Below the pieces are notes generated by a model. It was not told the DNA's origin. It saw only the letters and a list, made by a program, of their open reading frames with translations, and searched no databases. DNA of 55,842 bases, taken from positions 1 through 55,842 of the forward strand of contig JAFGFW010000035.1 in NCBI GenBank assembly GCA_016930875.1, written 5' to 3'. Source of the stretch: Deltaproteobacteria bacterium. Lineage in GTDB: Bacteria; Desulfobacterota; Desulfobacteria; Desulfobacterales; C00003060. Each line of letters starts with the position of its first letter. The first letter of the stretch is position 1. Shown piece by piece: positions 1 to 55,842 of this stretch. A program made the translations under genes and the position numbers.

Positions 1-28
1 GGATAAATCAAAAAAGAAATCCTTATTA

Positions 29-60
29 TATCCAGTATCCAGTAACCAGCATCCAGTATC
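29..60. repeat. Short tandem mini-repeat upstream of pyrH
   Basis: The decamer ATCCAGTATC and close variants (ATCCAGTAACC, AGCATCC) follow one another head to tail three times. A related set (ATCCGGTATCCGGCATC) lies just before dxr near 3097-3113. These look like the degenerate oligonucleotide repeats scattered between genes in many Desulfobacterota genomes. No function is evident. Confidence 0.6.
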
Positions 61-99
61 ACGTGGCGCCTGGGTGGAATCATGAGGTTTTTCCAAAAC

Positions 100-128
100 T
101 TGACATAAATTTTAAGATCTTCGTTTAT
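100..128 (+). promoter_or_regulatory. Candidate sigma-70 promoter for the pyrH operon
   Basis: A perfect -35 hexamer TTGACA (100-105) is followed after 17 nt by GTTTAT (123-128), a poor -10. It sits about 20 nt before the first possible pyrH start. The -10 matches the consensus at only three positions, so this is a weak prediction. Confidence 0.3.
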
Positions 129-146
129 GAAGACGTCTAGTGACCA

Positions 147-887
147 ATGACCAACATGTCCTCACCCAAGTACAAGAGAGTTCTAGTTAAACTCAGTGGT
201 GAGGTCTTAACGGGCGACCAAGGTTTTGGTATAAGCCCTGAGATGCTCAACTATTTATCTGAGGAGATACGATCGGTTTACGATCTTGGGATTCAGATTG
301 CCTTGGTTGTGGGGGGTGGCAACATCTTTAGAGGTGTAGCGGCCGCTTCTTACGGAATGGACCGGACCTCGGCCGATCACATTGGAATGTTAGCTACTGT
401 TATCAATAGCATTGCCCTTCAGGATGCCCTGGAAAAGAAGGGGATTCAGACGAGAGTTCAGACGGCCATTGAGATGTCTGCTGTGGCTGAACCGTATATC
501 TTAAGGAGGGCAACCAGGCATTTGGAGAAAGGCCGCACCGTGATCTTTGCAGCGGGCACCGGAAATCCGTACTTCACCACGGATACAGCGGCAGCGCTCA
601 GAGCCCAGGAGATCCGCGCTGATGTGCTTATCAAGGCCACAAAGGTCGATGGGGTTTACGATGCCGATCCGGTTGCCGATAAGCATGCAAAAAAGATAGA
701 CAGCATCAGTTACCTTGAAGTTCTAAGGCGGCAGCTCAAAGTCATGGATTCAACCGCCATTTCCCTTGCCATGGACAACCGACTTCCGGTGGTTGTCTTT
801 AACTTGAAGGTGAAAGGAAATCTTAGAAGGGTAGTGTGCGGGGAAAATGTTGGAACGTGTGTAAAGGAGGCCTCGGAAGGTGATTAA
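147..887 (+). CDS. pyrH: UMP kinase (uridylate kinase)
   Basis: PyrH phosphorylates UMP to UDP in pyrimidine nucleotide synthesis; it is a cytosolic homohexamer of the amino acid kinase fold. The glycine-rich KLSGE motif is at residues 15-19 and VGGGNIFRG at 55-63. The family's central [11 protein letters not shown] and the [17 protein letters not shown] nucleotide-binding stretch are present. At 246 aa it has the usual bacterial length. Two in-frame ATGs (147 and 156) are possible starts and neither has a convincing Shine-Dalgarno sequence. It opens the pyrH-frr-uppS-cdsA-dxr-rseP operon. The tsf gene that often precedes pyrH is not visible in the 146 nt upstream. The 3' end overlaps frr by 8 nt. 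Confidence 0.97.
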
Positions 888-1437
888 TTCAGTTTATGAT
901 GATGCACGAGAGAGGATGGGCAAATCCATTGATGCATTGAAAAATGAGTTTAAGAAGATCCGGACCGGTCGAGCCTCCCTTGCCCTTTTTGAGGATATCA
1001 GGGTAAATTATTACGGAACCACGACTCCCTTGAAACAGATGGCATCGTTGTCTGTGCCTGAGAGCAGGCTTGTTATTATTCAACCCTGGGATCAAACGGT
1101 TATTGGAGAGATCGAAAAGGAGATTCTCAAGTCCGAGTTGGGGCTTACCCCCATGAATGACGGAAAGTTGATTCGTATTGCCATCCCCCCGCTTACCGAA
1201 GAGCGTCGAAAGGAACTCGTTAAGGTGGTGCGTAAGATCGATGAGGAGTATAAGGTTTCGATCCGCAACATCCGTCGGGATGCCAATGAGTTTCTAAAAA
1301 GCTTGAAGAAAGACGGGGAGATCTCAGAGGATGACTTTTTTAAGGCGCAAGATCAGGTCCAGAAGATCACAAATGAATATATACAATTAGCTGACCAGGT
1401 CTGCCAGGAAAAAGAGACTGAGATCCTTGAATTCTGA
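880..1437 (+). CDS. frr: Ribosome recycling factor
   Basis: RRF works with EF-G to split post-termination ribosomes. At 185 aa it has the family length and is recognisable along its whole sequence, including the N-terminal [15 protein letters not shown] and the C-terminal long helix region with [18 protein letters not shown]. The start is GTG at 880, set by a strong AAAGGAGG at 863-870 inside the end of pyrH. The two genes overlap by 8 nt and are probably translationally coupled. The next gene, uppS, starts 11 nt before the frr stop. Confidence 0.97.
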
Positions 1438-2188
1438 TAATCCCGCCCTGCACCCCGAATCACTCCCGCAACACATCGCCATTATCATGGATGGAAATGG
1501 CCGTTGGGCCAAGAAACGCTCCCTGAACCGTATCAGAGGTCACAGGGAGGGCACCGAATCTGTCCGAGATATTGTGCGAGCCTGCCGGGAGATTGGAATC
1601 AAGGTTTTGACCCTTTATGCATTTTCAACAGAGAACTGGAATCGTCCCCCACAAGAAGTCGCGGCCCTCATGAAGCTTCTCAAGACGTTCCTGAAGTCAG
1701 AATTGCCCGAGATGATGGACAACGGCATTTGCCTGAACGCGATAGGTGATATCGAGCGGTTCCCGGACGATGTTTTAGATGTCTTGCACGAAGTCACGGA
1801 GACGACTCGAAAAAACCAAGGGATGATCTTGAACCTGGCCTTGAGCTATGGCGGACGCCACGAGATTGTGAGGGCTGCTCAACATATCGCAAGAGATGTC
1901 GAGGATGGCCGACTTCAACCGGAGAAGATAACAGAGGAACTTTTTTCCAGCTATCTTTATACGCATGGGATGCCGGATCCTGACCTATTGATTAGAACAA
2001 GTGGCGAGATGCGAATTAGCAATTTCTTGCTTTGGCAGATTGCTTATACTGAAATCTCTGTCACAGGGACCCTGTGGCCCGAGTTCAGGAGGGAAGAACT
2101 CATCCAGATCCTACGTGATTACCAAAAGCGTGAGCGTCGATTTGGGCTAACGGGAGACCAGATAAGAAAGGGTTCTGGCAGACCCTGA
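1427..2188 (+). CDS. uppS: Isoprenyl transferase (undecaprenyl diphosphate synthase)
   Basis: This cis-prenyltransferase extends farnesyl diphosphate with IPP units to make undecaprenyl diphosphate, the lipid carrier for peptidoglycan and surface glycans. The catalytic motif MDGNGRWAKK is at residues 21-30 with the essential Asp22. The ALSYGGRHEIVRA and RTSGEMRISNFLLWQ signatures are in the C-terminal half. It has 253 aa. The predicted start is TTG at 1427, overlapping frr by 11 nt, and the next in-frame ATG lies inside the catalytic motif. The many glycosyltransferases downstream depend on this type of carrier. Confidence 0.96.
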   Translation: MNSDNPALHPESLPQHIAIIMDGNGRWAKKRSLNRIRGHREGTESVRDIVRACREIGIKVLTLYAFSTENWNRPPQEVAALMKLLKTFLKSELPEMMDNGICLNAIGDIERFPDDVLDVLHEVTETTRKNQGMILNLALSYGGRHEIVRAAQHIARDVEDGRLQPEKITEELFSSYLYTHGMPDPDLLIRTSGEMRISNFLLWQIAYTEISVTGTLWPEFRREELIQILRDYQKRERRFGLTGDQIRKGSGRP

Positions 2189-2271
2189 CAAAAATTATCT
2201 ACGTTCGGACAACCAACCCACAACTCCAAACAAATGCCTTCAGCTGAAAACAACACAGGAGATCGAAACTT

Positions 2272-3081
2272 TTGGGTTCTGCGCACATTAGACGCGTGTT
2301 TACCGCTGCGGTGGCTATTCCCCTTCTGATTGTGGTGATTCTGAAAGGGGGGAGAGACGGTTTCGCACTCATTGTCGGCTTGACAGCAGCTCTGGGCATT
2401 TTGGAGTATTATGCCCTGTTTTTTCCCGGGGGCTCTGTGATTGCAAGAGGGGTAATGTTGGTCCTCTGTCTAGCCGTGATCGGAGCCTTTCACAGGGAGG
2501 GTATTGGGGCAAGCCTTGGTGTTTTGGTCCTGGTTTTCCTGTGCACTGCTGTAATGTGTCTGGCACGATCCAGAGCACGGACTTCCATTGTGGCACTACT
2601 GTCAGGGCAGATTGTGGGCTTTATCTATATTCCTTTTTTGCTCGGCCACTTGATACTGATTCGAGGCTGGAACAACGGGATAGCCTGGACTTCTTTTTTG
2701 TTGGCAGTTGTATTTGCCGGGGATACGGCTGCCTATTACGTTGGCAAGGCCTTTGGACATAAGAAACTCGCCCCGAGCATAAGCCCCGGCAAGACAGTGG
2801 AAGGCGCTGCAGGCGGGCTTGCCGCCAGTCTCCTGGTTGGCGCTTTGTTTAGACAATCTTGGCTGCCGGAGCTTTCTTGGCCCTTGTGTGCGCTGCTGCT
2901 ACTACTCCTGGGTGTGCTGGCGCAGGTCGGGGATCTGTTTGAATCGATGCTGAAACGGTCAGTAGATATTAAAGATTCAGGAAGGCTCCTGCCCGGACAC
3001 GGTGGAGTGCTTGACCGCATTGATGGTTTACTTTTTGCGGCGCCAGTGCTTTACTATTTCAGGACATATCTTTTGTTGTAG
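2272..3081 (+). CDS. cdsA: Phosphatidate cytidylyltransferase (CDP-diglyceride synthase)
   Basis: CdsA is an inner-membrane enzyme that makes CDP-diacylglycerol from phosphatidate and CTP, the branch point for phospholipids. The 269-aa protein is very hydrophobic, with about seven or eight membrane segments. The C-terminal CDS signature is intact, with SMLKRSVDIKDSG followed by GHGGVLDRIDG, and FAGDTAAYYVGKAFG precedes it. The start is TTG at 2272 with AGGAG near 2251-2255. It follows uppS after an 83-nt gap, in the standard order for this operon. Confidence 0.94.
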   Translation: MGSAHIRRVFTAAVAIPLLIVVILKGGRDGFALIVGLTAALGILEYYALFFPGGSVIARGVMLVLCLAVIGAFHREGIGASLGVLVLVFLCTAVMCLARSRARTSIVALLSGQIVGFIYIPFLLGHLILIRGWNNGIAWTSFLLAVVFAGDTAAYYVGKAFGHKKLAPSISPGKTVEGAAGGLAASLLVGALFRQSWLPELSWPLCALLLLLLGVLAQVGDLFESMLKRSVDIKDSGRLLPGHGGVLDRIDGLLFAAPVLYYFRTYLLL

Positions 3082-3110
3082 TTGAATCAATCCTCATCCG
3101 GTATCCGGCA

Positions 3111-3276
3111 TCAGGTTTGATGGACTCGTAAAAAGTCCGCAAACAGACGGCACAGTAAAAAGCTCCAGATGCAAGGCGCGCGAAGCTTAAGGAATGAGAC
3201 GTACTTACGGTACGTCGCAATGACGAAAGATGAAGCGCAACGCCGCAGATGGACTTTTTACGAAGCCGTCAGGTTT
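3111..3276. mobile_element. MITE-like palindromic element with apparent 8-bp target duplication
   Basis: Near-identical terminal inverted repeats share the core CGTAAAAAGTCC: GGACTCGTAAAAAGTCC at about 3122-3138 and GGACTTTTTACGAAGCC at about 3251-3267. They bound roughly 150 nt with no coding capacity. A smaller palindrome, GACGTAC-TTACG-GTACGTC, lies in the middle (about 3198-3216). The octamer TCAGGTTT occurs on both sides (3111-3118 and 3269-3276), as expected for a target-site duplication. No transposase is encoded, so mobility would need a helper in trans. The right end abuts the dxr start. Confidence 0.65.
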
Positions 3277-3281
3277 TAATG

Positions 3282-4430
3282 ATGAAACACCTCGCTATAT
3301 TGGGTTCCACGGGCTCCATCGGCAGGAATGTCCTGCGAGTTGTGGAAGAGTTTCCAGACCGATTTTCTGTTGTTGCCCTGGCGGGTGGTCGCAACATTGA
3401 CCTTCTGTGCGAACAGGTGAAACGCTTTTCTCCTCAGGTGGCCGTAGCGGTAGATGATGTTTCTGCCCGTCGCCTCCGGGATAAGCTTGCGCCGGCGGAC
3501 AATGTGGAGATCCTCTACGGCGAACAAGGGTATAAGGTTGCCGCAAGCCTGGGTTCGGTTGATCAGGTGGTTTCTGCCATAGTGGGTTCAGCAGGGCTTC
3601 TTCCTACACTGGCGGCCATTGAAAGTGGCAAGCAACTGGCTCTGGCTAATAAAGAAAGCCTTGTCATGGCCGGGGAACTCTTGATGCAGACCGCCCGGGA
3701 AAAAGGGGTGTCTATTATCCCTATTGATAGCGAACACAGCGCCATTTTTCAATCCCTTGTCGGACACCGGAGGCAAGACCTGGAAAAGATACTTCTTACG
3801 GCTTCCGGCGGGCCCTTTTTGGAAAAACACGGGCAGGACCCAGACACTATTTCACCGGAGATGGCCCTTCGCCATCCCACGTGGGAGATGGGGCCGAAGA
3901 TTACAATAGATTCAGCCACACTGATGAATAAGGGCCTTGAGGTCATTGAGGCAAGATGGCTCTTTGACGTGTCGTTTGAGCTTATCCAGGTCGTGATTCA
4001 TCCCGAGAGTCTGATCCATTCAATGGTGGTCTACCGGGACGGTTCTGTTATTGCACAACTCGGATTACCCGACATGAGGGTGCCGATTGCCTATGCCCTG
4101 TCTTACCCGGAGCGGCTTTCTCTGGGAGTGCCTGCCCCTGATTTTTTTAAACTGGGAGCCCTCACCTTTCGAGAACCAGACCTGGAGAGGTTTCCTTGCC
4201 TCGCCATTGCTATCGAGGCCTGCAGAGTTGGCAAGACCTATCCGGTGGTGTTAAATGCCGCAAATGAGGTGGCTGTCCGTGCCTTTCTTGACAGCCGGAT
4301 CGGGATTGGTCGCATTGCGGAGACAATTCAGGAAACCATGGACAAACACAAGCCAGTGCCCAAGCCAGGGCTTTCAGATATCCTGTCGGCAGATGTCTGG
4401 GCACGGCGCGTGGCTGAGGAAAGCTTATGA
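3282..4430 (+). CDS. dxr: 1-deoxy-D-xylulose 5-phosphate reductoisomerase
   Basis: Dxr converts DXP to MEP with NADPH, the committed step of non-mevalonate isoprenoid synthesis, and so feeds UppS upstream. Motifs present are GSTGSIGRNVLRVVEEF (NADPH-binding N-terminus), LANKESLVMAGELL, PIDSEHSAIFQSL with metal-binding residues, TASGGPF, and HPTWEMGPKITIDSATLMNK. From ATG 3282 the protein has 382 aa, close to the family length. An ATG immediately before (3279) is equivalent. A longer reading from ATG 3249 adds eleven residues encoded entirely by the inverted repeat of the MITE-like element and is unlikely. The 3' end overlaps rseP by 4 nt (ATGA). Confidence 0.95.
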   Translation: MKHLAILGSTGSIGRNVLRVVEEFPDRFSVVALAGGRNIDLLCEQVKRFSPQVAVAVDDVSARRLRDKLAPADNVEILYGEQGYKVAASLGSVDQVVSAIVGSAGLLPTLAAIESGKQLALANKESLVMAGELLMQTAREKGVSIIPIDSEHSAIFQSLVGHRRQDLEKILLTASGGPFLEKHGQDPDTISPEMALRHPTWEMGPKITIDSATLMNKGLEVIEARWLFDVSFELIQVVIHPESLIHSMVVYRDGSVIAQLGLPDMRVPIAYALSYPERLSLGVPAPDFFKLGALTFREPDLERFPCLAIAIEACRVGKTYPVVLNAANEVAVRAFLDSRIGIGRIAETIQETMDKHKPVPKPGLSDILSADVWARRVAEESL

Positions 4431-5494
4431 CCACTAACATTGTTTCGTTAATAATTGTGCTGGGTGTGCTGATCTTTGCACATGAGTTCGGCCATTTCAT
4501 TGTGGCAAAGGTCCTGGGAGTGGGTGTGGAAAAGTTTTCTTTGGGGTTTGGTCCCAGGATTTTCGGGAAGAAGATCGGGATGACGGATTACAGAATCTCA
4601 GCCATACCCCTTGGGGGGTACGTGAAGATGGTAGGAGAGGCGCCGGATTCGGAGCTTGATGAGTCCATGATTGCACTGTCCTTTTCACATAAGAGTGTGC
4701 TCAAGCGGAGCCTTATCGTTCTGGCAGGTCCGGCGTTCAATTTCTTCCTGTCAGTGGCAATATTTTTCGGATTTTTTGAGATCTCAGGTCTTCCCATCAT
4801 GCAACCAGAGGTGGGTAGCGTGCAAGAGGGAATGCCCGCTTATGTGGCCGGTGTCCAAGCCGGTGACCGTATTGTGGCTGTGGACGGCGAGCCTGTGACG
4901 CAGTGGGATGAGATGGCAGAGATAATCACACAAAGGGGTGGTAGTACCCTTGAGTTTGAACTTTTGCGTGACGAGACCATTATTTCCTTGAGAATCACTC
5001 CCAAACAGATTTCCTCTCAGAACGTATTCGGGGAAAAGATAGACAAGTACGTCATAGGGATAACTGCTTCAGGCGAGTTTACCATCGAGCGACTCAATCC
5101 TATTGAGGCAGTAGTCGAAGGAGTGTTGCAAACATGGCAGATCGCAAAGCTTACGGTTTTGTCTGTTGGGAAAATACTTGCAGGCACGCTTTCAGCCAAG
5201 ACCATCGGTGGCCCCATCATGATTGCCCAACTGGCAGGTGAACACGCCAAGGCAGGCATGGCGAATTTTATTTTCTTCATAGCTCTTTTGAGTGTCAATC
5301 TTGGCATCCTCAACCTGCTGCCGATCCCTGTCCTGGATGGGGGGCATCTCATGTTTTTCTTTATTGAGGCTGTCACCCGCAAACCCGTAAACCTGAAGAT
5401 GCGGGAAGTAGCCCAACAAATCGGCATTTTTGTTATTATCCTGCTCATGGTCTTTGTGTTCTACAATGACATTGCGCGCGTCCTGTTTGATTAG
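4427..5494 (+). CDS. rseP: RIP metalloprotease RseP (site-2 protease)
   Basis: An inner-membrane zinc protease that cleaves anti-sigma factors and remnant signal peptides within the membrane. The zinc motif HEFGH is at residues 19-23 in the first transmembrane helix. One PDZ domain follows at about 115-190 (VGSVQEGMPAYVAGVQAGDR). The second active-site motif, NLLPIPVLDGGHL, is near 300. The length of 355 aa fits the single-PDZ deltaproteobacterial form; the E. coli protein has two PDZ domains. The ATG overlaps the dxr stop as ATGA, so translation is probably coupled. Confidence 0.95.
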   Translation: MTTNIVSLIIVLGVLIFAHEFGHFIVAKVLGVGVEKFSLGFGPRIFGKKIGMTDYRISAIPLGGYVKMVGEAPDSELDESMIALSFSHKSVLKRSLIVLAGPAFNFFLSVAIFFGFFEISGLPIMQPEVGSVQEGMPAYVAGVQAGDRIVAVDGEPVTQWDEMAEIITQRGGSTLEFELLRDETIISLRITPKQISSQNVFGEKIDKYVIGITASGEFTIERLNPIEAVVEGVLQTWQIAKLTVLSVGKILAGTLSAKTIGGPIMIAQLAGEHAKAGMANFIFFIALLSVNLGILNLLPIPVLDGGHLMFFFIEAVTRKPVNLKMREVAQQIGIFVIILLMVFVFYNDIARVLFD

Positions 5495-7277
5495 ATCACA
5501 GGAAGAATCCCCCCAAGATTATAAGGCATATCTTATTGTCTTTTTGGTTGCCTTTAGCGCCCGTATCTTTTTTCTTACCTGTATTGATGAGCCTACCCTT
5601 TTCTTCAAATACCCTTTCTTTGCAGACAAACTGATTGCCGCGGCAGATATCGGGGAAAGGCTAGTGGATTTGAGCCCTTTCTATCTATATTTTATGGCCC
5701 TCCTTAAGAAAATCCTTGGCATTGACTGGAGCTATGTGAAGTTCGTTCACTCCTTTGTGGGGGCCATGAATTGCGTGTTGTTATTTGCTGTTGGAAGCCG
5801 GGTGTTTCGGAGAGAGGTGGGTTTTCTGGCGGCGCTCATGAGCGGTATCTATGGGAATTTGATAATACTTGAATCGACGCTTGAACCGATGGTCTTTGTC
5901 CTATCGTTTAATCTTCTGACTGTCTATTTCCTCCTGCGTGTGAGGGAGGATTTTGGTCCTCTGGGTCGGCGTTGGGTTATGCCCTTGCTTGGCGGGGTTT
6001 TTGCCGGTCTTTCTATCATAACAAAACCCAACTTCCTGCTATTCCTGCCCTTGGGAACGGTTTGGCTCATTTTTTCTACGCACAGGAATTCGGCTCTTAG
6101 AAAGAGGCTCTCTTATGCCTTGGTGTTTTGTGGCGCTGCCCTGGTTATCATGATGAGTGTTACTGCTAGAAACTATATCAAGCTTCACGACTTTGTTCTG
6201 GTGACAGCAGATGCAGGCAAGGTGTTTTTTCACGGAAATGGCAAGGGCGCCACAGCCTTGGAAGGAACCGGGCTCCCGGATGAAGGTTTTGCCGAAGAAG
6301 GGGCTGGGGAGCCGGATTATGCACATGTGTTGTACCGGAAGACAGCGGAGAAACATGCCGGGGGAAAGCTTTCTCCTTCTGAATCGTCCAAGTTCTGGGC
6401 AAGGCGGGCTCTTAGCGACATCCTGAGTGATCCGGCTTCCTATGTGACTCTGGAAGTCAAAAAGCTCTTCTATTTCTTTAACGATTACGAAATGCACTAT
6501 ATTGCATCGGCCTACAAGGAGTATAAGGCATCTCGATCATTGCCCTTTATCAGATACGGAGTCATTGCTTCGCTCGGCCTTTTGGGTATGATGCTTTCAT
6601 TCAGGGATTTCAGAAAGCTGTATTTGGTTTACGGGGTTGTGTTTATTTATGTTTTATCCGGTATGATTTTCCTGGTTCAATCAAGATATCGGACTCCGGC
6701 CGTGCCCTATCTGTGTCTCTTTGCAGGACAAGCCCTCTTTATCTTAAAGGAGATGGTGGTGGAAAGAAGACTAAGAACCGCCGCTGTGCCTATGATCTTT
6801 CTGGCGGTATTGTTCTTTCTGACGAACTTTTTCTACAGGGGTGAAATCATTAGTGTGGATCAATGGCAGCAGGCGACCAAGATCCACTATCAAATGGGTG
6901 GCCATCGGCTTTTTAGAGAGGGAGCATATGAAGAGTCGATAGCGGAATTGGACAAGTCTATAGCCATGGCCCCCAATTTCAGCCCTGCTTACAACGTAAG
7001 GGGCAAGGCCTATTCTATTCTCGGAAAACATAAGGAAGCGCTTGAAGATTTCAAGAAGGTCATCTCTTTGAGTCCGGGACTTCCAAAAGGATACAGGAAT
7101 TTGGGTTTTCTTCATTTGTTGCAAGGAGATAACGAAGCGGCCAGGTTTTATCTCCTCAAGGCTTTAGTCTTAGGACCCCATGATGCAAAGGTGAAAGAGG
7201 CCCTCTCAACGCTCGAAAGCCAGCAAGAAGCCTTTCATGAAGAGACTCAAGGCATTTTGCGGAAATCCTCTTTTTGA
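5466..7277 (+). CDS. GT-C membrane glycosyltransferase (GT39/PMT-like) with C-terminal TPRs
   Basis: A predicted integral membrane sugar transferase that would use a polyprenyl-phosphate-linked donor on the periplasmic face. The first hydrophobic segment (about residues 17-38) is followed by an acidic loop beginning DEP, as in PMT/ArnT-like proteins. About ten further membrane segments follow, then two or three TPR units near the C-terminus (GAYEESIAELDKSIAMAPN; KEALEDFKKVISLSPG). It resembles the minus-strand gene at 44997-46592 in layout and in the loop after the membrane core (FFHGNGKGA here, FYFGHHKGA there). The start is uncertain: ATG 5466 overlaps rseP by 29 nt, with TTG 5484 or earlier codons as alternatives. 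The acceptor is unknown. Confidence 0.75.
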   Translation: MTLRASCLIRSQEESPQDYKAYLIVFLVAFSARIFFLTCIDEPTLFFKYPFFADKLIAAADIGERLVDLSPFYLYFMALLKKILGIDWSYVKFVHSFVGAMNCVLLFAVGSRVFRREVGFLAALMSGIYGNLIILESTLEPMVFVLSFNLLTVYFLLRVREDFGPLGRRWVMPLLGGVFAGLSIITKPNFLLFLPLGTVWLIFSTHRNSALRKRLSYALVFCGAALVIMMSVTARNYIKLHDFVLVTADAGKVFFHGNGKGATALEGTGLPDEGFAEEGAGEPDYAHVLYRKTAEKHAGGKLSPSESSKFWARRALSDILSDPASYVTLEVKKLFYFFNDYEMHYIASAYKEYKASRSLPFIRYGVIASLGLLGMMLSFRDFRKLYLVYGVVFIYVLSGMIFLVQSRYRTPAVPYLCLFAGQALFILKEMVVERRLRTAAVPMIFLAVLFFLTNFFYRGEIISVDQWQQATKIHYQMGGHRLFREGAYEESIAELDKSIAMAPNFSPAYNVRGKAYSILGKHKEALEDFKKVISLSPGLPKGYRNLGFLHLLQGDNEAARFYLLKALVLGPHDAKVKEALSTLESQQEAFHEETQGILRKSSF

Positions 7278-7283
7278 ATTCAT

Positions 7284-8489
7284 CTAACTCCATAGAGATT
7301 TCATTATGCCCCCAAGGGAGAAGGCCTTGCGTGGGTCAAGCTCGCGCACAGTCATATCGAGGACTGCCTGCCTCAGGTAGCTATTTTTCAGCACTCCGCT
7401 GGCTATGAAATCGTTCAACCAGGCCTTAGACATGCATCGCTCGGCCGTGACATAGCCAACGTATTTGGGACGTAGCGTCAAGTCGAGTGCTTTTTTGAAA
7501 CGACGAACCACATCAGTCTTTTCGTGGGAGAGGGCGTCATGGATAATCTTTGCGGCCAGTTCACCGGTCTCCATCGCTTTTCCGATACCTTCCCCGGTGA
7601 AGTTAAAGGTCGATCCGATAGTCTCGCCCGTGGCAATGAGATTGCCTTTGCCGGGGACAACGCTTTCTGGCAGTCCGCATCGGAGAGGAGCTGCCACCAG
7701 GTTACTGACCATCTTTCCCGACCGCATCACTTTTTGAGCCGGCGGGAATACCTTAACGAATTCATCAAAACGTTTATTCAGACCCAGCCCTGATTTGCGT
7801 CCCTTGGTGTAGAACGCGATCACCCCTACGTTGTACAAATCGTCTCCCATAGGAAAGACCCAGCCATAGCCCGGCAGTACGGGGCGCACACACGAACCGA
7901 CAAGGCAATCCAGCTTTTCCTTTGACGCCACATAACAGCGCGTTGCAACAGCGCTGGGGAAGGCCCGGTCGATCAACCGTAATGATTTGGCTAAGCCGAT
8001 TTGGGCGCCTGTCGAAAGGATGACATAGCGAGCATGCAGGGGTTTGCCAAGGCCGTCAACATGGACCGCACGGATATTCTCTCCTTCAACATAAAAACGC
8101 ACAATTTTCCCGCAACAGAATATGGCCCCAGCCTCAACCGCCCGTTTGGCAAGAAGGGAGTCAAAATGTCTTCGTCGCAAGGTGATGTACGGGCCAGGAA
8201 CTTCAAGGGTCATTTCACTGGTGCTATGTGCGCGGGCCATTTGCACTTCATGCCCCGCCCATTGGACAGTCTCATAGAGGCCAATTTTTTTCAAAAAGCG
8301 TATGGAATCGTGACTTAACCCGTCCCCACAAACCTTTTCGCGAGGAAAGGTCTCCTTGTCGAGTAATAGTGTCTTGTGCCCTTTGCCTGCAAGATATCCT
8401 GCCGCAACAGAGCCGGCCGGGCCAGCGCCGGCGACAATCACGTCCCAGCCAGTCTCTTGTAGTTCTTCGATGGGTTGTTGTTCGACCAC
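7284..8489 (-). CDS. Geranylgeranyl reductase family FAD-dependent oxidoreductase
   Basis: A flavoprotein of the ChlP/GGR family that hydrogenates isoprenoid side chains, for example of chlorophyll, archaeal lipids, polyprenols or menaquinone. The N-terminal dinucleotide fold VIVAGAGPAGSVAAGYLAG is followed by the family signature FPREKVCGDGL. The second FAD motif, GETIGSTFNFTGEGIGKAM, is near residue 290. It has 401 aa. The GTG start at 8489 is preceded by AAGGA at good spacing. It converges on the upstream GT-C gene with a 6-nt gap and is transcribed alone. The substrate cannot be read from sequence; a menaquinone tail or a polyprenyl carrier are both reasonable. Confidence 0.8.
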   Translation of the reverse strand: MVEQQPIEELQETGWDVIVAGAGPAGSVAAGYLAGKGHKTLLLDKETFPREKVCGDGLSHDSIRFLKKIGLYETVQWAGHEVQMARAHSTSEMTLEVPGPYITLRRRHFDSLLAKRAVEAGAIFCCGKIVRFYVEGENIRAVHVDGLGKPLHARYVILSTGAQIGLAKSLRLIDRAFPSAVATRCYVASKEKLDCLVGSCVRPVLPGYGWVFPMGDDLYNVGVIAFYTKGRKSGLGLNKRFDEFVKVFPPAQKVMRSGKMVSNLVAAPLRCGLPESVVPGKGNLIATGETIGSTFNFTGEGIGKAMETGELAAKIIHDALSHEKTDVVRRFKKALDLTLRPKYVGYVTAERCMSKAWLNDFIASGVLKNSYLRQAVLDMTVRELDPRKAFSLGGIMKSLWS

Positions 8490-9054
8490 TAGTTCCTTAG
8501 TTGTGAAATTCGTACTTGCCTATTTCGTGCTGTCGAAAAATCGGAATGGAAAATGGTGAGACAGATCTTAGACAGGTTGATTTGAAATGCCAATATTTAT
8601 TTTTACATTGAAAACCTGGTCCTCTGGGCCAGGTCAGAGATAGATGTCTCTGCCTTGGATTTTTGTATCTAAAATCTCAAATTCCAAGCGCCAAATTTCA
8701 AACAAATCTCAAATTCCAATATTCAATGACCAAAACCTTCCAGGACGAGACATTGTTTGGATTTTCGAATTTCGGTCATTGGAAATTGTTTGATATTTGT
8801 AATTTGATATTTGTAATTTCAATAATTCAATGAACTTCCAACAAAGCAAATCCCCTCTGGGGATAACCAAAGCTTGGTCCTCTGGGCCAGGATTTTTACT
8901 TCTCAAGATGCGACTCTCTATGTTTCACGGTAGCAGATGGAACCTCCCTGGCCTGGCCGTCGGATTTCCGGCACGTGACTTGCATTACTCCTATCTCATG
9001 CTGGATGCCCATAAGTCACATTTCCCTCAAAGGTAATGGCGAGGAGGTATTGAC
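8490..9054. other. Long intergenic region with AT-rich inverted and direct repeats
   Basis: No convincing gene apart from the short upstream ORF at its right end. A 17-bp direct repeat TGGTCCTCTGGGCCAGG occurs at 8617-8633 and 8875-8891, each copy itself able to pair CCTGG with CCAGG. Between them lie AAATCTCAAATTCCAA twice (8672-8687, 8704-8719), a tandem 14-mer TGATATTTGTAATT (8791-8804, 8805-8818) and the inverted pair CAATGACC (8724-8731) and GGTCATTG (8774-8781). The composition differs sharply from the neighbouring genes. It separates divergently transcribed genes and so should hold promoters for both, which I could not place. Confidence 0.6.
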
Positions 9055-9087
9055 ATGGGCCACATCTCTCTGAAAAAAGGAGCCTGA
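9055..9087 (+). CDS. Ten-codon upstream ORF before the diguanylate cyclase
   Basis: ATG at 9055 with an excellent Shine-Dalgarno GAGGAGG (9041-9047) seven nt upstream opens a ten-codon frame (MGHISLKKGA) that ends with TGA at 9085-9087. That is four nt before the GTG start of the cyclase gene. The AAAAAAGGAG inside this frame is the ribosome binding site of the cyclase. It may be a translational coupling leader. The peptide itself matches no family I know, and expression is inferred only from the strong ribosome binding site. Confidence 0.4.
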   Translation: MGHISLKKGA

Positions 9088-9091
9088 AAGA

Positions 9092-10321
9092 GTGCATTTC
9101 GTGGCTGTCCGGGCCGTCTTCTCATTTCTTGTGCCTGGCGGATTGCTTTTAACAGCAGCGTGGGTGATCCTGCATATGGGCTTGCTGGAAGAATCGTTGC
9201 CCACGTTGGCGCACATCTATTTCTATGTGGTAGCGGTTGCCGGGGGCATGTTTGGCTGGCGTTTTAGCCGAAGCCGCCTGGTGTTTGCCATCATCGTTCT
9301 GGTTCTCGCTGACACGGCATTAGTGCATTTTGTTGCAGGCAGTTCTATGCACCAGGGAGTAGGGCGAACCGTGTTCAATGCCGTTGCCTTTTTGCTCCCC
9401 TTGAATCTGGCGCTGTTCTCAATGGTAAAAGAGCGGGGGATTCTGACCTTGCGGGGCATATGGCGCCTAAGCTTCGTTCTTCTCCAGCCAGTTGCTCTAT
9501 TTCTGGTATGGAAGTACCAGCGATGGGACATGGCGTCCTGCTTTGGTTTCAAATTCGTTCATACACCCTTTCTGACCCCCATTCCCCTGGCCCAGCCGGC
9601 ACTGTTGGCCTTTGCTGCAGCGTTTCTTCTCCTCACGTTTCAAATTTTCAAGCGCCGGGCGACTATTGAGTGTGGTTTCTTCTGGGCTTTGATCTCAGTA
9701 CTTCTGGCTTTTGTGGCGGGCAGCGTTGGACCTCTTTCCACAGTCTATCTTGCCACTGCGGGGCTTATTCTCGTCGTCTCAACGGTTGAGAGTTCTCACG
9801 GCATGGCATTTCGAGACGAGTTAACCGGGCTGCCGGCGCGGCGAGCCCTGGATGAGGCCCTACTCAAACTTGGCGGTTCCTACACCGTGGCCATGGCCGA
9901 CATAGACCGCTTCAAGCAGTTCAACGACACGTATGGTCACGATGTGGGTGACCAGGTTTTGCGTATGGTCGGCTCAAAACTTGCCAAGGTAGCCGGCGGT
10001 GGGAAGCCTTTCCGCTACGGAGGTGAGGAATTTGCCGTGCTTTTTCCTGGTAAGCTCGGGGATGAATCCATTCCCTATCTGGAAAGAGTGCGGAAGGCGG
10101 TCGCCGAATCAGACTTTGTCTTGCGCAGTCCGGACCGCCCCAGCATCAAGCCCGATAGGCCGACGGGGATGACGGGCCCTCGTAAGACGGTTTCTGTCAC
10201 CATCAGCATCGGCGTAGCTGAACGAAACGAACGCAACACAAATCCACAGCAAGTGATCAAAGCAGCGGACAAAGCCCTCTACGGCGCCAAAAAGGCCGGA
10301 CGCAATCGGGTTAAGGCCTAG
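9092..10321 (+). CDS. Membrane diguanylate cyclase (GGDEF domain)
   Basis: Predicted to make cyclic di-GMP. Residues 1-230 form about seven or eight membrane helices with no recognised sensor domain. The GGDEF domain follows from DELTGLPARRALDEAL (about 245) through DIDRFKQFNDTYGHDVGD to the active site YGGEEF near residue 310 and the C-terminal SIGVAERN. The catalytic signature is intact (GGEEF). The RxxD inhibitory site normally five residues before it is absent (sequence GGGKPFR), so product inhibition through that site is unlikely. The GTG start at 9092 has AAAAAGGAG upstream. As c-di-GMP often controls pili and exopolysaccharide, its place beside such loci is suggestive only. Confidence 0.9.
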   Translation: MHFVAVRAVFSFLVPGGLLLTAAWVILHMGLLEESLPTLAHIYFYVVAVAGGMFGWRFSRSRLVFAIIVLVLADTALVHFVAGSSMHQGVGRTVFNAVAFLLPLNLALFSMVKERGILTLRGIWRLSFVLLQPVALFLVWKYQRWDMASCFGFKFVHTPFLTPIPLAQPALLAFAAAFLLLTFQIFKRRATIECGFFWALISVLLAFVAGSVGPLSTVYLATAGLILVVSTVESSHGMAFRDELTGLPARRALDEALLKLGGSYTVAMADIDRFKQFNDTYGHDVGDQVLRMVGSKLAKVAGGGKPFRYGGEEFAVLFPGKLGDESIPYLERVRKAVAESDFVLRSPDRPSIKPDRPTGMTGPRKTVSVTISIGVAERNERNTNPQQVIKAADKALYGAKKAGRNRVKA

Positions 10322-10534
10322 CAGATCTTGCCTACAGTAGTTGATTTCCTGAATATCCAACCACCCGACAGCAAATCCTTTAGAGATGACAACGGACATA
10401 ATGCTGACTGTCTTGTCCGGAACGAATCTTGTATATTGAATGAGACGTGTGTTAATCTGTAAGTTGAGTATATGTTCGAGATGGTCTCCGCCAGGTGATT
10501 ATTACGGGGATAGGCTTTCGCATAGGAACAAAAC

Positions 10535-12409
10535 ATGCTTGGCGCACTGACACAGCAAGCACTGAATGTATTATTTCTCGGATGCACAAGCCTTGTTGCC
10601 ATTGGTCTGGGGCGACTGGTTCTGTGTAGGACCGGCATAAGATTTGTTTCTTCTGGGGAATGGGCTGTTTTCTGCGCCGGGCTGGGTTTTGGAATCCTCA
10701 GTTATGCGGTCTTCTTGCTCTGTGCCCTGCAACTCCTCTATCCTGAGGCAGTCTATATCCTTTTCGGCCTTTGTTCGGCCTTGGGCCTTGCAGGGTGGCT
10801 CAGGTGCCGATCTGGTTTGGACAAAACAACCTTTTCCGCGACAGAGCTCACGTTGTGGGACAAGGCGTTCTTGATTGTTTTGGCCACATGCCTGTTTTTC
10901 GCCTTCTTGTTCGTGCTTACCCCGGCTATTGGCAAGGACGCTCTAATCTATCACCTGGCAGTCCCCAAACTATTTGAGAAGCATCACGGATTCTATTTCA
11001 TCGAAGGAAACATATTCGCTAACTACCCGCTGAGCAGTGAGATGCTGTATGCCATGGCTCTTGCCCTGCGTGGTGATGTCCTTGCCAAAGGGATCCATTT
11101 TGTCATTGGTTTATGCATCCTTCTAGGCATGTGGCAATTTGCAAGACAACATGTCTCTGAGTCCCGTTTTGTGCCCCTTGCGCTTCTTATCTTTTGCAGC
11201 ATTCCTTCCGTCTTTGTCACCTCTCACATGGCCTACAACGACCTGACCGTGACTTTGTATGCCTTTTTGTCAGTATACGCATTTTTGAACTGGTTTAGCA
11301 GAAAGGAAAATGCGTGGCTGATCTTGTGCGGAGTGTTTTCCGGGCTGGCTCTGTCAACGAAGTACACAGCGCTTTTCTCGCCGTTTTTGGGATGCCTGGG
11401 GATCTTGTGGGCTTCTCGGCGCCACGGAAGGGCTACTCGGCAGGCTCTCCGGTCGCTACTAATATATCTCGCATGCGCCCTTGTTGTTGGCAGTCCTTTT
11501 TATATCAAGAACTGGATCATGACCGGCAATCCGTTCTATCCCTTTCTATACGGAATATTCGGAGGCAGGGGATGGGAGCCCGGTCAAGCGCGGCTCTATG
11601 AACAGTTTGTTCAAACCCTGGGCATGGGGAGAGGGTTTTTGGACTATCTGTTGCTGCCATGGAACGTGAGCGTAAATGCCAGGATGGCGAGCCCGCACTT
11701 TGACGGTGTTCTGGGGCCTGTGTTTATCCTGACGTTACCTTTTGCCCTTGGAATGCGAAAGATCTCCTTTGGGGCAAAGATCTCAATGGCCTATTGCTTA
11801 TTTACTTTCATGTTCTGGGCCTCATCTGCGCAACAGATTCGATATCTCATCCCCATTTTTCCGTTCCTGGCCATTATGACGGCCTATATCCTCGGGTACT
11901 ATCGCAGAAAGAAGGTCGTGTTTGGTGTGCTGATGCTTTTTGTTACCGGTAGTCTGGGATTTAATGGGTATCATATTGCCGGGGATTTTCTGAGGATAGG
12001 ACCAGCAGGTGTTATTACAGGTCACGAGGAGACAGATGCTTTCTTGAAGCGTACGGTTCCCTCGTACAAAATGTTTCAATATGTCAACGCTAACTTACGC
12101 AACGACTCCAAACTTTTCCTCATCTACATGAAAAATTTTGGGTACCTCTGTGATCGCCTATATTATTCGGATTCCATGTTTGAGTCCTATTCCATCCAAA
12201 AAATCCTGACCCGGTCTGAAACAGCCACGGATGTCTACAATTCTTTAAAAGAAAGAGGCTTCACCCACATTTTGTACGATATCAATTATGTTTTCGGAAA
12301 CATGAGCACCTTTTCTGCAGAAGAAAAGAGCCTCTTTTTGACCCTCCAAAAAGACCACCTCGAACTGATCAAAGCCGATCAGGAGCGATACTATCTGTAT
12401 CGCGTTTAA
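10535..12409 (+). CDS. Multi-pass membrane protein, probable GT-C glycosyltransferase
   Basis: A 624-aa protein with about a dozen hydrophobic segments. The large loop after the third segment holds IGKDALIYHLAVPKLF, resembling the acidic loop 1 motif of GT39-like bacterial mannosyltransferase relatives. Another loop carries GLALSTKYTALFSP, a pattern common in PMT-like proteins. A soluble C-terminal portion (about residues 500-624) has no recognised domain and no TPR. It sits alone between the cyclase gene and the regulator that opens the polysaccharide locus. Function as a lipid-linked sugar transferase is an inference from topology and weak motifs. Confidence 0.6.
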   Translation: MLGALTQQALNVLFLGCTSLVAIGLGRLVLCRTGIRFVSSGEWAVFCAGLGFGILSYAVFLLCALQLLYPEAVYILFGLCSALGLAGWLRCRSGLDKTTFSATELTLWDKAFLIVLATCLFFAFLFVLTPAIGKDALIYHLAVPKLFEKHHGFYFIEGNIFANYPLSSEMLYAMALALRGDVLAKGIHFVIGLCILLGMWQFARQHVSESRFVPLALLIFCSIPSVFVTSHMAYNDLTVTLYAFLSVYAFLNWFSRKENAWLILCGVFSGLALSTKYTALFSPFLGCLGILWASRRHGRATRQALRSLLIYLACALVVGSPFYIKNWIMTGNPFYPFLYGIFGGRGWEPGQARLYEQFVQTLGMGRGFLDYLLLPWNVSVNARMASPHFDGVLGPVFILTLPFALGMRKISFGAKISMAYCLFTFMFWASSAQQIRYLIPIFPFLAIMTAYILGYYRRKKVVFGVLMLFVTGSLGFNGYHIAGDFLRIGPAGVITGHEETDAFLKRTVPSYKMFQYVNANLRNDSKLFLIYMKNFGYLCDRLYYSDSMFESYSIQKILTRSETATDVYNSLKERGFTHILYDINYVFGNMSTFSAEEKSLFLTLQKDHLELIKADQERYYLYRV

Positions 12410-12460
12410 CAATAGAACTAAAATAGCTGGCACATTTTTCGCATAATTAGCCTAACAGTC

Positions 12461-12507
12461 TTGACTAGCTTGCCTTGGCATGTTATGAGTAATTAATCTA
12501 CTCATAA
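12461..12507 (+). promoter_or_regulatory. Candidate promoter with overlapping palindromic operator
   Basis: TTGACT (12461-12466) and TATGAG (12484-12489) with a 17-nt spacer make a plausible sigma-70 promoter. The -10 lies inside a perfect 9-bp inverted repeat, TTATGAGTA (12483-12491) and TACTCATAA (12499-12507), separated by 7 nt. The palindrome ends 11 nt before the TTG start of the winged-helix regulator gene, just ahead of its ribosome binding site. That placement suggests a repressor site, possibly for autoregulation. Confidence 0.55.
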
Positions 12508-12518
12508 AGAGGTGGGAA

Positions 12519-13076
12519 TTGGAGAATCTATTCGCAGGACTGATATCCTCAAAAACAAGAATTAAACTGCTTGTACGCCTTTTCTTTAACCCAAAGACGC
12601 GATCGTATCTTAGGGAGCTTGCAAAGGAATTTGGCGTATCCACCAATTCAGTTCGCGAGGAACTCAACCAGCTTACCGATACCAACCTATTGAAATCCGA
12701 AAGAAACGGACGTCAGGTCTTCTACATGGCCAATGAGGACCATCCATTGTTTCCTGAACTCAAGTCCATGGTCAGCAAGGTCATGGGCATGGATCAGGTC
12801 ATAGACGGTATTGTTAACCGGCTAGGTGACCTGGAGCGGGCGTATTTAATCGATGATTATGCTGAGGGCAAGGACACTGGGATCATCGACCTGCTGCTCG
12901 TCGGAGAGATCGACCAGTATCATCTGACCGATCTGAGCAGAAAAACAGAGCGATATATCAAGCGAAAAATACGCTCCTTGGTCCTGAGCCGTGAGGAGTA
13001 CAATGAACTCCTTCCAGAGCTGAAAAAACGTCCGCGGATTCTGGTCTGGGAGGCCAAGGAGGGGTTGGCTACGTGA
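12519..13076 (+). CDS. Winged-helix regulator with degenerate nucleotidyltransferase-like domain
   Basis: Residues 1-75 form a winged-helix DNA-binding domain (YLRELAKEFGVSTNSVREEL is the helix-turn-helix; ERNGRQVFYMAN the wing). Residues 95-185 resemble the minimal nucleotidyltransferase (MNT) fold. The catalytic GS is replaced (DDYAEG where GSFARG is usual) and the DxD motif reads IID, so activity is probably lost and the domain may serve sensing or dimerisation. The start is TTG 12519 with AGAGGTGGG upstream. It is the first gene of the plus-strand glycan locus, about 190 nt ahead of asnB, so control of that locus is a reasonable guess. Confidence 0.7.
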   Translation: MENLFAGLISSKTRIKLLVRLFFNPKTRSYLRELAKEFGVSTNSVREELNQLTDTNLLKSERNGRQVFYMANEDHPLFPELKSMVSKVMGMDQVIDGIVNRLGDLERAYLIDDYAEGKDTGIIDLLLVGEIDQYHLTDLSRKTERYIKRKIRSLVLSREEYNELLPELKKRPRILVWEAKEGLAT

Positions 13077-13270
13077 CCCCGATATTTTCGGTTTTAGGCT
13101 ATTGGCAAAATGGAAATTCCGCCTGTACGTAGCATATCTTCGGGCTGAGGTCGAGAGCTCGGAGTGACAAAGAAATGCTGTCTATTCAATAGGTTAGATA
13201 TCCTAGTGTTATGTAGCTGAAGGGGCGGAGCTGGGCAAAGGTCTCGAACGGAACGAATGACGACGCGAAG

Positions 13271-15199
13271 ATGTGCGGCTTTGTGGGAATACTAAGATTT
13301 GACGGCCAGAAGGTGGAGGCGGAAGATGTCGCCAGAATGTGTCGGGCACTGCAACATCGGGGGCCGGATGATAGCGGCATGTATATCACGCACAAGAATG
13401 AACATAAGCAAGAGCGCAAGGCGTGGGTTGGACTAGGCCATCAGCGGTTGAGCGTTATTGACCTCTCCCCGGCCGCCCGTCAGCCAATGTCGAACGAGGA
13501 TGGTTCTATCAGAGTGGTCTGCAACGGAGAGATATATAATCACAAGGCCCTTCGCCAGTCCTTGATCAAGAAGGGGCATCGTTTCAGATCCCAATCAGAC
13601 ACAGAGGTTATTCCACATCTTTACGAGGAATTCGGGCCAGGGTGCGCTGATCATCTGCGAGGCATGTTTGCCCTGGCCTTGTGGGATGGGCCGGAAGAAA
13701 CCATGTTTCTGGCCAGGGATCGAATGGGACAAAAGCCCCTTTATTATTACTCAGACGCCCGTTTTTTTGCCTGTGCCTCGGAGATCAGCGCCATCCTTCA
13801 ATTGTCGAGACTGGATCTTGCAACGGATAAGGAGGCGATAGATTGCTATTTCAAGTACGGATACATACTGGGTGATAGAACTCCCTACAAAAGGATTCGG
13901 AAGCTGCCGCCTGCCTTCCGGATGTTGATAAGGGATGGAAAGATATCGACTGAGCGGTATTGGGATGTGCCCTTTCCAACGGCTTCATCTTGCCGCGCCA
14001 CACATCAGGATTTCGTGGAGGAGTTTGACGCCATCCTTTCTGAAGCGGTGGGCCTGAGGTTGGAAAGCGACGTCCCGTTGGGTGTCTTCCTGAGTGGGGG
14101 GCTAGATTCCTCGGCCATTGTTTCAAAGATGGTCGGCGAGATGGGTCAAGGCGTCAAGACCTTTGCCATAGGGTTTTCTGAGGCATCATATGATGAAAGC
14201 TCTCACGCGAGGGAGGTGGCCAGCCTTTTCGGGACCGAACATCGAGAGTACACGGTCAACTTCTCCATCCGGGAGCTTTTGCCAAAGCTGGCGAGGCATT
14301 TCGGGGAGCCTTTTGCTGATTCTTCCGCCATTCCCACCTATCACCTTGCCCAGGCGACGCGTCAACAGGTGACGGTGGCCCTTTCAGGGGACGGTGGCGA
14401 TGAGCTCCTTTGTGGTTATAACCGGTATCTGGGGAGAAAAATCCTTGAGTATTATTTCCTCCTCCCGCAAGTCATTAGAAAAGGAGTGATAGAGAGACTT
14501 CTCGCGAGGTTCAACGTGGGCAGCCAATATTATGGAAAAAGCCTCATCAAACAGATCAAACTCGTAATTGAACAGGCATGCAGGTTGGAAAATAACCGGC
14601 TTGATGTTTTACCTCAGATTTTTGATCGCTCTCTTAGGCGGAGACTTTTGGGTTGGGAGACAAATGTAACTGGTTATGAGGGATCCTTTGACCAGGTCAG
14701 GCAGTATGCCCTTTCGGGGAATCATCTTGATGCCATATCCCAGATGATGTGGACTGATCTTCATACCTATCTTCCTGATGACATACTGGTCAAGGTCGAT
14801 CGGATGAGTATGGCACATTCTCTTGAAGTAAGATCGCCGTTCATGGATCACAGACTCGTGGAATTTGTGGCAAGGCTGCCTATCGAGCAGAAGCTAAACG
14901 GTTTGGCTACAAAATATCTCCTAAAGCGGACCATGAAGAACAAGCTTCCTCATCACATCATCCACAGGAAGAAACACGGATTCATGGTCCCCCTGGCAAG
15001 ATGGTTCAAGAGAGATCTCAAGCCGTTGGTGCGTGAGCACCTGTTGGACCGAGAGGCGCCTTTCGATCGGGCAGTGGCAGAGGGATTCCTGAGCGAACAC
15101 TGGAAGGGCAGGGCCGATCATTCTCACAAAATCTGGGCATTGTTGATGTACGCCTTGTGGAAAAACCGTGAACATTCTGGGTATTTACTACAAGCATAA
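13271..15199 (+). CDS. asnB: Asparagine synthase-like glutamine amidotransferase
   Basis: Class II glutamine amidotransferase fused to an ATP-dependent synthetase. The nucleophilic Cys2 follows the initiator (MCGFVGIL), RGPDDSG is at about 33-39, and the pyrophosphatase loop LSGGLDSSAIV is near 275. Later synthetase residues include SGDGGDELLCGYNRY and DDILVKVDRMSMAHSLEVRSPF. The 642-aa length is typical. Copies inside polysaccharide clusters are thought to amidate sugars such as uronic acids rather than make asparagine, but the substrate here is unknown. ATG 13271 overlaps no gene upstream. The 3' end overlaps the next glycosyltransferase by 32 nt. Confidence 0.9.
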   Translation: MCGFVGILRFDGQKVEAEDVARMCRALQHRGPDDSGMYITHKNEHKQERKAWVGLGHQRLSVIDLSPAARQPMSNEDGSIRVVCNGEIYNHKALRQSLIKKGHRFRSQSDTEVIPHLYEEFGPGCADHLRGMFALALWDGPEETMFLARDRMGQKPLYYYSDARFFACASEISAILQLSRLDLATDKEAIDCYFKYGYILGDRTPYKRIRKLPPAFRMLIRDGKISTERYWDVPFPTASSCRATHQDFVEEFDAILSEAVGLRLESDVPLGVFLSGGLDSSAIVSKMVGEMGQGVKTFAIGFSEASYDESSHAREVASLFGTEHREYTVNFSIRELLPKLARHFGEPFADSSAIPTYHLAQATRQQVTVALSGDGGDELLCGYNRYLGRKILEYYFLLPQVIRKGVIERLLARFNVGSQYYGKSLIKQIKLVIEQACRLENNRLDVLPQIFDRSLRRRLLGWETNVTGYEGSFDQVRQYALSGNHLDAISQMMWTDLHTYLPDDILVKVDRMSMAHSLEVRSPFMDHRLVEFVARLPIEQKLNGLATKYLLKRTMKNKLPHHIIHRKKHGFMVPLARWFKRDLKPLVREHLLDREAPFDRAVAEGFLSEHWKGRADHSHKIWALLMYALWKNREHSGYLLQA

Positions 15200-16292
15200 G
15201 CCGGGCGGGTTTTGCAAGCGCTTGTATCGATCATACAAAGCTCTGGCAGAGGCCGGACACAAGGTGCATTATATCTCCACGGAGATATTGCCGGTTCGTC
15301 ACAAAAATATCGTTGCGCACGTCATGAAGCTTCCCTTTAGAGATACAGACAGTATGTTCTTCTGGGTTGTTTTTACCGTGTGCGCTATGTTTCATGCCTG
15401 TTGCTTGTGCAGGCAACTAAACATAGGCATGGTGTTCGCTGTGGGTTCATACTACGCCTTTGTCAGTTGCCTCACCAAGATGCTCAACAAAACAACATTG
15501 ATAACTTACATTCATGCCCGCGACACAGATTACTCTCTCGTGATCGGCAGGCCATTGTCTCTAGTCAAGTTGCAGGCACTGTACGAGCACCTATCTTTTT
15601 CGATTTCTGACGTTATTCTGACCATCAACAGCAGCATAAAAAAAGATTTGGAGCACAGATATCCTCACTCAAGGATTGAGGTTCTCCCCAACAACATAGA
15701 AGTATCGGAGATGTCGGGGTCGGATTTCAGGAAGGAAATCCGTGTCGCGGCTGGCACATTTCTCATTGCAACATCTGGCGTTTTTACCAAGGGTAAGAAT
15801 ATTGGCTTTTTGATCAGGACCTTTTCTCGGGCTCAACTTGAGAATGCCCTGTTGATCATTGTCGGGGATATCTCCACACGGGATCTTTTCGAAAAGCAAA
15901 AGCTGGAGGCCCTGGCAGAGAATCTGGGAATCCCTGATCGGGTCATCTTTACGGGATGGAGAGCAGATGGGTGCGATGTTATTAGATCCATAGATCTTTT
16001 TGTGCTGCCCTCCGTGAGTGAAGGATGTCCCCTTTCCCTGCTTGAGGCATTGGGACTCGGGGTGCCTTGTCTGGGAAGTCGCATTCCTGAGATCAAAGAG
16101 ATCCTGCACTATGAGGAACTTCTGTTTGATTCCAAAGATAGAGAAGAACTGAGTCAAAAGCTTGTATCGTCAAAGAAAGAGGAGAAATTGGTTCTGTGGC
16201 GGAAATTATGTGAAAAGCGACGCCTCGTTTACACCTTTGATTGGGACAAGAGGTTCATAGAGACTTTGAGACATGTAGGTGTGGCGGTTTGA
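15168..16292 (+). CDS. Glycosyltransferase family 4
   Basis: A GT-B fold enzyme for transfer of a nucleotide-activated sugar in the cytoplasm. The C-terminal half shows GVFTKGKNIGFLIRTF, IVGDISTRDLF and the donor-binding region LPSVSEGCPLSLLEALGLG with the EX7E acidic pair. The N-terminal half is hydrophobic in places (about residues 60-100) and may contact the membrane. The GTG start at 15168 lies inside the asnB 3' end (32-nt overlap), and the 3' end overlaps the exporter permease gene. Sugar specificity cannot be predicted. Confidence 0.85.
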   Translation: MNILGIYYKHKPGGFCKRLYRSYKALAEAGHKVHYISTEILPVRHKNIVAHVMKLPFRDTDSMFFWVVFTVCAMFHACCLCRQLNIGMVFAVGSYYAFVSCLTKMLNKTTLITYIHARDTDYSLVIGRPLSLVKLQALYEHLSFSISDVILTINSSIKKDLEHRYPHSRIEVLPNNIEVSEMSGSDFRKEIRVAAGTFLIATSGVFTKGKNIGFLIRTFSRAQLENALLIIVGDISTRDLFEKQKLEALAENLGIPDRVIFTGWRADGCDVIRSIDLFVLPSVSEGCPLSLLEALGLGVPCLGSRIPEIKEILHYEELLFDSKDREELSQKLVSSKKEEKLVLWRKLCEKRRLVYTFDWDKRFIETLRHVGVAV

Positions 16293-17109
16293 GGAAATGA
16301 AGTCAGAAGCAGATGCCGTGTATATTTGCCCCACGGACTCCAGGGTAGAGTTGCACAGATTTTTCAACCTTCTGTGGGCTCTGGTCACGCGTGAATTAAA
16401 AGGGCGCTATCGCCGGTCACTCCTCGGGCCTGCGTGGGCAGTTTTTCAGCCACTATTCTACATGGTTATCTTTACTTTTTTGCGAGGGGTTCTTGATATT
16501 TCCAGCGAAGGTGTGCCTTACGTGATCTTTACTTACAGCGCCTTGGTGCCGTGGACCTTTTTTTCTAACTCGGTTATTCGGTGTGGCCCCAGTATCTCAT
16601 CCAATGCCGGAGTCCTAAAAAAAATTGCCATTTCCCGCGAGGTATTCCCCCTCGCTGGCGTGGTCACCTCGCTCGTTGATTTCTTTATTTCGTCTCTTAT
16701 TCTGGTTGGGATGATGATCTGGTTTCGAGTCCCCATAGGGATTTGCATACTCTGGCTGCCAGTTCTGGTGCTGCTAGTAGGCCTTTTGGCTTTGGGTATT
16801 GGATTCGGAGTGGCCGCTGTAGGCACATACAGACATGATGTTCTCTTCGCCATGCCGCTTTTGATGCAGTTCTGGCTACTGGTAACGCCTATTATGTATC
16901 CCATCGGCAAGGTGCCTGAGCGGTGGCAATTCCTTTACAGCCTCAACCCCATGGTCGGGATCATTGAAGGATTCAGGACGACTATTGTCAAGGGCATGGC
17001 GCCAGATCTTGGGCTTTTGTTCATCTCGTTGCTCGGCGTTGTGGTGGTTTGGGCAACAGGGTGGCTCCTTTTTCGTCACATGTCCCAATACTTCGCGGAT
17101 GTGCTGTAG
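16279..17109 (+). CDS. wzm: ABC-2 type polysaccharide export permease (Wzm-like)
   Basis: The membrane subunit of an ABC exporter for lipid-linked O-antigen or capsule-like glycans. It has 276 aa and six predicted helices. The N-terminal cytoplasmic part VTRELKGRYRRSLLGPAWAV and the PIMYPIGKVPERWQFLYSLN stretch followed by NPMVGIIEGFR are characteristic of Wzm/TagG-like permeases. It is followed two nt later by the cognate ATPase gene. Start choice is open: GTG 16279 overlaps the upstream gene by 14 nt, while ATG 16297 has GAGGA too close to be ideal. Confidence 0.9.
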   Translation: MWRFEEMKSEADAVYICPTDSRVELHRFFNLLWALVTRELKGRYRRSLLGPAWAVFQPLFYMVIFTFLRGVLDISSEGVPYVIFTYSALVPWTFFSNSVIRCGPSISSNAGVLKKIAISREVFPLAGVVTSLVDFFISSLILVGMMIWFRVPIGICILWLPVLVLLVGLLALGIGFGVAAVGTYRHDVLFAMPLLMQFWLLVTPIMYPIGKVPERWQFLYSLNPMVGIIEGFRTTIVKGMAPDLGLLFISLLGVVVVWATGWLLFRHMSQYFADVL

Positions 17110-17111
17110 TC

Positions 17112-18407
17112 ATGAACGATGTTACTATTCGAATTGATGGGCTCTGGAAGCGTTATGGGCTTCCCGTGCCTGCCGTGATGAGAAAGGGCATCAACTGGTT
17201 TCACGCAATCCGCAATCCGCAATCCGCAATCCGAAACACAGATGACGGTCCTTGGGCGCTCCGAGACATCAGCCTTCAGGTGAAGGCTGGCGAGACTCTC
17301 GGCATCATTGGACGCAATGGCGCAGGCAAATCCACCCTACTGAAGGTGTTAGCCGGGGTCACCCCCCCCACAACTGGGAGGATAGAGGTCCGGGGTCGGC
17401 TATTCGCCATGATTGAACTCAATGCCGGCCTCCACAAAGAACTGACGGGGCGCGAAAATGTTCGACTGCTGGGAGCTGTCATGGGGCTTGGTCGGAATGA
17501 AATCGAGGCGAAGATGGCCGAAATCGTGGATTTTTGCGAATTGGGTGAGTGGTTTGACCGTCCTGTCAGGAAGTATTCCAGTGGAATGCTCGCTCGCCTA
17601 GGGTTTGCCGTGGCTGTGAGTGTGGATGCGGAGATCCTGCTGGTCGATGAAGTGCTAGCTGTAGGAGATTTGGGTTTCCAAAGAAAATGTTACAGACGCT
17701 TTGAAGAACTGAGAAAAGAGGGGGCCGCCACATTGTTTGTTTCACACAACATGAGACAAGTCGAGCGGATTTGCGACCAAGTGCTTTTCCTCGACAATGG
17801 CCACCCTGTAGAGATGGGTTCTCCCGGAAGAGTCTGCCTCCGCTATTACAGAATGAGTGCTTCGGACGGCATGAGATCGGAGCATCGGGCATTGTCGGAA
17901 GTGGCAACGTGGGAGAGTTCTGGCGAACTGGAGATCAAAGCCGTGGAGATTATGGATCAGGAGAAGCGATCAGTCCAGTTGGTGAGGACCCTCGATTCTA
18001 TACGTATCCGAGTCCATTTCAACGCCGAGGAACGGATCGTTAGGCCCGTAATCGGTGTCACCGTGCTTACAAGCGATATGATCAAGCTGTTAGGTATGGG
18101 CACAGGACACAACTATCAACTGCCAGTCTGTCTAGAAGGCAACGGCTTTTTTGAACTCTTTATCCCTAATCTCAGTCTTCTCCCGGGGGTCTACTCGGTG
18201 GGTATCACTGTGAAGTCGCAAGACTCGCGAAAGATATATTCCGGCCAGAACTTGGCGAATTTCTCTGTCGAACACTCGATCGTAAACAAGAACTCATTTG
18301 GGATGGTGCATACTGATTCAGAATGGAAGTTTTCGGAAGGTTCATTCCGGACACATATTGGCGAGTCACAAAGACATAGGGTAGGAGACCCCAGTGAGAA
18401 GGGATAG
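17112..18407 (+). CDS. wzt: ABC polysaccharide exporter ATPase with C-terminal glycan-binding domain (Wzt-like)
   Basis: The ATPase partner of Wzm. Walker A GRNGAGKST is at residues 67-75, the signature YSSGM near 160, Walker B ILLVDEVLAVGD near 180, and the H-loop FVSHNMRQ near 205. Residues from about 255 to 431 form the Wzt C-terminal beta-sandwich that recognises the glycan end in related O-antigen systems. The start ATG 17112 lies two nt after wzm; an in-frame ATG at 17049 inside wzm is less likely. Residues 32-41, in the variable stretch before Walker A, are encoded by four exact copies of a 7-bp repeat (see separate entry). Confidence 0.92.
   Translation: MNDVTIRIDGLWKRYGLPVPAVMRKGINWFHAIRNPQSAIRNTDDGPWALRDISLQVKAGETLGIIGRNGAGKSTLLKVLAGVTPPTTGRIEVRGRLFAMIELNAGLHKELTGRENVRLLGAVMGLGRNEIEAKMAEIVDFCELGEWFDRPVRKYSSGMLARLGFAVAVSVDAEILLVDEVLAVGDLGFQRKCYRRFEELRKEGAATLFVSHNMRQVERICDQVLFLDNGHPVEMGSPGRVCLRYYRMSASDGMRSEHRALSEVATWESSGELEIKAVEIMDQEKRSVQLVRTLDSIRIRVHFNAEERIVRPVIGVTVLTSDMIKLLGMGTGHNYQLPVCLEGNGFFELFIPNLSLLPGVYSVGITVKSQDSRKIYSGQNLANFSVEHSIVNKNSFGMVHTDSEWKFSEGSFRTHIGESQRHRVGDPSEKG
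17205..17232 (+). repeat. Four tandem heptanucleotide repeats inside wzt
   Basis: GCAATCC is repeated four times without mismatch at 17205-17232, encoding AIRNPQSAIR in the linker of Wzt before the Walker A motif. Because the unit is 7 bp, loss or gain of one copy would shift the reading frame upstream of all ATPase motifs. The same kind of oligonucleotide repeat is otherwise seen between genes. Confidence 0.85.
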
Positions 18408-19218
18408 GAATACGGGCAGCAACGAGTACAGCGTTTGTGGAGCCTACCATGCTGAATTGAGGATGCCACCCACGTGGCTCCCAAGATACTTCAGGAGACT
18501 TCACATTGTTCAGGAAGTCCTATCTGCACACCTCCCTGAAGAAGCCTCCATTATTGATGTCGGTGGAGGAGAGGGAGCCCTGGTCGAAGGGCTGGTGGAA
18601 CGCGGATTCAAGAACATTGTCGGAGTCGATCCATATGCGCCCTTTTCCAATGGGAGAATGGTGAAAGGGGATATTCTTGCTTTGCCTTTTCATGGCGCGG
18701 CCTTTGATGCAGTAATATGCCTTGACGTTCTTGAACATGTCCCGCTCCATCTCCAGCTCAATGCAGCTCGTAGCCTGGAACGACTCCTGAAGCCAGGCGG
18801 CTTTGCTCTGGTCTCGGTTCCGAATATGGCCCATCTAAAGTCGCGCATAGACTTTCTGTTTAAAGGGCAACCTTGGCGAAACAAGCTTCGGAAACATCCT
18901 GGTGAACTTACCATGCTGGAAAGGCTGCAGGTTTTGAGGGAGGCGGGTCTTCTTCTGGCTGACAGCGTGGGACTACATCTTACGTTAAGCTACAACCCGA
19001 CTCCCAAAGGCCCTCTTGGCAGACTGATCTCCTCCATCATGTTCAGCGTGGCCATGCCGCCGGCCCTGTGTTGGACCGTAGTCCTTCTAGTTTACAAAAA
19101 GCCGAGACCTCAATGGATAGGAAACATTCCTGCAAGGAGCAGAAAGTGGAGTCCCTTGAGGGCGGCCCTGAAGAGCTACGCTCCTCCAAAGGAGGACCCG
19201 ACATCATTTCTAACATAG
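18394..19218 (+). CDS. Class I SAM-dependent methyltransferase
   Basis: The Rossmann-like SAM-binding motif I is IIDVGGGEGALVEGL (about residues 48-62), followed by VGVDPY, then FDAVICLDVLEHV and LLKPGGFALVSVPN, the usual order for class I enzymes of the UbiE/COQ5-like group. The C-terminus has a hydrophobic segment (about 210-235) that may attach it to the membrane. The GTG start at 18394 has TAGGAG upstream and overlaps wzt by 14 nt. Placement after wzm/wzt suggests methylation of the exported glycan, possibly chain-end capping, which is known to control length in some Wzm/Wzt systems. Confidence 0.85.
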   Translation: MRRDRNTGSNEYSVCGAYHAELRMPPTWLPRYFRRLHIVQEVLSAHLPEEASIIDVGGGEGALVEGLVERGFKNIVGVDPYAPFSNGRMVKGDILALPFHGAAFDAVICLDVLEHVPLHLQLNAARSLERLLKPGGFALVSVPNMAHLKSRIDFLFKGQPWRNKLRKHPGELTMLERLQVLREAGLLLADSVGLHLTLSYNPTPKGPLGRLISSIMFSVAMPPALCWTVVLLVYKKPRPQWIGNIPARSRKWSPLRAALKSYAPPKEDPTSFLT

Positions 19219-19268
19219 AGTATTGCCTGTGGACGGGACGGTTTTGGCAATGTTCCTTATGAGGCAAC

Positions 19269-21143
19269 ATGGCAAGTAAAAAATCGATTAGATCGGCGAA
19301 CAGGGTTGGCTTTGCCGTTGGCACTGGCCGTTGTGGCACCACATTTCTTTCAAGAGTGATTGAGTTAGAGCCAGATGTGGCCCACGCCCATGAACGAAAT
19401 CGGCTGAACGAGAGCTTTCATCGGTACTGCAAGTGGTATGGACTGCCCGTGGACGATGAGGGTTTCCTGCACACGAAGGGAAAAGAGATAGAGGCGGATC
19501 TGAAAGAGAAAATCTTTTCTTTTGAAGCCAGTGCCCACCTGTCTCTGTCTGTCGAAGAACTCCACAGCCGATTTGCAGCGAAGTTCGTCCTTTTGGTGAG
19601 AAGCCCGGAAAAGGTGGTGAATTCATACCTTCGCAAAGGCTGGTACCGTGAACCGATATTCAGGTCGAATCTGCATCAGGCTCTCGGGTATCAGGAGTGT
19701 GATAGATTTCAGCACTTCCTGGGGCGAATCGTGCCCTCTGGGGAAGCCTTCAAAATATGGACAGAAATGACTCGTGTGGGAAAGCTCTCTTGGTTCTGGA
19801 ACGTCCTTAACGAAAGGGTTCTTCAACAATTTGCGGCAATACCCGAATCGCAATGGCGTGTGGTAAAACTGGAGGAACTGAGTTACAGGACCTATCTGGA
19901 CATAGCTGCGTTTCTTGGCTTTGAGAGCAGGATGGGCGCGGAAGCTTATGAAAACGTAGCGCGAGCAAGGCCAAATGCGTTGCCTGGCGGCAGAAGTATT
20001 ACCGATTGGACGGAGGCGGAAAAGAGGGAATTTGAAATGTCCGTTGCCCCCATGGCTGGAAGGCTGGGCTACGAATTCCGAGTCGACACACTTCTCAAGG
20101 AGAAAGAAAAACAAAGACCTCGAAATCAAGATCTTGAGAAGAAGGAGGGTACCATCGCGGTCACCGGGACCGCCCCGGGACCGGAGATAATAACGATAGT
20201 CATTCGCAGCTGTGGCGAGCGCACTGAAAAGGCTTGTTTTCGCTCCCTTGCACAACAGGTCCCTGAACAAAACATAGTTGTCATCAGGGAGTATCCCTTT
20301 GCAAAGGCGTTAGCCGAGACATTTAAGATAGGCCTGGAAAGGGGGCGTCCATGGACCCTTTGCGTGGATGCCGATGTACTGCTTCGAAAGGGGGCGGTAA
20401 GAGAATTCCTGCGCGCAGCAGCCCAATCGGACGAAAAGACCTTCGAGATACAATATAATGTCTTGGACAAATTTTTCGGAGGTCCAAAGCCGGCTGGGAA
20501 CCATCTTTACAGAACGCGTCTGCTTCGTCAGGCTCTCGACTTCATTCCAGAAGACACTGTGACCATGCGGCCGGAGACTTCTGTCATCAAGGCCATGGGA
20601 GAATTGGGATTTCCTTGGGTTCAGGAGGCCACAGCCATCGGCTTGCATGACTACGAACAGTATTACAGAGACATTTATCGAAAAGCACTCGTTCACGCAT
20701 GCAAGCACAGAAAACACGTCTCCCATTTAAGGGCCTTCTGGCGCAACCAGCCCAGAGAGGACAGAGATTTCCAGGTGGCACTGTGGGGGCTTCAGGCTGG
20801 GCTTGTTCATCACCAAAGGGTTACGTTGGACGCGAGGATGTTTCGCGAGGATGTGGATATACTTCTGAATCTCAAAGGTTGGCAGGAAAAAGGGGAGCTC
20901 TTGGGGGACCGAAAATTGGACTTGGAAGTAGGGGAGTTCATGGATGCTTTTGATCCTCCCGAGGCGTATTGGGCCTGGAAGAGACTTGTGAGCGAGGTTG
21001 GGTCAAAGGGTAAATGTGAACAATGGGGATCCGAGCTCAGCGCGGTGTTGGACAGGACTGGGTGGTTGAGGATCTTGCCATGGCTTGCCGGTTGGGGCAT
21101 GGCCCGCGTGGGTCGGGCAATCCAAAGGTGGATAGAAGGGTAG
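19269..21143 (+). CDS. Fusion of sulfotransferase-like and glycosyltransferase-like domains
   Basis: Residues 1-280 look like a PAPS-dependent sulfotransferase: the 5'-phosphosulfate loop GTGRCGTTFLSR lies near residues 18-29, and LLVRSPEKVVNSYLRKG near 107 matches the 3'-phosphate binding region. Residues 305-624 begin with a GT-A-like strand, ITIVIRSCGERTEKACF, and contain LCVDADVLLRKGAV near 363, which fits a nucleotide-sugar DxD motif. The two halves are joined by a charged linker (about 275-300). It would both place and sulfate a residue, or act on two substrates in one pathway. ATG 19269 lies 50 nt after the methyltransferase. The C-terminal assignment is less certain than the N-terminal one. 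Confidence 0.7.
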   Translation: MASKKSIRSANRVGFAVGTGRCGTTFLSRVIELEPDVAHAHERNRLNESFHRYCKWYGLPVDDEGFLHTKGKEIEADLKEKIFSFEASAHLSLSVEELHSRFAAKFVLLVRSPEKVVNSYLRKGWYREPIFRSNLHQALGYQECDRFQHFLGRIVPSGEAFKIWTEMTRVGKLSWFWNVLNERVLQQFAAIPESQWRVVKLEELSYRTYLDIAAFLGFESRMGAEAYENVARARPNALPGGRSITDWTEAEKREFEMSVAPMAGRLGYEFRVDTLLKEKEKQRPRNQDLEKKEGTIAVTGTAPGPEIITIVIRSCGERTEKACFRSLAQQVPEQNIVVIREYPFAKALAETFKIGLERGRPWTLCVDADVLLRKGAVREFLRAAAQSDEKTFEIQYNVLDKFFGGPKPAGNHLYRTRLLRQALDFIPEDTVTMRPETSVIKAMGELGFPWVQEATAIGLHDYEQYYRDIYRKALVHACKHRKHVSHLRAFWRNQPREDRDFQVALWGLQAGLVHHQRVTLDARMFREDVDILLNLKGWQEKGELLGDRKLDLEVGEFMDAFDPPEAYWAWKRLVSEVGSKGKCEQWGSELSAVLDRTGWLRILPWLAGWGMARVGRAIQRWIEG

Positions 21144-21179
21144 AGATGGCCGTGACCTGCGTGGAGGTTGAAAGAAATC

Positions 21180-22050
21180 ATGTGGTTTGAGAAGAAGATA
21201 TGTTTCTGTGTTGGACTTCAAAGGTCAGGGACAACCGCCCTCTCGCGTTTTTTACTGTCTCAACCGGGAGTCACACAACCCGACACAGTCGATAAGAGGA
21301 AGGCTAATCGTGAATGCTGGGGTGCTTTTGAAGTAACTACGCAACGGAAGGGGACCGACGTAGGATAACCGCAAGACCTTTCCTTTTGGCAAAGGTCTGA
21401 AAGCAAGCTCCGCGTGTACTCCTTTATGCGGCCCGGGAAGGTGCTTTTTGTAAAAACGCTTAAGAACTGTGTCCGCATACTGGCTCTAAGACAAATCTTC
21501 CCGGAGGCGAAAATACTCTTCCTATATCGGGATCCGAGAGCGATTTTGAAATCATGGTGGCAGGCAAAAGGCTATCATCACCTTACGTCTGGTTACCACC
21601 GTCATCCTTACTATGCCAAACAGTCAGATGGCAAATTCTATTGGCAGCCGCCACCTCTGGAAGGAGAAGACCTTGCGGGATACTCCTATGACGAGATAGT
21701 TGCTCGGGCTGACGCTGCGACGGAAGGGCCATGGTGGAATACATACGAGTCTTTTTTGCCATCGGGTTTTGCAGCTCAAGGGCGCTTTGGAATATCATCT
21801 GGACAATTCGGTACTGCTTCGTGGTGACCATTACATGAAGATAGCCTATGAAGACCTTTGTGAAAACGCGGTGAGTGTTCTCACACGGATGTTTGAGTTT
21901 ATGGGAGTCTCGTGGACGGGGGACGATACACGTGCGAAGTAGTTCTTCTCAAGTCGAAACTACAAATACAAGGCGCTGCCCGAACAGATGCGTGAATTTG
22001 CTGAACAGGAACTAAGAGAAGTGGGTCTTCGCCTGGGTTACGAATGGTGA
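21180..22050 (+). pseudogene. Decayed sulfotransferase gene (two stops, one frameshift)
   Basis: A sulfotransferase of about 290 codons can be followed only by crossing three lesions. From ATG 21180 the frame shows VGLQRSGTTALSRFLL (PAPS 5' loop) and meets TAA at 21366-21368. The same frame continues with ILFLYRDPRAILKSWW (3'-phosphate site). Near 21770-21785 the reading must move by one base (an extra base or two missing) to give GALEYHLDNSVLLRGDHY and IAYEDLCENAVSVLTRMFEF. A TAG at 21940-21942 interrupts that frame, which then runs to TGA 22048-22050 (ending GLRLGYEW). Sequencing error could explain one lesion but hardly all three. Confidence 0.8.
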
Positions 22051-23144
22051 GCAGTCGGCCTGACAAAAGAGGGGATACGCCCCTACGGAAGAAGATCTGT
22101 GTTCCCATGCCCTATCGACCAGAAGGCGGTCGGCACACCTTTGTGGCCAATCTTAAGAGGTATCTGAAAGAGAAAAACATCCCTTACACGGAGGACATGG
22201 AGGATCGCTATGATGTTTTGTTCACCAATTCATGGGTTGTGCCGTACGAAGAAATAAAGCGAGTGAAGGCGAGGCGACCTCAGCTGCGGGTGGTGCACCG
22301 CGTCGATGGGTCTGCTCAAGACTATGGACGATTTGACGATGCAGATCACCTTCAGGCTCGGGTGAATATGTTAGCCGATGTCACTATTTTTCAAAGTGTG
22401 TATTCGAAATACAGCACAACAAACAAGTTCACCGTCGTTCAAGGAGATGGCCCCATCATCTATAATCCGGTTGACGTGGACGTGTTCTGTCCTGATGGTC
22501 CGTTCTATCCCCTGAAAGGCGAGACGAAAGTCTGCAATGCCGCGTTTAGCATGAATCCGAAAAAGGGTACTTGGAAAATCGGCGAGTTGGCCCAGAAGAA
22601 TCCTGATGTCTTTTTCGTACTATGTGGACATTATCCAAACTTGCCGCGATTGCCAAACATTCAGTCTTTGGGCCATCTAGAGAGATCGGAACTGGCGGCT
22701 GCCATGCGGTCTTGTGACATCTTCCTGCATTTGGCAGAGAATGACCCCTGTCCGAATGTTGTTTTGGAGGCAATGGCAAGCGGGTTGCCGGTCCTGTATA
22801 AGGACAGTGGTGGGACGCCAGAACTTGTGGGCGAGTGCGGAGTCATATTTTCAGACCATGGTTTCCGCCAGCAGCTTGTGATGATCGTGGCAGAGCGGAA
22901 AAAGCTATCCACAGCTGCACGGGAGAGGGCGGTCCGAGAATTCTCGCCTCATCGGATTTTTCCCCAATATCTTGAAGCCATGTTGGAGGCGAAACGGCAT
23001 CCAGTGCCGACGCGGGCAATGCTACTGCGATTGTATCTCAAAGGATATCCCGTCGTAAAGAGTCCCTTGGAAGAAATCAGTCAGTATGCCCGAGTTATGG
23101 TAAGGCCCTTGCTACGGCTTTTGCATGGTATATTGAAACGTTGA
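22044..23144 (+). CDS. Glycosyltransferase family 4
   Basis: A 366-aa GT-B enzyme. The N-terminal domain has MPYRPEGGRHTFVANLKRYL and VVHRVDGSAQDYG. The C-terminal donor domain shows FLHLAENDPCPNVVLEAMASG followed by GLPVLYKDSGGTPELVG, the usual loop and helix that hold the nucleotide sugar. ATG 22044 overlaps the end of the decayed sulfotransferase by 7 nt, so it was probably coupled to it before decay. The substrate is unknown. Confidence 0.85.
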   Translation: MVSSRPDKRGDTPLRKKICVPMPYRPEGGRHTFVANLKRYLKEKNIPYTEDMEDRYDVLFTNSWVVPYEEIKRVKARRPQLRVVHRVDGSAQDYGRFDDADHLQARVNMLADVTIFQSVYSKYSTTNKFTVVQGDGPIIYNPVDVDVFCPDGPFYPLKGETKVCNAAFSMNPKKGTWKIGELAQKNPDVFFVLCGHYPNLPRLPNIQSLGHLERSELAAAMRSCDIFLHLAENDPCPNVVLEAMASGLPVLYKDSGGTPELVGECGVIFSDHGFRQQLVMIVAERKKLSTAARERAVREFSPHRIFPQYLEAMLEAKRHPVPTRAMLLRLYLKGYPVVKSPLEEISQYARVMVRPLLRLLHGILKR

Positions 23145-23306
23145 AACCTCCTCCGCGTGGTCTCCGATTTGACGATGAGGCTTGTGCGAACAGGTAATGT
23201 CGTCAAAACACCCGAGTCGATATCCTGCGAGACGGAAGGTTGGCGGACATTATTAGCCTTTTTTCATATCCTGGGAACCTAAGAAAAGCCACTTCCACTT
23301 GTTTGT

Positions 23307-24443
23307 ATGGATGTCAGGAACCTGCCAAAGGCAAGACCTGCCCACTTGATTCTGCCACGCTTGGATGTCCGTCCTGGAGCTCAGTCTGACAACCCTAAAC
23401 AGTTCAGGAGCGATTTACGATCTCCTGGACCGATGGCAAGTGAACTAATGGATCGTGTTGTCTGGTTCATTCCTGTCAGCTACCGTGACTATAACAATAT
23501 GCCGGCCTCGGTGTGGATCCGCTGCCAGCAGTTAATCCCCTATCTGGAACAGCGGAACATCCGTTGCGCAGTAAATCAGAGTGATGATGAGGCAGAGATA
23601 GCCGTGTTCGTGCGCTGGCAGGACGAGCAAGCCTATAACCTAGCTCGGCGGATGAAGCAGAAAGGGAAGAGAATCGTTTTTGACCTATGCGTGAACTACT
23701 TTGACGAAACTGGACTCTTCGACGGCGGGTATGGGACAACTGCCAAACAAGTTTCAGAAGCACGACGCATGATTGAGATGGCCGACACAGTCACGTGTGC
23801 TTCAGCCTACATCGCTGAGAGAGCGCGGGAATTTCACTCCTGGGTTGAGTATCTGCCCGACTCCATTGACCATCGACACTTTTGCTACCGCAAGCCAGTT
23901 AGAGATTTTTACCGGCCGAGACTCCGTGCCATCTGGAGCGGAACGGCTTCCAAGGCCCGAGAACTGGAGCCTATCCTCCCTCTTCTTCAACGGATGGGTA
24001 TGGAACTGGTGATCATTTCGGATCGCGATCCGGGTCTGAAGTCATCCGGATGGATATGGGAACGGAATGTCCAGTATCACTTTGTGCCATGGCGGTACGA
24101 ACTCTTTCCCACATCCATCTTAGAGGGCGAGGTTTGCGTTGTTCATCGCAAGGTCAATGATCCATATAATCAAGGGCATAGTTCATTCAAGATCGGGGTC
24201 TTCATGGCGCAGGGCGTTCCGGCCATAGCTTCTCCTGTGCCGTCTTATCAAGAACTGCTGGGAAACGGGACTGGTGGGCGTTTGTCGTCCTCCATGGAAG
24301 ACTGGGAAGCGGCTTTCAACGAGGTTGTAAACGATAGAGATATTTTGGCTCGATGGTCCCATGAGGCATGCCAGACAATGGAAGCATACAGAACTGAGCG
24401 CATTGTGGAGCAATACATTAGACTGTTCAACCAGCTTAGCTAG
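23307..24443 (+). CDS. Glycosyltransferase-like protein (GT-B fold, unassigned)
   Basis: 378 aa from ATG 23307, but the first 42 residues look unlike a domain. ATG 23433 or 23448 gives the natural beginning MDRVVWFIPVSYRDYNNMPA. The middle (MADTVTCASAYIAERAREF, then EYLPDSIDH) and the C-terminal HSSFKIGVFMAQGVPAIASP follow the GT-B layout in which a conserved loop binds the donor. The canonical EX7E pair is not obvious. A gap of 162 nt with no visible feature separates it from the previous gene. It is probably a sugar transferase of the same locus. Confidence 0.65.
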   Translation: MDVRNLPKARPAHLILPRLDVRPGAQSDNPKQFRSDLRSPGPMASELMDRVVWFIPVSYRDYNNMPASVWIRCQQLIPYLEQRNIRCAVNQSDDEAEIAVFVRWQDEQAYNLARRMKQKGKRIVFDLCVNYFDETGLFDGGYGTTAKQVSEARRMIEMADTVTCASAYIAERAREFHSWVEYLPDSIDHRHFCYRKPVRDFYRPRLRAIWSGTASKARELEPILPLLQRMGMELVIISDRDPGLKSSGWIWERNVQYHFVPWRYELFPTSILEGEVCVVHRKVNDPYNQGHSSFKIGVFMAQGVPAIASPVPSYQELLGNGTGGRLSSSMEDWEAAFNEVVNDRDILARWSHEACQTMEAYRTERIVEQYIRLFNQLS

Positions 24444-24460
24444 AGATAAGGGGCAACTCC

Positions 24461-25279
24461 GTGGGACAGCCCACCTACAAAGCCAGCCGTTGTGTTGAAA
24501 ATGGACGCCTTGTTTACCATATGCACACAGCGGATGTGGGCTTTTGGGAACAGCACTGGCACAATCACTTTTCAGCCGATATCTATGGCAAGGCTGAAAG
24601 GGGGTGGCTGGCAGAGTGGTTCGAGATGCCCTTCACTGTTTGGCTGCCGCGTCAAGGCCTTATTGTAGAGGCGGGGTGTGGTCTCGGGCATCTTGTTTTG
24701 GCATTGAGGACGCGCGGATACGAGACAGAAGGCGTTGAAATGGCATCGGCCACGGTGGAATTGGTAAAAGACTGCCGGCCGGATCTGCCGATCCGAGTTG
24801 GTGATGTTACTCGTCTCGATGTGCCAGACGGGTACTATGGAGGTTACATCTCTCTGGGGGTAGTCGAGCACCGCAGGGAGGGGCCTGACATCTTCTTAAA
24901 TGAGGCTTGGCGCGTCTTGAAACACGGTGGCGTTGCATTGGTCTCTGTGCCATGTTTCAACCCTTTGCGCCGTTTGAAGGCTAGATTCCGACTTTACCGA
25001 GGTGCTACAGAAGGCCTCCAGTTTTATCAATATGCCTTTACGGAAAGAGAGTTCAACGATCTGATGAAGGATTGTGGCTTTGAAGTCGTTGATACCGTGA
25101 GCTATGACCCGTTCAAGGGTTTGAAAGATGAAATCCCGGGGCTTCGTCGCATACTGGAGTGGCGCTATGTGGGATCGCGCCTCAAGCGACTGCTTAAGAT
25201 TCTGTTCAGGCATTGTCCAGGATTTTCACAACGTGTAGGCCACATGCTCCTCGTGGTGGGGAAAAAACATGCGAAGTAG
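24461..25279 (+). CDS. Class I SAM-dependent methyltransferase
   Basis: 272 aa. SAM motif I is LIVEAGCGLGHLVLALRTRG (about residues 67-86), followed by EGVEMA, then GGYISLGVVEHRREGP and VLKHGGVALVSVPCFNP. The C-terminal part LQFYQYAFTEREFNDLMKDCG is shared with many glycan and ubiquinone-type methyltransferases. The GTG start at 24461 is preceded by AAGGGG. It follows the previous gene after 17 nt and is likely in the same transcript. The target is presumably a sugar or lipid-linked intermediate. Confidence 0.85.
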   Translation: MGQPTYKASRCVENGRLVYHMHTADVGFWEQHWHNHFSADIYGKAERGWLAEWFEMPFTVWLPRQGLIVEAGCGLGHLVLALRTRGYETEGVEMASATVELVKDCRPDLPIRVGDVTRLDVPDGYYGGYISLGVVEHRREGPDIFLNEAWRVLKHGGVALVSVPCFNPLRRLKARFRLYRGATEGLQFYQYAFTEREFNDLMKDCGFEVVDTVSYDPFKGLKDEIPGLRRILEWRYVGSRLKRLLKILFRHCPGFSQRVGHMLLVVGKKHAK

Positions 25280-25389
25280 GCGATCTACGAGATGGGATAT
25301 GCACCGATTGGTCTTCTTCCTTGAAATAGGCCTTTCCTAAAGGCATGGGAAGGAAGTGGGATTCTGGAATGCAAGGTTGCCCTGTAGCC

Positions 25390-26493
25390 ATGCGTCTTGT
25401 CCTCTTCTTTACGTCAGGTATATCGCTGCGAACTTGGGACACGATAGGCTCCCTCGACCGTGAAGTTGCCCTCTACAAAGCGATCCTCCCGAAGTTGGGG
25501 GACGTCAAGTTCGTGACCTACGGAGACCGCCGAGACCTTCTCTATGCCAGACAGTTGGGGGGAATAGACGTCGTTTGCAACAGATGGAACCTGTCAAAGC
25601 ATTGGTACATGCGTCTTTTGTCACAAGTGTACCCCCGTTTTTGGGGTAAAGACGTACTGGTTAAGAGCAATCAGATTCCAGGATCAGACGTGGCACTGAG
25701 AGCCGCCCAGAACTGTGGTAAGAAGTTCATCGCCCGCTGTGGTTACCTGCCTTCCAACATAGCCAAGACACGTCAGGACATGGGGCCCAGTGAGATCCAA
25801 CGCGCTCAAGAGCTGGAGGAGACGGTCTTTAGAGGCGCAGATCGTGTTGTCGTTACAACACCCATGATGCGGCGCACCGTGGTCGACAGTTATGGTGTTG
25901 AAGGCAGCAAAGTGAGGGTCATCCCGAACTACGTTGATGTCAAGCGATTCAAGCCCTCATCAAGTTCAAAGGAGCCGAAGCTGTTGTGCTATGTCGGACG
26001 ACTGGAACCTGAGAAAAATGTTGAAGCGTTGCTGAATGCCGTTGAGGGGCTGGACATTGAACTGCATATCATTGGCGGCGGCAGTTTGAAAGATCGGCTC
26101 ACAGCCCAAGCACAGAAAAAACTATTGCCGGTCCGATTCATAGGCAATGTGCCGAACAACGAGCTTCCCACCTACTTGAGCAATGCCTCTGTCTTTATTT
26201 TGCCTTCTCACATAGAACATCACCCAAAGGCACTCATTGAAGCCATGGCCTGTGGACTGCCGGTCATAGGGACGGATGTATATGGCATCCGGGAACTCAT
26301 TGAACACCGCCAGACTGGCTATTCGTGTGACACCTCTCCTGAGGCACTCCGGGAAGCCATTGCAGACGTGATGGCCGATGCGGATCTGAGGTTACGTCTT
26401 GGGCGGAATGCCAGAGAGTTCGCAGTGGAACACTTTGCGCTGGACAAGATTGTAGATATGGAGCTGAGCTTGTTGGAGGAGCTGATCGGGTAA
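25390..26493 (+). CDS. Glycosyltransferase family 4
   Basis: Retaining GT-B enzyme with a complete C-terminal domain: VIPNYVDVKRFKP, CYVGRLEPEKNVEALLNAVE, HIIGGGSLKDRL, VRFIGNVPNNELP and the EX7E region LPSHIEHHPKALIEAMACGL. From ATG 25390 it has 367 aa and begins MRLVLFFTSGISL. Upstream in-frame ATGs at 25345 and 25369 would add up to 15 residues without domain character. It sits between two methyltransferase genes in the plus-strand glycan locus. Confidence 0.88.
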   Translation: MRLVLFFTSGISLRTWDTIGSLDREVALYKAILPKLGDVKFVTYGDRRDLLYARQLGGIDVVCNRWNLSKHWYMRLLSQVYPRFWGKDVLVKSNQIPGSDVALRAAQNCGKKFIARCGYLPSNIAKTRQDMGPSEIQRAQELEETVFRGADRVVVTTPMMRRTVVDSYGVEGSKVRVIPNYVDVKRFKPSSSSKEPKLLCYVGRLEPEKNVEALLNAVEGLDIELHIIGGGSLKDRLTAQAQKKLLPVRFIGNVPNNELPTYLSNASVFILPSHIEHHPKALIEAMACGLPVIGTDVYGIRELIEHRQTGYSCDTSPEALREAIADVMADADLRLRLGRNAREFAVEHFALDKIVDMELSLLEELIG

Positions 26494-26510
26494 AGCTCCG
26501 TGGCCAGCGA

Positions 26511-27341
26511 ATGGTGCCAAAACTGATGCCTCATCGTACAAGTCAATTATTAGATTTATCCTTGCGTCGAGTTGCCAGATTCACAATTCGTCGGCTCATG
26601 GACCTGGCTTCACGGGTCGTGACTGGGTGCGTGGCTGGCCTGCCCGTTTCCTGGTTGGAGCGTGCTATCTGTGGCCTTGTTGAAAAAAGAGCGGGGCGTT
26701 TGGCGGCGGATGAGGCCCTTCGGTTCTTGTTTCGATTGGATTCAAGGTTCTATGCCCTCCAGGGACAAAAGGCCGTGGAATATGGTGGCGGCCTCCACAC
26801 CAAGCATCGCCACATCGGGTATCACGAGTTCTTCATTTCCAGAATCCATAAGGGCGAGAGAGTACTCGACGTGGGATGTGGCGTAGGCGCTGTGGCCTAT
26901 GATGTAGCTGAGCGGGCCGGAGCCCAGGTCGTGGCCATAGATTTCAACGCCCGGGCTATTGAAGAGGCCAGAAAACGCCGAAGCCATCGCCGGGTTGAAT
27001 ACCGTGTTGGCAATGTCTTGGAGGATGCTCTCGATGGACCTTTTGACGTTGTTATCCTGTCCAATGTACTAGAGCATTTGCAGGAGCGTTCGGCATTTCT
27101 TCGTCGTCTGAAAGAAGCAGCGAAACCCTCACGCATTCTGATCCGCGTGCCCCTCTTCGAACGGGATTGGCGTGTTCCTTTGAAGCGCGAGTTGGGCATG
27201 GAATGGCGCTTAGATCCGACCCATGAAATTGAATATGCCGTGGAGTCCTTTGACGAAGAATTGGGCTCAGCAGGACTCATTCTTTCCCACAGAGAGGTTC
27301 GATGGGGAGAGATTTGGGCAGAGGCGGTCGCACGTGGCTGA
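26511..27341 (+). CDS. Class I SAM-dependent methyltransferase
   Basis: 276 aa. Residues 1-100 are a basic, partly amphipathic extension of unknown role (RRVARFTIRRLMDLASRVV). The methyltransferase fold then begins with ERVLDVGCGVGAVAYDVAER, AQVVAIDFN, FDVVILSNVLEHLQER and PSRILIRVPLFERDW. The GT2 gene that follows starts 8 nt before its stop, indicating translational coupling. It probably modifies the same glycan as its neighbours. Confidence 0.83.
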   Translation: MVPKLMPHRTSQLLDLSLRRVARFTIRRLMDLASRVVTGCVAGLPVSWLERAICGLVEKRAGRLAADEALRFLFRLDSRFYALQGQKAVEYGGGLHTKHRHIGYHEFFISRIHKGERVLDVGCGVGAVAYDVAERAGAQVVAIDFNARAIEEARKRRSHRRVEYRVGNVLEDALDGPFDVVILSNVLEHLQERSAFLRRLKEAAKPSRILIRVPLFERDWRVPLKRELGMEWRLDPTHEIEYAVESFDEELGSAGLILSHREVRWGEIWAEAVARG

Positions 27342-28347
27342 ACCTATGGTGAGCGTACTGATGAGTGTTTACGATGGGGAACGCTATTTGCGTGATTCAG
27401 TCGAAAGTATGCTCAACCAGACCTTTGCTGACTTCGAATTTGTCATTGTAAACGATAGCTCGACCGATGCGTCGCGGGCCATCCTGGAAAGCTATGATGA
27501 TTCGAGGATTTTGCTTCTGCATAACCAGAAGAACAGGGGCCTGACATACTCCCTGAACAGAGGGTTAGCCGCGGCAAAGAGCGAATATGTGGCGCGGATG
27601 GATGCTGACGACATCTCCGTGCCTCAGCGATTGGAAAAGCAGGTGTCTTTTCTTAGAGCACATCCAGAGATTGGCATTCTGGGTTGCTCCTGCGACAACA
27701 TCGATTCAGAAGGTCGACGTGTCGGATCCAGCACCATGCCGGAAACTGACCTCGCGGTCCGCTGGGTCAGCCTTCTTGGAAATCCTTTTATACATTCTAC
27801 GGTGATGATTCGACGTGGCATCCTGGTTAGCAACGGCCTGAAGTATGACGAGACCTTTGAGACAGCGCAGGATTACGACCTCTGGACCCGGATGCTCCAG
27901 CACACACGTGGTGCGAATCTGGGCGAACGGCTTATTCGATACCGTTTGTGTGACAATGTGACTAGGAAACAGCGGAAGAGCCAGTTACAGAACCATGATA
28001 TCATTGCCGTGCGAACGATCCGAGAACAGCTACCCGACTTCATCGTCAACCCGGAGAGAATTAGTGAATTGGGTAGACTCTTTATTGGGGGCGATTATAG
28101 CACCCGTGAAGTTGCAGGAAAACGTGTCGCATTAGCCAACCTGTATCTCAACATGTTTGAGAAGTTCATGGACCGCTGCGACTCAGAGCCAAGCGGCAGG
28201 CGACTGAAACGTGACGTAGCGGCAAGGGCGGCTCGCATTATTTTTCATCGGCCTTTGCAACAGGGATGGATGACCACTCTGATGCGTCTAGCCATTCTTG
28301 AGCCCACCTTCGCACTCCCATTTTTTCCCAACTTGAGCAAAAAATGA
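27334..28347 (+). CDS. Glycosyltransferase family 2
   Basis: A GT-A inverting enzyme. The start region MVSVLMSVYDGERYLRDSV, FVIVNDSSTDASR, ARMDADDISVPQRL (the metal-binding DxD), and GNPFIHSTVMIRR followed by AQDYDLWTRM are classic for the WcaA/EpsE-like GT2 group. The frame is open from 27223, but domain logic points to GTG 27334 (overlapping the methyltransferase by 8 nt, GAGGCGG upstream) or ATG 27346. It is predicted cytosolic or membrane-associated. The stop overlaps the next gene by 4 nt (ATGA). Confidence 0.88.
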   Translation: MAEPMVSVLMSVYDGERYLRDSVESMLNQTFADFEFVIVNDSSTDASRAILESYDDSRILLLHNQKNRGLTYSLNRGLAAAKSEYVARMDADDISVPQRLEKQVSFLRAHPEIGILGCSCDNIDSEGRRVGSSTMPETDLAVRWVSLLGNPFIHSTVMIRRGILVSNGLKYDETFETAQDYDLWTRMLQHTRGANLGERLIRYRLCDNVTRKQRKSQLQNHDIIAVRTIREQLPDFIVNPERISELGRLFIGGDYSTREVAGKRVALANLYLNMFEKFMDRCDSEPSGRRLKRDVAARAARIIFHRPLQQGWMTTLMRLAILEPTFALPFFPNLSKK

Positions 28348-29795
28348 ACATTCTGCAAGTCAACGCCTTTGATGACTTTGGAGGAGCTGCGAGAATTGCG
28401 TGGAACCTGTTTGAAAGTTATCGAGGCCGCGGGCACAGGTCGTGGCTTGCCGTGGGGCACAAGGGATCGAACGATCCCAACGTCTTTCCGATCCCTAACG
28501 ATGCCAGTAGAGATGCCTGGGCCCGGTTATTCATCCGGATGGGAGATTTTCTTGGTCCGCTGAGAGAGAGGATCAAAGGGGCGGGGTTGCTTCGCAGACT
28601 TCTGATGGGTCCAGTGGGCCAGACCCGTAGATGGCATTCGATTAGAGCCGGTAGTGAAGACTTTGATTTTCCTGGGACGGGTAAGCTCTTGGATCTTTTG
28701 CCGGCTCGGCCAGATCTACTGCATGGCCACAACCTCCACGGTCGGTATTTCGACCTACGAAGGCTGCCATGGTTCAGCGCTCAATTCCCTGTTTTCTTGA
28801 CTTTGCACGACGCCTGGCTTCTAGGCGGACACTGCGCCCATTCCTTTGACTGTGAGCGCTGGGAAATGGGATGCGGGCATTGTCCGGACTTGACGATTCC
28901 CCCAGCCGTTTCTCGGGATGCTACGGCTGAGAACTGGCAGCGAAAACGCCGGATTTATGCTTTTAGCCGAGTGTATGTGGCCACGCCATCCCGCTGGCTT
29001 ATGCGTAAGGTGGAGCAATCCATCCTGGCGCCGGCAGTCGTCGATGCCAAGGTCATCCCAAATGGTATAGACCTCTCCGTGTTTTGCCCAGGTGATCGTC
29101 ATATTGCACGGCAGGCCCTGGGGATACCGGAGGGCGTGCGGCTGCTCCTTTCTACTGCCAAGGGGAAGCGGCGAAATATATGGCAAGATTACGAGGCGAT
29201 GGAAGATGCCATTGCAAAGGTTTCCGATCGTCTCCCCCAGACGGCAATATGGACTATTGTGCTCGGCCGTGATGAAAGACAGACGCGTGTTGGGCTAGCA
29301 CAGTTTCACTACCTCCCGCGTGAAAAGCGGCCTGATGCACTCGCACTTTATTACCAGGCGGCCGACATTTACATGCACCCTTCCCGAACCGACACATTCC
29401 CGTCTGCGGTTCTGGAAGCCCTTGGTTGCGGTATCCCGGTTTTGGCTACTGCTGTCGGGGGCATTCCAGAACAGGTGAAAGGATGCAGTGCCGTATCTCA
29501 AAGAGATGAAGATGATGAATTCAACACATTCTCCGTTGATGAGGCCACAGGAGTTTTGGTGCCATCCGGAGAAGGAAGTCACATGGCCGGAGCCCTTGAG
29601 TGGCTGCTGGAAGACAACACTTCACGGCATCGCATGGGTGAAAATGCAGCTCGCGATGCTCGTAGGCGTTTTGATCTCAACAGACAGGTGGACACGTATC
29701 TACAGTGGTATGAAGAAATCGTTGAGGCACACAGCCCCAAATCCTCGGTCCTTACCCAGACAACCTTATTGGAGACTCCCGGTTCGACGCCATAA
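28344..29795 (+). CDS. Glycosyltransferase family 4, WcaC-like
   Basis: A 483-aa GT-B enzyme starting ATG 28344 inside the previous stop. The N-terminal MNILQVNAFDDFGGAARIAW is typical of colanic-acid WcaC-like transferases. So is the Cys/His cluster in LTLHDAWLLGGHCAHSFDC followed by EMGCGHCPDL (about residues 152-186), which may bind metal or stabilise a loop. The donor domain has VIPNGIDLSVFCPG and HPSRTDTFPSAVLEALGCGI. The specificity is not known. The following gene begins 77 nt later. Confidence 0.87.
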   Translation: MNILQVNAFDDFGGAARIAWNLFESYRGRGHRSWLAVGHKGSNDPNVFPIPNDASRDAWARLFIRMGDFLGPLRERIKGAGLLRRLLMGPVGQTRRWHSIRAGSEDFDFPGTGKLLDLLPARPDLLHGHNLHGRYFDLRRLPWFSAQFPVFLTLHDAWLLGGHCAHSFDCERWEMGCGHCPDLTIPPAVSRDATAENWQRKRRIYAFSRVYVATPSRWLMRKVEQSILAPAVVDAKVIPNGIDLSVFCPGDRHIARQALGIPEGVRLLLSTAKGKRRNIWQDYEAMEDAIAKVSDRLPQTAIWTIVLGRDERQTRVGLAQFHYLPREKRPDALALYYQAADIYMHPSRTDTFPSAVLEALGCGIPVLATAVGGIPEQVKGCSAVSQRDEDDEFNTFSVDEATGVLVPSGEGSHMAGALEWLLEDNTSRHRMGENAARDARRRFDLNRQVDTYLQWYEEIVEAHSPKSSVLTQTTLLETPGSTP

Positions 29796-29872
29796 TTTCA
29801 ACCCGGAAGGGTTTAGTAGGCGAAAAAGATCTTTTCAAAGGTCTGTCACAGACTCGCAGACAATGAGATACA

Positions 29873-30916
29873 ATGGTGTGCAGTCGAACTCCAAATGACC
29901 TCCCAGTGCCTCCGCACGGTAAGACTTGCTGGCCATGGACAAAGGACAGCCCCCGAGTTCCCGAGACCATGCCCAACGGGCGCCCTTGGCCGAAGATTAG
30001 TGTGGTTACGCCATCGTACAACCAAGGAGAGTTTATCGAGGAGGCCATTAGGTCCGTGTTGTTACAAGCGTACCCGAATCTGGAGTATATCATCATTGAC
30101 GGCGGCAGCACAGACAACACGGTCGAAATCGTCCGGAGGTACGAATGCTGGCTGAGCCATTGGGTAAGTGAAAAGGACAGGGGTCAGGCTCACGCCGTGA
30201 ACAAGGGCTGGACATGGAGTTCCGGCCAAATTCTGGGGTGGCTCAATTCAGATGATGTTTACGCGCCAAAGGCGCTTTTTGCGGTGGCCGAAGCGTGGCA
30301 TGAGGCAGGCAAATCAAGCATGGTGTACGGAGATGCCCTTTCAACAAACGTCTTTCTGCGGCCCCACTCAAAGAAGAGTATGAACGGGTATTCTTTGAAA
30401 ACCATGCTCCTTGGGAAGTCTATGCCCCAACCCGCAGTTTTTCTATCCAAGGACTTTTTTTCTGAAATCGGGCCCCTGGATGAGACCCTTTACTACGCGC
30501 TTGATTTTGAGTTTTTCCTTCGTGCCTGGTTACACCCCAGTGCGGATTCGTTCTGTTACGTCCCGCGAGTATTGGCGTATTCACGCAGATATGGCGAGAC
30601 CAAGTGCCAAACCGGCGGCACTGGCCATGCCAAAGAGAATGTCGAGGTATTGAGAAGGATTTGGACAGACGGCATGCAGCCCTATCATGTCTCCAGAAAC
30701 TGGCGTATGGCGTTTTCTATGGCACTTGCCCGCCAGGTTGTGAGGTACTTAGACAGCGGCAATTTTTCTGAAGCGCTCAGCGTATTTCGGGAGGCGTTTA
30801 CGTGGTCCCCCTGGATGGTCGCGAACATGGCGAAGCCCCTGGGATACTTTGTCCTTGGAAAGCTTCGGTCCCAGCCTTCTCGATGGGCAGTAACGGAAAG
30901 CACAGGGGATCTCTAA
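29873..30916 (+). CDS. Glycosyltransferase family 2
   Basis: 347 aa. After a 45-residue proline-rich N-terminus comes the GT2 core KISVVTPSYNQGEFIEEAIR, YIIIDGGSTDNTVEIV, VSEKDRGQAHAVNKG and GWLNSDDVYAPKALF, with the acidic metal site at SDD. The fold continues through LDFEFFLRAWLHP. Start codons further inside (for example ATG 29969, before PNGRPWPKIS) would shorten the extension. It probably adds a single sugar to the lipid-linked glycan built by this locus. Confidence 0.87.
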   Translation: MVCSRTPNDLPVPPHGKTCWPWTKDSPRVPETMPNGRPWPKISVVTPSYNQGEFIEEAIRSVLLQAYPNLEYIIIDGGSTDNTVEIVRRYECWLSHWVSEKDRGQAHAVNKGWTWSSGQILGWLNSDDVYAPKALFAVAEAWHEAGKSSMVYGDALSTNVFLRPHSKKSMNGYSLKTMLLGKSMPQPAVFLSKDFFSEIGPLDETLYYALDFEFFLRAWLHPSADSFCYVPRVLAYSRRYGETKCQTGGTGHAKENVEVLRRIWTDGMQPYHVSRNWRMAFSMALARQVVRYLDSGNFSEALSVFREAFTWSPWMVANMAKPLGYFVLGKLRSQPSRWAVTESTGDL

Positions 30917-30999
30917 TTTCCCAGAATATCGTAACTCTAGATTCTTTCCCGAGTTCTCTCGTCGTTTCTTTCATGTGTGCCACTCCTCGGTGATACCCA

Positions 31000-32187
31000 A
31001 TGCAATTAAAGATTGCCTATATGACTAACAATGGGAAGATCCCATCCCGCAAAGCCGACGGCGTGGCGGTAATGAACACTTGCAGTCAATTGGCTCGTCA
31101 TGGCTTTGATGTCGAACTTGTAGTGCCGAGAGGACAGGTCCCCTCCTGTGAGACATCATTGCAGGGAAGGACGATTTGGGACTTTTACCAGGTTCCGGAG
31201 AGTTTCAAGATAACTTACTTTCCTTGTCCTTACTTCTGTTCTTTGCTCGGACACGCCGGATATGGCATGCTGGCAGTATCTTATGCAGCGCTTAAGGGCA
31301 AATCGTTGATCTATTCGAGACACATTGAACTGGCTTATCTGGCTGCATTATACGGGAGAATATCCATTTTCGAATCTCACAATTATCTTAAAGTCAGCCA
31401 ACACTCCCTTCTGCCCCACTGGATAAGAATGTTGAGAAACCGCGCGCGAAGGGTCGCTATGGTGGTAACAACCCAGGCCGGAGCAAAAGCCTATGAGGAC
31501 CGGGGGGTACCACGGGAACGCATACTAATCGCCCCGAATGGTGTTGATGTCAGGCGGTTTGTACTGACCGAATCAAGAGATGTGATTAGGAGATCGCTTA
31601 GGCTTCCGAAGGTAAAGACGATAGTCGGATTTAGCGGGCATCTGTATGAGGGAAGAGGTATTGAAGAATTGCTGGAATGTGCCAAGTTGTTGGATAGCCT
31701 CTTTTTCCTCATCGTAGGTGGTGAATCCGATGATATTCAAAGATGTGATGCTCTAGTTCAAGATCTGGGTTTGTCCAATGTTAGATTTGCTGGCTTTGTT
31801 TCCCAGTCGGAATTGCCGGGTTACGTTGCGGCGTCTGACATTCTCGTCATGCCCTATAGCGAAGCCACTCCAAGCCATAATTACATGTCACCCATGAAGA
31901 TGTTTGACTACCTGGCAAGTGGACGTCCAATAGTGGCTACAGATTTTCCAGTAGTCAGGGAAATCCTTCAGGATAGGCGAAACGCCGTCCTTGTTCCGCC
32001 GGGTAGCGGTAAAGCCTTGGCTGGTGGCATTGAGTGGTTGCTTCAGCATCCAGACTCAGCGAAAAATATTGGAGAACAGGCCAGACGAGATGCAGAAGGC
32101 TACTCCTGGGAGAACCGGGTTCGGCGAATCGTGACGTGGATGAGGGAAATGTTTTTTGAACATGCAGCACAATGCGGCGCGTCCTGA
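31000..32187 (+). CDS. Glycosyltransferase family 4
   Basis: 395-aa GT-B enzyme. Recognisable parts are MQLKIAYMTNNGKIPSRKAD at the N-terminus, IAPNGVDVRRF, IVGFSGHLYEGRGIEELLE, FLIVGGESDDIQ and VMPYSEATPSHNYMSPMKMF, followed by GRPIVATDFPVVREIL. The acidic EX7E pair of the family is altered in this loop. The ATG at 31000 lacks a clear Shine-Dalgarno. The last 32 nt overlap the next gene. Confidence 0.86.
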   Translation: MQLKIAYMTNNGKIPSRKADGVAVMNTCSQLARHGFDVELVVPRGQVPSCETSLQGRTIWDFYQVPESFKITYFPCPYFCSLLGHAGYGMLAVSYAALKGKSLIYSRHIELAYLAALYGRISIFESHNYLKVSQHSLLPHWIRMLRNRARRVAMVVTTQAGAKAYEDRGVPRERILIAPNGVDVRRFVLTESRDVIRRSLRLPKVKTIVGFSGHLYEGRGIEELLECAKLLDSLFFLIVGGESDDIQRCDALVQDLGLSNVRFAGFVSQSELPGYVAASDILVMPYSEATPSHNYMSPMKMFDYLASGRPIVATDFPVVREILQDRRNAVLVPPGSGKALAGGIEWLLQHPDSAKNIGEQARRDAEGYSWENRVRRIVTWMREMFFEHAAQCGAS

Positions 32188-33649
32188 CGAGATGATTGAG
32201 CCTCTCAAGCTATGCAAGTCCTTTTTCTTGACCCTTTCGCAAGAAGAAATAACGTATTGCCACTGGAAGAGCAATTGTCGTCTCACCAAGGCCTTGGCGG
32301 GAGAGACAGACCTTGACCTGTTGATTCATGGGGATGAAAAGTCCAGGTTTGAGCAGGCCCTTGAGATGTTTTCTTTCAAGAGGGTTATTTCTCCGCCGGA
32401 AAAGCAATATCCAGGCACCGAGGACTATCTGGGCTTCGATTATGATACTGGAAAACTGCTTCATTTGCACGTTCACTACAAAGTTGTCTTGGGCAGAAGG
32501 CACGTAAAGGAGTATCATTTGCCAATTGAAGGCGTAATTTTTGACAATCTTAGGGTCCTCCGGGACGTCAACGTGCCTTGTGCAGAGATAGAACTGCTTT
32601 TGCTCAGCATACGGGCAAACATGAAACTTGGCCTTACGTCAGTTTTTAGGGGGCTGATCAAACCAGGTATTGACGTTTATCCTGAAAACGTCATGGCTGA
32701 GTTCAGGTTTTTGTTGAAGCATTATGACGAGAGGAGATTTTTCGATTTTTTGTCGGTGACTCACCTTCCCCTGTCCCAATCCATATTAGCGTCCTACCTC
32801 AATAGACTAAGAAGGGGGCACCCTACGATAGGAACTGTCATGAAGGTAAGGACCCACATCCTCAAAGGGCTTAAGTCGTATCGGGAGTCTTCTACTATTT
32901 TGGTTTTCCCAAGGAGATTTGTCGCCGGTTTACGAGCCTTCCCGCTGGTCAGAAGACGTTTCCCGCCAAGGAAGAAGACAGTGGCAGGGGGAGGGAAAAT
33001 ATTCGTTCTTGTTGGAGCAGACGGGTCCGGAAAATCGACCTTGACAAAGGATTTAAGTGAATGGCTGTCCTGGAAACTTGCTGTGAAGACTTCCTATTTT
33101 GGGATACCGAAAACGATCGGTGTCCGGCTTGTTGTCTTGGTCGCTAATTTTTTTAGACTGCTGAAAAAGCTATGTCCCATCGAAATGTTGATCCGTCCAC
33201 TCGACTTGGTGGCGAAAGAGGCAAGCGCCAGGCGCTGGGTTTTCATTGCCAGGAAACGCTTGAGCGTATTCGCAGCATCTCGGCAGTTTGCCTCTATAGG
33301 CAGGATAGTGGTTGCAGATCGTTATCCCCTCCCCGCATTCCATGAGATGGAAGAGCCGATGGATGGGCCCAGAATAAAAGGAGAGCTTCGTGGGCAGACC
33401 AGCAGACTATCTGAACAGGAAGAGAGCTATTACTCCAAGATTCAATTGCCAAGCAAGGTGTTTGTTTTGCAAACCAGGGTTGACAAACTTCGTGAACGAA
33501 AGGGAGATGTGGAACTGAGAGTTCATGAAGCCAAGGCAAGGGCAGTCGATGCACTTGAGGATTCACACGTCATTGATGTGATAGATGGAAATCTGCCTTA
33601 TTCAGATGTTTTGTTAGACATAAAGAGAAGAATCTGGGAATCGTTATAA
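32156..33649 (+). CDS. Nucleotidyltransferase-like / thymidylate-kinase-like fusion protein
   Basis: Two domains are visible in 497 aa. Residues 20-130 contain YCHWKSNCRLTKALAGETDL with the acidic DLDLL pair, a pattern of nucleotidyltransferase-fold proteins found in glycan loci. Residues 275-497 open with a P-loop, IFVLVGADGSGKSTL, and end with a lid-like region (SEQEESYYSKIQLPSKVFVL, then LRERKGD) similar to thymidylate kinases. The middle is basic and helical. The substrate is unknown; a sugar, polyprenol or lipid kinase role is possible. The TTG at 32156 has GAGGGA at good spacing; ATG 32162 is the alternative. The stop shares one base with the next gene (TAATG). Confidence 0.7.
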   Translation: MNMQHNAARPDEMIEPLKLCKSFFLTLSQEEITYCHWKSNCRLTKALAGETDLDLLIHGDEKSRFEQALEMFSFKRVISPPEKQYPGTEDYLGFDYDTGKLLHLHVHYKVVLGRRHVKEYHLPIEGVIFDNLRVLRDVNVPCAEIELLLLSIRANMKLGLTSVFRGLIKPGIDVYPENVMAEFRFLLKHYDERRFFDFLSVTHLPLSQSILASYLNRLRRGHPTIGTVMKVRTHILKGLKSYRESSTILVFPRRFVAGLRAFPLVRRRFPPRKKTVAGGGKIFVLVGADGSGKSTLTKDLSEWLSWKLAVKTSYFGIPKTIGVRLVVLVANFFRLLKKLCPIEMLIRPLDLVAKEASARRWVFIARKRLSVFAASRQFASIGRIVVADRYPLPAFHEMEEPMDGPRIKGELRGQTSRLSEQEESYYSKIQLPSKVFVLQTRVDKLRERKGDVELRVHEAKARAVDALEDSHVIDVIDGNLPYSDVLLDIKRRIWESL

Positions 33650-34437
33650 TGTTTCACGTAGAATTTTTCGGTATGCCCGGTGCAGGCAAGACGACCCTCA
33701 AGAATGGTATGATAAAGAGGCTCAGGCTGAAGGGCCAGAGGTGTTTGGATGTTGAGGATGCTCTCTTGTCTTCACTCAAGAAAAGCAGAGATGATATCAT
33801 TACCCACTTTGTGTTCCGAATTCTTCCAGATAATGTGGGAGCAAAATTCCTGAACTCCCTTTTTATCAGGTCAAGATGTAGATTTGTCGCCCAAAACCGT
33901 TTTCTGTCATATAAAGGCACATCCCTTGAGGTCATACTGAAATCCGAGCCCTTTCGACTAATGTCAGCCGAAGCACGTGAGCTTGCTCTTTCAAGATTTC
34001 TGCGGACAGCCATAGACTACCAGACGATTAAAGAATACATTGAAGAAGCCGCTGTGGTTCCCTTTGATGAAGGATTCTTCCAGAGAGGAACCAGCTTGTT
34101 CGTTTCGGCTTCACCACACAGGAAGGCCCTTGCTGCTGAGTCTGTGTCTCCTTACTTCAACGCTGTGCCGTCGCCGGACCTTCTGATACTTGTGGAAGCG
34201 GATCATGGAGAATGTTTGAAAAGGATAGAAGCGCGAGGCCAACCAGGCCGGTTGAATCAAACGAAATGTTCATCAGCAACCTGGTTCCTCGCAGGCTGTC
34301 AGGAGTATGTTAGTCACGCATTGGAATGGGCAAAAGAGAGTGGGAGACCTCTCTTGAGAGTTGAAAACAACGGTTTGCCCCGGGAGGTTGCTACAGTGTT
34401 GTCTGACAAGGTATTTGACAAGTTGACGCCTGAATAG
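33649..34437 (+). CDS. P-loop kinase-like protein of unknown substrate
   Basis: 262 aa with Walker A GMPGAGKTTL at residues 8-17, followed by a helical region and a possible substrate-facing loop VVPFDEGFFQRGTSLF (about 137-152). A late strand LLILVEADHGECLKRIEARG precedes a lid-like arginine-rich segment, the arrangement of small-molecule kinases such as adenylate or shikimate kinases. The ATG overlaps the stop of the preceding gene as TAATG, so the two P-loop proteins are made together and may act in one step. No specific family is recognised. Confidence 0.6.
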   Translation: MFHVEFFGMPGAGKTTLKNGMIKRLRLKGQRCLDVEDALLSSLKKSRDDIITHFVFRILPDNVGAKFLNSLFIRSRCRFVAQNRFLSYKGTSLEVILKSEPFRLMSAEARELALSRFLRTAIDYQTIKEYIEEAAVVPFDEGFFQRGTSLFVSASPHRKALAAESVSPYFNAVPSPDLLILVEADHGECLKRIEARGQPGRLNQTKCSSATWFLAGCQEYVSHALEWAKESGRPLLRVENNGLPREVATVLSDKVFDKLTPE

Positions 34438-34474
34438 ATGGAGCGCCCTCTTCCCTTTCAAGAAGAGAGATGTC

Positions 34475-35629
34475 ATGGCATATTCAAGGAAAAAACCCCA
34501 CGTTTTGGTAGTGATGATGCAGCACAGTGGAGGAGGGGCGGAAAGACAGAGTATTCTCGTTGCCGAGGCAGTGAAGGAGGCCTTTGAGGTTACTATGGCA
34601 GTTGCAAAGCCGGTCCCTGATGCCTGGCGGATGTCAATGGAGGCCAAAGGCTTTAGTGTTACTGTTTTGCAAGACAAAGACACATTTCTGCAAAGAAGAC
34701 TGCGCCATCGTCGGCTTGTCGAGCTTTGTGCAACATTAGAGCCTGATCTGGTCTATTCAAGATGGATCAAACTGAATGTTGGCCTAGCCAAAGCGAAAGA
34801 CAGAGGTGACTTGAAATGCGGGGTCATCATTCAGGTGGCTAATACGTTATCGAAGTTGCTGGATAGCACTAGGCTTAGCAACCTACTGTTTAAAAAGAGT
34901 ATTTGCTCGTATTACCCAAAGGCAGATTTGATTTTGTGCAATGGGAATCTGGCTCGGATAGACCTCATTAATGAATTCGGGTTAGGTCCGGAGAAATGCC
35001 TTTATCTGCCCAATCTTCTGGAAGTGGGTCGAGTCCACTGTGGCATTCGTGAACATGGGCGGTCAAGGCAAGATGATCACCTTCGAATAGTGAGTGTAGG
35101 CCGGCTGATCGCTCAAAAGGATTACACAACTCTGCTCAGGGCCGTAGCAAAGATATCCGGAGATGTTCCGCTTAGCGTGGAGATTTTCGGGAATGGTCCT
35201 TACAAAAGGAAGATTGAAAGAGATATTGTGAAGTACAGGCTTGGTGACGTAGTGATGCTAAAAGGACCTGTTTCTAATCCGGAAACTTTCTTTCCCGATT
35301 TTGATCTTTTAGTTTCGTCTTCATTGTACGAAGGTATGTCTAACGTCATGCTTGAGGCAATGGCAGAGGGTTTACCGGTCGTGGTTAGCGAGGTTTCTGG
35401 TTCCCGAGATGTTCTAACAAATTCATCACAAGGGGTTGTTTTCCCACCTGGAGACGCGGATAAGCTTGGCAGCATATTAAAATCTCTAGCCCTCGATCGG
35501 GAACGGTTGATTATGCTCTCAAGGGAAGGCAGCAGACGAGCGGCAGACTTTGTCGTTCCCAAACTGAGGAAAAAGTATGAGGAGGTTTTCCTAAGTGTGC
35601 TTTCAAAGGATTGGACTGACACAACATGA
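34475..35629 (+). CDS. Glycosyltransferase family 4
   Basis: 384-aa GT-B enzyme, the last gene of the plus-strand locus. The N-terminal VLVVMMQHSGGGAERQSILV is the usual acceptor-side glycine loop. The C-terminal domain has IVSVGRLIAQKDYTTLLRAV, VEIFGNGPYKRKIE and the donor motif VSSSLYEGMSNVMLEAMAEG with EX7E, then LPVVVSEVSGSRDVL. It resembles WbpH/PglJ-like transferases in general form. It converges on the minus-strand glycosyltransferase gene with a 25-nt gap and no visible terminator hairpin. Confidence 0.9.
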   Translation: MAYSRKKPHVLVVMMQHSGGGAERQSILVAEAVKEAFEVTMAVAKPVPDAWRMSMEAKGFSVTVLQDKDTFLQRRLRHRRLVELCATLEPDLVYSRWIKLNVGLAKAKDRGDLKCGVIIQVANTLSKLLDSTRLSNLLFKKSICSYYPKADLILCNGNLARIDLINEFGLGPEKCLYLPNLLEVGRVHCGIREHGRSRQDDHLRIVSVGRLIAQKDYTTLLRAVAKISGDVPLSVEIFGNGPYKRKIERDIVKYRLGDVVMLKGPVSNPETFFPDFDLLVSSSLYEGMSNVMLEAMAEGLPVVVSEVSGSRDVLTNSSQGVVFPPGDADKLGSILKSLALDRERLIMLSREGSRRAADFVVPKLRKKYEEVFLSVLSKDWTDTT

Positions 35630-35654
35630 AAAACGCGATTCTCACTTGTACCGA

Positions 35655-36764
35655 TCAAAGGGCTGAGAGGGTCTCCTCCCACGATTGAGCTATTTTGGTT
35701 ATATCATGCTTCTGAATGAAATATTTAAGGCAATTATGCTTAAACACATTGTACAGATCATCATTGGAAACCAATAAATGGAGATTCGTCTTTAGCCTGG
35801 CATAATGGCCGTCGCAAGCCGCTCCAAGTCTGTTGTTTCTGATAAAGCCGTCCGGGTCAACCTGTAATGACAATATTGGTACACCCATTCGTGCTGCCTG
35901 AATAAAGGTATTAGGGAAGCCCTCCTTTGATGACGTGTTCACAAGGAGATACGATTTCTCAAAAAGGTTATCAATTTTCTCAAAAGGGAGTTTTTCCACA
36001 AAATGTAAATTCGACATTCTCCGAGTTTGATTTTCTATCCTTTGCCAAAACCCCAGGGCCTTGGGAGATTTGGGCATTACCATGAAAAATCTTTCCCTCG
36101 GGAAATCCACCGCTAGCTTAAGAAAAATCTCAGGCTGTTTCCATGTTTCACCCCTGGCGACCCACAATATATAGCGTCCCCGAGCGGCATTTTGTATTCT
36201 CCTAGCAGGATATCCCGGAGGTATCATTTGACACCTCTTGGCCACAAAGCTCTTCTTGACGATCTGCAATTGTTCTGAGCTTTGAGCGACAACGAAGTCT
36301 GTCATCTTAAAGCCGGCGCTGAATAAGCGACCCTTAAGCCCTTGGTCCCTGACAAAGGTTCCGTCAATATCTCTCGAGTGGGCTATGCTGAAGATGAACC
36401 TTTTCTTCAATAACTTGCAGAATGCGGCAATGAAGGCGGTATCAACGCCTGCGGAACGCTGTATGACAATATCCGGACGAAGTTTCAGTAGGTCGGTCCA
36501 GACCTTGAGAGGTTGTTTAAACAGAGAAAAGAAATTCAACCTCAATTGATACGTTTTTCGGACATTCACTCCATGAATTGTCGCGTCCCTTTGCCCAAAG
36601 TCCCCTACCAGAAAAAACACGGAAAAACGGTCGTCCTTGGCCAATTCTTTGGCCAAAAGGAAAAGTTGAACTTCAGCCCCTCCGAAGACGTGATCAATAT
36701 CTTTGTAAAAAAGCGGAGCAGCGGATGGTGAGAAAAAGCAAACCCTTTTTTTGTAATTCGTCAT
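35655..36764 (-). CDS. Glycosyltransferase family 4
   Basis: 369 aa. The acceptor-side loop is FGGAEVQLFLLAKELAKDD (about residues 28-46). The C-terminal half has MIPPGYPARRI, YILWVARGETWKQPEIFLKL, and NTSSKEGFPNTFIQAARMG, where Gln replaces the second Glu of the EX7E pair. It is the last gene of the minus-strand block. The spacing to its upstream neighbour (270 nt) is the largest in the block, so it may have its own promoter. Confidence 0.85.
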   Translation of the reverse strand: MTNYKKRVCFFSPSAAPLFYKDIDHVFGGAEVQLFLLAKELAKDDRFSVFFLVGDFGQRDATIHGVNVRKTYQLRLNFFSLFKQPLKVWTDLLKLRPDIVIQRSAGVDTAFIAAFCKLLKKRFIFSIAHSRDIDGTFVRDQGLKGRLFSAGFKMTDFVVAQSSEQLQIVKKSFVAKRCQMIPPGYPARRIQNAARGRYILWVARGETWKQPEIFLKLAVDFPRERFFMVMPKSPKALGFWQRIENQTRRMSNLHFVEKLPFEKIDNLFEKSYLLVNTSSKEGFPNTFIQAARMGVPILSLQVDPDGFIRNNRLGAACDGHYARLKTNLHLLVSNDDLYNVFKHNCLKYFIQKHDITKIAQSWEETLSAL

Positions 36765-37034
36765 CTGTATGTCCGAGGCCTCCGCAGAATGAGGAGCTTT
36801 CTTAGTTTTTGAGAAATAGACTGCTAGCTGGCATGTTAATCATATTGACAATGGCGATCACTGCTCGGGGTCTGCATTTCACCAAATCTGCACCGCACTT
36901 GCAGCTTGTGCCAAAAAACACATCGTTTATTCATAATGTTATCAACGGCTATTCTCTGAAGACGAAAATTGTATGGTCATACAAGGCTCTCATTTTGTCC
37001 AAACTGCAAGAAAGATTTCCTCCCAGATGGTATT
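36765..37034. other. Intergenic gap without a convincing gene
   Basis: 270 nt between two minus-strand genes. A plus-strand frame of 80 codons (36809-37051) crosses it but has no ribosome binding site and no recognisable domain, and it runs into the next gene antisense. No hairpin, repeat or clear promoter was found. Confidence 0.4.
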
Positions 37035-37805
37035 TCAATTTTTCTCGATAACTACGAAAAGACGAAAAGCAATGAATCTGTCCAGGGGACGCAATAGCTT
37101 CTCCAGATACTGAAGGACTGGCCAAAGGAATAATGGGCATAGACTAGGATTATGGAATCCACCGCTTAAAGGATAAATGACAAAATCCGTCTTTTTTTCG
37201 CGGATGATTTTGAGACGAGGGAAATCCTTAATAAACCGTTCTCTATATTTCTTGAATATCAGTGTGGGTATAGCCTGGTTGCCATGAAACGGGTCCTTTT
37301 CTCTCTCCGGACGACTCATTTTGAATGGGTCAATCTGCCAAACCATGCCTTCGGTGTGGAGGAACTTATAGACAAAAAAAGAGGTCCAAGAGATATAGGG
37401 CTCCATCGCAATAATCCTCCCTTTTTTTGTCAGTACCCTTTCTGCTTCAGAAAAAAAACGAGCCGGTTCCGTAAGGTGGTGAATCACATCGAAAAGGACT
37501 ATGTTATGCAGGCTCTCATCTTTAAAGGGAAGAACATGGGCGTCCAGTACGGCATCCAGCCATGGAGCAAAGAGAATATCGGAACTAATTGTATCAGGGA
37601 AAAACTCTCCTAAATTCCCGCTGCCTCCCCCCAACTCAAGACTATTTCCGGGCCTTAGAGCATTTACAATGAGACGATACCATGTATGGTACAGCCTTTC
37701 TAAGATTTTTTTGGATCTCCATATCCGCCGCCGCTCAGCTAAAATATCAAGCGACGCTCGAGCTGTTGTTACACCCAAATGTGAAGATCCAAAATTCAAA
37801 TGCAA
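37035..37805 (-). CDS. Class I SAM-dependent methyltransferase
   Basis: 256 aa. The SAM-binding region is SLELGGGSGNLGEFF (about residues 55-69), followed by HVLPFKDESLHNIVLFDVIHH and VLTKKGRIIAMEPYIS, as in SmtA/UbiE-like enzymes. The C-terminal third has a hydrophobic stretch (PSLCPLFLWPVLQYLEKLL). The predicted start is TTG 37805, nine nt after the previous gene; no good Shine-Dalgarno is visible and a shorter start is possible. Its context suggests a glycan or lipid substrate. Confidence 0.8.
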   Translation of the reverse strand: MHLNFGSSHLGVTTARASLDILAERRRIWRSKKILERLYHTWYRLIVNALRPGNSLELGGGSGNLGEFFPDTISSDILFAPWLDAVLDAHVLPFKDESLHNIVLFDVIHHLTEPARFFSEAERVLTKKGRIIAMEPYISWTSFFVYKFLHTEGMVWQIDPFKMSRPEREKDPFHGNQAIPTLIFKKYRERFIKDFPRLKIIREKKTDFVIYPLSGGFHNPSLCPLFLWPVLQYLEKLLRPLDRFIAFRLFVVIEKN

Positions 37806-37814
37806 CCCGGTTTT

Positions 37815-39233
37815 CTAAATGGCTTTGATCTTTCGATAAGCGAATATAGTCATTTTCAGCAGAAGCCACCCATGTCGGAATCGGCTGATATTGGTGCTGC
37901 CATAGGTCCTTTCACGATATCGTATGGGGACTTCCACCACCTTGAGATTCTGTTTCACTGCCCCGAAAATCAGATCAAAGTCACCAAAAGGATCAAAGTC
38001 TCCAAAATAGCTCCTGTTGGCCCGAATCTTCTCATAATCTTCTCGAAAAAGAGCCTTTGTTCCACATAGAGTATCCTTGAATCTCTGGTTCAGGATCCAG
38101 GTGAACATTATGGAAAAGAATTTATTCCCAAGAAAATTCAGGAATCTCATGGCCTGCTTTTCCATGGGGTATATGAGTCGGCAGCCATTGATGAACTCCC
38201 CGTGATTTTCCACAAGGGCCCTGTAGAACTTGGGCAGGTCTTCAGGGCGAACACTGAGATCAGCATCGAGTATCATCAGAATATCGCCTTTATCGGAGTT
38301 GAATCCTTTTCTTACCGCGTCTCCCTTCCCCTCACCGTCCTGCACCATGAATTTGATATCCTTATGGGGTTGTTCCTTAATAACCCTCTCCACCTCTTCC
38401 TGGGTACCATCCGTAGAACGCCCATCAACAAAGATTATCTCCTGATGTTTACAAAATGCAGGGATTCGTTCCACTGCCGCCCTAATATTACCCTTCTCGT
38501 TTCGACAGGGTATCACGATCGTTGTGGAGAGGTCTTGTTTCTCTGTTTGACCCACCGGTCGGGCGACTATATAGCGGCACAGACATAGCTTTCTCAAGCC
38601 TGGAAGAGAAGCAAGATATCGGTTAACAAAATCACTGAACCACGGGATTCTCTTTGGAACAAGCAAACGGCATTCGGATTTTACCACCTGAAATTGTGCC
38701 AACGACAACAAGTTGCATATATCCTCGGAAGATAGCCAGTTCTGGTATTGCTGGGGCATCTTCAACCCCAAAGCCTCTCCTATGTTAAGAATCGGTTCCC
38801 AAAGAAAATTGTAATAGGATACGATGACGCGGCTACTTGGACGGCAAAAGGTGTGAAGCCCTCTGAAGGTTGCCTCGATATCCATGAGATGCCCCACAAT
38901 GTCAGGCATTATCAATATATCAAAAGTCTCTCCCCAGCCTTCTACTTGTTCCATATCAGCTAAGCGAAATTCTAATTCGGGATATCGCTCCTTTGCTATT
39001 CTCAGCATTTCTGAACTGAAATCTATTCCAACTCCACGTTTCGGCTTCAAGGCAGCCAAAAGATGTCCAGTGCCACAGCCAAGCTCCAGTATTGAAAGGC
39101 CTTCCGGAACCAGAAATCGGAAATACCTCTCTTGGTTATCATAATAGTATCTATTCCGCTCTTTCCAGTATTGACATTTCTCTGCCAGGGCATCAAAGCG
39201 TTTCCTAATTTCCTCTTTCCTTTTATCCTCCAC
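37815..39233 (-). CDS. Methyltransferase-glycosyltransferase family 2 fusion
   Basis: Residues 1-225 are a SAM methyltransferase (SILELGCGTGHLLAALKPKR, VGIDFSSEML, FDILIMPDIVGHLMD). Residues 235-472 are a GT2 of the Dpm1-like type: TTIVIPCRNEKGNIRAAVER, IIFVDGRSTDGTQEEVE, GKGDAVRKGFNSDKGDILM, LDADLSVRPEDLPKFYRAL and DTLCGTKALFREDYEKI. The two domains are in one uninterrupted frame. The Dpm1-like half would be expected to load a sugar on a polyprenyl phosphate or act on a lipid-linked acceptor. The GTG start at 39233 has GGGAG upstream. Confidence 0.85.
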   Translation of the reverse strand: MEDKRKEEIRKRFDALAEKCQYWKERNRYYYDNQERYFRFLVPEGLSILELGCGTGHLLAALKPKRGVGIDFSSEMLRIAKERYPELEFRLADMEQVEGWGETFDILIMPDIVGHLMDIEATFRGLHTFCRPSSRVIVSYYNFLWEPILNIGEALGLKMPQQYQNWLSSEDICNLLSLAQFQVVKSECRLLVPKRIPWFSDFVNRYLASLPGLRKLCLCRYIVARPVGQTEKQDLSTTIVIPCRNEKGNIRAAVERIPAFCKHQEIIFVDGRSTDGTQEEVERVIKEQPHKDIKFMVQDGEGKGDAVRKGFNSDKGDILMILDADLSVRPEDLPKFYRALVENHGEFINGCRLIYPMEKQAMRFLNFLGNKFFSIMFTWILNQRFKDTLCGTKALFREDYEKIRANRSYFGDFDPFGDFDLIFGAVKQNLKVVEVPIRYRERTYGSTNISRFRHGWLLLKMTIFAYRKIKAI

Positions 39234-39328
39234 TCTTTAAGCTCCCCTGACTTGTCCCTTCGGCCTTTCCCACTGCCTCTTTCCTGCCACTTCTCACCTA
39301 ACTCTTATCACTCATAAGTTTCAGACGT

Positions 39329-40531
39329 TCATGTGCTCAGCAAGTGCTTATAGAGACAGTAGTATCTCTCCGCACAATTTTTCCACGTTAAACCCCTTGC
39401 CCTGATCAATTCCTTTCCTGCCTTTCCCATCTTTTTTCTGATTTCCTCAGAAGAAAACAACTCTAGGATTTTGCTTGCCAAGGCTTCCGGATTTTCAACC
39501 GGTACGAGAAATCCGTTTGCTCCATCCTGTAGAAGCTCTCGGATGCCGGCAATATCGGTCGCAACCACTGGGAGCTGGCTTTGAAATGCCTCCAACAGCA
39601 CGTTCGGCCTTCCCTCAAAAAGACTTGGCAGGACGAAGACATCAGCGCATGCGAGCCAATAGGGGATGGTATGAGTCTGTTGGTAGCCATAAAAGATAAT
39701 TCTTTTCTCCAAGTCTAGTCTTGTTGCCATGTTTTCTAAGTGCTTTCGATCATCTCCGTCGCCTATTATGAATAGCCTTGCCTCCGGGTACTCCTTAACG
39801 ACGAGGCTCCAGGCCTGCACAAGCCACCGAACCCCCTTAAGTTCTGTCAGACTACCCACATAGATTGCCTTGAGTCCGTCTTGGGGTACGCCATACCGGA
39901 GTTTGTGTCCTTCCAGATGCTCCATGTCGATTCTTACCTTGGATACCCCGTTGGGAATTAAAAACACCTTTTCAGGTCTGACAACGGGCTCATCTTTTAG
40001 AAAATGAGCGAATTCGTCGCTCACCGTGGTAAAGAGATCAACGCGTGGGAAGAATATCCGTGATAAGATATGAAAGGCGCCTCGTTTCTTCTCGTAAAGA
40101 TTGATATCTTTCCCTCTAACCGTTAAAATGAGAGGCTTTCGCAGGAGCAGCTTGATAAATGTACACATGTAGCCAGTCGGGATCCAATTCGCGTGAATAA
40201 GATCGCATCTTCTTGCTGCAGACAGCACGTTTGTGAAAAACGTAAAGAGAAAAAAAGGTAGAATAAGAACAAGCCATGGTCTTTTCCTAATATTTGCCAG
40301 GATGCCTCCATAGCCGTAAGCAATGCCTTGATGACTTTTCATAAAGTAATTGAAGCGCCTTATTTCAACGTTCCCATGACGTTCATCTCTCTTCGATTGC
40401 GCATCGTTGGGAGCCACGATCATCACTTCAACATCGAACTTTCCCAATTCTTTGCAGATCTGATACAAGAAAGCGCCCGCAAAATCGCCTTCATATCTGG
40501 GATATGATGTTGTTACCATGCAAACCTTCAT
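39329..40531 (-). CDS. Glycosyltransferase family 4
   Basis: 400-aa GT-B enzyme. It begins MKVCMVTTSYPRYEGDFAGA, has IPNGVSKVRIDM, AIYVGSLTELKGVRWLVQAW, LFIIGDGDDRKHLENMA, and the donor loop LPSLFEGRPNVLLEAFQSQL with both Glu residues, followed by LPVVATDIAGIRELLQDGAN. The hydrophobic run at about residues 85-105 (LVLILPFFLFTFFTNVL) may be membrane-associated. AAGGTAG precedes the ATG. This is a standard exopolysaccharide or O-antigen transferase; the sugar is unknown. Confidence 0.9.
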   Translation of the reverse strand: MKVCMVTTSYPRYEGDFAGAFLYQICKELGKFDVEVMIVAPNDAQSKRDERHGNVEIRRFNYFMKSHQGIAYGYGGILANIRKRPWLVLILPFFLFTFFTNVLSAARRCDLIHANWIPTGYMCTFIKLLLRKPLILTVRGKDINLYEKKRGAFHILSRIFFPRVDLFTTVSDEFAHFLKDEPVVRPEKVFLIPNGVSKVRIDMEHLEGHKLRYGVPQDGLKAIYVGSLTELKGVRWLVQAWSLVVKEYPEARLFIIGDGDDRKHLENMATRLDLEKRIIFYGYQQTHTIPYWLACADVFVLPSLFEGRPNVLLEAFQSQLPVVATDIAGIRELLQDGANGFLVPVENPEALASKILELFSSEEIRKKMGKAGKELIRARGLTWKNCAERYYCLYKHLLST

Positions 40532-40632
40532 GAACTACCTTTATCTGAGTCGTCTCTTCCCCATTTAAGATTGGGATTTCAAAAAATACTGCTGTAGGCA
40601 AGATACAAGATATAGACAAACGGACACATGGT

Positions 40633-41580
40633 CTATTTGAGATTTTTATTGTATTCCATATCAAACCACATGGCAAAGAAAAGGGATTGCAGGCCGGATA
40701 TGAACAAAAACGAAGCAAAGAGAGCGCTCGTTGCAGCAACCGGAGTCCCGGTAGCCCTCAGGATCAACAGGTAAAGCCCGAGAAGTGTGCCGGCCGGCGT
40801 GAGAGACAGGCCCAGAAAGTAGAAGAAAACCAATGGATGAAAATCTCTGATGATATACTTGTATGTGAGTCTCTTAAAGAACCCTTGAAGGAGAAGCAGT
40901 GTAATGAAAGGCCCATCCTTCCATATGCGGATTCCGGATTCTTCACCGATATCATAAACGGGCTTTACCTCTACGTCTCTTACCCTCATGTTCTCAATAT
41001 TGAGTTTAACAAGCATATCGTTTGGCATGCCATAACGCTTGTGAATGGAATTAAGGGGGATATGCTGCAAAGCCGTTCCGGAAATGGCTGTGTAGCCACA
41101 TTGGGAATCAGCAACCTGCCAATATCCCGAGGCTACTTTTGTGAGGAGAGACAAAAATGCGTTTCCAATGTATCGAACTTTGGGGATCATGCTCCACGCT
41201 TCGCCAGTGAAGAGACGGTTCCCCTTTGCATAATCCACTTCGTTACGGCAGACCGGCTCAATAAGGTCAAGGAGGTCATCTGGGTCCATCTGGGCATCAC
41301 CGGCCATCACCGCCGTTACGTCGACTGCCATGGCCAAGGCCTTCTTATAACCGCTGACAATAGCCCCTCCCACGCCTTGGTTAGAGAGGTGAACAACTAA
41401 CTCTATCCTGGAATCTGATTCAATGAGGTCTTTTACAATGCCGGCAGTCCGGTCCGTGCTTGCGTCATCCACCACAATAATGGTGTCCACAAACGCGGGA
41501 ACAGCCGAGATAGCCTTTGCAATCAGCTCTGCTTCGTTGTAGGCAGGTACGACGACCGCTACAGTCTTGTTCAAATGCAT
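40633..41580 (-). CDS. Dpm1-like glycosyltransferase family 2 with C-terminal membrane helices
   Basis: From ATG 41580 (315 aa) the protein starts MHLNKTVAVVVPAYNEAELI, then IIVVDDASTDRTAGIVKDLI, GGAIVSGYKKALAMAVDV, MAGDAQMDPDDLLDLIEPV and DSQCGYTAISGTALQHIPL, the Dpm1/polyprenyl-phosphate sugar synthase arrangement. Two hydrophobic hairpins at the C-terminus anchor it. Upstream starts at TTG 41652 or ATG 41625 would add residues with no domain character. It would transfer a sugar from a nucleotide donor to polyprenyl phosphate. It follows a GT-C gene (41683-43158) that could use the product. Confidence 0.83.
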   Translation of the reverse strand: MHLNKTVAVVVPAYNEAELIAKAISAVPAFVDTIIVVDDASTDRTAGIVKDLIESDSRIELVVHLSNQGVGGAIVSGYKKALAMAVDVTAVMAGDAQMDPDDLLDLIEPVCRNEVDYAKGNRLFTGEAWSMIPKVRYIGNAFLSLLTKVASGYWQVADSQCGYTAISGTALQHIPLNSIHKRYGMPNDMLVKLNIENMRVRDVEVKPVYDIGEESGIRIWKDGPFITLLLLQGFFKRLTYKYIIRDFHPLVFFYFLGLSLTPAGTLLGLYLLILRATGTPVAATSALFASFLFISGLQSLFFAMWFDMEYNKNLK

Positions 41581-41682
41581 AGTTGCTCTAACGTGTTTTG
41601 CAGATTTTACCCAGTTTGCATTCATCCAAACGTGAGCGGAATATAGTTCCAATTGTCACTTATAGCAAGTCATGTGCCAATT

Positions 41683-43158
41683 CTATTGCGAATCAGACCG
41701 GGCAGCTTCCTGGAGGTACTGAACTCCCATGCCAGGACTCTGTACCCAGTAGTTAATCAGAAGAGAGTAGTTCAGGTCAGCACGCGATTCCCTTTCAAGC
41801 GGTTTATAGGTTATGATGAAATTGTAGATGACCAGGCAGTTTATGGAAACGAGGACACACATCAGTCCGCAAAAGATAATGTTGAGAATCCGTTTCCTGT
41901 TAATCCCTTTCAGGAGTTTCATCTCACGGATTGCACAATAGGGGGCCAGCAATGTGATTGGCCAGAGGTTCCAAACATGGCGAATCTGCATTCCGATCCA
42001 TTGTGCGGAAATGCGATACACAGCAAAGAACATAAAGAAAAACGAGGTGAAGACAAGCATCTGGTGCAATATCTGTTCGCGGGGTGGTCTTCTAAAGCCA
42101 AGGAACGCTGTTCGAATCCCCATCAACACGTTGAAAAAAACCCAAAGCACAAAAAGTTGCAGGGAGACAAAAGGCAAGGTTAGTTGCTGCCAACAGAGAT
42201 CCGCGAGGAAACTGCCGGGGAGTATCTCCAACATAGCGTGTATAATTGTGCTAAAGGAGCGGGGCGAGGGCTGGATCCACGCGGGCGTGAGTATTTTAAG
42301 GAGGGCTTCCCCAGTCGGACTCCCATACCATATCATTTGAGAAACGAAAAAAGGCCCGCTAAGCAAAAATATGGGCAAAAGAACGGCTGGTAAGATCCTT
42401 AGATAAGCCCGGCCTCGATGCCTGTCAAGAATGGAGTCTAATATGATAACGACAAAGAGTGCACTAGCCGTGAGTAATATAGTCATCTTGGTAAGGCACC
42501 CCAGGGCGAAGAAGGTTCCGACAACAAGCCCCTGTTTATGGGAAGGCCTGTCGTCCTGAATGCAGTTGAGAACAGTAAGAATGAGAGCTAGACTCAGCAC
42601 GTAGACAAGGCCGTCATTTGAAACGACAGAGAGTATCTGAAGATTGTTCGGCCAAAGCGCCGCCACAAGGAGAATAATGCTTGCCGCTTGCGGGCTTTCC
42701 GGCATGAGCAGGCGCAGGATTTGGGCGAAGAGGAGAAATGCAGCGATTCCAAAGATGATTGACAGGGCGCGAAAAAGGCGAAGCGTTCGGCGAGGAGGAT
42801 CAAAGGGGAAAATCTCGCCCGGATCATCATGAGCCAGAAAAGGGAACCTGGGATTCTTGTCAGGATTGACGGCCAAATGATCGGGGAAAACCACCGGGAA
42901 CATCCTGGCAACCAGGGCTGATAGATGATAATAGAGCGGTGGCTGGTAGACCTCGATGCCATATCGGCGAGGGTCAGACCGGTCAATGGGATGGATTTTC
43001 TCTCCGTTGTACACTGTTTCGATGTATCGAAGGTGTTCTGGTTCGTCAGCCCCTTCAAAGGCAGGCATGAGCATAGCATACGAGACAAGGAAAAGGACGT
43101 GCAGGGCGAGCAGGAAAGAGAACGAGCCTATCGGTTTGATCTGAATCCGCGGCGCCAT
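41683..43158 (-). CDS. GT-C-like multi-pass membrane protein (DUF2142/PMT-like)
   Basis: 491 aa and about eleven hydrophobic segments. Loop 1 carries FEGADEPEHLRYIETVYNGE, the acidic DE motif typical of GT-C membrane transferases, then EVYQPPLYYHLSALVARMF. Unlike its neighbours it has no TPR tail. The ATG 43158 has AGGGAGA at ideal spacing. It lies 28 nt downstream of the TPR-containing GT-C gene and 30-100 nt upstream of the Dpm1-like GT2, so the three are probably co-transcribed. Transferase activity is inferred. Confidence 0.65.
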   Translation of the reverse strand: MAPRIQIKPIGSFSFLLALHVLFLVSYAMLMPAFEGADEPEHLRYIETVYNGEKIHPIDRSDPRRYGIEVYQPPLYYHLSALVARMFPVVFPDHLAVNPDKNPRFPFLAHDDPGEIFPFDPPRRTLRLFRALSIIFGIAAFLLFAQILRLLMPESPQAASIILLVAALWPNNLQILSVVSNDGLVYVLSLALILTVLNCIQDDRPSHKQGLVVGTFFALGCLTKMTILLTASALFVVIILDSILDRHRGRAYLRILPAVLLPIFLLSGPFFVSQMIWYGSPTGEALLKILTPAWIQPSPRSFSTIIHAMLEILPGSFLADLCWQQLTLPFVSLQLFVLWVFFNVLMGIRTAFLGFRRPPREQILHQMLVFTSFFFMFFAVYRISAQWIGMQIRHVWNLWPITLLAPYCAIREMKLLKGINRKRILNIIFCGLMCVLVSINCLVIYNFIITYKPLERESRADLNYSLLINYWVQSPGMGVQYLQEAARSDSQ

Positions 43159-43186
43159 CTATTGATCTCCCTGCCACACAGTCATG

Positions 43187-44938
43187 TCATCGAGATTCTT
43201 GCTGCTTGCTTAGAGCAATTGCAAGGTTGTTTTGTGCTTCTGCAAAATCGGGCTTGATCCGGACCGCCTCTGTAAAATGCGCGATGGCTTGATCAAGTTT
43301 CCGCTTTCTTGCCAAAGCGATTCCAAGATTGTTGTGCGCGATCGCAAACCCGGTATTGATCCGGAGCGCCTGTGAAAAGTGGACGATGGCTTCATCAAGC
43401 CTCTCCTGCCGGGCCAGAGCGCTTCCCAGGTTATAGTGCATCCCGGCATGATCGGGTTTGATACTTAGCGCCTCTGTAAAATGCGCGATAGCTTTGTCAA
43501 GGTTTCCCTTTGCGGCCAATGCATTGCCGATGTTGTTGTGTATTTCTGCATCATGCGGTTTGATCCGGAGCGCCTGTGAAAAGTGGACGATGGCTTCATC
43601 AAACCTCCCCTGCCGGGCCAGGGCATTTCCCAGGTTGCTGTGAACAAGATGATTGTCAGCCGCTACATTGAGCGTGTGTTCAAAGAGCGTGATGCTGTTG
43701 TGCCAGCGCTGCACCTGCAGCCGTGTGCACACAATGAGGGTGGAAAGCAATATTCCCGCCAATACGACAACCAGGATGCCTGGCAACCTGCACTTTGCCA
43801 CTAACTCGTTAAGCCCCCAGGCAATAATCAGAAAGAGCCCGATGAGTGGCACATACGTCCACCGGTCTGCCATGGCCTGTGATCCAGCCTGTATCAACCC
43901 GATAACGGGCACAAGAGTTCCAAGATACCACAGCCACCCGACAATGAGATAAGGCCGTTTTTGCGCTGCCCTTACCGCGACAAGCGATACGCACACCAGC
44001 AATAAGCCTGCCCCGACTGCCTGCCAGACCGGCACGCCTGCAGGGTGTGGATAAAATACGGCCATGTTGTGAGGCCAGATCATCTTTCCGATGTAGCCTG
44101 CATAGCATACCAGAGCATTGGCGATGCGGGCCTGCAATGGGACGGATTCCAGGGGCACAACCGCTCCAAGGCGTTGGTGGGCCGTAAGAGTCAAGAGACA
44201 CGAAATTCCTGCAAGGGCAATCAACGGGGTCTTTCCCAGGATCAAACGAACAAGGTGCGACCTTTGATGGTTGAACCCCGTGGATTTGCGCGGTTGCTCG
44301 GCATGGCCGGGCCGAAAGCGGCCCAGTGGCCAGTAGTCAAGCAAGAGCAGTACAAACGGCAGTGTCACAAGCGTTGGTTTTGCCATGAGGCCGAGGGCAA
44401 AGACAAGAAGGCATAACAGGTATCTGCCTGTGCCAGGAGATTCCGTGTAACGGATGTAAAACCCAATTGTCAGCATCCAGAAAAGGGTGGCAAGAACATC
44501 CTTGCGTTCAGACACCCACGCAACGGATTCTACGTGCAAGGGGTGCAGCGCAAACAGTGCCGCAACAAAGGCGCTTCGCCAGAGCGCGCCTGTCATACGT
44601 GTGAGAATCAGAAAAAGCAACAGCGTATTTGCTATGTGAAGCAGCAGGTTCGTCAGGTGATACCCGCACGGGTTCAGCCCGTAGAGATATCCGTCCAACA
44701 TGAGTGACAGCCATGTCAATGGAATCCAAAAGCCAGCCTCCGTATTAGTGACAGCCCAGACAGCGCCTTTGCTCGTCAGCCCTGCCTGCACATGACGATT
44801 CTGTGTAACGTATACGTCGTCATCAAAGTTGATGAATCCATGATCGAGCACCTGCCAGAAGACGGCTGCGGTTGTGACGGCCAGAAACAGGACGGCTATG
44901 ACGGATAGATGACGACGATTAATGCTGATAGTTCCCAT
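43187..44938 (-). CDS. TMTC-like GT-C membrane protein with TPR repeats
   Basis: 583 aa. About eleven membrane segments carry the loop 1 motif GFINFDDDVYVTQNRHVQAG and the TMTC-type signature HPLHVESVAWVSERKDVLAT. Residues 430-583 are four or more canonical TPRs (for example AIVHFSQALRIKPHDAEIHN). Eukaryotic TMTC proteins are O-mannosyltransferases with the same order of parts; bacterial relatives are uncharacterised. The TPR coding region consists of near-identical DNA units (see repeat entry). The TPRs would face the compartment of the acceptor protein. Confidence 0.8.
   Translation of the reverse strand: MGTISINRRHLSVIAVLFLAVTTAAVFWQVLDHGFINFDDDVYVTQNRHVQAGLTSKGAVWAVTNTEAGFWIPLTWLSLMLDGYLYGLNPCGYHLTNLLLHIANTLLLFLILTRMTGALWRSAFVAALFALHPLHVESVAWVSERKDVLATLFWMLTIGFYIRYTESPGTGRYLLCLLVFALGLMAKPTLVTLPFVLLLLDYWPLGRFRPGHAEQPRKSTGFNHQRSHLVRLILGKTPLIALAGISCLLTLTAHQRLGAVVPLESVPLQARIANALVCYAGYIGKMIWPHNMAVFYPHPAGVPVWQAVGAGLLLVCVSLVAVRAAQKRPYLIVGWLWYLGTLVPVIGLIQAGSQAMADRWTYVPLIGLFLIIAWGLNELVAKCRLPGILVVVLAGILLSTLIVCTRLQVQRWHNSITLFEHTLNVAADNHLVHSNLGNALARQGRFDEAIVHFSQALRIKPHDAEIHNNIGNALAAKGNLDKAIAHFTEALSIKPDHAGMHYNLGSALARQERLDEAIVHFSQALRINTGFAIAHNNLGIALARKRKLDQAIAHFTEAVRIKPDFAEAQNNLAIALSKQQESR
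43267..43640 (-). repeat. Higher-order tandem duplication of a two-TPR unit (204 nt)
   Basis: Identical or near-identical stretches recur exactly 204 nt apart, the length of two 34-residue TPRs. CCTCTGTAAAATGCGCGAT starts at 43267 and again at 43471; CCGGAGCGCCTGTGAAAAGT starts at 43361 and again at 43565. Single 102-nt units are much less alike, so the last expansion copied a pair of TPRs. It lies inside the GT-C/TPR gene at 43187-44938. Confidence 0.8.
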
Positions 44939-44996
44939 TGTGATGGAATCTTTCCCGGGGCTTGATCATCATTTGGGCCAGTTTATGCTTTAGATC

Positions 44997-46592
44997 TCAC
45001 ACGGCTTTTTTGCCATTCTCCAGCCCGTCTCTTTGTTTCCAGGTATTGTGCATCTCCCTGTACTTGGTCTCTTTCTCAATGTTTTTCTGCTGGCTGAACA
45101 TCTTTACCAGGTTAAGCAGCGGATACTCAAAGTCCGGCCTAAATTCCAAGGCCTTCAGGAACGACCTCTCAGCCTCCGGGATTTTACCCTTGTACCAATA
45201 TACAACCCCAAGCTTATTATACGGATCAGCATAGTTCAATTGCGCTAACGGGGTGAAGGTTATCCAGAAAAGAAGCGCAATCAGAATACCGCTCAGAACA
45301 AGAGGCTTGGCCGCTCTCTCCTTGCACCACCCGATTACGGCAAGAACGCCGACTGCGGCAAGAATAATGAATATCGGAATGGCGGGTATTCGCAGCCGGG
45401 ATATAACAAAAATGATCAATACAGACAGAAAAGAGGTCAAGAAAAAGAGGTGCAACACCATTAATTCCCGGCTCTTTCGCAGGGTAACGGCAAACCCCAA
45501 CACGGACAAAGGGAAAACAAGACCAAAGGTCAAGACCGGATGCTTCAGCACTGCAGAATAGTTCCGGTTGAAGTAGTAGTTGAAATAGGTGGGCATTTCC
45601 ACGTCATTGAAGAAGAACTGCGTCTTTTTCAGCATTAGCTTCAGCTCTTCATGCGGATTTTCAATGATGAACCTGAGTCCCTTTTTATACCAATAGCCTG
45701 ACACTTCTTTTGAAGAGAGCGGCCTTTTAAGATCTGCTTCAGCCTTTTCTTTATATTTCAGCAAGATAGCCCCAGTGAACCTCAACTCTTCGTTAAAGGT
45801 AGGGCTTGCCCCCTTGTGATGTCCAAAATAGAAGTTATGACCTCCGGACGGGTTGAGGAGAAGAACTTCTCCTGATACCGCATAGTTTCTGGCCATAAAC
45901 AGGCCGGGCATTATGAATACCCCAATGCAAAACCACGCATAGGATCGGACACGGTGTGCGACCTTCAATCCGTTCTTGCCAAAAAGAAAGTAGAGCGCAA
46001 GCAGGGCCGGAAATAGAACCATATTTGGCCTTCCCATGATAGCAGCCCCCACGAAAAAACCGGCAAGACACATCTTTTTCGCCCCGGCTTGCTCGTCTCT
46101 CATGATGATAAGAATGGAAACAAGACAGAAGAAAACAACCCATGAAAGGACTATGATTTCTGCGTCATAAAATATGAAGGGCCCATACAGGGTGGCTATC
46201 CCTCCTGAAACAAGGGCGGCTGTTTTTCCGAAATAGTGTCTGGCAATTAGGGCAATCAAGCAGCAATTGATGCTGCCGATAAGAATCTGAACAAGGCGCA
46301 CTGCATAGAAATCGATGCCGAATGTTTTGAACATCCCTGCCAGGATATAGGAGTAGATCGGGCTGTTGTCGAAGAATATCTCCGTTCCTCCCAGGATATC
46401 TTCGTCAAGGATCTTAAATGCCGTCTTGACATAAGCCGCGTGACCGCCCAGAGGAATGTCAAAAGATGGGTAGGATGTGTAGCTGTTCAGGTGGATGAGA
46501 CGAATGGCAAAGGCCACAGCAAAAACGAGGAAGAGATAGAGGGTGTTCCTTCTATCCGATGATTCTTGCACTGTCTCGGACTGGTTCCTCAT
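44997..46592 (-). CDS. GT-C membrane glycosyltransferase (GT39/PMT-like) with short TPR tail
   Basis: 531 aa from ATG 46592; ATG 46634 would add 14 residues and overlap the upstream gene. Membrane helices begin at about residue 17 with LYLFLVFAVAFAIRLIHL. Loop 1 has SYPSFDIPLGGHAAYVKTAF with an acidic residue in the usual place and DNSPIYSYILAGMF. The C-terminus (about 450-525) has a TPR-like pair, YNKLGVVYWYKGKIPEAERS and LKALEFRPDFEYPLLNLV. It is the closest relative in this window of the GT-C gene beside rseP. It directly follows a Dpm1/ALG5-like GT2, which may supply its donor. Confidence 0.75.
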   Translation of the reverse strand: MRNQSETVQESSDRRNTLYLFLVFAVAFAIRLIHLNSYTSYPSFDIPLGGHAAYVKTAFKILDEDILGGTEIFFDNSPIYSYILAGMFKTFGIDFYAVRLVQILIGSINCCLIALIARHYFGKTAALVSGGIATLYGPFIFYDAEIIVLSWVVFFCLVSILIIMRDEQAGAKKMCLAGFFVGAAIMGRPNMVLFPALLALYFLFGKNGLKVAHRVRSYAWFCIGVFIMPGLFMARNYAVSGEVLLLNPSGGHNFYFGHHKGASPTFNEELRFTGAILLKYKEKAEADLKRPLSSKEVSGYWYKKGLRFIIENPHEELKLMLKKTQFFFNDVEMPTYFNYYFNRNYSAVLKHPVLTFGLVFPLSVLGFAVTLRKSRELMVLHLFFLTSFLSVLIIFVISRLRIPAIPIFIILAAVGVLAVIGWCKERAAKPLVLSGILIALLFWITFTPLAQLNYADPYNKLGVVYWYKGKIPEAERSFLKALEFRPDFEYPLLNLVKMFSQQKNIEKETKYREMHNTWKQRDGLENGKKAV

Positions 46593-46602
46593 GTTCCAAC
46601 CA

Positions 46603-47337
46603 TCAACGGCAGCGAGCGTAACCATTCTTAACATTGTAGCAGCGTATTTGTAGGATCTCTGTAAGTGTTTTGATGCAAGCTGGCCCTATTCGAACCTTTG
46701 AGTCGAAAGAGTGATACCAATCTACGGGTATTTCGCCGATCCTATAACCGAGTTTTTGGGCAACAAAAATGATTTCGGCATCATATCCCCATCTTTCAAT
46801 CTTTGATCGAGAAAAAATGTCTAGAGCAGCGTTCTTTTCAAAGCCCTTTAGTCCGCATGTAACATCTGAGATTCTCAGGCCGAGGCTAAATCGGGTAAAC
46901 CATCTAAAGACTTCCCCCAAGAATTGTCTTAACGGATCTTCACGGACCTTCATGGATGACTCTGGGAGGTGCCTCGATCCTATGACCACTGAAATTCCAC
47001 TATCCAGCTTTTTCAAACATGTGCCGATAAAATGCGCCGGCACGGCCAGATCAGCGTCAGTATAGACCATATACTTTCCAGTGGCGTTCAAAATGCCGCG
47101 TTTAACTGCATGTCCTTTGCCTTTGTTCTTTTTGCAGTTGAAGGAATTTGCTTGCGGAGTATTGTCGAGAATCTCATCAACAATGGAAGCTGTACTGTCC
47201 GTGCTTCCGTCATTAACCAGAATAATTTCATAATCCTTTCTCAACGTGTCCAGGTATGACTTGATAGTTTGAAAATTCTGCCTGAGGCAGCGTTCTTCAT
47301 TATAAAGGGGCATGACAAGGGACAAATAGGGCATCAT
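46603..47337 (-). CDS. Dpm1/ALG5-like glycosyltransferase family 2
   Basis: 244 aa, a complete single-domain GT2: YLSLVMPLYNEERCLRQNF, EIILVNDGSTDSTASIV, KNKGKGHAVKRGILNATG, MVYTDADLAVPAHFIGTCL and DVTCGLKGFEKNAALDIF followed by YDAEIIFVAQKLGYRI. This is the dolichyl-phosphate glucosyltransferase-type signature. No C-terminal helices follow, unlike the two other Dpm1-like enzymes nearby. It precedes and nearly touches the GT-C gene at 44997-46592 (10-nt gap, or overlap if the longer start is used). Confidence 0.88.
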   Translation of the reverse strand: MMPYLSLVMPLYNEERCLRQNFQTIKSYLDTLRKDYEIILVNDGSTDSTASIVDEILDNTPQANSFNCKKNKGKGHAVKRGILNATGKYMVYTDADLAVPAHFIGTCLKKLDSGISVVIGSRHLPESSMKVREDPLRQFLGEVFRWFTRFSLGLRISDVTCGLKGFEKNAALDIFSRSKIERWGYDAEIIFVAQKLGYRIGEIPVDWYHSFDSKVRIGPACIKTLTEILQIRCYNVKNGYARCR

Positions 47338-47420
47338 CCTATTAAACTCGCTTTTCCCAGCTCCAACCGGGCTTGTTCAAAGAACTGCCATACAAGACTG
47401 CATGGTGGGGCCATTTGGAG

Positions 47421-48398
47421 CTATCCTGTTTTTTTGAGGAAGAGGGTCACGGTGCTCCCGGATTTCAACAATGAGAACAAGCTGGCACTGCAGAAAGCTA
47501 TGACTGTCAAATGGAGCAAGAGTGAGAGCCCAATGATTTTCCTCAAAGGATTAGAAGTAATGCAATCTTTGTGCCTGCGAGCGCCCTGAATGAGATCAAA
47601 AGGAAAGCGCCGGCCGAATCCGAGCATGGCGTACGGATAACAGAGGCTATCGATGACGTTATACTCCTGTGAGAAGTGACGATGGTGAATGACCCGGTAG
47701 CCTCTGGTCTGAAAAAAGGCGGCTAGGCGCTTCATGTCAAAGTGGATCACATGACGGGGTAGATCCAGGTGAAGCCAGGACGGACCTGACAGGCGGCTTT
47801 GAAGGCTTTCCATATGGGGCGCTGAAATGACCAGGAGCCCTCCAGGGGCAAGGAGGCGATCTGCCATCTCCAGGGCTTTGCCAGGTTCTGGCATGTGCTC
47901 CAGAGAATGCCAGAAACAGATGGCCTGATATGGGTCTGACCGGCGTTGAGTCGGTTCCTCCAGTGTGCGGAAGATCTGCTGATTCAGATTCCTGCTTGCC
48001 CGGTCGCCCGCCACGGTATCGAGTTCGATGCCGTCAACTCGATATCCCCAGCTCTTCAGAAATTTGAGCATCAGCCCCCTGCCACAGCCCACATCCAGGA
48101 CACGGCCCTGTGGTATCAACCTCCGCACTGCCCTTGCGCGTAAGTATCGAAAGAACCTGACTATGGCTTCCACCGAACCGACGAATTTTCCCCCTCCTTG
48201 GCCGTAGTAGTCCACGTCATAGTATCCGGACAGGGTCTCAGAATCAGGCATGGGATGGATAAAAGATGTCCCACAGTCGGAACATTGATAAAGTGACCAG
48301 TCTCCCGGCACAACATGCTGGTAGCCAGGGCGGGGCCGCGTGCTTCTTGATTTACACAACGGACATATAGGGCGCTCGTCATGGGTATCCATTGTCAT
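47421..48398 (-). CDS. Methyltransferase with N-terminal zinc-ribbon-like motif
   Basis: 325 aa. The first 45 residues hold two CxxC pairs (CPLCKS and CSDCGTSF), probably a zinc ribbon, followed by the linker seen in sugar C-methyltransferase-like proteins (SGYYDVDYYG). The SAM domain follows: GRVLDVGCGRGLMLKFLKSW, VDGIELDTVAG, ICFWHSLEHMPEPGKAL and APGGLLVISAPH. A hydrophobic helix near 285-310 may tether it to the membrane. It lies between two GT-C/GT2 pairs, so modification of the lipid-linked glycan is likely. Confidence 0.85.
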   Translation of the reverse strand: MTMDTHDERPICPLCKSRSTRPRPGYQHVVPGDWSLYQCSDCGTSFIHPMPDSETLSGYYDVDYYGQGGGKFVGSVEAIVRFFRYLRARAVRRLIPQGRVLDVGCGRGLMLKFLKSWGYRVDGIELDTVAGDRASRNLNQQIFRTLEEPTQRRSDPYQAICFWHSLEHMPEPGKALEMADRLLAPGGLLVISAPHMESLQSRLSGPSWLHLDLPRHVIHFDMKRLAAFFQTRGYRVIHHRHFSQEYNVIDSLCYPYAMLGFGRRFPFDLIQGARRHKDCITSNPLRKIIGLSLLLHLTVIAFCSASLFSLLKSGSTVTLFLKKTG

Positions 48399-48456
48399 TA
48401 TTCAACCTACTGTTCTTTACCGTACAGGATTTGCTCGATGGTAAAGAATTCAAGCT

Positions 48457-50250
48457 CTAGTCCTTTGAAACCGAATTCGACTGTTCCCTAACCGCCTTGG
48501 CGCGATCACCCATACGACGATAGGCAACTGCCAGGTTCTTTCTTAGCTGAACGGAATCCGGTGTTATGCTAAGGCCCTTATTCAGAGCAGAAACGCAATT
48601 ATCATAATCGCCCATCTCCCCGTATGTCGCACCGATATTTGCCCAGAACTGAGATTCATCCGGCAAGAAAACAATTGCCTTCCTATAATGCTCCAAAGCC
48701 TCTGTGTGCTCGCTTAAATGGAAGTACGCCGTTCCAATATTGTTATGCCATTCTCCGCGTTTCTTGCGGTTCATGGATAATGATTTGGCCTGTTCCAGCA
48801 ATGAAATGGCCGCTTCCGGCCGACCAGTTTCCGTTAACAAGGCGGAGTAGTTGATGTAGTTTCCGGCCTCGCCTGGATAATACTCGATGGCCATCTTGAA
48901 ATACCTTTCAGCCTGCTGGTAATCCTTGCTATTAAAAAGATTTTCAGCCAGTCCACCGGCGTAGAAATAGTTGTTGAAGTGAAACACCTCCTGTCTGAAA
49001 AAGGCGTCTTCGTCATGCCACAGGTATTTATTGAGGACAAAGGAATAAGTTCCCGCATAGACAAGCACAGGGATAAGAATACTTATTGTGAGAAAACGGT
49101 TTCTTTTCAATGATCTTCCTATGAACGGCGTCGCGGCAAGGGACAGGAATATCATAGGCAGGTAAAGCCATCTCGTAGATATCAAGGTGACTGCAGAGGT
49201 AGGAATAATATTCAAGATCGGCAACAGGGCGACAAGGAAGGAAAAGACCGAAAATGTCAATAACTTGTTTTTCCTCATTTGCCACAAAACAAGGCCCAAA
49301 AGGGCCATACCGCAAAAACTGGCTATGGCTTGCCAGTTTAGGTAATCTGCTGGATAGCCAACAATAAAACTGTGAAGCCCGTAAGGGGCGAAAACAAGTT
49401 TCAGATTCCAGGCCACAAGATAAGTGGCAAAATAAACCCTCTTCCAAAAGTCTGCCGCGTCCGATGGTGTCAGCCATGCACCTGTTACCATCTTTCTGAG
49501 GAGAAAATAAGCAGTTAGAACCAGAATAAATGGAAGGTAGCTAATCAGCTCTTGAGAAATGTCTCGTCTTTTTCCGGACAGAAATCTATTGTAGAAAAAG
49601 ATACAAGGAAGCACCAACAGACCAAACTCCTTGGAAAGAACAGCCATAGCAAAGAAAAGCACAGATGCTATGAAGCTCAGAGAGATCGCACCTTCCCATC
49701 TTTTCAAGTAACAATACACAGACGAAATCACAAAAAGCGTTACAAGTATGTTGTTTCTGGCGGAAATCCATGACACGGATTCGGTGTTGACAGGGTGGAT
49801 GGCATAAAGAAGAGTCACCCAAAAAGCCGCCTGACGATCATTGACCAGAAACAGCAGGAACCTGAATAAGAGAAAACAGGTCAGAAGGTGGAGAATCAAG
49901 TTTGTGGCCCTGAAGCCTTGAGGGGTCATCCCCCACAACCTGCAATCCAGCCAATAAGAAAGGCTTGTTAGCGGTCTGTAGTACCCGGTGTGCGAGTTCC
50001 TTGTTCCTTGACTGTCGGTTATTCCATCTTCTCTGGCTAAGTGAGAATAGATAGGCTGTGCCTCCCTGATGTATCTGTTGTTTCTTATCAGAGAGTTGTC
50101 ATCCAGTATGAAGCTTCCTGTAAAGGTCGGGAGATAGACAACTGAAACAACAAGGCTGATAAGAATATACGGCAAGAAGGCTCGGTTTGTACTAATAGAG
50201 GACGTATGGAGATCTTTATTAGTCAATTTCTGCATCGTCAAGGGGTGCAA
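48457..50250 (-). CDS. TMTC-like GT-C membrane protein with TPR repeats
   Basis: 597 aa. The N-terminal membrane core has loop 1 GSFILDDNSLIRNNRYIREA, the conserved YYRPLTSLSYWLDCRLWG and the TMTC-type HPVNTESVSWISARNNILVT. Residues 440-590 are four TPRs, for example YQQAERYFKMAIEYYPGEAG and ALEHYRKAIVFLPDESQFW. The TTG start at 50250 overlaps the upstream Dpm1-like gene by 32 nt; ATG 50235 is an alternative. The overlap implies that donor synthase and transferase are made together. The acceptor is unknown. Confidence 0.8.
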   Translation of the reverse strand: MHPLTMQKLTNKDLHTSSISTNRAFLPYILISLVVSVVYLPTFTGSFILDDNSLIRNNRYIREAQPIYSHLAREDGITDSQGTRNSHTGYYRPLTSLSYWLDCRLWGMTPQGFRATNLILHLLTCFLLFRFLLFLVNDRQAAFWVTLLYAIHPVNTESVSWISARNNILVTLFVISSVYCYLKRWEGAISLSFIASVLFFAMAVLSKEFGLLVLPCIFFYNRFLSGKRRDISQELISYLPFILVLTAYFLLRKMVTGAWLTPSDAADFWKRVYFATYLVAWNLKLVFAPYGLHSFIVGYPADYLNWQAIASFCGMALLGLVLWQMRKNKLLTFSVFSFLVALLPILNIIPTSAVTLISTRWLYLPMIFLSLAATPFIGRSLKRNRFLTISILIPVLVYAGTYSFVLNKYLWHDEDAFFRQEVFHFNNYFYAGGLAENLFNSKDYQQAERYFKMAIEYYPGEAGNYINYSALLTETGRPEAAISLLEQAKSLSMNRKKRGEWHNNIGTAYFHLSEHTEALEHYRKAIVFLPDESQFWANIGATYGEMGDYDNCVSALNKGLSITPDSVQLRKNLAVAYRRMGDRAKAVREQSNSVSKD

Positions 50251-50980
50251 AGAGGCGACTACAGTACATTCCCCACCGGTGTAACCGAAACGCCATCGAG
50301 GTCTTGACGACTCCTATGCCATAAAGGACAGCTTTAGGGAAGCTGATCGAAGAGGAATCCTCCATATAGCGTGTGGGGCAAGTAATCTCCCCAATGTCGA
50401 ATCCGGCATATATAATCTGCGAAAGCATCTGGTTGTCAAAGACAAAATCATCATCATTGTTTTCCATGGGGAGTGTTTCCAGGAGCTTCCTGGAAAATGC
50501 TCTGTATCCCGTGTGATACTCCGACAGCTTGTATTCGATCAAAAAGTTCTGAAGAAGCGTGAGTATGCGGTTGGCTACGTACTTGTACCGTGGCATACCT
50601 CCCTTGAGTGCGCCCACACCAAGGATACGCGACCCCAGTACACAATCAAAGAGCCCTTCGGCAATGAGGGACGCCATGGCAGTGATGAGTTTTGGTGTAT
50701 ATTGATAGTCGGGATGGACCATGATGACAATGTCTGCCCCCAGTTTCAGGGCCTCCTTGTAACAGGTCTTTTGATTCCCCCCGTAGCCACGATTTCTGGC
50801 ATGGACGATGGTATTGATTCCAATAGAGCGGGCAATTTCAGCTGTTCTGTCCCGGCTCTTATCGTCCACAAGAATGACGCTGTCTACGATATCTTTTGGA
50901 ATTTCCGCATAGGTCCTCCTCAAGGTCTTTTCCGCATTATAGGCGGGCATGACTACTACTATATGTTTTCCTGTGAGCAT
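50219..50980 (-). CDS. Dpm1-like glycosyltransferase family 2
   Basis: 253 aa. Motifs are HIVVVMPAYNAEKTLRRTYA, SVILVDDKSRDRTAEIARSI, HARNRGYGGNQKTCYKEALK, VIMVHPDYQYTPKLITAMA and EYHTGYRAFSRKLLETLPME, characteristic of the DPM1/DPG synthase branch in which DD is followed by the HPDYQYTP acceptor-side motif. There is no long membrane domain. GGAGGGGG at good spacing precedes ATG 50980. The 3' end overlaps the TMTC-like gene 48457-50250. Confidence 0.9.
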   Translation of the reverse strand: MLTGKHIVVVMPAYNAEKTLRRTYAEIPKDIVDSVILVDDKSRDRTAEIARSIGINTIVHARNRGYGGNQKTCYKEALKLGADIVIMVHPDYQYTPKLITAMASLIAEGLFDCVLGSRILGVGALKGGMPRYKYVANRILTLLQNFLIEYKLSEYHTGYRAFSRKLLETLPMENNDDDFVFDNQMLSQIIYAGFDIGEITCPTRYMEDSSSISFPKAVLYGIGVVKTSMAFRLHRWGMYCSRLFAPLDDAEID

Positions 50981-51063
50981 AAGCGCGCCCCCTCCAGGCA
51001 GTTTCCCAGAATTGACAGGATCTCACATATCATGGTTCAACTATTGACGCATTCATGAAAAGT

Positions 51064-51081
51064 CGATTTTGCTCAAAATCG
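51064..51081 (-). terminator. Perfect palindrome after a TPR GT-C gene (weak terminator candidate)
   Basis: CGATTTTG-CT-CAAAATCG is a perfect 8-bp inverted repeat with a 2-nt centre, 13 nt past the stop of the 689-aa TPR protein. In the minus-strand direction it is followed by ACTTTTC, a short T-run. It could be a weak intrinsic terminator or a protein site. Confidence 0.35.
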
Positions 51082-51093
51082 TTCGCAAAAGTA

Positions 51094-53163
51094 TCATTGC
51101 GAGTTTGACACTTGTATTTTGGACAAGATGTCTCTCACCGTGGCCGCCTGGTCATAGTCCGGGTCTGCGGCCAAGGCCTTTTTGAAGTAAAACCCTGCCT
51201 GTTGCATATTCTTGAGATGCTTCAGGTAGATCATGCCAAGGTTGTGCATGGCTTCAACATCCTTTTGATCAATTTCCAGAAGACTTTTGTATGTTTGGAC
51301 TGCCATTTCAAATTGTCCAATCATGCTGTAAGCAGTGGCAAGGTTGAACATGGCTTCCTGATTTTCGCCGTCGATCCCTATGGCTTTCTGGAGCGCCGGG
51401 ATGGCAAGATCGTAGCGTTTCTGCCTGGCCCATGCAAGGCCCAGGCTGCTGTATGCTCCAGTCGACTTTGGCCTGAGGATAATCGCTTGCTGGAGTGCAC
51501 TTACCGCACTTTCTGACTTTCCCATGTCCATGTAAAGGAGCCCGAGGTTGTGATACGATGCAGCAAAATTCGGATTGATCCTTATAGCTGCCTGGTAGTG
51601 TTTTAGTGCGGCCGCGTGGTTTTCGTCTTTTTTGCTCAAGGTTGCCAGGAGATCATGAGCTATGTAGTTGTTGGGATTCAGTGTCACGGCACGGTTCAGA
51701 CTCTGTAGCGCCAAATCGTGTTGCCCTGTCTCAAGGTACACCATCCCCATATTCGTATATATTTCAGTGGGATACGGCGGTGTCAAGGTCAAAGCCTTTT
51801 GAAAGGCGAAGATTGCGCGGTCGTATGACTTGCCGTGGAGATAGCTGTTCCCAAGGTTGAAATGGGGCCGATAATGGTTTGGGGATTTTCTTGCTGCATC
51901 TTCCCAAAATGCGACAGGGTCGTTCCATAGCATGTTCCTCTCATATGTCCAGAACGAAAAGACGACCATTAATACCGTCATAGCCGCAACAACGATTTTG
52001 GGTTTGCTGAAACTCATAAATCCCACCCACGCAAGAGGCAGAAAAAACAGCATGGAAGGAAGATACACGCGATGCTCGAACATCGGTTCTATGCTGGCGG
52101 CCAAGGATTCTATCGCCATGTTCGCAAAGAACCAGATCACACAGAAGGCCACAAGCCGATGGCGTTTGGCCATAACAATTGCTCCGACCAACAGGGCAAG
52201 AAGACCAGCAAAGGAGACAAAGGTCGTAAAAGGACTAAACAGGCTGTGAGACACGGAAACATCGTGATTAAGGTTAAGCCTTGCCGGGCAAGGAAAGAGC
52301 AAGAGGTTGATATAGGCAAAGATGACCCTGCCCTGGGTCAGTAAGCGCTCAAAAGCCGTGTATCCGCGAACAGGAGATATGGCGGTTAGGAGATTGATGG
52401 GGCTGTAGTGATACACAAGATATACGGTCGTCAGCAGTCCGGTCAGACCTGTCACGACATAGAGGGAAGATCTTTTCAGCCACGCCAAGTCCAGGTCCTG
52501 AAAAAAGAGCCACTCATATGCAAATATCAAGACAGGCATAGTGAATCCGATCTCTTTGGATGCGATGGAGAACAACCAGAATAGGGCAGCAAACGCAAAA
52601 AGACTCACGCGGGCAAAACCTTTTGTGCTCTGTCGGCCATATACATAAAAGAGGAATGAACATAAGAAAAACAGGGTCGCCATACTGGTCATGCGCTGAA
52701 CGATGTAGGTGACTGACTGAATCTGCACGGGATTGACAAACCAAAGGAGGCTGGCCACGGCTGCAATATGCATGGGGCGCTGGCATCTGTGACGGAGAGG
52801 CGCCAGGGTGATCGTCTTGAACAAAAAGAGGTAGAGGAGGATACCGTTTATCACATGGATGGCAATATTGACCAAATGATACCCTGGCAGGCCAAGGCCA
52901 TGCAGATAGTAGTTCAGGGTAAAACTGAGGTTGGCCAACGGCCTGTAGCGGGCAAAACCGCTAAATGACGCGCTGACAAGCTCAGTGAGGGATAATGATT
53001 TTATGGCGTACAGGCTATCCTTTACGTTGATGAAATCATCCATGTAGAAAGGGACCTTTAAGGTATGGCCATAGATGAGCACACCAAAGAGTGTGATAAT
53101 CAGGAACACCAAGATGTGTGCGGAAAGAGCCGGGCTGGAAAGGGGGGGGCTTTCTTCTGACAT
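51094..53163 (-). CDS. TMTC-like GT-C membrane protein with long TPR domain
   Basis: 689 aa, the longest of the set. Loop 1 carries VPFYMDDFINVKDSLYAIKS, then YRPLANLSFTLNYYLHGLG and the position-equivalent NPVQIQSVTYIVQRMTSMAT. About ten helices end near residue 410. Seven TPRs follow (about 425-680), for example YDRAIFAFQKALTLTPPYPT and ESAVSALQQAIILRPKSTGA. It is the first glycosylation gene downstream of pilA on the same strand, separated from it by the pilA terminator. That position makes the pilin a candidate acceptor, but no direct evidence exists. Confidence 0.82.
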   Translation of the reverse strand: MSEESPPLSSPALSAHILVFLIITLFGVLIYGHTLKVPFYMDDFINVKDSLYAIKSLSLTELVSASFSGFARYRPLANLSFTLNYYLHGLGLPGYHLVNIAIHVINGILLYLFLFKTITLAPLRHRCQRPMHIAAVASLLWFVNPVQIQSVTYIVQRMTSMATLFFLCSFLFYVYGRQSTKGFARVSLFAFAALFWLFSIASKEIGFTMPVLIFAYEWLFFQDLDLAWLKRSSLYVVTGLTGLLTTVYLVYHYSPINLLTAISPVRGYTAFERLLTQGRVIFAYINLLLFPCPARLNLNHDVSVSHSLFSPFTTFVSFAGLLALLVGAIVMAKRHRLVAFCVIWFFANMAIESLAASIEPMFEHRVYLPSMLFFLPLAWVGFMSFSKPKIVVAAMTVLMVVFSFWTYERNMLWNDPVAFWEDAARKSPNHYRPHFNLGNSYLHGKSYDRAIFAFQKALTLTPPYPTEIYTNMGMVYLETGQHDLALQSLNRAVTLNPNNYIAHDLLATLSKKDENHAAALKHYQAAIRINPNFAASYHNLGLLYMDMGKSESAVSALQQAIILRPKSTGAYSSLGLAWARQKRYDLAIPALQKAIGIDGENQEAMFNLATAYSMIGQFEMAVQTYKSLLEIDQKDVEAMHNLGMIYLKHLKNMQQAGFYFKKALAADPDYDQAATVRDILSKIQVSNSQ

Positions 53164-53225
53164 GGCCGTGACGCCCGTGTCCCAAACAAAATTCTAGAGT
53201 GAAGTCATAGGCCTGCTGGCCTTGT

Positions 53226-53277
53226 AAAAAAGCGAAAAGGAGATAAGCCTTTCATGCTATGCGGCCTATCTCCTTTT
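53226..53277 (-). terminator. Rho-independent terminator of pilA
   Basis: The arms AAAAGGAGATA (53235-53245) and TATCTCCTTTT (53267-53277) pair perfectly over 11 bp. In the minus-strand direction the hairpin is followed by a six-T tract (53226-53231). It begins 21 nt past the pilA stop and separates pilA from the GT-C gene. Confidence 0.85.
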
Positions 53278-53298
53278 CAAATAGAATACCTGATAGCT

Positions 53299-53694
53299 CT
53301 AATTATGGCTGATCGCGCCGTCGTAGGCAACCGAATATGTCCTGTCTCCTGAATTGTGATAAGAGGTTGCGTTGAAGCTATCCTGGGTGCCGCCGCCCCC
53401 AACGGTCGTGATGACGCCCGATGATGGCCGGAAACCATAATCATACAGTTCGTCGCCGGCGGCATCATGAAAGATAGCCTGAATAGTGGAAGTTGGGTGA
53501 TCAGTGAAGTATGCCTGGGATGCTGTGTAAAGGTTTTTTATATCAGCGTTAGCTGATGTGTTGTAAGATCGTTTTCGATAGCTGATAAAGTTCGGAATAG
53601 CGATCGCTGCCAGGATGCCGATAATGGCAATAACGATCATCAACTCAATCAGGGTAAAACCTTCTTGATTCTTTTTGGTAAGTTTTTGAAGCAT
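53299..53694 (-). CDS. pilA: Type IV pilin (major pilin-like)
   Basis: 131 aa. A 12-residue positively charged leader ending in Gly12 precedes the prepilin peptidase site, giving mature [20 protein letters not shown] with the essential Glu5. The hydrophobic N-terminal helix is followed by a short, Ser/Thr/Asn-rich globular part. There are no cysteines, so the C-terminal disulfide loop of many pilins is absent. AGGAGG (53703-53708) lies 8 nt before the ATG. It is transcribed from a predicted sigma-54 promoter about 220 nt upstream and ends in a clear terminator. Neighbouring pilR encodes its probable activator. Many Ser/Thr residues could carry glycans. Confidence 0.93.
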
Positions 53695-53712
53695 TTCTCA
53701 TACCTCCTTTAA

Positions 53713-53752
53713 TAGAATCGCTATGCGATTCTATGTAACGCGGCTTGGCCGC
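53713..53752 (-). promoter_or_regulatory. Two hairpins in the pilA leader next to the ribosome binding site
   Basis: TAGAATCGC-TAT-GCGATTCTA (53713-53733) and GCGGC-TTG-GCCGC (53740-53752) are perfect stem-loops with 3-nt loops, separated by 6 nt. On the pilA transcript they stand just before TTAAAGGAGG. They could expose or stabilise the translation start of a heavily expressed mRNA. Confidence 0.6.
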
Positions 53753-53926
53753 TTAAAAATTGAAATCCATCTAAAATGACTCGTAAAATCCAAAGATTCT
53801 ATTTGTTGCCATCCTGATTTTTCGCTCACCTCCCTTCGGTCTTAGATAAGTTGTTGTTTGTCAATGATTACGAAAAAAATTGTTTCATGCCATAAATTCT
53901 TTCCAAATAGGCTGCATACGGGAGAT

Positions 53927-53942
53927 AGCAAAAACCGTACCT
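53927..53942 (-). promoter_or_regulatory. Candidate sigma-54 promoter of pilA
   Basis: On the minus strand the sequence AGGTACGGTTTTTGCT matches TGGCACRNNNNTTGCW at all fixed positions but two, with GG and GC at the exact -24/-12 spacing. Transcription would begin near 53916, leaving a leader of about 220 nt. The neighbouring PilR gene encodes a sigma-54 activator, which supports the call. Confidence 0.6.
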
Positions 53943-54050
53943 GACTCGCCAAAAAGAATAAAATATCTTTTAACTAATTGATAATATATAATATCGCCAG
54001 GGAATTAACCAGACTGAAAAAAATCTGAGCCAAGAAGCCGCTTACAAAAA

Positions 54051-54068
54051 TTGTCAATAACCTGACAA
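54051..54068 (-). promoter_or_regulatory. Inverted repeat upstream of the sigma-54 promoter (possible PilR site)
   Basis: TTGTCA-ATAACC-TGACAA is a perfect 6-bp inverted repeat with a 6-nt spacer, about 110-125 bp upstream of the -24 element and just past the pilR stop. Each arm holds a TGTC core, which is also part of described PilR sites in Pseudomonas. The distance is normal for an enhancer. Confidence 0.45.
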
Positions 54069-54080
54069 GCTTTGTACGTC

Positions 54081-55472
54081 CTATTCAAGCCCGAGCTTCT
54101 CGATTCGATAACGCAAAGATCGGAAGCTGATTCCCAGAATCTCTGCGGCCTTTTGTTTGACACCTCCTGAGTCCTCCAGGGCCTTGAGCAAATATCCCCG
54201 TTCCACATCAGCCAGCACAGCGTCCAAATCAAAGTCAGACGCCGGTATTTCAAAGGTAAAGGGCTTGTCCTTTTCTCCGCTTTTTTGGGCCCGCTTGTAT
54301 GTCGAAAGGGCAAGGCTTTCAGGGAGAATGATGTTGGTAGTAGCCATGGCGACACTTCGCTCGATCATGTTTTCAAGTTCCCTGATATTTCCCGGAAAAT
54401 CATACCGTGAGAGCATGTCAAGGGCGTACGATGAGAGCTTGTGGATTGATTTGCCCATATTCTTGGTATATTTTTCCAGAAAATGCTGGGCCAGCGCGGG
54501 CAGATCCTCCATCCTTTCTCTTAGAGGAGGAGTGTCAATGTGAATCACGTTTAACCGGTAGAAGAGGTCCTCTCTGAAATTTCCGGCAATGACCTCGTCT
54601 TCGAGGTTTTTGTTGGTTGCCGATAATATTCTGATGTCCACTTCAACATCTTGGGTCTCTCCCACGGGTTTGAAGGCCTTTTCCTGGACAACCCTGAGGA
54701 GCTTGACCTGAACAGCAGGGGTAAGTTCGGCGATCTCGTCAAGGAAGACCGTGCCGCTGTTGCCAGCTTCAAAAAGCCCTTTTTTCTGGTCAATCGCCCC
54801 CGTGAAGGCCCCTTTTCGATGGCCGAACAGCTCGCTTTCCATCAACGTGTCAGGGATGCCGGCGCAGTGAATGACTGTGAAAGGTTTGTCCTTTCTGTGG
54901 CTGTTTTCATGGATGGCTTGTGCAATCAATTCCTTGCCCGTTCCGCTTTCTCCTGTAATCAGTACGTTGGTTTGGGCATCAGCCACCTGCTTAATGGTAT
55001 TGTAGATCTTTATCAAGGCTGGGCTGTTGCCTACAATGCGCCCAAAGTGGCGTTTCTCTTTGAGTTCAGCATCCAGGATTGTCTTTTCCTGTTCAAGGGT
55101 TTTCCTGTTCAAGGCGTTCCTGATTGTATGTTTGACCTCGTCAACGTTGAAAGGCTTCGGAATGTAATCATAGGCGCCTTGGTTCATGGCCTCCACTGCC
55201 GTCTCAGTGGTTGCAAATGCCGAAATCATAATCACCACGGTTTCAGGCCAGCGTTTCTTTGCTTCACGAAGTACAGTCAAACCCCCAACAGGACCCATCC
55301 TGATATCGCACATGATCAGGTCGTAGTTCTTCTTTTCGAGCATACGGATAGCCTTGGAGCCATCCTCTGCACACTCCACATTGTATCCTTCTGATGTGAG
55401 CATGACCTCAAGCATCTCGCGCATGCTCAGTTCATCGTCAACAACGAGTAGATTTGGCATGGTGTTGGTCAT
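54081..55472 (-). CDS. pilR: Sigma-54-dependent response regulator, PilR-like
   Basis: 463 aa in three domains. The receiver domain (about 6-120) has DD at 12-13, the phosphorylated Asp56 in MCDIRM, and PKPFNVDEV. The AAA+ domain (about 145-380) has the Walker A GESGTGKE, the sigma-54 contact loop GAFTGA and Walker B FLDEIAEL. The C-terminal Fis-type helix-turn-helix is VKQKAAEILGISFRSLRYRI. Position directly upstream of pilA marks it as PilR rather than NtrC. No sensor kinase (pilS) gene lies between it and the window end. ATG 55472 has no obvious Shine-Dalgarno; ATG 55460 is possible. Confidence 0.92.
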   Translation of the reverse strand: MTNTMPNLLVVDDELSMREMLEVMLTSEGYNVECAEDGSKAIRMLEKKNYDLIMCDIRMGPVGGLTVLREAKKRWPETVVIMISAFATTETAVEAMNQGAYDYIPKPFNVDEVKHTIRNALNRKTLEQEKTILDAELKEKRHFGRIVGNSPALIKIYNTIKQVADAQTNVLITGESGTGKELIAQAIHENSHRKDKPFTVIHCAGIPDTLMESELFGHRKGAFTGAIDQKKGLFEAGNSGTVFLDEIAELTPAVQVKLLRVVQEKAFKPVGETQDVEVDIRILSATNKNLEDEVIAGNFREDLFYRLNVIHIDTPPLRERMEDLPALAQHFLEKYTKNMGKSIHKLSSYALDMLSRYDFPGNIRELENMIERSVAMATTNIILPESLALSTYKRAQKSGEKDKPFTFEIPASDFDLDAVLADVERGYLLKALEDSGGVKQKAAEILGISFRSLRYRIEKLGLE

Positions 55473-55529
55473 TTGGTTTATGCCGTACGGAATTATTTTG
55501 AAAGATGAATGTCGAACATATTAAAAGAT

Positions 55530-55567
55530 GAACGTCCAACATCGAACATTGAACGTCGAACGTCGAA
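55530..55567. repeat. Mini-repeat cluster left of the truncated four-helix-bundle gene
   Basis: Repeated GAACGTC / CAACATC / GAACATT units follow one another for about 38 nt (units of 7-9 nt built on GAACRTC). The same motif family occurs in opposite orientation at 55808-55830. A frame of 66 codons on the minus strand (55493-55693) that reads through this repeat is not considered a gene. Confidence 0.6.
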
Positions 55568-55637
55568 TAATGATGTCGCTTCGCTCCGCAATTTAATTGC
55601 ATTTGTTTTTAAAAATCCCACGCCAAACCTTGAATGA

Positions 55638-55757
55638 CTATTCCTTTTTCTTTTTAGCCGTTTTGATACTGGTATTTGGCAACTGTTCGACAATCTTTAT
55701 GATTCGTACCGAATACTCGAGCAGCCTTTCTTCCAGCTCATAAGTCTGTTTCTTCAT
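55638..55757 (-). pseudogene. Truncated four-helix-bundle (S23/IVP-like) protein gene
   Basis: A 39-codon frame reads MKKQTYELEERLLEYSVRII and then KIVEQLPNTSIKTAKKKKE. The first 29 residues match the N-terminal helix of the four-helix-bundle proteins related to the 23S rRNA intervening-sequence protein, where LPNT is normally followed by RAGNHI. Here the sequence changes to a lysine-rich end and stops, leaving one helix instead of four. In-frame NVEWEK before the ATG also fits the family, so the original start may have been further upstream. Mini-repeats in inverted orientation lie on both sides. Confidence 0.65.
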
Positions 55758-55807
55758 CTTTTCCCATTCAACATTCGATGCCTGTCGAGAGCCTCAAGGT
55801 CGAGCGA

Positions 55808-55830
55808 TTGGACGTTCGATGTTCGATGTT
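55808..55830. repeat. Mini-repeat cluster right of the truncated four-helix-bundle gene
   Basis: TTGGACGTTCGATGTTCGATGTT carries two direct GTTCGAT units and is the reverse-complement form of the AACATCGAAC/GAACGTCCAAC units at 55530-55567. The two clusters therefore bracket the remnant gene as inverted repeats. Confidence 0.55.
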
Positions 55831-55842
55831 CATTTTTTTGTA

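Follow-up and report, generated by a model that had tools for sequence, protein, structure and literature searches.

The window, by which we mean the whole stretch of 55,842 nucleotides that was analysed, carries a short regulator gene with a palindrome in its promoter, followed on the same strand by a long run of surface-glycan genes (Table 1). The sequence-only reading had described this glycan locus as one of about 20 genes, which is fair: most of the 19 plus-strand ORFs are of glycan type by Pfam, among them asparagine synthase, glycosyltransferases, an ABC-2 permease with a Wzt-type ATPase, methyltransferases and sulfotransferases, and the ORFs at 23307, 32156 and 33649 match no Pfam family at E 1e-5. 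A gap of 194 bp separates the regulator gene from asnB. Two terminator-like sites were scored in this region on both strands, against 0.7 expected, and the weak hairpin where the regulator gene ends might reduce read-through.

Table 1. Features of the regulator gene and the adjoining glycan locus, in positions of the window
Feature	Position	Strand	Basis or remark
Sigma-54-like -24/-12 element, TGGCAC-N5-TCGC	12428..12442	+	ahead of the sigma-70-type promoter
-35 hexamer of the regulator gene, TTGACT	12461..12466	+	read from sequence
Extended -10, TG-T-TATGAG	12481..12489	+	read from sequence; overlaps left palindrome arm
Putative palindromic operator, TTATGAGTA-N7-TACTCATAA	12483..12507	.	family core GAGTAG-N5-CTACTC
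Ribosome-binding site, GAGGTGGG	12509..12516	+	read from sequence; relatives G-rich at the same place
Regulator gene, 185 aa, TTG start	12519..13076	+	ORF
Regulator domains (residues): ArsR-like winged helix ~8-75, helix 76-104, dead MNT domain 105-156, tail			
Weak terminator-like hairpin, overlapping the regulator gene end	13061..13080	+	terminator scan
Glycan locus, 19 ORFs	13271..35629	+	non-overlapping ORF choice and Pfam

The promoter of the regulator gene and the palindrome are interlocked. A 9-bp inverted repeat with a 7-bp spacer had been proposed to lie over the predicted -10 of the gene at 12519, and both parts of that proposal hold: the repeat is exact at 12483-12507, with no match expected at up to three mismatches in 100 shuffles of the window, and its left arm overlaps the -10 because TATGAG occupies 12484-12489. 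The hexamer is preceded by TG at 12481-12482 and stands 17 bp after TTGACT. It is without the final T, and a generic promoter scan of the regulator region flagged no promoter. The transcription start point is predicted at about 12495-12498, within the spacer of the palindrome, so that the operator overlaps the predicted -10 and +1 of its own gene, as that of an autorepressor would. At up to three mismatches the palindrome is present as a single copy in the window together with the 3.68-Mb draft genome.

The encoded protein joins a winged helix to an MNT-like domain, as the sequence-only reading had it. Searches of Pfam and NCBIfam give it no family name, all listed matches falling under the cut-offs (HTH_metalloreg at 37 of 55 bits), and residues 1-98 of its model match ArsR-type winged helices, best of all CadC (Z 11.9 over 84 residues at 2.2 A). 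The winged-helix fold is shared with the ArsR/SmtB repressors, which have a cysteine metal site; the window protein adds an MNT domain and has no cysteine in its 185 residues, and a metal-sensing ArsR was rejected on this ground. As the winged helix dominated the Z table of the whole model, the MNT domain was modelled alone (pLDDT 87.6). In Foldseek this model is led by MNTs (2rff, MntA), 2rff having probability 1.00 and E 2.3e-3 and no match reaching E 0.001 or less; by Z it resembles the nucleotidyltransferase HalB (6.5, 64 residues, 2.9 A) and 2rff (5.3, 64 residues, 2.5 A), scores that are modest. On these models the C-terminal domain has the MNT fold.

By its residues, the MNT active site is dead. 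Loss of the GS motif and of the first Asp had been claimed, and is plain in the window protein, where D112 D113 replace GS and I122 replaces the first Asp; the third acid is lost as well (K150). In the dead family as a whole (93 proteins, the window included) the S, the first Asp and the third acid are each replaced in every member and the G in 85, the second Asp being kept in all 93. The MNT core is nevertheless better conserved than the winged helix, at 0.913 against 0.840 in 81 near proteins and 0.744 against 0.662 in 12 divergent ones. This speaks for a function that has been kept, although the same order in the intact PDC-M05A proteins considered below (0.614 against 0.559) means that it is not special to the dead clade. 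Since the dead domain is so strongly conserved, it is plausible that it became a ligand sensor.

An alignment of 24 relatives was used in a GTDB-based scan, which gave 203 encoding stretches; the best 80 loci were kept. Most of these loci carry record labels of Desulfobacterales, Desulfobacteraceae, Deltaproteobacteria, Syntrophales-type bacteria or Thermodesulfobacteriota, a few of Proteobacteria and one of Bacteroidales. In 77 of these best 80 of the 203, the upstream 200 bp contain the operator with at most four mismatches in 18 (22 are perfect), and in those 77 it begins 34-40 bp before the start codon; dinucleotide-shuffled upstream regions gave 5 matches in 4000, and the reversed pattern 1 in 80. 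The preset check on the sequence-only reading, that the palindrome be conserved upstream of orthologues, was therefore passed, with the reservation that relatives of common ancestry do not supply independent events. GAGTA and TACTC are invariant or nearly so, and conservation is mostly higher in the left outer arm, the one that doubles as the -10, than in the right. The promoter is conserved with the operator: 72 of the 77 relatives have TTGACA with at most one mismatch starting 27-18 bp before the palindrome, whereas a control window gave 10 of 76; at the extended -10 positions, 46 of 77 have the TG and 63 the T.

Three of the 80 loci depart from this pattern. L049 (4765-5319) is an orphan regulator copy without the operator, having a DUF6088 gene upstream and a HicA-type gene downstream. 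In L078 (G045, contig 166) several full and broken regulator copies are found within 7.3 kb, with the palindrome at one copy and none at the best-matching copy, and in L108 the operator lies 3.3 kb upstream.

A sigma-54-like element, possibly a second promoter, stands upstream of the sigma-70-type promoter in the window. The pattern TGGCAC-N5-[T/C][T/C/G]GC was seen in the window and in four of the 80 loci, 90-104 bp ahead of the start, as a TGGCACG type in L033, L034 and L036 and as a variant in L070, three of these four being closely related; across 2.03 Mb, both strands of the same loci, it occurs 11 times, those four included.

The linkage between site and gene was assessed by scanning 389 genomes of the order for promoter and operator together (TTGAC-N17-22-GAGTA-N7-TACTC), which yielded 40 sites in 39 genomes, against 15 matches for the backward pattern. 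Thirty of these sites were read; 27 precede a full regulator gene, and one (L128) precedes a regulator copy cut by the contig end. In genome G031 (L121/L143) the site is followed by a regulator remnant of about 30 codons and then by a polysaccharide flippase gene, while in L138, the same locus as L108, it is followed by a flippase gene, two sulfotransferase genes and only then by a regulator, which has no site of its own. Hence, in two rearranged loci the operator directly precedes glycan-export genes. L025 has a longer leader between site and start codon. Together with the rearranged loci, this ties the element to the promoter of the transcription unit and not to the start codon of the regulator.

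These loci bear on two other accounts of the palindrome. It adjoins the ribosome-binding site and shows some symmetric changes in its arms, as might be expected of a leader RNA hairpin acting in translation control or attenuation; we consider this very improbable, since a transcript beginning at the predicted start point in the spacer would hold the right arm only, and since the repeat of L025 and L108 has kept its place at the promoter and not at the regulator start codon. It might otherwise be bound by another, unlinked transcription factor that controls the promoter. The tie between site and protein is drawn from sequence, and G031 keeps the operator though its regulator is a remnant, but the 30 sites read from the 389 genomes pair with the gene almost one to one, and such a factor would be expected to have other targets, none of which rises above control; we judge this account improbable.

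A weight-matrix scan over 1.01 Mb of loci added, to the regulator-linked sites and those at L078 and L108, three weak matches (L037, L046 and L079), scoring up to 14.2 bits against at least 19.6 for true sites, and reversed sequence gave five. A wider regulon was considered and rejected: at up to three mismatches, about 136 forward-strand matches were counted in 96 genomes, regulator sites included, against about 197 for the backward control, so that sites elsewhere are not above chance. Within the window the weight-matrix scan found no second operator at asnB or elsewhere. The idea that the palindrome might recur upstream of asnB is thus not borne out, and asnB could be affected by read-through only.

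The neighbourhoods of the relatives are likewise rich in glycan genes. Our neighbourhood table holds no ORF from L070 or L110, and the Pfam tallies cover 124 of 191 listed downstream ORFs and 46 of 57 upstream, from the first 25 of 78 and of 41 families respectively. Over the first three downstream genes (n=124), the commonest among the families listed are flippases (15) and nucleotide-sugar dehydratases and epimerases (12), with ABC ATPases (11), methyltransferases (10), Wzt domains (8), aminotransferases (5) and cytidylyltransferases (5) also present. Upstream neighbours are often glycosyltransferases (11 of 46), which places the regulator within glycan regions. GAF and ANTAR domains were each counted in 4 of the 46 upstream neighbours, probably in the same genes; these are putative RNA-binding antiterminators adjoining the regulator promoter. 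In two divergent relatives the first ORF past the regulator is of the NusG family (L234, 4735-5244, E 4.6e-20; L240, 3452-3955, E 6e-18), resembling the RfaH/UpxY-type antiterminators that head polysaccharide operons.

The regulator would reach the glycan genes of the window by read-through. The gap and the weak hairpin before asnB would suit a protein that activates, or that buffers its own dosage without controlling the glycan genes. We hold this to be unlikely, because an operator over the -10 and +1 would block polymerase, because the same promoter and operator stand directly before flippase genes in the two rearranged loci, and because the next ORF lies on the same strand as the regulator in 62 of 70 loci (median gap 144 bp in 61 loci).

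Outside the dead family, the regulator has a near homologue in PDC-M05, a PADLOC candidate composed of the M05A nucleotidyltransferase and the M05B HEPN protein and presented in its source as an unvalidated candidate defence module (PMC12988326). The regulator matches PDC-M05A (PDLC04368) at E 6.7e-29 over residues 6-165 of 185, and profile-profile comparison gives 99.8% over 175 columns, so that the two share their two-domain layout and near full-length homology. They differ in the active site and in the neighbouring gene. Among 41 PDC-M05A proteins (repeated proteins removed; L149 and L155 left out for an unclear start, L181 and L206 because no M05A was found) the G and S are present in all 41, the first position is D in 40 and E in one, the second D is present in 41 and the third E in 40. 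Of ten M05A loci retrieved through the M05A protein and having an unambiguous start, eight include a HEPN gene, which overlaps in every case. For the dead family, in contrast, no HEPN match was found at E 0.01 in the window and the 80 loci, some of them short contigs, among six-frame ORFs of at least 60 aa (6210 ORFs, five control loci included). Four of the five control loci scored, three of them having supplied sequences to the profile and one (L146) not; the fifth, L150, is without a HEPN gene anyway. No HEPN gene was found in the window's own genome at E 1e-15 or 1e-12. By sequence, then, the regulator is a relative, without a HEPN neighbour, of the PDC-M05A (wHTH-MNT) partner in HEPN modules.

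In two unrooted trees the dead family forms one side of a fully supported branch; the bootstrap had not settled in the first, and the second was built from 10 of 26 regulator rows and roughly half the M05A rows. As the trees are unrooted, the order 'antitoxin first' depends on taking loss of catalysis as the derived state. The regulator might instead be a simple ligand-sensing autorepressor that never was an antitoxin: its ancestor shared with PDC-M05A would already have been a regulator, HEPN being added later in the PDC-M05A line, and this too would place the two groups on two sides of one branch. We find that history rather doubtful, the catalytic residues being intact in 40-41 of 41 PDC-M05A proteins and loss in one clade being simpler. 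L231 and L232 are intact wHTH-MNT proteins that adjoin a HEPN gene and still match the dead-family profile at about 1e-28; under midpoint rooting L231 branches at the base of the M05A side. Distant relatives were found in nine plasmid records, of which two were read: in one the relative precedes a gene annotated as HEPN, and in the other an IS3-family transposase gene lies upstream of it.

Palindromes at the gene start extend to PDC-M05A. Perfect 7-N7-7 repeats lie in the 75 bp before 9 of 41 PDC-M05A genes, where shuffles give 0.3; among perfect 7-bp arms no other spacing is as common as N7 (N4 6, N5 5). With one mismatch allowed, N7 repeats are found before 20 of 41 genes, against 3.8 in shuffles, alongside N5 (25), N9 (22) and N3 (21). 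Among the longest perfect repeats with arms of at least 7 bp (n=19), seven have no spacer, a frequency due in part to sites standing in tandem, and four have a 7-bp spacer. Two types of palindrome are present, TTGTATG-N7-CATACAA and TTGTACC-N7-GGTACAA. In L146, L150, L179, L196, L197, L204 and L208 the M05A gene is preceded by two 7-N7-7 palindromes in tandem, with one mismatch at most, and the second of them touches the start codon or comes close to it. From these counts start palindromes are a property of the family, in which 7-bp spacing is frequent and not universal. We predict autoregulation, by way of palindromes at the M05A gene start, for many HEPN/MNT modules of this kind.

Among the divergent dead relatives, GTTC-N9-GAAC, a motif chosen after inspection, precedes five of the 12, all in one supported clade, against 4 of 2400 shuffles; the other seven are without it, one having a GAGTA-type site and several no clear palindrome. 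The GTTC-N9-GAAC clade has a changed recognition helix. Within this small sample, palindrome sequence and recognition helix differ together by clade, as expected if each protein reads its own operator, and a clade with another recognition helix that carries another palindrome at the same spacing speaks further against an unlinked factor.

The explanation that we favour, and consider likely, is that the regulator is a domesticated antitoxin-type autorepressor of a surface-glycan operon, acting through its own palindrome. We infer a dimeric winged-helix protein that would bind the palindrome (7- to 9-bp arms, 7-bp spacer) over the -10 and the start point; when bound it would block polymerase, shutting off its own gene and, by loss of read-through into asnB, the glycan operon. 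Release would come from a ligand bound in the dead MNT pocket or from altered dosage. Its clade would descend from the antitoxin-like wHTH-MNT partner of PDC-M05 HEPN/MNT modules or be sister to it, and would have lost catalysis and the neighbouring HEPN gene while keeping the DNA-binding and autoregulation logic, with the MNT fold retained as a binding or dimer domain. Against this domesticated autorepressor stand the weak -10, unflagged by the promoter scan, the gap and hairpin before asnB, the three relatives that depart from the operator pattern, the loose spacing in PDC-M05A, the divergent dead relatives that lack GTTC-N9-GAAC, and the outliving of the regulator by its operator in G031.

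Parallels can be drawn with several known systems. NrtR carries an enzyme-like, inactive Nudix domain joined to a winged-helix DNA-binding domain. As a Nudix-related autorepressor (PMC6800001), it likewise combines enzyme-like and DNA-binding parts, with another enzyme fold and in another pathway. The MNT fold is held in common with the HEPN-MNT toxin-antitoxin systems (MntA/HepT; SO_3165/SO_3166), from which the window regulator differs in having, by its residues, no competent MNT and in that no toxin partner was found. VapB14 of Sulfolobus, of a family unrelated to the window regulator, is also an antitoxin with a second, transcriptional role, and still neutralises its toxin. That second role is reported to lie in surface behaviour, namely biofilm dispersal (PMC10127717). 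The MNT antitoxin SO_3165 is described as binding and repressing its own promoter, with palindromes near the -10 and -35, the same account giving it no predicted DNA-binding domain (PMC4621449). A 2009 survey judged a putative MNT-HEPN antitoxin, at that time taken to be the HEPN protein, an unlikely transcription regulator in its discussion of that pair (PMC2701414), and domestication of HEPN/MNT systems has been treated as a known theme (PMC3710099).

Term searches of the literature returned no description of this regulator family among the matches listed. For the variable surface-glycan loci of the Desulfobacterota, a group in which few regulators of such loci are known, the work supplies an operator and a regulator that can be tested. 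More speculatively, and with little confidence, the antitoxin-like half of a mobile HEPN/MNT defence module may have been domesticated as a conserved switch for a surface glycan that serves as phage receptor, in which case the dead pocket may still read the cue that frees the HEPN protein of the parent module, a nucleotide or an infection signal, and the coat would be turned up or down on attack. The family more generally suggests a route by which a part of a defence or toxin-antitoxin system may become an ordinary gene switch, catalysis and the toxin being lost while DNA binding and autoregulation are kept.
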